Source: Mageeibacillus sp. UBA3708 (GTDB lineage Bacteria > Bacillota > Clostridia > Saccharofermentanales > Saccharofermentanaceae). From it: a stretch of 22,790 bases of DNA. A program made the translations under genes and the position numbers. Under the pieces are notes generated by a model, which saw only the letters and a program-made list of their open reading frames with translations, had not been told where the DNA came from and did not search any database. Shown one piece after another: positions 1 to 22,790 of the stretch (position 1 is its first letter; the number at the start of each line of letters is the position of its first letter). The DNA lies in NCBI GenBank assembly GCA_002371375.1, contig DFIB01000114.1:1-22790 (forward strand). Reading direction: 5' to 3'.

Positions 1-142
1 CACAAAGTTACTGCGTGCGCAGCAAGCATGCTCCGGTAAGGCCGGTTTCGTTCACAAAGTTACTGCGTATGCAGCAAACATGTTCCGGTAAAGCAGGTTC
101 CATTCACAAAGTTACTGCGTACGTAGCAAGCCTGTTCCGGTA
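1..142. repeat. 52-bp direct tandem repeat, about 2.7 copies
   Basis: Units start at 1, 53 and 105, each with CACAAAGTTACTGCGT. Units 1 and 2 are both 52 bp and differ at 8 positions by eye. The third unit departs from the others after its TTCCGGTA. Each unit has a short dyad (CTGC-GTGC-GCAG in unit 1) and a CCGG. The array may continue to the left of the window. Its function is unknown. The spacing is too regular for chance, but no cas-like gene or spacer variety suggests CRISPR. Confidence 0.85.
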
Positions 143-318
143 TTATTATTTCGCGCAGATCCATCCAAAACAACAACCCGATGAAAGAATTTTAAAACTT
201 TGAACCATTCTTGATCTCACCTGTGTCCTATGGACATAAAAGCTATACAGGCGGTAAGAATTGCTCAGCCTGCAAAGCAGCACTATAATCTATGAGACAG
301 AGATTGGGGGAGGCAGTT
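143..318. other. Intergenic leader of the first sigma gene
   Basis: No gene is seen here. The stretch holds the ECF-type promoter candidate at 201-230 and the ribosome binding site GGGGGAGG at about 306-313, which fixes the start of the first sigma gene at 319. Confidence 0.6.
201..230 (+). promoter_or_regulatory. ECF-type promoter candidate of sigma paralogue 1
   Basis: TGAACC (201-206) and TGTCCTA (224-230) are separated by 17 nt. This resembles the ECF pattern of an AAC-type -35 and a GTC-type -10, and it is shared with the leaders of the two downstream paralogues. An alternative sigma-A reading is TGGACA (231-236), 18 nt, TAAGAA (255-260). Neither is proven, but the AACC/GTC pair is the better conserved of the two. 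Confidence 0.6.
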
Positions 319-2412
319 ATGCAGTACGATCCGGCAAAGACAGTTGAACTTATTAAGAAGTTCCAGGGCGGTGACAAAGAGGCGTTTAACGGGATATACG
401 AGGACACATACAGACTTGTATATAATGCGTGTTACGGAGTTCTCGGTAATGAGGACGATGCGCAGGATATTACGCAGGATACTTTCATACAGATATATAA
501 GAAGCTTGATACATTGCAGGATCCTTCGGCTTATGCCAAGTGGATGAAGCTTACCGCAACCAGGCTCGCGATCAATCACGTTACGCGTTCAGACAAGTTC
601 GAGACTGTTGAGGACGATACTGTTCTCGATGTATACAGCAATGACTGGAGCGAGTTCGACTCGCTGCCCGATTCGTTCATCGAGGAAGAGGAACAGAGGC
701 AGATCCTCGATGACATCCTCCGCAAGTCTCTGAGTGAAGTGCAGTATCAGACACTGTTCATGCACTTCTTTGATGAGATGAACATAGAGCAGATCGCCGA
801 TGCGATGAACTGTCCCTCCGGAACGGTCAAGACGAGACTGATGCATGCCAAGGCTAAGATAAGGAAGCCGCTCGAAAAGTATTTCGATCCCGGCAAGGCA
901 GTATATGCTGCTGTTCCGTTCCTCACGAGATTCTTTACTGCAAATGCCGTAAAGACCGGCATCCCGCCGATCGCAGTCCTCGGCATCCCCGGGGTCACCG
1001 GAACGGCAGGTTTGGCGGGCGCCGAAGCGGGCGTCAAGGGCGGATTCCTGTCGACAGTGGCAGGCAAGGTTATTGCGGGAGTTGCGGCCCTTGCGGTCAT
1101 CGGTGCGGCGGTGACGGTTGCAGTCGTTGTGAATAAGAAGGAAGAACCAAGGCAGAGTCCGGTTGTGACGGCTGAGACAAATGACAGTTCCGGCACTCAA
1201 TCTTCGGATATTGCAAATAATACAAGTAATATTGGTTCTCAGATCAAAATGGGTTATTATGCTGATTCCAACCTGGAGTGGATAGTCTTGGATGAGAATG
1301 ACAGCGAAGTGCTTTTGCTGTCCAAATATGCCATTGAACAGAAACCATATAATGATGAATTTGCGGATGTAACATGGGAAGAGTGTTCTTTGAGGCATTG
1401 GCTTAATGATGAATTCTATTCGACAGCATTCAACGACAGTGAGAAGAATTGTATTAAGATGACTACTGTCATAAATGGAGATAATCCTTTCAACGGTACT
1501 GAAGGAGGAAATGATACAGAAGACCGTGTATTCCTTTTGAGTATTGAAGAAGCTAACAGATATTTCGATTCAGACGAATCACGCATGGCGAAAGCAACGG
1601 AGCATGCAAAGACGAATGGAGTCGTGGTCTCAGTGGGTACCAGTGCCTGGTGGCTCAGGTCACCCGGTTGCGCAAGAAATATTGCAGCTGCTGTTTACTC
1701 GGGAGGAAACATGGAGAAGCGGGGCAGTGATGTTGCCATTAAGACACTGGGCGTCCGTCCGGCAATGTGGGTAAGCAAAGAATGTTTATCTGATGCCGGG
1801 AACAGATCTGCGCAGCCTTCCGCGGATGTTCCTTCAGATGTTTTTTCAGATGTCAAAACAGGTTCGATCGTTACATTCGGTAATTATGCTGGTGAAGATA
1901 TAGAATGGAAAGTGATAGATGAGAATGATGACAGTGTGCTCCTGCTGTCGCAGTATGTTCTTGATTTTAAGGCATATAACGATACCGATGCTAAAGTAAC
2001 ATGGGAGACATGCACACTGCGCAAATGGCTTAATGAGGACTTTATTAATACTTCATTCACTCCTGAAGAGATGGGCTCAATACAGCTCACTCATCTTGTA
2101 AATCCGGACAATCCTAACAGAGGAATATCAGGCGGAAATGACACTGATGACCGTGTGTTCATACTGAGTCTGGATGAGGTGTATAAATATTTCGGTGCGG
2201 AAGCTGACCGCCTCGCTAAGCCGACGGAACAAGCTCTCAGCGGGAAATCATCAGACGTGCTGTATAAGGGACATTGTTTCTGGTTAGTCAGGACTCCCGG
2301 ACAGAACAAAAACACTGTCAGCAGTATCAATTCGGAAGGTACACTTACTGACGGATGGGTTGTCTATAATGACAATACAGGTGTCCGCCCCGCTATGTGG
2401 GTAAGCAAGTAA
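319..2412 (+). CDS. Membrane-tethered ECF-like sigma factor with two DUF6273-like domains (paralogue 1)
   Basis: A 697-residue fusion. Sigma region 2 lies at about residues 20-65 (FNGIYEDTYRLVYNACYG, then DDAQDITQDTFIQIYKKL). Sigma region 4 lies at about 138-190, with the helix-turn-helix IEQIADAMNCPSGTVKTRL. A linker containing PFLTRFFTANA leads to one hydrophobic helix at about 251-271. A Ser/Thr-rich spacer and two repeats follow, at about 309-486 and 516-697. Each repeat has IEW.V.DEND, a W..C.LR.WLN core, GGNDT.DRVF.LS and a terminal GVRPAMWV. This matches DUF6273 from memory of the family. The start at 319 is chosen because GGGGGAGG lies just upstream; an in-frame ATG at 292 has no such site. 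Inferred topology is sigma inside and DUF6273 outside, so the protein could sense an envelope signal and control transcription without a separate anti-sigma factor. Neither the ligand nor any proteolytic release is visible. Confidence 0.88.
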   Translation: MQYDPAKTVELIKKFQGGDKEAFNGIYEDTYRLVYNACYGVLGNEDDAQDITQDTFIQIYKKLDTLQDPSAYAKWMKLTATRLAINHVTRSDKFETVEDDTVLDVYSNDWSEFDSLPDSFIEEEEQRQILDDILRKSLSEVQYQTLFMHFFDEMNIEQIADAMNCPSGTVKTRLMHAKAKIRKPLEKYFDPGKAVYAAVPFLTRFFTANAVKTGIPPIAVLGIPGVTGTAGLAGAEAGVKGGFLSTVAGKVIAGVAALAVIGAAVTVAVVVNKKEEPRQSPVVTAETNDSSGTQSSDIANNTSNIGSQIKMGYYADSNLEWIVLDENDSEVLLLSKYAIEQKPYNDEFADVTWEECSLRHWLNDEFYSTAFNDSEKNCIKMTTVINGDNPFNGTEGGNDTEDRVFLLSIEEANRYFDSDESRMAKATEHAKTNGVVVSVGTSAWWLRSPGCARNIAAAVYSGGNMEKRGSDVAIKTLGVRPAMWVSKECLSDAGNRSAQPSADVPSDVFSDVKTGSIVTFGNYAGEDIEWKVIDENDDSVLLLSQYVLDFKAYNDTDAKVTWETCTLRKWLNEDFINTSFTPEEMGSIQLTHLVNPDNPNRGISGGNDTDDRVFILSLDEVYKYFGAEADRLAKPTEQALSGKSSDVLYKGHCFWLVRTPGQNKNTVSSINSEGTLTDGWVVYNDNTGVRPAMWVSK

Positions 2413-2592
2413 AAATCCAAATAAAATCCTCCAAGAAATGAACCTTTCATCTATATCACTTGTCATATGGACGTAAACCGGTGAGTACGGTTATAATTTA
2501 ACAGTCAAGAAAGGTTAGAGTGAAGTTATGGATTATGATGCGCAGAGAATTGTTGATTCGATCAATAAGTTTCAAGCAGGTTCAGTGGAAGC
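2380..2592. repeat. Direct repeat copy A (3' end of paralogue 1 to 5' end of paralogue 2)
   Basis: This segment matches 4835-5047 without gaps over 213 bp, with about 16 differences counted by eye. It runs from the GGTGTCCGCC encoding the terminal GVRP motif, through the stop codon, promoter and leader, to codon 22 of the next gene. It shows that the cluster grew by tandem duplication. Confidence 0.9.
2439..2467 (+). promoter_or_regulatory. ECF-type promoter candidate of sigma paralogue 2
   Basis: TGAACC (2439-2444), 16 nt, TGTCATA (2461-2467). The elements match those at 201-230, where the surrounding leader has diverged, which argues for selection on them. A sigma-A alternative overlaps: TGGACG (2468-2473), 18 nt, TATAAT (2492-2497). 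Confidence 0.62.
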
Positions 2593-4867
2593 GTTCAACG
2601 ACATATACGAGGGTACATATAGGCTCGTATATTCGACATGTTACGGAATCATAAAGGATGAGGAAGACTCTCGAGATGTTACGCAGGATGCGTTCGTATA
2701 TATGTATGAGAAGCTGGATACACTTAACAATCCGTCCGCGTACGCGAAATGGATGAAACTGATAGCATCCGGCAGGGCACTGAACTTTGTGAAGCGCAAG
2801 GGCTACACCTATAACGTTGAAGATGATGTTGAGATGGATATGGCGCTTGCTGACTGGGAACAGTTCGATTCAATTCCGGAATCGTTTATAGAGGATGAGG
2901 AGAAGAAGCAGATAATCAATAAAGTTCTCAAAGAATCTTTGAGTGAGGTGCAGTACCAGACGATCTTTATGTATTATTTCGGAGAAATGCCTCTTGCCTC
3001 TATCGCTGAGACGATGAATTGTCCGGAAGGTACGGTTAAGACAAGACTTATGCACGCCAAGGCGAGATTCAGAGAGTCGCTTGAGGGGTATCTCGACGAT
3101 AACAAGCTTGTGCTTGCGGCGACGCCTTTCATGACGAGATTCTTTAATGCGAATGCTCCCAAAGTCAGCATTCCCTCGATTGCAGGACTCGGCATCCCTG
3201 GACTTGTCGGAACTGCCGGTATGGCGGGTGCCGGAGCAGGTTCTTCGTCTATCGGTTCGGGATTATCTGCCGCAGCTGATGCAGGTCAATCGGCGGCAGC
3301 AAATACGGCTCAGGTTGCAGGTGCCAATATAGGGCAGATAGCAGCGGGTGAATCAAGTCCTGCAGCTGCTGCAGAGGTAGGCCAGAAGGCTCTCGGAAAT
3401 ATGGGGACAAAATCTTCGGCTAAGTCTGCTCAGGCTGTCCAACAGTCCCCATTAGCAGTCAATTCTCCGGTATCTGATTCCGGCGTAAGCGCAGCTGGCA
3501 ATACAGGCAAGATAGTAGGCGCGCGAGGAGGCTTTCTGTCAACGGTGGCAGGCAAGATAACAATAGGAGGGCTGGCGCTTCTGTGTATCGGGACGATAGC
3601 TGCCGTAGGCGTTATAATCGCCGGCAAGGACAAGACTGAAGAAAGCACTTCAGCAACGGAGACAACAGTGACATCAGAGACAGGAGTGACAGGTGGTTCT
3701 TCCTCCTCAACCGATGATACAGCAGCGTCAAGAGCAAATGATGTGGCTCTTCATTCTGAAGTCAAGTTCGGTAATTTCGGAGGAGAAGATATAGAGTGGG
3801 TAGTGATAGACAAGAATGATGACGGATATATGCTCCTGTCCAAAAAATCGTTGTACTCCATGGCATATGATAAAGATCATTCCAGAAAATGGGAATCAAG
3901 TGACCTTCGCAGGTGGCTCAATAATGATTTCTATGATCAGGCTTTCAGCATGGAAGAAAAAAGGTTCATAAAAGAGACTGTCAATGAGAATCCTCCGCTC
4001 GGCGATGTTCCCGGTGAGGATCCGACGAGTGACCGTGTCTTTATATTGAGATCTGAAGAGAGTTCCAAGATACCTTACGAATATGAGTATGCAAAGCCCA
4101 CACAGTATGCAATAGATCACGGCATATGGACCAGTTCACACGGCAATACCGCCTATTGGCTGAGACCTGCTTTCTATACAAGTTATGAGTCGGATATGCC
4201 GGACCTGAACGTTGGCGGTGATGATGAGAACGGGAACCCTATAACGGGGGATTTTATTGGCGTCCGCCCCGTCATCTGGCATACATATGAACCGACCGAG
4301 GTTCCGGCTGAGGTCACGGAGATCCCGGATACTGTTACTTTCGGCAGATATGGCGGTGAAGATATCGAGTGGACAGTGATAGACGAGAATGAGAACGGGA
4401 AGCTTCTGCTGTCAAATAAAGCAATCGACAGAAGAAATTATAACGACAAGTATGGTGGAGCTACCACATGGGAGAAATGCTCACTGCGCAAATGGCTCAA
4501 CAACGACTTCTACGATCAGGCTTTCAGTTCTGATGAGAAGGGAAAGATATTGTTAACTAAGGTTCAGAATCCTGATAATCAGGTTTACGGTACTGAAGGA
4601 GGCAAGGATACTGAAGATCATATTTTCCTTTTAAGCACGGATGAAGTAAAAAAGTATCTGGACTCTGACGAATCCCGCAAACTCGCTCCCACAGACTATG
4701 CCCGTGCGCAGGGGTTAGACGGGTACTGCAACTGGTATTTAAGGACACCCGGACAATATCGCAACTGGGTCGCTTTAGTTCATGGGGACGGCAAAGTATC
4801 TGATGGCGGTTACTTTGCTTTTGACGGTAATTACGGTGTCCGCCCGGCAATGTGGGTAAGCAAGTAA
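2528..4867 (+). CDS. Membrane-tethered ECF-like sigma factor with two DUF6273-like domains (paralogue 2)
   Basis: A 779-residue paralogue of the preceding gene. Sigma region 2 is at about residues 24-64 (DSRDVTQDAFVYMYEKL). Region 4 is at about 138-192, with the helix-turn-helix LASIAETMNCPEGTVKTRL. The conserved PFMTRFFNANAPK block follows. Next comes a much longer Ala/Gln/Ser/Gly-rich linker (about 232-343) with imperfect repeats such as AAANTAQVAGANIGQIA. One hydrophobic helix sits at about 344-366, then a Ser/Thr spacer. DUF6273-like domains lie at about 411-588 and 601-779. The first of these is divergent: it has EDPTSDRVF in place of GGNDTDDRVF and ends GVRPVIW. The second is canonical and ends GVRPAMWV. 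The gene lies 115 nt after paralogue 1 and has its own ECF-type promoter, so the two may be expressed independently. The start is fixed by similarity to the next gene; the ribosome binding site (AAAGG, 13 nt upstream) is weak. The signal sensed is unknown. Confidence 0.88.
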   Translation: MDYDAQRIVDSINKFQAGSVEAFNDIYEGTYRLVYSTCYGIIKDEEDSRDVTQDAFVYMYEKLDTLNNPSAYAKWMKLIASGRALNFVKRKGYTYNVEDDVEMDMALADWEQFDSIPESFIEDEEKKQIINKVLKESLSEVQYQTIFMYYFGEMPLASIAETMNCPEGTVKTRLMHAKARFRESLEGYLDDNKLVLAATPFMTRFFNANAPKVSIPSIAGLGIPGLVGTAGMAGAGAGSSSIGSGLSAAADAGQSAAANTAQVAGANIGQIAAGESSPAAAAEVGQKALGNMGTKSSAKSAQAVQQSPLAVNSPVSDSGVSAAGNTGKIVGARGGFLSTVAGKITIGGLALLCIGTIAAVGVIIAGKDKTEESTSATETTVTSETGVTGGSSSSTDDTAASRANDVALHSEVKFGNFGGEDIEWVVIDKNDDGYMLLSKKSLYSMAYDKDHSRKWESSDLRRWLNNDFYDQAFSMEEKRFIKETVNENPPLGDVPGEDPTSDRVFILRSEESSKIPYEYEYAKPTQYAIDHGIWTSSHGNTAYWLRPAFYTSYESDMPDLNVGGDDENGNPITGDFIGVRPVIWHTYEPTEVPAEVTEIPDTVTFGRYGGEDIEWTVIDENENGKLLLSNKAIDRRNYNDKYGGATTWEKCSLRKWLNNDFYDQAFSSDEKGKILLTKVQNPDNQVYGTEGGKDTEDHIFLLSTDEVKKYLDSDESRKLAPTDYARAQGLDGYCNWYLRTPGQYRNWVALVHGDGKVSDGGYFAFDGNYGVRPAMWVSK

Positions 4868-5047
4868 AAATCCAAATAAAATTCTCCAAGAAATGAACCT
4901 TTCATCTATATCACTTGTCATATGGACGTAAACCGGTAAATACGGTCATAAATTATCAGACAAGAAAGGTTAGGATGAAGTTATGGATTATGATGCCCAG
5001 AGAAATGTTGATTCGATCAATAAGCTTCAGGAAGGTTCAGTGGAAGC
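4835..5047. repeat. Direct repeat copy B (3' end of paralogue 2 to 5' end of paralogue 3)
   Basis: Partner of 2380-2592 at a constant offset of 2455 bp with no gaps. Identity stops after GTGGAAGC at 5047, which is where the sigma-encoding part is missing from paralogue 3. Confidence 0.9.
4894..4922 (+). promoter_or_regulatory. ECF-type promoter candidate of the sigma-less paralogue
   Basis: TGAACC (4894-4899), 16 nt, TGTCATA (4916-4922), identical in these elements to the promoter of paralogue 2. The downstream sigma-A-like -10 found in paralogue 2 (TATAAT) is changed here to CATAAA, while the ECF-like elements are unchanged. That favours the ECF reading. Confidence 0.62.
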
Positions 5048-6536
5048 AGATACGGCTCAGGCCGCAGGTGCCAGTACAGGTAAAACGGTAGGCGCACGAG
5101 GAGGCTTTCTGTCAACGGTCACGGGCAAGGTGGTTGCAGCGATCGCAGCTGTTGCGGTCGTTGCAGCGGCAGTGACGGTGGCTGTAGTAGTGAACAAAAA
5201 GGATGAGCCTGCTGAGACGACAGTGGAGACGACGGTGGAATCGACGGAAACAGAAAGGACATATGAGGAGACTACAACAGAGACGACGGTCACGACTACG
5301 GCAACAACTGAGACCACCACATCATCGTTGCCCACAGCGGTTACACCGGTATCGTTTGACGTGGCCGTATATGGCAATTATGAGGGTAAACCTATCGAAT
5401 GGCTGGTATTAGACTCCAATGATTATGCCTATTTGCTATTGTCAAAAGACATAATCGATGTACAACGGTTCGACGACAATGGCACGAACTATGTTTGGGG
5501 CAGAGGTTCAATAAGGAACTGGCTTAATGTATTTGCCAATGCTGCTTTCACAAAGGAGCAAAGGACTAATGAAATATATTGTGAAATGTGCGTCACACCG
5601 GATGATCCTGTCAATGGAATGGGTGGTGACATCTATTCGGAAGAGACTGTTTTCTTGCTGAGTGTTGCAGATGTTAATAAGTATTTCCCTGATGAATCAT
5701 CTCGAATTGCAGGAGCGACATCTCATGCTATCGAGATGGATCGAGGTAGGCAGGGTGTCTACTTGTCATGGTGGCTCCGCGATACAAGCGAGAACGGTTA
5801 TCCAACCTATATCAACGGTGACGGCAGTATCTGCGGGACCGGCGGAGATGTGATGGATGCAGGATGCGGTGTCCGTCCCGCCATGTGGGTGGATAAGGAC
5901 GCGGTAAAGATTACTTCAGGTGGTGCGGATAAGCCTTCAACAGGTACCGTTACATACGGTGATCTGGTTCCGGATTCGAAGGGTATCGTCAAATTTGGTA
6001 CTTACTACAACAGAGATATCGAGTGGATGGTTCTTGATGAGACCGAGGACAGCATGCTCCTTATAACTAAAACCGCTATTGAAGCTAAGATGTATAATGA
6101 AGAACCTGATAAGGGTACGGTCTGGGAAGAATGTACTCTGAGACAGTGGCTTAACGGTGATTTCTTCAGCTCTGCCTTCAGTTCTTCCGAGCAGAACAGG
6201 ATCAACCTGACACATTTGGAGAATGCCGACAACCCGTCGAAAGGAACGGAAGCCGGCAACGATACAGATGACCATGTGTTCCTGCTGAGTGTGGACGAGG
6301 CAAAAAAATATTTCGATTCAGATAAAGCACGCAAGACAACGCTGGTGATCGACGGAAAGATGATGATATCCGTCAATTACGGAGCTTACTGTCAGTGGTA
6401 TCTGCGCACTCCCGGAAGCTTCAACGATATGGCAGCAATCGTTGACTACAATGGGGTTGTAAGTGAACGTGGAGTTGTTGCCTGGATAAACAATAACACC
6501 ATAGGTGTCCGCCCCGCCATCTGGGTGAAGAAGTAA
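4983..6536 (+). CDS. Sigma-less membrane-anchored DUF6273-like protein (paralogue 3)
   Basis: A 517-residue protein that keeps the first 22 residues of paralogue 2 (MDYDAQRNVDSINK and on) and then jumps straight to the juxtamembrane linker (ADTAQAAGASTGK, then GARGGFLSTV). Both sigma regions are missing. One hydrophobic helix lies at about residues 50-70, followed by a Thr/Glu-rich spacer (about 75-117). Two DUF6273-like domains follow at about 123-305 and 334-517, both ending GVRPA-W. The reading frame is open and the C-terminal domains are intact, so it does not look like a decaying pseudogene. Inferred roles are a decoy or competitor for the signal or partner of the two tethered sigma factors, or simply an effector of their regulon. 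It cannot itself direct RNA polymerase. Confidence 0.85.
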   Translation: MDYDAQRNVDSINKLQEGSVEADTAQAAGASTGKTVGARGGFLSTVTGKVVAAIAAVAVVAAAVTVAVVVNKKDEPAETTVETTVESTETERTYEETTTETTVTTTATTETTTSSLPTAVTPVSFDVAVYGNYEGKPIEWLVLDSNDYAYLLLSKDIIDVQRFDDNGTNYVWGRGSIRNWLNVFANAAFTKEQRTNEIYCEMCVTPDDPVNGMGGDIYSEETVFLLSVADVNKYFPDESSRIAGATSHAIEMDRGRQGVYLSWWLRDTSENGYPTYINGDGSICGTGGDVMDAGCGVRPAMWVDKDAVKITSGGADKPSTGTVTYGDLVPDSKGIVKFGTYYNRDIEWMVLDETEDSMLLITKTAIEAKMYNEEPDKGTVWEECTLRQWLNGDFFSSAFSSSEQNRINLTHLENADNPSKGTEAGNDTDDHVFLLSVDEAKKYFDSDKARKTTLVIDGKMMISVNYGAYCQWYLRTPGSFNDMAAIVDYNGVVSERGVVAWINNNTIGVRPAIWVKK

Positions 6537-6706
6537 ATGATAAGATTGCCAATGCACGGGTGATCCTATTGACCGGGGTGCATTGAACGACAGATGATAA
6601 CACCGAACAATTTGACCTGTTACACTGAAATCCGTTCAGTGCTGCAGGCCATTTTGTTCAGTGTTGTTTATAAACGTGTCAACTTAGGCAGTCTGCCGCA
6701 TATTCG

Positions 6707-6736
6707 ACAGGTGACCGGGTTGACCCGGTATCCTGT
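6707..6736. repeat. Strong inverted repeat around ACCGGGTTGACCCGGT
   Basis: The perfect core ACCGGGT-TG-ACCCGGT (6714-6729) is flanked by ACAGG and CCTGT, which extend the stem after two mismatches. It is followed by only three T on the plus strand, so it is a poor terminator by itself. It could be an operator, an RNA stabiliser or part of a complex terminator. Confidence 0.6.
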
Positions 6737-6758
6737 TTCCGAAGGAATTTAAAGATTT

Positions 6759-6836
6759 TTCCGAAGAAATTTCGGAAAGATTTCTGATTCTTGCGGAATC
6801 CGAAGGATTCCATTTTTCCCCGATATTTCTTCGGAA
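6759..6836. repeat. 17-nt inverted repeat enclosing a hairpin
   Basis: TTCCGAAGAAATTTCGG (6759-6775) and CCGATATTTCTTCGGAA (6820-6836) are reverse complements except at one position. The left arm can also fold on itself (CCGAA/TTCGG), so alternative structures are possible. The terminator-like hairpin 6795-6811 lies inside. Confidence 0.7.
6795..6817 (+). terminator. Rho-independent terminator, rightward
   Basis: GGAATCC-GAA-GGATTCC (7-bp perfect stem, GAA loop) followed by ATTTTT. It faces rightward and would end transcripts of the DUF6273 cluster about 260 nt after the last stop codon, before they run antisense into the minus-strand gene. Confidence 0.7.
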
Positions 6837-6892
6837 GGATTGCCGTTTTTCTTCGAAAACGGTGAAGGCAGACTGAGTGAGCAGGAGATAAC

Positions 6893-9766
6893 TCAGTAGA
6901 TCTTATAGACTCTCGTTCCGCTCTGGTTGAAAGCAGCTACCTGCGTAAGATTCTCGGCAAAGAAATCCCAGTTGAATTCCGTGCCTGATTCATCGGCGCT
7001 GAAGGTGAATTCAGGGTCGGTGATCAGATATCTGATATTGCGTTCTTTGCAGTATCTTACAAACTCGTCAATGTCTCCGCCGCAGCCCGAGATAAGCCAT
7101 GAATAGATCTTTCCTCGGGTGTCCGTATCGTGTCCTGCCGACCATGCATAGTACGGCCAGCCGTAGTAGGATGCGCGTCCTGCCAGATAGAATTCATGCA
7201 GGCTCCACATGGGTGTTAGGAATACGTCGGATGTGTCGGTATTCTCCATAACCCACTGTGCCAGCGGAGAATCAACCGTAATGGTGTATTTGCCCTTGTT
7301 GAGATTGTAGTACGTTGCCCACTCGGAAATGCCCGTAGCCGTGAGGGGAACGAGGAGCGTGAATCCGAGAATTACGCCGATCAGCTGCAGAACTATGAAT
7401 GTGAACAGCGAGACGCCTTTGCTCTTTGATCCGCTGACTGTGGCAGCCGCGATCTCAGGGACACTGCCTTCCGAAACATCATCTGAGTCTTCAGCCTCTT
7501 CTGTATCTTCAGACTCCTCAGATACCTCAGACTCATCAGACTCATCATCACTATCTTCATCAATCATATACACATCTTCAAGGTCGGCATCTTCCAGAGG
7601 TACTTCCTCGATGATCCCGTCAGCAGGTACTTCTTCAGATGCTGTATCCGGTTCCTCCACAGGTTCCGACACAACGATGTCAGTCGACTTGGTAAGCGGG
7701 ACAAGTTCATGACCGGGAGTTGATTCTTCTGATTCCCCGTCTGACTCACCGGATTCGTCAGATACTTCAGACACTTCATCAACTTCTTCACCGAGCACTT
7801 CGATCACACTCTCTTCCACGATGTCCTGTGCGTCGGATGTTCCTGAATCTCCGGTCTCTTCAGTTTCTCCGGCAACCTCAGTCGCGTCAGATTTCTCTAT
7901 GATTCTGATCGCCTCGGCGATCTCATCTTCTTCTGATGTCTCAGGGTTCTCATCAGATCCCTCTTCATCCTCATCATCCGGCAGCTCTATCTCCTCAGGG
8001 AGGTCGAGAGCCTCGTCATCGATGTCGCTGTCGTCGGCGAGATTCTTCACCTTTTCGCCGGGCTCAACGATGTCAGAAACAGGTACGGCTGCGGGGATAA
8101 TATCAGCAGCGGAAGTCTCCTTCTTGTCGCGTATGCTGAACGGTATCGAGAACAGATTGGCCAGGAATATCGCCACGAAAGCATCGACGAGTATGAGTGT
8201 TATCTGGATAAATTTGTGGTTGGCGAGCATCTCCATCGTTACCTTGAAGTTGAAGCCGAAGATAAGAGGAAGGAGGAAGCAGATGAAGAGAAGAGTCCTG
8301 TATACAGGCTTCTTTCTGACGATGTCCGATACCAGGAATATGACTGCCAGAAGTATTCCGAGCACGAGTGTCAGGCCCGTGATCGTGAGCAGGTATATGG
8401 CGATGTCCGTAACGGAAGGATCGCTCAGGATGAAGCCGGGCGCATACTTGAATCCGACGACATTGGAGGCGCCTCCTGAGAATGTATAAGTCTGAATGAA
8501 TGATGATGCCACGGCACACACTGCGACTGCCAGGTGAAGCAGTCTGCACTCGCTGAAGATTGCCATGCCGAACAGCACGAGCAGCATGGAGATGAGAGCC
8601 GAACCGTGATAGTAAGGCATCACTATGACCGTTATGCATGTCAGTAATGTGATCATGCCGGGCTTCAGCTCATCGTTCCTTTTGGGAATCCAGCTTGTCC
8701 TGCTGAACAGGAATGCTTTGACGGCACCGCCGAATGAGCCTGCACTCATCATGCTAGTGCACATCCTTCTGACAAACGGGATGAACAGGATTATGACCAT
8801 CAGTATAAGGCCGACGCCGAGCATCAGATGGCGCTGATTTGGGTAGACATTGATCGCCCAGATCCCCCAGTCATCGTAATCGGTGACCTTATACCACTCG
8901 GAGAAGCCGAAGATGTACTGTATCGATTCCGACAGGGATTTATCCTTCATAAGGACGCTGAGATGATCGAAAACATTCCACGCACTCCTGAAAAATACGA
9001 GGACGGGCGCGAAAAGGAATGCGCCTTTCTTGCCTGACAGAAGTACTGCGAGAAGCCCGAGCAGCGTCAGTGCCGATACCATCGTCAGTATGCTGATGGA
9101 GTTGAGTGCCACGTCGATCTGCAGGCCGCCGTAGTTGAGCATGCCGGCAAAGAAGTAGAACAGGAAATGGTACTGGATGCCGTCGCCGGAGAAATGCATA
9201 TACTGTGTCGGGAAGTTGAATCCGTTGGAGAATGACGAGATCATCGCCGTGTGAGGTGCCAGATCCGAGAATGTCGACAGCCCTGCCATGAGCTCGCCGT
9301 CAGAGATTCTGTACGTATACCTCATCAGGAACGTTGCACACGCCGTTATCAGCGCGATGATCAGTCCGTAGAACAGCGTGTCGCGCAGCCTGTACTGATA
9401 AGGCGGAATCTCTGCAAAATCACTGTTCTCGAGCCTCTTGAGCCTTCTCCTGTTGATGATTATCAGGTTGGACAAAGACAGCCATATCAGCACCGCGAAA
9501 GTAATTATCATACCGATCCTCTTGCACACTGAGTGGTCGCCCATGAAGTAGGACAGCCCGAGGATCGTGTAATAGTTGATGAATCCGGTAGTTACGATGC
9601 CGACTAATATGCCGGCCGGAACAGTGAACAATGTATTTGGAATGGTAGATACTGCTTCTTTGGAGGGTGCGCACGCCACATATAGACGCCTTACGTCAGG
9701 CACTGCAAAATTTACCAGAGTTAAGCCGAACACGGCAGAAATGATCAAGTAAACGATTGCAAGCAT
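6893..9766 (-). CDS. Polytopic GT-C-like membrane protein with acidic low-complexity insertion
   Basis: About 957 residues. Many hydrophobic helices fill roughly the first 540 residues. An early extracytoplasmic segment carries FSDLAPHTAMISSFSNG and IQYHFLFYFFAGMLNYGGLQ, a pattern I associate with uncharacterised GT-C-like membrane proteins, in which acidic residues of the first loop are catalytic. From about residue 545 to 778 the protein becomes a Glu/Asp/Ser-rich stretch with almost no hydrophobic residues. One more helix follows (FTFIVLQLIGVILGFTLLVPL), then a soluble C-terminal domain (DVFLTPMWSLHEFYLAGR, GWPYYAWSAGHDTDTRG, NIRYLIT). That tail resembles the exported C-terminal domain of GT39-like proteins. 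The start is set at the ATG complementary to 9764-9766, with AAAGGTG 8 nt upstream; a GTG at 9775 is the longer alternative. A glycosyltransferase role using a lipid-linked sugar is inference. Confidence 0.75.
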   Translation of the reverse strand: MLAIVYLIISAVFGLTLVNFAVPDVRRLYVACAPSKEAVSTIPNTLFTVPAGILVGIVTTGFINYYTILGLSYFMGDHSVCKRIGMIITFAVLIWLSLSNLIIINRRRLKRLENSDFAEIPPYQYRLRDTLFYGLIIALITACATFLMRYTYRISDGELMAGLSTFSDLAPHTAMISSFSNGFNFPTQYMHFSGDGIQYHFLFYFFAGMLNYGGLQIDVALNSISILTMVSALTLLGLLAVLLSGKKGAFLFAPVLVFFRSAWNVFDHLSVLMKDKSLSESIQYIFGFSEWYKVTDYDDWGIWAINVYPNQRHLMLGVGLILMVIILFIPFVRRMCTSMMSAGSFGGAVKAFLFSRTSWIPKRNDELKPGMITLLTCITVIVMPYYHGSALISMLLVLFGMAIFSECRLLHLAVAVCAVASSFIQTYTFSGGASNVVGFKYAPGFILSDPSVTDIAIYLLTITGLTLVLGILLAVIFLVSDIVRKKPVYRTLLFICFLLPLIFGFNFKVTMEMLANHKFIQITLILVDAFVAIFLANLFSIPFSIRDKKETSAADIIPAAVPVSDIVEPGEKVKNLADDSDIDDEALDLPEEIELPDDEDEEGSDENPETSEEDEIAEAIRIIEKSDATEVAGETEETGDSGTSDAQDIVEESVIEVLGEEVDEVSEVSDESGESDGESEESTPGHELVPLTKSTDIVVSEPVEEPDTASEEVPADGIIEEVPLEDADLEDVYMIDEDSDDESDESEVSEESEDTEEAEDSDDVSEGSVPEIAAATVSGSKSKGVSLFTFIVLQLIGVILGFTLLVPLTATGISEWATYYNLNKGKYTITVDSPLAQWVMENTDTSDVFLTPMWSLHEFYLAGRASYYGWPYYAWSAGHDTDTRGKIYSWLISGCGGDIDEFVRYCKERNIRYLITDPEFTFSADESGTEFNWDFFAENLTQVAAFNQSGTRVYKIY

Positions 9767-9789
9767 AATTATCACCTTTATTTTTATTA

Positions 9790-9803
9790 TTTATACAAGT
9801 ATA
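9790..9803 (-). promoter_or_regulatory. Possible -10 region of the GT-C-like gene
   Basis: On the minus strand TATACT (9803-9798) and TATAAA (9795-9790) lie 32-37 nt before the start codon. No good -35 was found at 16-18 nt, so this is weak. Confidence 0.3.
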
Positions 9804-9860
9804 CCAATGTAATGCTACAGCTATTTTACAAATGGATAACAATCGGTGCCTGACCTGTTG

Positions 9861-9866
9861 TATAAT
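9861..9866 (+). promoter_or_regulatory. TATAAT -10 candidate of the flavoprotein gene
   Basis: A perfect TATAAT lies 43 nt before the chosen start at 9910. No matching -35 is visible. Its position argues against the longer reading frame that begins at 9832, upstream of it. Confidence 0.4.
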
Positions 9867-9909
9867 CACCCATGAGATTGCTGATATGTTTTCTGCAGGG
9901 GGTGACAGA

Positions 9910-11112
9910 ATGAGGGAGGCCGGTGTGGCAGTGATCGGAGGCGGAGCGGCAGGCCTGTTTGCCGGGTGCTTTCTTAAGATGAACGGAGCTGATCTTGTCA
10001 TTCTTGAGAGGAACGCTGAATGTGGTTTAAAGCTCCTTATCACGGGCCATGGAAGATGCAATATCACTAATCTCAAGGAGCCCAGAGAGCTTAAGCGCGG
10101 CTATCACGAGGCATCCAATTTTGTGTATCCTGCGATCAACTCTTTTCCTCCTTCGGCGTGTGTCAGATTCATCGAGGACGAAGTGGGGATAAGGCTCAAG
10201 ACCGAGGAGAATGACAGGGTCTTTCCCGTGTCGGATAAGGCATCTGACATCAGGGACGGCCTGGTAGTATATATCGGTAAAGACAGGATAATCACGGGAT
10301 TTAAGTGTGTCTCGATCAGGAAGGAGAACTGCCTTTTTGAGGTCGTTTCCGAAGACGGCCACATAGTCAGGGCAAAGCATGTAATCCTCGCCTGCGGCGG
10401 CATGAGCTATCCGCATACCGGGTCGGACGGGTCGGGATTTAAGCTGGCTTCGGCGCTGGGACACAGCATAGCAAAACCTGCTGCAGCTCTTGCAACGGTT
10501 AACACATCTGCGGAATTCTGCGGTCCTTTGGCCGGAGTTACGGTGCCCGGTGTTGTGCTGACACTATACGACCGCGGGGCAAAGCGGGCAGTTTCCGGAG
10601 GTGATCTGCTCTTTACACACAAAGGCATCTCGGGACCTTCTGTTATGGAACTCTCACGTGAGATCCCCGCAAGACCTGATAATACTTATATCCTGGCAGA
10701 TCTTGCGCCGGGCATAACGGACAGGAGTCTGACAGAACTGATCGACTCGAAGCCAAGAGCCTTATTTGCCACGGCCCTTGCTTCACTGGTGCCCAGAAGA
10801 CTGGCGGAATCGCTTCTTGATGACACGCAGATCAAATGCTCCGGGGTGACTTCGGCGGAGCGGAAGAAGGTCCTTTTGAGGCTTAAGGAATTCAGATTTG
10901 ACATAAATGAGGCTCCTGACATCAATTCCGCATACTGTACCAGAGGCGGAGTGGAACTGTCTGAGCTTGACCGCAAGAGCTTCGGATCCGGGATAATTCC
11001 GGGGCTGTTCATAATCGGCGAGAACACCGATGTTGACGGCATAAGCGGCGGGTATAACTTAGCTTTCGCGGCGGCATCGGCTCACCTTGCCGTAAAGAGT
11101 ATTGTAGGGTAA
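9910..11112 (+). CDS. FAD-dependent oxidoreductase, HI0933/BaiN/RdsA family
   Basis: 400 residues, the usual length of this family. The N-terminal dinucleotide-binding motif VAVIGGGAAGL is at about residues 6-16. The family signature GLKLLITGHGRCNITN is at about 39-54. GGMSYPHTGSDGSGF and GDLLFTHKGISGPSV follow mid-protein. The C-terminal FAD-binding block (GLFIIGENTDVDGISGGYN) is near residues 364-382. All landmark motifs are present, so an active flavoprotein is likely; the substrate is not predictable from sequence. The start at 9910 is preferred to an in-frame ATG at 9832 because GGGGGTGA lies just upstream and the protein then begins as family members do. It is divergently oriented to the GT-C-like gene and is followed after 30 nt by the dCMP deaminase gene, probably in one transcript. 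Confidence 0.92.
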   Translation: MREAGVAVIGGGAAGLFAGCFLKMNGADLVILERNAECGLKLLITGHGRCNITNLKEPRELKRGYHEASNFVYPAINSFPPSACVRFIEDEVGIRLKTEENDRVFPVSDKASDIRDGLVVYIGKDRIITGFKCVSIRKENCLFEVVSEDGHIVRAKHVILACGGMSYPHTGSDGSGFKLASALGHSIAKPAAALATVNTSAEFCGPLAGVTVPGVVLTLYDRGAKRAVSGGDLLFTHKGISGPSVMELSREIPARPDNTYILADLAPGITDRSLTELIDSKPRALFATALASLVPRRLAESLLDDTQIKCSGVTSAERKKVLLRLKEFRFDINEAPDINSAYCTRGGVELSELDRKSFGSGIIPGLFIIGENTDVDGISGGYNLAFAAASAHLAVKSIVG

Positions 11113-11142
11113 GATTAACTGAAAATAACCGGAGGTAGTGAT

Positions 11143-11622
11143 ATGAAGAGAGACGGATACATCACATGGGACGAGTATTTTATGGGTGTTGCACAGCTTG
11201 CGGCCAAGAGGAGCAAGGATCCCGGAACGCAGGTAGGGGCATGCATCATCGACGATAACAAGCATATCCTGTCAGTCGGCTACAACGGCATGCCGATTGG
11301 ATGCTCTGATGATGATTTTCCGTGGGAGAGAGAGGGCGCAATGCTCGATACGAAGTATGCTTATGTGTGCCACGCGGAGCTTAATGCCATCCTCAACTGC
11401 AAGGCGTCAGACCTGCGCGGAACGACCGTGTACGTTACTCTTTTCCCTTGTAACGAGTGCACCAAGGCCATAATCCAGAAGGGTGTGAAGCACATAATCT
11501 ACCTTGACGACAAGTACCATGACATGGACATGGAGGTTGCTGCCCGCAAGATGCTCGACAGCGCGGGAGTGACATATACGAGATACGTTCCGGGCGACAA
11601 AGAGATAACTCTCAAGGTGTGA
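11143..11622 (+). CDS. dCMP deaminase (ComEB-like cytidine/deoxycytidylate deaminase family)
   Basis: 159 residues. It deaminates dCMP to dUMP, feeding dTMP synthesis in the cytoplasm. Zinc-binding and catalytic signatures are complete: CHAELNAIL (His77 ligand, Glu79 proton shuttle) and PCNECTKAI (Cys103 and Cys106 ligands). The N-terminal SKDPGTQVGACI and VGYNGMP are typical of dCMP deaminases rather than cytidine deaminases. The start follows a good CCGGAGG site. Only one base separates its stop from the next start codon, so it is translationally close to the endoglucanase gene. The two have no obvious functional link. Confidence 0.95.
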   Translation: MKRDGYITWDEYFMGVAQLAAKRSKDPGTQVGACIIDDNKHILSVGYNGMPIGCSDDDFPWEREGAMLDTKYAYVCHAELNAILNCKASDLRGTTVYVTLFPCNECTKAIIQKGVKHIIYLDDKYHDMDMEVAARKMLDSAGVTYTRYVPGDKEITLKV

Positions 11623-11623
11623 C

Positions 11624-13729
11624 ATGAATAACAGGCTCATTCGTTTTTTTACGGTGTTTATCACTGCTGTTTTGCTTTGCAGTGTTTTGAGATATGCGGT
11701 GCTCGCTGCACCTGCGGCGAAGGTCGACAACGTCAATACGTGGGACTCCGGCGGACAGATAACGCTGAAGCTGTCCGGCTGCGCCGGGTACGGGTCGATC
11801 ACTGTAACCGTTGAGTTCTCCGGCAAGATCAAGTCCGCATCGGGATGGGGATTTGATTCTTATAAGATCGACGGCAATAAGGTAATCGCCACTTGCTCGT
11901 CATCAGGTCCCAACAACTGGGGATTTGACGGCAATGTGGGTATACAGGTGGACGGATCGGGAGTCAAAAGCGCCAAATTCATCTCCATCACCGGCGACGG
12001 ACAGGGCGGCACATCGGGCGGGGGAAGCAATGTGACGCCTGCCCCTGTCTCCAATGCAGCACCTCCGGACGGGCCTTCCAGAGCGCATGTCGACTCGGTT
12101 CAGGGCGATGACTGGCTCACGACAGACGGCAATAAGATAGTCGACATGAACGGCAACGAAGTGTGGATGACAGGGTGCAACTGGTTCGGCTATAACACGG
12201 GCACCAACCTCTTTGACGGGGTGTGGAACTGCAATCTCAAGGAGAGCCTTGAGGGGATAGCAAACAGGGGATTTAACATTCTCCGTCTCCCCATATCGGC
12301 AGAACTCCTGCTTCAGTGGAAGAGCGGCAATTACCCCAACGCCAACTATAATCAGGCGTATAACTCCGAGCTGAACGGGATGAACAGCCTTCAGATCTTC
12401 GACTATGTTCTGGACCTCTGTGAAGAGTACGGAATGAAGGTTATGATCGATATACACTCCGCAAATACTGACGCGGCAGGTCACAATCATCCTGTCTGGT
12501 ATACAGATAAGATAAGCGCGGATCAGTTCAAGGAGGCACTCGTATGGATCGCTGACCGTTACAAGGATGATGACACGATCGTGGCATACGACCTCAAGAA
12601 CGAGCCTCACGGGAAGGCAAATGAGCAGAAGAGAGCGATATGGAATGATTCGGAAGATCCCGATAACTGGAAGAAAGTGGCGGAGGATACGGCCAATGCG
12701 ATACTCGATAAGAATCCTAATGCGCTCATTGTAATAGAAGGCATCCAGATATATCCCACTGACATTAAGAGTAATAACTTCACGTCGGCTGACGAGAAGG
12801 ACTACTACAACACATGGTGGGGTGCAAACCTCATGGGCGTGCGCGATTATCCTGTCGATCTGGGGTCATCTGAGCGCAATAAGCAGGTGGTCTATTCTGT
12901 CCATGATTATGGTCCTCTCGTTTTTCAGCAGCCCTGGTTCGAGGGCGGATTCTCGTTTGAATCACTGTACAAGGATGCGTGGCACGACTACTGGCTCTAT
13001 ATTGTCGAGGAGAATATCGCGCCCGTGTTCATTGGCGAGTGGGGAGGATTCATGCAGGGGGACAACCTGACATGGATGACTTACTTCAGACAGCTCATCT
13101 CCGAGAAGAGACTGAACTTCACCTTCTGGTGCTACAACGCCAATTCAGGCGATACCGGAGGACTGGTCAAGGATGATTTCAAGACGTGGGACGAGGAGAA
13201 ATACGCTTTCGTTAAGGAGGTGCTGTGGATCGACGATAACGGTAAGTTCGTAGGTCTCGACCATAAGGTTCCACTCGGAAATAACGGCATAGCATTGTCA
13301 GACTGGGCAGGATTTAGGAACGATCCGGCTCCGGCAGGACAGACTTCTGCTGCAGCGCCTTCTGCAAGCGGGGAGTCCGTTGAACCCTCGGCGTCACAGC
13401 CCGCACCTTATACGGCTATGCCGGCACCTGTGGATCCGTCCGACGCTTCGTCCGGGAGCAATACCGTACTTATCGTAATATTGGCTGCCATAGGTACTGC
13501 TGCTGCGGTCGTTATTGTAGTTATGATAGTCAGGATAAGGTCTCTGGGGACTTCCGGCAAGACAGAAGATAATGCCGGTCCGGACGCGCCGGTCGTTGTG
13601 AACGGGTATCTCCAGAAGTCTAATACATACAACCCGAGACCCGTATATTCCAATACTGCCGAAGCCAGGAAAGCGCAGGAGAGGATAAGGCAGCAGAAGG
13701 AGCATGAGGGCGGAGAAGGGGATAACTGA
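11624..13729 (+). CDS. Membrane-anchored GH5 endoglucanase with N-terminal CBM-like domain
   Basis: 701 residues. An N-terminal signal peptide (ITAVLLCSVLRYAVLA, cut near residue 29) is followed by a beta-rich domain at about 33-130. Its Trp/Gly pattern (ITVTVEFSGKIKSASGWG, NNWGFDG) suggests a carbohydrate-binding module. The GH5 catalytic domain covers about 160-565. The acid/base is Glu327 in DLKNEPHG and the nucleophile is Glu472 in PVFIGEWGG; MIDIHS is also typical. A Pro/Ala/Ser linker leads to a transmembrane helix at about 613-638 (VLIVILAAIGTAAAVVIVVM), and then a charged cytoplasmic tail of about 60 residues. The tail contains NPRPVYSNTAEARKAQE, which resembles the tail repeats of the next gene. 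The enzyme probably hydrolyses beta-1,4-glucans at the cell surface. A transmembrane anchor instead of a sortase or dockerin signal is notable. Confidence 0.93.
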   Translation: MNNRLIRFFTVFITAVLLCSVLRYAVLAAPAAKVDNVNTWDSGGQITLKLSGCAGYGSITVTVEFSGKIKSASGWGFDSYKIDGNKVIATCSSSGPNNWGFDGNVGIQVDGSGVKSAKFISITGDGQGGTSGGGSNVTPAPVSNAAPPDGPSRAHVDSVQGDDWLTTDGNKIVDMNGNEVWMTGCNWFGYNTGTNLFDGVWNCNLKESLEGIANRGFNILRLPISAELLLQWKSGNYPNANYNQAYNSELNGMNSLQIFDYVLDLCEEYGMKVMIDIHSANTDAAGHNHPVWYTDKISADQFKEALVWIADRYKDDDTIVAYDLKNEPHGKANEQKRAIWNDSEDPDNWKKVAEDTANAILDKNPNALIVIEGIQIYPTDIKSNNFTSADEKDYYNTWWGANLMGVRDYPVDLGSSERNKQVVYSVHDYGPLVFQQPWFEGGFSFESLYKDAWHDYWLYIVEENIAPVFIGEWGGFMQGDNLTWMTYFRQLISEKRLNFTFWCYNANSGDTGGLVKDDFKTWDEEKYAFVKEVLWIDDNGKFVGLDHKVPLGNNGIALSDWAGFRNDPAPAGQTSAAAPSASGESVEPSASQPAPYTAMPAPVDPSDASSGSNTVLIVILAAIGTAAAVVIVVMIVRIRSLGTSGKTEDNAGPDAPVVVNGYLQKSNTYNPRPVYSNTAEARKAQERIRQQKEHEGGEGDN

Positions 13730-13787
13730 CCTCCGGATCTTTTTACATTGTGGCGAAAAAACACCCCCTTTTTTGTGGGGTATTACA

Positions 13788-13816
13788 TTGTTTTTATTAT
13801 TTTGAGCCTTTATAAT
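13788..13816 (+). promoter_or_regulatory. Sigma-A promoter of the surface-protein operon
   Basis: TTGTTT (13788-13793), exactly 17 nt, TATAAT (13811-13816), in an AT-rich spacer about 40 nt before the GTG start at 13858. It is the best sigma-A promoter in the window and probably drives the long downstream gene run. Confidence 0.7.
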
Positions 13817-13844
13817 ATTTTATTAGTGTATACGTGTATTTTGC

Positions 13845-13860
13845 GGAGGTGTGCGAAGTG
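13845..13860 (+). promoter_or_regulatory. Ribosome binding site and GTG start
   Basis: GGAGGT (13845-13850) lies 7 nt before GTG at 13858. This decides the start in favour of 13858 over the upstream in-frame GTG at 13834, which lies before this site. Confidence 0.8.
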
Positions 13861-16155
13861 AATTCGTTAGTTGTAAGATCCCGGTTTGTTAGAGTTGCAA
13901 CAGTGCTGATGTGCATGTTCCTGATGGCATCTGCGCTTTTGTTCCTGGCACCTGGTGAAGTAAGTGCAGCGGGAAGTGTTGATGTTGTCGGATGGGGCAC
14001 ATGGAATAAAGATTTCGGCGGATTTTCACTTGATGTTCAAGGCTACTCTGCACCACAGAATGTTGTGGTAACGCTCACGTTTGATAAAGAAGTTAACGTT
14101 TCATCGTCTCTTGTCGCAAACGGTGTTGCAAAGATCAGCGGAAGCGGAGGACGCAAGGTAACTATAACAATATATGGATACAACGGTAAGAAGGGCGATC
14201 CTGACGGGGGGTATTATTTCGAAGTGTCCGGAACCAACATTGAAGGAATGGATAAGCCCAAGTGTTCTGCCAAGGCGTCAGGCGCAACTTATACTCCCAC
14301 CAAGAAGCCTACTGCAACTAACACGCCTACACCTAAACCCACCAAGAAGCCTACTAATACGAGTACACCTACACCCAAGCCGACCAAGAAGCCGACTAAT
14401 ACACCTAAGCCTACACGTGAGGCAACACCCACACCTGAGCCGACTGATACGCCGGCACCTACAGCTACACCTAAACCGACATCAACGCCGGCTCCTACTC
14501 CTACTACTGATCCCAATCGTCTTCCGATCGAGCCGGAGCCGTCTGCTTCTGCCGTTGTTCCGGGTACGGTAGACCCCACAGACCCCACAGATCCGTCTAA
14601 CCCCATCGGCGGCACGACGGATAAGGACGGAAACACTCCGACACCTACCAAGACGCCGGAAGCACCCGTAGAACTTAAGAAAGACAGCAATTTCAACTGG
14701 CTTCCATACCTGTTGATATTTATAGTTGTCGCTCTGCTGTTGCTCAGATACGGATATCTGCGCAAGGGCAAGGGCTACTCCAACAAAGAAGCTTTCGCGC
14801 ATTTCATACCCGGCATGGGCGGATCAGGCAAAGCTCCGAAGACTGCTCCGGTTCAGGCATCAAGACCCGTAGCTTCTTCACAGACAGGAGCCGGTCTTGC
14901 CGCTTCGATGAAAGAGATCAATGCAATGAGAATGGCAGAACAGAAGGAAGCGCAGGCTGCCGGCGCAGGAGCTGCCGCAGCAGCAAAAGCTCCTCAGAGA
15001 GCACCCGTAAAGCGCCCTGCAAAGTATTCATCCAATCCAAATGTTGCAAGACAGGCAAGAGAGGCGGAAGAGGCACCCAAGCGTCCTGCTGCTGCGGCCG
15101 TACCGCCCAAGGCGGCTCCTGCCGGTGCACCTTCTGCATCATCTCCTGTTCCGGGACTTAAGGCTCCGATCAAGAGGCCTCCTCAATACTCAGTGAACCA
15201 TGCGGCACAGGCACCTGTTCAGGTACAGCAGAAGCCCGTAACTACTCATGTCGCACCTGTTGTTGCTGCAACTGCGGCAACCGTTGCAGGTACTCCCAAG
15301 GCGGCTCCTGCTGCACCGGCAAAGCCTGCAGCTCCGGTTCAGAACCCGGCATCACCTGCTACACAGCCGAAGGCACCCTCTGCCCCTGTAATGCCAGTTC
15401 CTGAACAAAGCGGTACGAAGCATTTCAAGCGTCCCTCGGAATACACTGTTGACCACGCGGCTATACCCGGTGTCGTCAAGATACCTGAGGTTAAAATAGC
15501 AAGTGATATCAAGCCTGTTCCTGCAGACAAGATAACAGCAAAGAACGAAGTTCATCCTCAAGCCGGTAAGGAACCGGCTCCCCGTAAGGTAGCACCAGCG
15601 CCTGCCAAGGCACCGGCACCGGCTCCTGCAGCCTCCGTCAATCCTGATGAAGCACAGGCAGATTCCAAGGGCCATGGCGTTAAGGGACTTGTCGGCAAAT
15701 TGCCTTTCGGCAAGAAGCATGAGTCGGTAAGTGAGCCTGTTGCATATCCCAAGACGGCCTCCACGAGCGGAACGACTAATTATGCGGCAGCCATGAAGGA
15801 GATTGCAGCGCAGAGAAGAGCCGAAGAAGCCGCTGCTGCACAGGCACAGGCGCAGACGCAGGTGAAGGTTCCCGCGGCACCTATGAATCAGAATCCTAAT
15901 CAGATTCCCGGACTGAGGGCCCCTATCAAGAGACCTCCGCAGTACTCCGTAAATCACGCTGCACAGCAGAATCCTGCAGCTGGATCACCTCAGTCCGCAG
16001 CTCCGACCCGTCCGGGATATAGGACTCCGGTATGGAACATACCGGGTGCTCAGGCGCCTTCGCAGAATCCGGCTCCGGACAAGCCGGCATCACCATCACC
16101 ATTCAAGCCCTCAGGCAATAATACTCAGCCCGGCAATGGTGCGGACAACAACTGA
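13858..16155 (+). CDS. Membrane-anchored surface protein with CBM-like domain and long repeat-bearing cytoplasmic tail
   Basis: 765 residues. A signal peptide (cut after VSA, residue 37) precedes a beta-rich domain at about 40-140. It resembles the N-terminal domain of the endoglucanase (GTWNKDFGGFSLDV, VVVTLTFDKEV). A Thr/Pro/Lys linker of TPTKKPT-type repeats spans about 143-275. One helix (LPYLLIFIVVALLLLRYGYL) is at about 281-300. The remaining 460 residues, inferred cytoplasmic, are Ala/Pro-rich. They carry four related motifs: PVKRPAKYSSN (near 382), APIKRPPQYSVNHAAQ (near 436 and 688) and HFKRPSEYTVDHAA (near 522). They also carry two short helical segments (AASMKEINAMRMAEQ near 348, YAAAMKEIAAQRRAEE near 642). 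There is no recognised enzymatic domain. It may bind polysaccharide outside and organise partners inside the cell; this is inference. Confidence 0.8.
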   Translation: MNSLVVRSRFVRVATVLMCMFLMASALLFLAPGEVSAAGSVDVVGWGTWNKDFGGFSLDVQGYSAPQNVVVTLTFDKEVNVSSSLVANGVAKISGSGGRKVTITIYGYNGKKGDPDGGYYFEVSGTNIEGMDKPKCSAKASGATYTPTKKPTATNTPTPKPTKKPTNTSTPTPKPTKKPTNTPKPTREATPTPEPTDTPAPTATPKPTSTPAPTPTTDPNRLPIEPEPSASAVVPGTVDPTDPTDPSNPIGGTTDKDGNTPTPTKTPEAPVELKKDSNFNWLPYLLIFIVVALLLLRYGYLRKGKGYSNKEAFAHFIPGMGGSGKAPKTAPVQASRPVASSQTGAGLAASMKEINAMRMAEQKEAQAAGAGAAAAAKAPQRAPVKRPAKYSSNPNVARQAREAEEAPKRPAAAAVPPKAAPAGAPSASSPVPGLKAPIKRPPQYSVNHAAQAPVQVQQKPVTTHVAPVVAATAATVAGTPKAAPAAPAKPAAPVQNPASPATQPKAPSAPVMPVPEQSGTKHFKRPSEYTVDHAAIPGVVKIPEVKIASDIKPVPADKITAKNEVHPQAGKEPAPRKVAPAPAKAPAPAPAASVNPDEAQADSKGHGVKGLVGKLPFGKKHESVSEPVAYPKTASTSGTTNYAAAMKEIAAQRRAEEAAAAQAQAQTQVKVPAAPMNQNPNQIPGLRAPIKRPPQYSVNHAAQQNPAAGSPQSAAPTRPGYRTPVWNIPGAQAPSQNPAPDKPASPSPFKPSGNNTQPGNGADNN

Positions 16156-17620
16156 CAGAAGGATCAATAAGATCGACATGATAACAGTATCAGCAGTCTT
16201 CCTGCTGGTACTGTTATTGAGTTTATATACGCCCCTCATCACGGATGACCTCCATTTCAAGCATATATGGAATGGCTTTGACGCTGATATAGGTAGCGAG
16301 GTGCGCATATCTTCAATAGGCAATCTGTTCACATCAGCAGGTAATTATTATCGCTACAGCGGCGGAAGAGTCGTCTGTCATTTCTTTGTCTTCGCCGTGA
16401 TATATGCCGGAAAGTGGGTGTTCGCGATAATCAACGCCTGCTTCTTTGTGCTGGCAGGCCTGCTTATAAGGCGCGGGATCGGATCCGGTCTGTTATCTGA
16501 GAACATGTTTTTGCTGCCGTTGATATATATGTCTATGTTTCTGCTCCTGCCATCATGGGGTGATTCCGTATTGTGGGTATCAGGAAGTGTAAATTACCTG
16601 TGGGCGGGGACTGTCATGCTGTGGGCAGTCAGTATGATCGATAGTTCCCGTAAGGGTGCCGGGAATTATATCGTGACATTTATTTCTGTCCTGTTGGCAT
16701 CCTCCGTCAACGAGGTATTCGGCGGAATGCTCATCATATTCATCGTAATCCGGCTGTTCTCAAGCAGGATAAAGGCTGCCGGTTATTATATCGCATCCCT
16801 GCTTTGCACACTGCCGGGAATGGGGCTGGTGATACTGTCTCCGGGTAATTCCAACAGGCAGGTCATGGTCGACGGGAACAGTGATATCGGCATTGCAAAG
16901 GCTATAAAGACATCATATGATTATCTCTCATGTTTTATCAGCTGGGGATCGGTTATATTGTTGCCGGTCCTGATCATGCTGTTCTATATGATCCTGCACA
17001 GAGAGAAGATAAAGAAGATATTTGCCGCGATGGCGCTGCCCATAGCCTGTTTTGCGGGAAGTGTGGCACTTGGACTGTCGGGGGTCGTAATACAGCGAGC
17101 TTTGTTCTCGGTAATCCTTCCGCTGATGATTCCCGCATGGTCATGTCTCATGGATTTTCTGTGCAGGGCAGAGGGAAGTGAGAAGTATAAATCAGTTTAT
17201 TTGGCACTTGCTTCACTGACTCTCCTGAACCTGATATCGCTCTCGTTTATGCAAGCTGCAGTTGCCGGATTGTGCCTCGTGATCATGGTCCTTGTCAGGT
17301 ATTTGATGAAAGTCGGATCAGGCAGGAAGTCAGGCAGGAAGCCCGGTTCGCCGGCAAGGCTAAGTCTGATCGTTATCGCACTGTCCGGCATTATCGTTAT
17401 ATTCAATACAGTCACTTTTTTTATCGATGTGCAGGACTATGATTCATATATTGCAGAGGTCGCCTCGGCTATGAAGAGGAATGACATGGTTACTGTTTAT
17501 TCTGCGTCATCTCAGAGGAATGCAGTAAGCCTTTTTTTCCCTGCTGAGGGTACCATCGTATCGGATTATTCCCTGAGCTGGATATTTCAGTATTATGTTG
17601 TGGAGGGAAATAAGATATGA
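16139..17620 (+). CDS. DUF6056-like polytopic membrane protein
   Basis: About 493 residues from ATG 16139, with around ten or more hydrophobic helices. Landmarks recalled from DUF6056 are the acidic pair after the first helix (LYTPLITDDLHF, Asp36-Asp37), YRYSGGRVVCHF and WVSGSVNYLW. The acidic loop residues and helix layout suggest a GT-C-type glycosyltransferase fold. The start is uncertain. ATG 16139 overlaps the preceding gene by 17 nt and gives a positively charged N-terminus. ATG 16178 would begin just before the first helix with AGAAGG 15 nt upstream. The open frame back to 16046 is not used here because it lies wholly within the upstream gene in another frame. The stop overlaps the next start as ATGA. 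Confidence 0.75.
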   Translation: MRTTTDRRINKIDMITVSAVFLLVLLLSLYTPLITDDLHFKHIWNGFDADIGSEVRISSIGNLFTSAGNYYRYSGGRVVCHFFVFAVIYAGKWVFAIINACFFVLAGLLIRRGIGSGLLSENMFLLPLIYMSMFLLLPSWGDSVLWVSGSVNYLWAGTVMLWAVSMIDSSRKGAGNYIVTFISVLLASSVNEVFGGMLIIFIVIRLFSSRIKAAGYYIASLLCTLPGMGLVILSPGNSNRQVMVDGNSDIGIAKAIKTSYDYLSCFISWGSVILLPVLIMLFYMILHREKIKKIFAAMALPIACFAGSVALGLSGVVIQRALFSVILPLMIPAWSCLMDFLCRAEGSEKYKSVYLALASLTLLNLISLSFMQAAVAGLCLVIMVLVRYLMKVGSGRKSGRKPGSPARLSLIVIALSGIIVIFNTVTFFIDVQDYDSYIAEVASAMKRNDMVTVYSASSQRNAVSLFFPAEGTIVSDYSLSWIFQYYVVEGNKI

Positions 17621-18378
17621 CGAGGATCGCACTGATCACGGGAGCTACCTCCGGTATAGGAGAACAGTTTGCAAGACAGCTTGCAGAATCCCAGACATGT
17701 GATGAATTGTGGCTGGTCGGAAGGAACAGCGCCAGACTGGATGTGTTGAAGGCGGAACTCCTTCCACAGAGAACTGTTGCGGTCTGTGCCGATCTTTGTA
17801 CGACGGACGGGATGATGTGTATCGAGGCAATGTTGAAGGAACGGGAGCCGGTGATAAGCCTGCTTATAAACAGCGCCGGACTGGGGTATAGAGAGCCTGT
17901 CTCCGGACAGAGCATTGGGGAGATATCAGATACGCTGAATACAAACTGCAATGCGCTTACATTGATGTGCAGGATGTGTCTTCCTTACATGGACAGCGGT
18001 TCGGGGATGATCAACATCGCTTCTTCGGCAGGATTTATTCCGCAGCCGGGATTCGCCGTTTATGCCGCGAGCAAGTCGTATGTCATCTCATTCTCGCAGG
18101 CTCTTGCCGCCGAACTGAAGGACAGGAGGATAAAGGTTACATGCGTATGTCCCGGACCGGTAACAACAGCTTTCCAGTACAAGGCGACAAAAGGGAAGAC
18201 TGAAGGTTTTACGGGAATAAGGGCGAAAACATCAAAGACCCCCGGCGAGGTAGCACGGATATCTCTTAAAGCGAGCTCCAAAGGCCGCCGTCTGGTCTCC
18301 GTCGGATTCTCGCAAAAATTATTGCGTCTGGCAGCCAAAATATTACCTCATCAGTGGATAATAAGCATGATTAAATGA
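17617..18378 (+). CDS. Short-chain dehydrogenase/reductase (SDR), DltE-like
   Basis: 253 residues, a typical classical SDR length. The cofactor motif TGATSGIG is at about residues 8-15, followed by the structural NSAGLG. The catalytic residues are all present: Ser136 in INIASSAGF, Tyr149 and Lys153 in YAASKSY. PGPVTTAF closes the core. VGRNSARL after the second strand suggests NADP rather than NAD, since the Arg can bind the 2'-phosphate; this is inference. GGAGGG lies upstream, and the gene overlaps the DUF6056-like gene by 4 nt, indicating translational coupling. The substrate cannot be told from sequence. The NIAS/PQPGFAVYAASK pattern is like DltE/YqjQ-type SDRs. Confidence 0.92.
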   Translation: MTRIALITGATSGIGEQFARQLAESQTCDELWLVGRNSARLDVLKAELLPQRTVAVCADLCTTDGMMCIEAMLKEREPVISLLINSAGLGYREPVSGQSIGEISDTLNTNCNALTLMCRMCLPYMDSGSGMINIASSAGFIPQPGFAVYAASKSYVISFSQALAAELKDRRIKVTCVCPGPVTTAFQYKATKGKTEGFTGIRAKTSKTPGEVARISLKASSKGRRLVSVGFSQKLLRLAAKILPHQWIISMIK

Positions 18379-18414
18379 TAAAATATCAGTATATATCTCA
18401 GGTGAGGGCAGACT

Positions 18415-18762
18415 ATGGCAAAGAATAGAATTGAGACAGCACCGTCATATGGAAGTATTTTCCGTACAGTAGAGGAGACAGCCCGCAGCAAGACTTTCCC
18501 GGACGGCTTTTTTGCTACGCAGATCACACTGACGGGAGACGGCGGATTTCAGCCTCTGTATATCAAGGTCGAAGACGGAAATGTAGAGACGGCCCCCTAT
18601 GAGTACCACGGGGCGGATTTCTATATTGATTGCGATACAGGAGTAATGGCTGATATTCTCAACGGCAAATGTACTATATACGATGCCGTATCCGGCGGCA
18701 GGGCAACTGTTAACGGGGATGCGGCCAAAGCACTTGTGTTTATACATTCTTTCTTCGGTTAA
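18415..18762 (+). CDS. SCP-2 sterol-transfer-like small protein
   Basis: 115 residues without signal peptide or membrane helix. The layout fits a single SCP-2-like lipid-binding domain: an amphipathic strand pair (GGFQPLYIKVEDGNVE), ADFYIDCDTGVMADILNGK, and a closing GGRATVNGDAAKALVFIHSFF, as in the usual 'dG..v.GD......l...F' ending. GTGAGGG lies 7 nt before the start. It is 36 nt after the SDR gene and 11 nt before the esterase-like gene, within the operon. A role in binding a hydrophobic ligand is inferred from the fold only. Confidence 0.7.
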   Translation: MAKNRIETAPSYGSIFRTVEETARSKTFPDGFFATQITLTGDGGFQPLYIKVEDGNVETAPYEYHGADFYIDCDTGVMADILNGKCTIYDAVSGGRATVNGDAAKALVFIHSFFG

Positions 18763-18773
18763 GGGTACGGCAG

Positions 18774-20369
18774 ATGAGGCTTGAACTCAACGGCATTTTC
18801 AAAGACGGCATGATCTTTCAATGGGGAACCGGAATAAGGATATTCGGTTCCTCGTCAGAAGACTGTGATGTCCTTGTACACATGTATAAGGATGATGATC
18901 TCATAAGCGGGATCACTGTTCATACCAATGACAAGCTTGAGTTCATGGCAGAGCTTCCTGCAGTTGATTCTCCGGGCGGACCGTTTGTATTCAGGATATC
19001 GTCATCCGCGGCAGGATCCGGTGAGCCCGTACAGGAGATCGTCATTACCGGGTGCTATGCAGGTGAGGTGTGGCTTGCCGCAGGACAGAACAACATGGGC
19101 TATCCCCTTGTAAGGAGTCAGTATGCCAAGTATACGATTGAGAATGTTCCCGAGACGGAGATACGCTGCTACAGAGTTCCTGTTGCGGGGTTCCTTGATG
19201 ACGAGCAGAAGATGCTCGAGGCGGAATCTTCCTGGGTGATCATCGACAGGGATACATGCAGAGACATGTCGGGTATCGCCTTTTATTTCGCAAGGGAACT
19301 TGAGAACAGGCTTGACTGCAAGATAGGAATAATAGGCTGTTATGTTCCCGATACTTCTATATCATGCTGGCTCAGCACCTCCGGATTGATGAGCACTGAA
19401 GGCGGAAGGAAGATGAAGGCGGATTTTGACAGAGCCGCTTCATCCTTGTCGGATGATGAATTTGATGAACTTGCTGCCGCATATGAGAGTCAATCAGAAC
19501 AATATGAGGCGAGAGTCAGGGCATTGCTTAAGGAGAACCCTTATGCAACCTATCAGAGAGTCAGAGAGGAGATAGGCGGCTTCAGGCGTACCCCTCCTGT
19601 GGGCTACAGATCCATGCGGCACCCGGGAGCCATGTTCGAATGCATGATCCGAAGGATTGCACCGTATGCTTTGCGTGGGGTCATCTATTATCAGGGCGAA
19701 TCTGATTGTGCGGATCATGCAGCTCTTTACGGACAGGTATTTACAAGCCTTATCGGTGAGTGGCGTGAGGTGTTTATGAGCCCCGAGCTCCCTTTCGTAT
19801 TCTGCCAGCTCCCCATGTACATATCCAAGGAACGCAAGTTCATGGCTTACGATGATTATTCGTGGGCAAAGCTCCGCGAACAGCAGCAGATGGTGGCATC
19901 GACTGTCGGGAATACATATATGGCCGTACTCGCCGACTGCGGAGAGTTTGACAACATATATCCGGCTAACAAGAAGACTCCCGGACAGAGGATGGCAGCG
20001 ATGGCTCTTAAGTATGTTTACGGTTACAAACATATACCGGCTCTGGCACCTCACATCATTGATGCCAGAAGGGGAGACGGTGTGGAAGTGAGCTTTGGAG
20101 GGGATTTCCTTCTGCTCAACATGGCAACACGATTTGATTCCGACGACACCGGCTTTGAGATCGCCGGTGAAGACGGGGAATTCCACCGCGCAAATGCTAC
20201 TGTGGATTTCGACGGTAAGACAGTATTACTCGATTGTCCTTATGTGGAATTTCCGGTCAAGGTAAGGTATGGTTATTTCAGTTACGGTGCTACGCCGCTT
20301 TATGCGGACAACGGTCTTGCTGCGGCACCGTTCTCGGTTAATGTGGAGAAGACACTCGGAAGCAGGTGA
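18774..20369 (+). CDS. Sialate O-acetylesterase-like protein with lost catalytic Ser and His (probable pseudoenzyme)
   Basis: 531 residues, full length for the SASA/SGNH-type family. The N-terminal beta domain is typical (LPAVDSPGGPFVFRISS). Fold landmarks are conserved: EVWLAAGQ, RGVIYYQGESDCADHAALY, ELPFVFCQLPMY and DCGEFDNIYP with NKKTPGQRMA. However, the GQSNM block reads GQNNM, so the nucleophile Ser is Asn106. The DxxHP block reads DNIYP, so the catalytic His is Tyr396, although Asp393 stays. The oxyanion-hole segment, usually NWGGT, reads YVPDT (190-194). There are no frameshifts or stops. It is therefore likely to bind rather than hydrolyse acetylated glycans, or to have another activity. 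It has no signal peptide, so it is probably cytoplasmic. The start follows AAGGG. Confidence 0.85.
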   Translation: MRLELNGIFKDGMIFQWGTGIRIFGSSSEDCDVLVHMYKDDDLISGITVHTNDKLEFMAELPAVDSPGGPFVFRISSSAAGSGEPVQEIVITGCYAGEVWLAAGQNNMGYPLVRSQYAKYTIENVPETEIRCYRVPVAGFLDDEQKMLEAESSWVIIDRDTCRDMSGIAFYFARELENRLDCKIGIIGCYVPDTSISCWLSTSGLMSTEGGRKMKADFDRAASSLSDDEFDELAAAYESQSEQYEARVRALLKENPYATYQRVREEIGGFRRTPPVGYRSMRHPGAMFECMIRRIAPYALRGVIYYQGESDCADHAALYGQVFTSLIGEWREVFMSPELPFVFCQLPMYISKERKFMAYDDYSWAKLREQQQMVASTVGNTYMAVLADCGEFDNIYPANKKTPGQRMAAMALKYVYGYKHIPALAPHIIDARRGDGVEVSFGGDFLLLNMATRFDSDDTGFEIAGEDGEFHRANATVDFDGKTVLLDCPYVEFPVKVRYGYFSYGATPLYADNGLAAAPFSVNVEKTLGSR

Positions 20370-20376
20370 TAGTTTG
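20364..20376 (+). promoter_or_regulatory. Ribosome binding site and TTG start of the CBS gene
   Basis: AGGTGA (20364-20369) overlaps the stop codon of the upstream gene and lies 4 nt before TTG at 20374. Starting there gives MNIAFFMIPK, the usual opening of this family. The first ATG (20392) would cut six residues. Confidence 0.6.
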
Positions 20377-20820
20377 AATATAGCTTTTTTTATGATACCC
20401 AAGATCGATGTTAAGTACATCCGTTCGGACTGCACAGTGAGGCAGGCCCTGGAGACGATGCATCACGGAGGATATACGGCGATTCCGGTGATCGACGGTG
20501 ACGGATACTACAAGGGAATACTGAGAGAAGGGGATCTGTTGTGGTACATAGTCCGCGGCGAGGGCGGGGAGCCTCATACAATGGCTGTTGAGAGTCTTGA
20601 GAAATTCTCTCTTGAGGATGTAGACTATATTAGAGCAGACAATGAACTCGGCATGTCTGTATCGATCACGGCCTCGATCGAGGATCTGATAATGAGAGCG
20701 ATGAATGTTAATTTTGTTCCGATCGTAGATGACAGGGGACTGTTTATAGGAATAGTTACGAGAAGAGCGATAATTAAGCATTTCTACGATAAGAACATCA
20801 AGGACCGGAAGGATCAGTGA
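20374..20820 (+). CDS. CBS-domain pair protein
   Basis: About 148 residues with two CBS motifs: CTVRQALETMHHGGYTAIPV with GYYKGILREGDLLWYI at about 16-55, and SIEDLIMRAMNVNFVPIVDD with LFIGIVTRRAIIKHF at about 104-140. There is no fused catalytic domain. Such stand-alone CBS pairs usually bind adenine nucleotides or S-adenosylmethionine and regulate a partner, but the partner is not evident here. A TTG start is inferred. The stop is one base from the next start, so the gene is in the operon with the DUF4230 genes. Confidence 0.85.
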   Translation: MNIAFFMIPKIDVKYIRSDCTVRQALETMHHGGYTAIPVIDGDGYYKGILREGDLLWYIVRGEGGEPHTMAVESLEKFSLEDVDYIRADNELGMSVSITASIEDLIMRAMNVNFVPIVDDRGLFIGIVTRRAIIKHFYDKNIKDRKDQ

Positions 20821-20821
20821 T

Positions 20822-21517
20822 ATGGCGCGCAAAAGACAGGATGTCATAATGGTGAAGGATTCCGGAAAGAATAAGACCATTTTTATAATGGCCACCGTCA
20901 TTGTGGTTTTAATTCTCGTACTCGTCATGATCATCACCTTGTGGGCAAGATCTAATAAGGTGTCAGAGAAGATATCGGATATTGTCGATAACGCCGGACT
21001 GATAATCGGGGGCGGTAATACAAGTGCTCAGGTTGTGGAACATACTACGACGATAGATGAGATCATAGGGATCGACGAGATCCAGACGCTCGAGTACAAA
21101 TATGACGCCATCTGCAGAGTGTTTGCCAATCCGAATGATGCCAAACCAGTCTATTATATTGCGTATACAGGCACCGTGTCACTGGGGATAGACGGTACTA
21201 TGATCAGCACCGATTACGGCACAGGGACAAGTAAAGTGATAACTGTCAAGCTTCCTTCCATACAGATTCTCAGCTGTACCGTAAATGCCGGTACTCTGGA
21301 TTATCTGTTCCTGGATCAGAAATACAATAATCAGGACACTTCAATAACTGCCCAGGCTAAATGTGAAGAGGATCTCCGCAGGAGGATCGAGGGGGATGAG
21401 AAGATGTTTGAGTATGCCAGGAAGAACGCGGAATCCCAGATACGCGCATTGACTGAACCGCTGGTGTCACAGATATATCCTGATTATCAGCTCGAGATAG
21501 AATGGAAGGAGGGATGA
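20822..21517 (+). CDS. DUF4230-like protein, transmembrane-anchored
   Basis: 231 residues. A basic N-terminus (MARKRQDVIMVKDSGKNK) precedes one hydrophobic helix at about residues 19-41, then a soluble domain. VYYIAYTGTVSLGIDGT and VITVKLPSIQILSCTV match the core of DUF4230 as I recall it (a Y.G....GID segment followed by a V.LP strand). The C-terminus is helical and charged. It is probably anchored with the domain outside. Function is unknown. It abuts a second DUF4230-like gene. Confidence 0.75.
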   Translation: MARKRQDVIMVKDSGKNKTIFIMATVIVVLILVLVMIITLWARSNKVSEKISDIVDNAGLIIGGGNTSAQVVEHTTTIDEIIGIDEIQTLEYKYDAICRVFANPNDAKPVYYIAYTGTVSLGIDGTMISTDYGTGTSKVITVKLPSIQILSCTVNAGTLDYLFLDQKYNNQDTSITAQAKCEEDLRRRIEGDEKMFEYARKNAESQIRALTEPLVSQIYPDYQLEIEWKEG

Positions 21518-21518
21518 C

Positions 21519-22214
21519 ATGAAGAAGAGTGTTATATTGATATCTGCAATCCTTCTGTCTACTCTTCTTTATTGCGGGTGCGGCAAGGAGATACAGGCCA
21601 AAGAAGCACTTAAGCGGGGCAAAGTCAGGAATCAGTACGAGATCAATTATAACGATCCCGACATTACACCTGACATGACTTCAACCGTACTTCCTCAGGA
21701 GATCCAGGTAAGGAATATCTGCAAGCTTGCAACGATCGAGGTGTATTTCCACAGCGTTGCAAAGGCCGTTAAGCCGGCTGCATCGGGACTTGCGGGGATC
21801 AATCAGGCTGACAGACGTTTCTGGATCGAATACAGCGGATATGCCGATGTGGGTATCGATATGAATAAGGTTCAGATGACTGTTACGGGCCATACCGTAA
21901 ATGTTAAGATACCTCATGCTTCGCTCCTCGGTGAGATCAAAGTGGATTCATCTTCATATGATCTTGAGTCCATCGCCATAGAGTCACAGTCGAAGTGGAA
22001 GTCAGAGAATTCGATAACTGCCGCAGACGTTACAAAGGCTATCAGGGAATCCAATTCCTTTACAATGCTGGATATCCTTAAGGACAAGGGAATGATGCTT
22101 ACGGCAGAAGAAAGGGCAATGGACTTCATAAGGAAATACATTGCCCAGATATCAGCATATTCCAAGATCAATTACACTGTTAATTTCGAGTATATTGACA
22201 GCGATACAAAGTGA
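21519..22214 (+). CDS. DUF4230-like protein, probable lipoprotein
   Basis: 231 residues. A short lipoprotein-type signal (MKKSVILISAILLSTLLYCGCG, with Cys19 or Cys21 as the candidate lipidated residue) is an imperfect lipobox. The soluble domain repeats the DUF4230 pattern: FWIEYSGYADVGIDMNKVQ and VNVKIPHASLLGEIKV. It is the same length as the upstream neighbour and follows it after one base, with GGAGGG as ribosome binding site. The two are likely ancient duplicates placed in the envelope by different anchors, perhaps acting as a heteromer. Its stop codon abuts the stop codon of the convergent DegV gene. Confidence 0.75.
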   Translation: MKKSVILISAILLSTLLYCGCGKEIQAKEALKRGKVRNQYEINYNDPDITPDMTSTVLPQEIQVRNICKLATIEVYFHSVAKAVKPAASGLAGINQADRRFWIEYSGYADVGIDMNKVQMTVTGHTVNVKIPHASLLGEIKVDSSSYDLESIAIESQSKWKSENSITAADVTKAIRESNSFTMLDILKDKGMMLTAEERAMDFIRKYIAQISAYSKINYTVNFEYIDSDTK

Positions 22215-22790
22215 TCAGTTATTATCGTATTTTTTGAGTTCTTTATCCATGAACAGCAGGCCGAAAGTTCCGGGACCGCAGTTCGCTGCAATAGCGGGAC
22301 TTGCCTGAATGAATATCACATCTTTGAAGTGAGCTTTGAGTTCGATTTGATGTTTGACCCAGTCAAGATCCTTGCGGCTCAATCCGACATAGGTGACAAA
22401 CATTACCACGTCGCTTGCATTGTAGCGCGACAGACATGATTTGATATATTTGGCCCATGCTTTCTTCGAGGAACCGAAATAAATCTTATCCAGTGCCATC
22501 CTGCCGTTCTTGAGTGCAAGCACCGGCTTTGCCATGAATGAATTAAGAAGACTGGTACGCTTGCTGCTTACCTGTCCTGTTCTTGCCATATATGAGAGAT
22601 CACCGACGATAAAGCTGGTGTGAATATACTTTTTGATACGGTCGATGCTCTGTTTGATCTCCTCGGGGTTCCTTCCGGACTGAACAAGATATGAAGCAAT
22701 CATCGCAATTATGCCCTGACCGCTCGACAGACTGTTGCTGTCGATAACGGTAACATTATCGAATGACTTAGCTGCTTCAACGGCGGGGGG
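22215..22790 (-). CDS. DegV-family fatty-acid-binding protein, partial
   Basis: The C-terminal 191 residues; the frame stays open to the right edge of the window, so the N-terminus is missing. The visible part begins near VTVIDSNSLSSGQG, a DegV landmark. HTSFIVGDLSYMARTGQVS and KPVLALKNGRM then match the typical lid region, and IQASPAIAANCGPGTFGLLF the C-terminal ligand-pocket block (usual S..I..H.GPG..G). Here Asn replaces the common His before GPG. DegV proteins bind fatty acids; in some firmicutes FakB-type members present them to FakA kinase. No FakA gene is in view. Confidence 0.9.
   Translation of the reverse strand, partial: PPAVEAAKSFDNVTVIDSNSLSSGQGIIAMIASYLVQSGRNPEEIKQSIDRIKKYIHTSFIVGDLSYMARTGQVSSKRTSLLNSFMAKPVLALKNGRMALDKIYFGSSKKAWAKYIKSCLSRYNASDVVMFVTYVGLSRKDLDWVKHQIELKAHFKDVIFIQASPAIAANCGPGTFGLLFMDKELKKYDNN

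Follow-up and report, generated by a model that had tools for sequence, protein, structure and literature searches.

Can a single protein both sense a signal outside the cell and direct RNA polymerase inside it? The question is raised by three tandem genes in a 22,790-nucleotide stretch of DNA from Mageeibacillus sp. UBA3708 (hereafter the window; coordinates refer to the whole stretch, forward strand). According to a preliminary description, two of them encode sigma regions 2 and 4, a linker, one hydrophobic helix and two DUF6273 domains in one chain. The profile searches that it proposed gave significant sigma and DUF6273 matches in genes 1 and 2, and together with hydropathy they confirm this architecture:

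319 to 2412, + strand: gene 1, 697 aa (sigma2, sigma4, linker, helix, two DUF6273)
394 to 594, + strand: gene 1 sigma-70 region 2 (Pfam PF04542, residues 35-101 of the 706-aa frame)
727 to 861, + strand: gene 1 sigma-70 region 4 (Pfam PF08281, residues 146-190)
916 to 936, + strand: gene 1 post-sigma4 motif PFLTRFF (residues 209-215; modelled helix at 210-219)
1069 to 1125, + strand: gene 1 transmembrane helix (hydropathy maximum 2.58)
1303 to 1776, + strand: gene 1 first DUF6273 (Pfam)
1927 to 2406, + strand: gene 1 second DUF6273 (Pfam)
2528 to 4867, + strand: gene 2, 779 aa (sigma2, sigma4, long linker, helix, two DUF6273)
2606 to 2800, + strand: gene 2 sigma-70 region 2 (Pfam)
2933 to 3067, + strand: gene 2 sigma-70 region 4 (Pfam)
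3563 to 3619, + strand: gene 2 transmembrane helix (hydropathy)
3827 to 4279, + strand: gene 2 first DUF6273 (profile match)
4394 to 4861, + strand: gene 2 second DUF6273 (profile match)

Gene 1 matched the Pfam families Sigma70_r2 (E 4e-11) and Sigma70_r4_2 (5.7e-9) and had two DUF6273 stretches (9.6e-62); the values for gene 2 were 3e-7, 6.8e-9 and 3.1e-48. Against the NCBIfam superfamily model TIGR02937 (sigma70-ECF, cut-off 42.9 bits) they scored 79.5 and 83.1 bits. Regions 2 and 4 are adjacent and other sigma regions are absent, as in ECF (group 4) factors. DUF6273 (PF19789) reached 208, 164 and 144 bits in genes 1, 2 and 3, above the curated cut-off of 23.5, and in each gene a hydrophobic segment lies N-terminal to the DUF6273 pair. 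The frame of gene 1 is also open from an upstream ATG at 292 (706 aa). Its start is most likely the ATG at 319, as proposed earlier: this ATG stands behind GGGGGAGG (by eye), and P0001, the database entry for gene 1, begins at the same residue.

The reading that we favor, with moderate confidence, is a receptor made of one chain. Its ECF sigma head would lie in the cytoplasm, kept near the membrane by the helix, and the two C-type-lectin-like DUF6273 domains would bind a ligand outside. Ligand binding (or loss) would make the head active, most probably by way of a stepwise cleavage resembling that of IutY, and the active head would take RNA polymerase to TGAACC-N16..18-GTCNTA promoters. Its targets would be the receptor genes themselves, in positive feedback, and, in this genome, genes for a small number of surface proteins, secreted or lipid-anchored. 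Recombination would exchange the sensor, breaking the chain at the helix or close to it, or else at or within a DUF6273 domain, and the same output would thus be wired to new ligands, since the head beneath stays almost unchanged. If this is correct, the lineage senses its surroundings by single-chain, membrane-tied sigma factors that replace separate sigma and anti-sigma partners. Such modular receptors could provide parts for engineered sensing in gut bacteria.

Genes 1 and 2 are members of a large family in clostridia, whose proteins combine ECF head, helix and ectodomain in one chain; a transmembrane helix is present in all 34 members examined. The survey of DUF6273-ECF fusions suggested in the preliminary description showed that such fusions are real but that DUF6273 is not the defining partner, because it is the ectodomain in only 5 of the 34, most of which carry one of several other ectodomains. 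A reading of these as RsiV/DUF3298-like was dropped, as no such Pfam match was obtained up to E 0.5 (C113, C28, C137 and C148).

Fused membrane ECF factors are already known (ECF52, IutY), and these genes are therefore a further variant and not a new kind. As described in PMC8999054, ECF52 factors (also ECF48 and ECF53) similarly fuse an ECF head across the membrane to an external portion; in SCO4117 of Streptomyces coelicolor (ECF52) a carbohydrate-binding domain accompanies an extracytoplasmic proline-rich region, and proteolysis was proposed. The helix followed by a lectin-like domain recalls this arrangement, with orientation and binding being presumed for our proteins. However, the same text gives those groups a zinc-finger domain, one or two helices and an actinobacterial distribution, whereas the proteins studied here are from Clostridia and none of the 34 has the HxxxCxxC motif of a zinc-finger (ZAS) domain between sigma4 and the membrane. 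DUF6273 or other ectodomains, tandem genes and apparently exchanged sensors are features of the clostridial side of this comparison. Also clostridial are the groups ECF262 (Ruminococcus albus SFB89493.1) and ECF288 (Blautia), whose regulatory extensions are entered under mechanism "others" in Table 2 of PMC8999054; the family of genes 1 and 2 may be ECF262. In cellulolytic clostridia, several paralogous RsgI factors sense different substrates and govern sigma factors, with RseP cutting RsgI within its helix (PMC12203970 and PMC6056542). RsgI is a separate anti-sigma factor, in contrast to genes 1 and 2, where head and sensor share one chain. No description of a sigma-DUF6273 fusion was found in the literature searched, which was mostly open-access.

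It was previously suggested that the sigma domain is tied to the membrane and that DUF6273 lies outside, giving a one-protein signaling route. The ECF head and helix support this, as do the helix or signal segment that precedes DUF6273 in 65 of 85 non-redundant proteins and two further DUF6273 proteins of this genome, on C102 and C207, that read as a lipoprotein and an anchored lipase. The other 20 have no such segment, nor do 7 of 18 kinase and 1 of 12 TIR fusions picked by hand, so that DUF6273 may be cytoplasmic in some other proteins. The helix flanks also speak against the receptor model, with basic residues on the DUF6273 side (three in gene 1, two in gene 2). On balance, the DUF6273 domains probably serve as binding modules outside the cell, where their ligand may be a glycan or an envelope signal, as suggested in the preliminary description. 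Their modeled structure aligns with solved C-type-lectin-like domains in VIA-align; the fold was seen only with this method, and Foldseek against PDB alone returned a single match below E 0.001 (9qa6). A C-type-lectin-like fold has already been published for phage DUF6273 (PMC10743442 and PMC11792537).

How would the head be held and freed? In the IutY protein of Pseudomonas putida (ECF243), a characterized membrane ECF fusion, sigma factor and membrane-bound regulator form one chain that is freed by Prc and RseP (PMC8999054). IutY serves cell-surface signaling for the siderophore aerobactin, whereas in the present proteins ligand binding would fall to the ectodomain itself. The linker between sigma4 and the helix, about 70 residues in gene 1 and 165 in gene 2, resembles a cleavable tether. 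M50 protease genes are present; neither a cleavage site nor a protease dedicated to the receptor was identified.

The head might instead work at the membrane in the manner of ToxR/CadC-type membrane regulators, with ligand gathering the receptors or freeing sigma4 from the post-sigma4 motif, and with polymerase recruited there. In line with this, none of the 34 proteins has the zinc anti-sigma motif HxxxCxxC between sigma4 and the helix, and a PFLTRFF-like motif, which overlaps the modeled helix in gene 1 and could be an on-board switch, recurs in 20 of 29 relative loci. Set against the IutY precedent and the tether-like linker, we regard this cleavage-free mode as unlikely. With the receptor model it becomes testable how a sigma factor can be restrained and released when no zinc anti-sigma domain is present.

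All three genes are preceded by an ECF-type promoter motif with the common pattern TGAACC-N17/18-GTCNTA:

201 to 230, + strand: ECF-type promoter of gene 1, TGAACC-N18-GTCCTA
2439 to 2467, + strand: ECF-type promoter of gene 2, TGAACC-N17-GTCATA
4894 to 4922, + strand: ECF-type promoter of gene 3, matching the gene 2 promoter exactly

The strict pattern occurred in 7 of 32 family upstream regions (shuffle mean 0.003), and even a loose motif was absent from 23 of them. In this genome the promoter is also found 5' of secreted CAP, choline-binding-repeat and lipoprotein/DUF6273 genes, with 2 of the 10 genomic matches looking like chance. Across 84 other genomes of the genus, strict matches hardly exceeded the control (268 vs. 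228), and a regulon of surface-protein targets is therefore suggested for this genome only. A search allowing two mismatches (223 vs. 141 in the control) was too noisy to use.

Since the predicted targets are surface proteins as well, DUF6273 could serve adhesion or display, and the sigma head could be a passenger that regulates its own promoter and has no true sensory role. The domain does occur in phage receptor-binding proteins and, in this genome, in the lipoprotein (C102) and in the lipase, which has an N-terminal anchor (C207; signals judged by eye). Nevertheless, DUF6273 is joined to three unrelated intracellular outputs (sigma, Hanks kinase and TIR), mostly via a helix, which points to sensing; we consider the display reading very improbable.

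Gene 3 had been described as keeping the helix and DUF6273 pair with no sigma part, and this holds in Pfam, NCBIfam and hydropathy:

4983 to 6536, + strand: gene 3, 517 aa (gene 2-like start, linker, helix, two DUF6273)
5130 to 5186, + strand: gene 3 transmembrane helix (hydropathy maximum 2.82)
5430 to 5894, + strand: gene 3 first DUF6273 (profile match)
6048 to 6530, + strand: gene 3 second DUF6273 (profile match)
2380 to 2592, + strand: duplicated junction, gene 1 end, spacer and gene 2 start (self-blastn)
4835 to 5047, + strand: duplicated junction, gene 2 end, spacer and gene 3 start (self-blastn)

The two DUF6273 domains matched at E 5.3e-42, and neither Pfam nor NCBIfam gave a sigma match up to E 0.1. 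Residues 1-22 nearly copy the start of gene 2 and are followed by an in-frame jump to the linker (by eye), and the two junctions are 92.5% identical over 213 bp. Gene 3 could thus be merely a decaying copy left by deletion within a duplicated gene 2, a possibility we take seriously without favoring it. Its frame is fully open, however, its promoter motif equals that of gene 2, and a 96% identical relative (P0121; four members, 2.2-kb contig) is open over 518 aa. Under the receptor model, gene 3, driven by the same promoter without a head, would act as a decoy or keep sensor sequence in reserve.

The cluster probably extends beyond the window, with a fourth fused ECF gene directly upstream of gene 1. 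The window begins with a tandem repeat:

1 to 142, + strand: 52-bp tandem repeat, 2.7 copies (Tandem Repeats Finder)

A further fused ECF gene lies on contig C148; this contig ends in the same repeat, and its final 23 nt equal window positions 1-23. For gene 1 (P0001), gene 2 (P0007) and the C148 gene (P0011), the database entries all give 51,118 nt as the longest contig. This overlap and the shared listing are the basis for placing the C148 gene upstream. A scan of the genome contigs found four loci only. The preliminary description mentions neither this fourth gene and the wider family nor the self-promoter, the predicted surface-protein targets and the apparent exchange of sensors.

Comparison with close relatives suggests that sensors were swapped while the sigma switch stayed unchanged. 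Hand-picked protein pairs show sharp breakpoints between near-identical heads and different sensors; between gene 2 and P0004 the break falls at residue 344, immediately before the helix. The reverse is seen for gene 2 and P0008 (head 61%, ectodomain 93% identical). At the DNA level, a broken leftover tail lies behind the C148 gene in this genome. The pairs were selected by visual inspection of the homologues; among the 14 plotted, no exchange is seen for gene 1/P0002 and gene 3/P0121, and further ones are low or gradual.

The proteins with which sensors would have been swapped come from metagenomes and were compared at protein level, the contigs listed for P0003 and P0005 are only 2.6 and 5.4 kb long, and near-identical stretches such as the 213-bp junction exist among paralogues. 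The mosaics might thus be assembly chimeras, least excluded for these two proteins, or ordinary fast evolution of ectodomains. The latter cannot yield the reverse case, contigs as long as 36, 49 and 147 kb are listed for P0004, P0008 and P0012, and the broken tail is DNA evidence from within this genome itself; we consider both explanations quite unlikely. Exchange would amount to a natural rewiring experiment, one output head with different lectin-like inputs, and makes bacterial diversification of signal input through recombination testable.

A bolder and doubtful extension is that the array is a sensor-shuffling device, in which autoregulated heads are kept and ectodomains moved by recombination, giving varied ligand-to-promoter wirings in the population. 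Recombination would occur close to GFLST.AGK, a stretch ahead of the helix, and also at the lectin domains or inside them, with neighboring and headless copies (gene 3, leftover tails) as sequence store. Pilin and vls cassette systems follow a comparable logic, applied here to transcription factors. Tentaclins, phage receptor-binding proteins with the same Pfam domain and C-type-lectin-like fold, carry a C-terminal variable region and are varied by diversity-generating retroelements (PMC10743442 and PMC11792537); ours are bacterial membrane receptors. A reading of them as retroelement targets was set aside: the genome has a single RVT_1 match, located on C224, which has no DUF6273 match and is not the contig of the window.

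Within window positions 1-7000, sigma-70 TTGACA/TATAAT-like sites gave no signal (11 vs. 11.2 in shuffles), and terminator-like sites numbered 9 vs. 4.8 in shuffles.

Searches with HMMs for each domain bore out the preliminary description of the three leading genes. In each of genes 1 and 2, Pfam places two DUF6273 (PF19789) domains after sigma-70 regions 2 and 4, and both genes scored above the cut-off of the NCBIfam ECF superfamily model. Gene 3, described as a headless member, has two DUF6273 domains alone (Pfam). A strong hydrophobic segment lies ahead of the DUF6273 pair in all three. The start of gene 1 is most likely position 319.

Features of the window
First 142 bases: 52-bp tandem repeat
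319-2412, + strand: gene 1 (697 aa)
2528-4867, + strand: gene 2 (779 aa)
4983-6536, + strand: gene 3 (517 aa)
6893-9775, - strand: envelope gene, large membrane protein with acidic middle part
11624-13729, + strand: envelope gene, secreted GH5 cellulase with C-terminal hydrophobic segment (by eye)
16046-17620, + strand: envelope gene, DUF6056 membrane protein

Read by eye, the first 22 residues of gene 3 are nearly those of gene 2, after which the sequence passes in frame into the linker. The gene 1/gene 2 and gene 2/gene 3 junctions share 213 bp at 92.5% identity, whereas the remaining matches among the three genes are 64-84% or short. This difference points to a duplication as the probable origin of gene 3, in which the head, the ECF sigma part, was lost.

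The tandem cluster as first described is real for genes 1-3, but its extent is probably larger. The window begins at the first base of its contig (C155). Another contig of the same genome, C148 (3,150 nt), holds a further ECF-helix-DUF6273 gene and carries the same 52-bp repeat at its end, its last 23 bases being those of window positions 1-23. In addition, the longest contig listed in the protein database is 51,118 nt for each of the products of the C148 gene (P0011), gene 1 (P0001) and gene 2 (P0007), presumably one and the same contig. Because of this overlap and the common entry, strong but indirect evidence, the C148 gene probably adjoins genes 1 and 2 in an array of more than three genes.

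Fourteen pairs of close relatives, chosen by eye, were plotted, and a single break was fitted to five. The gene 2 product and database protein P0004 are identical at 339/343 positions through residue 343 and at 183/432 thereafter, with the break at GGFLSTVAGK, just ahead of the helix; with P0008 the pattern is reversed (166/271, then 414/446). Gene 1 and P0003 share 520/528 residues up to the start of the second DUF6273 and 76/169 beyond it, and P0011 and P0005 share 480/512 up to the end of the first DUF6273, then 76/206. P0011 and P0012 agree at 92-100% to about residue 260, at 32-82% in the middle and at 98-100% from about residue 480. Gene 1/P0002 and gene 3/P0121 were similar over their full length, and the remaining plotted pairs were low or gradual. 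Chimeric assembly might account for mosaics seen in single database proteins, but it leaves unexplained a frame-broken stretch in the genome itself, directly behind the C148 gene (locus L004, 2660-2976). The main piece of this leftover resembles the C-terminal sensor tails of P0005 and P0006 at 68% (79 residues) and 71% (85 residues), and its short piece does so at 64% and 60%. The C148 protein itself is 92% identical to P0005 over its first 525 residues and only 37% in the tail. The simplest reading of the sequence is that a new tail was inserted and the old one left behind.

The genome has nine sigma region 2 matches, six of them in open frames of 695-782 aa (genes 1 and 2 and those on C148, C113, C28 and C137). 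The last three are alike in head, linker and helix and have no DUF6273. When the six heads were built into a profile and run against 115 genomes of the family, 114 gave a match at E 0.001, generic ECF factors included; of the 150 matches listed, 143 fell in frames 440-1016 aa long and 7 in shorter ones (254-439). Named relatives are RUG14124 ("Ruminococcaceae bacterium") and Saccharofermentans MAGs from horse faeces. DUF6273 is present in 95 of the 115 genomes. Its frequency on ECF factors had been left to a survey: a domain scan of 34 fused proteins (six own and 28 of 29 loci, omitting L032, which ends at a contig edge) found sigma regions in all, DUF6273 in five, RHS repeats in four and a MORN variant in one, with weak single matches otherwise. 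A second set of 34, overlapping with the first, comprised the 29 loci, genes 1 and 2, P0011, P0030 and P0038; here every protein had a membrane helix, one (L030) with a second strong hydrophobic segment, and none had HxxxCxxC between sigma4 and the helix.

PMC8999054 describes membrane-fused ECF factors (IutY, ECF48/52/53), which resemble the present proteins in joining an ECF factor to a membrane part. It also mentions an outer carbohydrate-binding domain in SCO4117 and a regulatory extension in ECF262 from Ruminococcus; our family could be ECF262. As far as our searches of the literature show, a DUF6273 ectodomain on a sigma factor, a membrane ECF fusion without a zinc anti-sigma motif, an array with a headless member, the self-promoter and the apparent sensor exchange are new.

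Side-by-side reading of upstream regions revealed the motif TGAACC, 16-18 bases, GTCNTA. Among 32 upstream regions (36 minus the near-duplicates L019, L028, L032 and gene 3), the strict form occurred in 7 (shuffle mean 0.003) and a looser form in 9 (shuffle mean 0.03). The genome contains 10 strict matches versus 3 for the reversed control, and 8 of the 10 lie just upstream of genes.

Genes behind strict promoter matches
Genes 1, 2 and 3, and the C28 fusion
C23: secreted CAP-domain protein
C102: lipoprotein, then DUF6273 lipoprotein; motif within the open frame's upstream extension
C227: choline-binding-repeat LRR protein
C221: small ORF, then secreted choline-binding-like repeat protein (repeats by eye)

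The other two look like chance, one lying inside a long recN-like frame (C31, by eye) and one opposite a 530-codon frame (C101). On C155 the strict pattern had no match beyond genes 1-3. Across 85 genus genomes it occurred 278 times versus 231 for the control (268 versus 228 excluding this genome), which counts against a general rule. Either the pattern is too plain, or heads that diverge may come to recognise different promoters.

Long secreted proteins with a CAP domain are encoded at two places, one directly behind the C137 fused gene (L011, 5510-9001) and one behind an ECF-type promoter (L052). Directly upstream of the C137 gene lies a TIR/TPR protein with a hydrophobic segment (L011, 794-2797); by eye its C-terminus reads like a worn DUF6273 (IEWIVI ... 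GVRPM), and Pfam gave no PF19789 match. The sole RVT_1 match in the genome is a 410-codon reverse transcriptase frame on C224 (L017). By eye, separate DUF6273 ORFs lie near a fused ECF gene on G112:C147, G104:C15, G106:C63, G095:C66 and G082:C3, possibly encoding soluble or surface partners.

At nine loci (L022, L025, L027, L029, L031, L032, L037, L039 and L044; L029 and L032 are near-duplicates), the fused gene has just upstream of it a small ORF, roughly 33-60 aa long, whose motif PFLTRFFxAxAEDLxIP repeats on its own the post-sigma4 segment of the fused proteins. These ORFs possibly encode a regulatory microprotein. The frame extends beyond the ECF start in 7/9 loci, and TGAACC lies 203-216 nt ahead of that start in 6/9.
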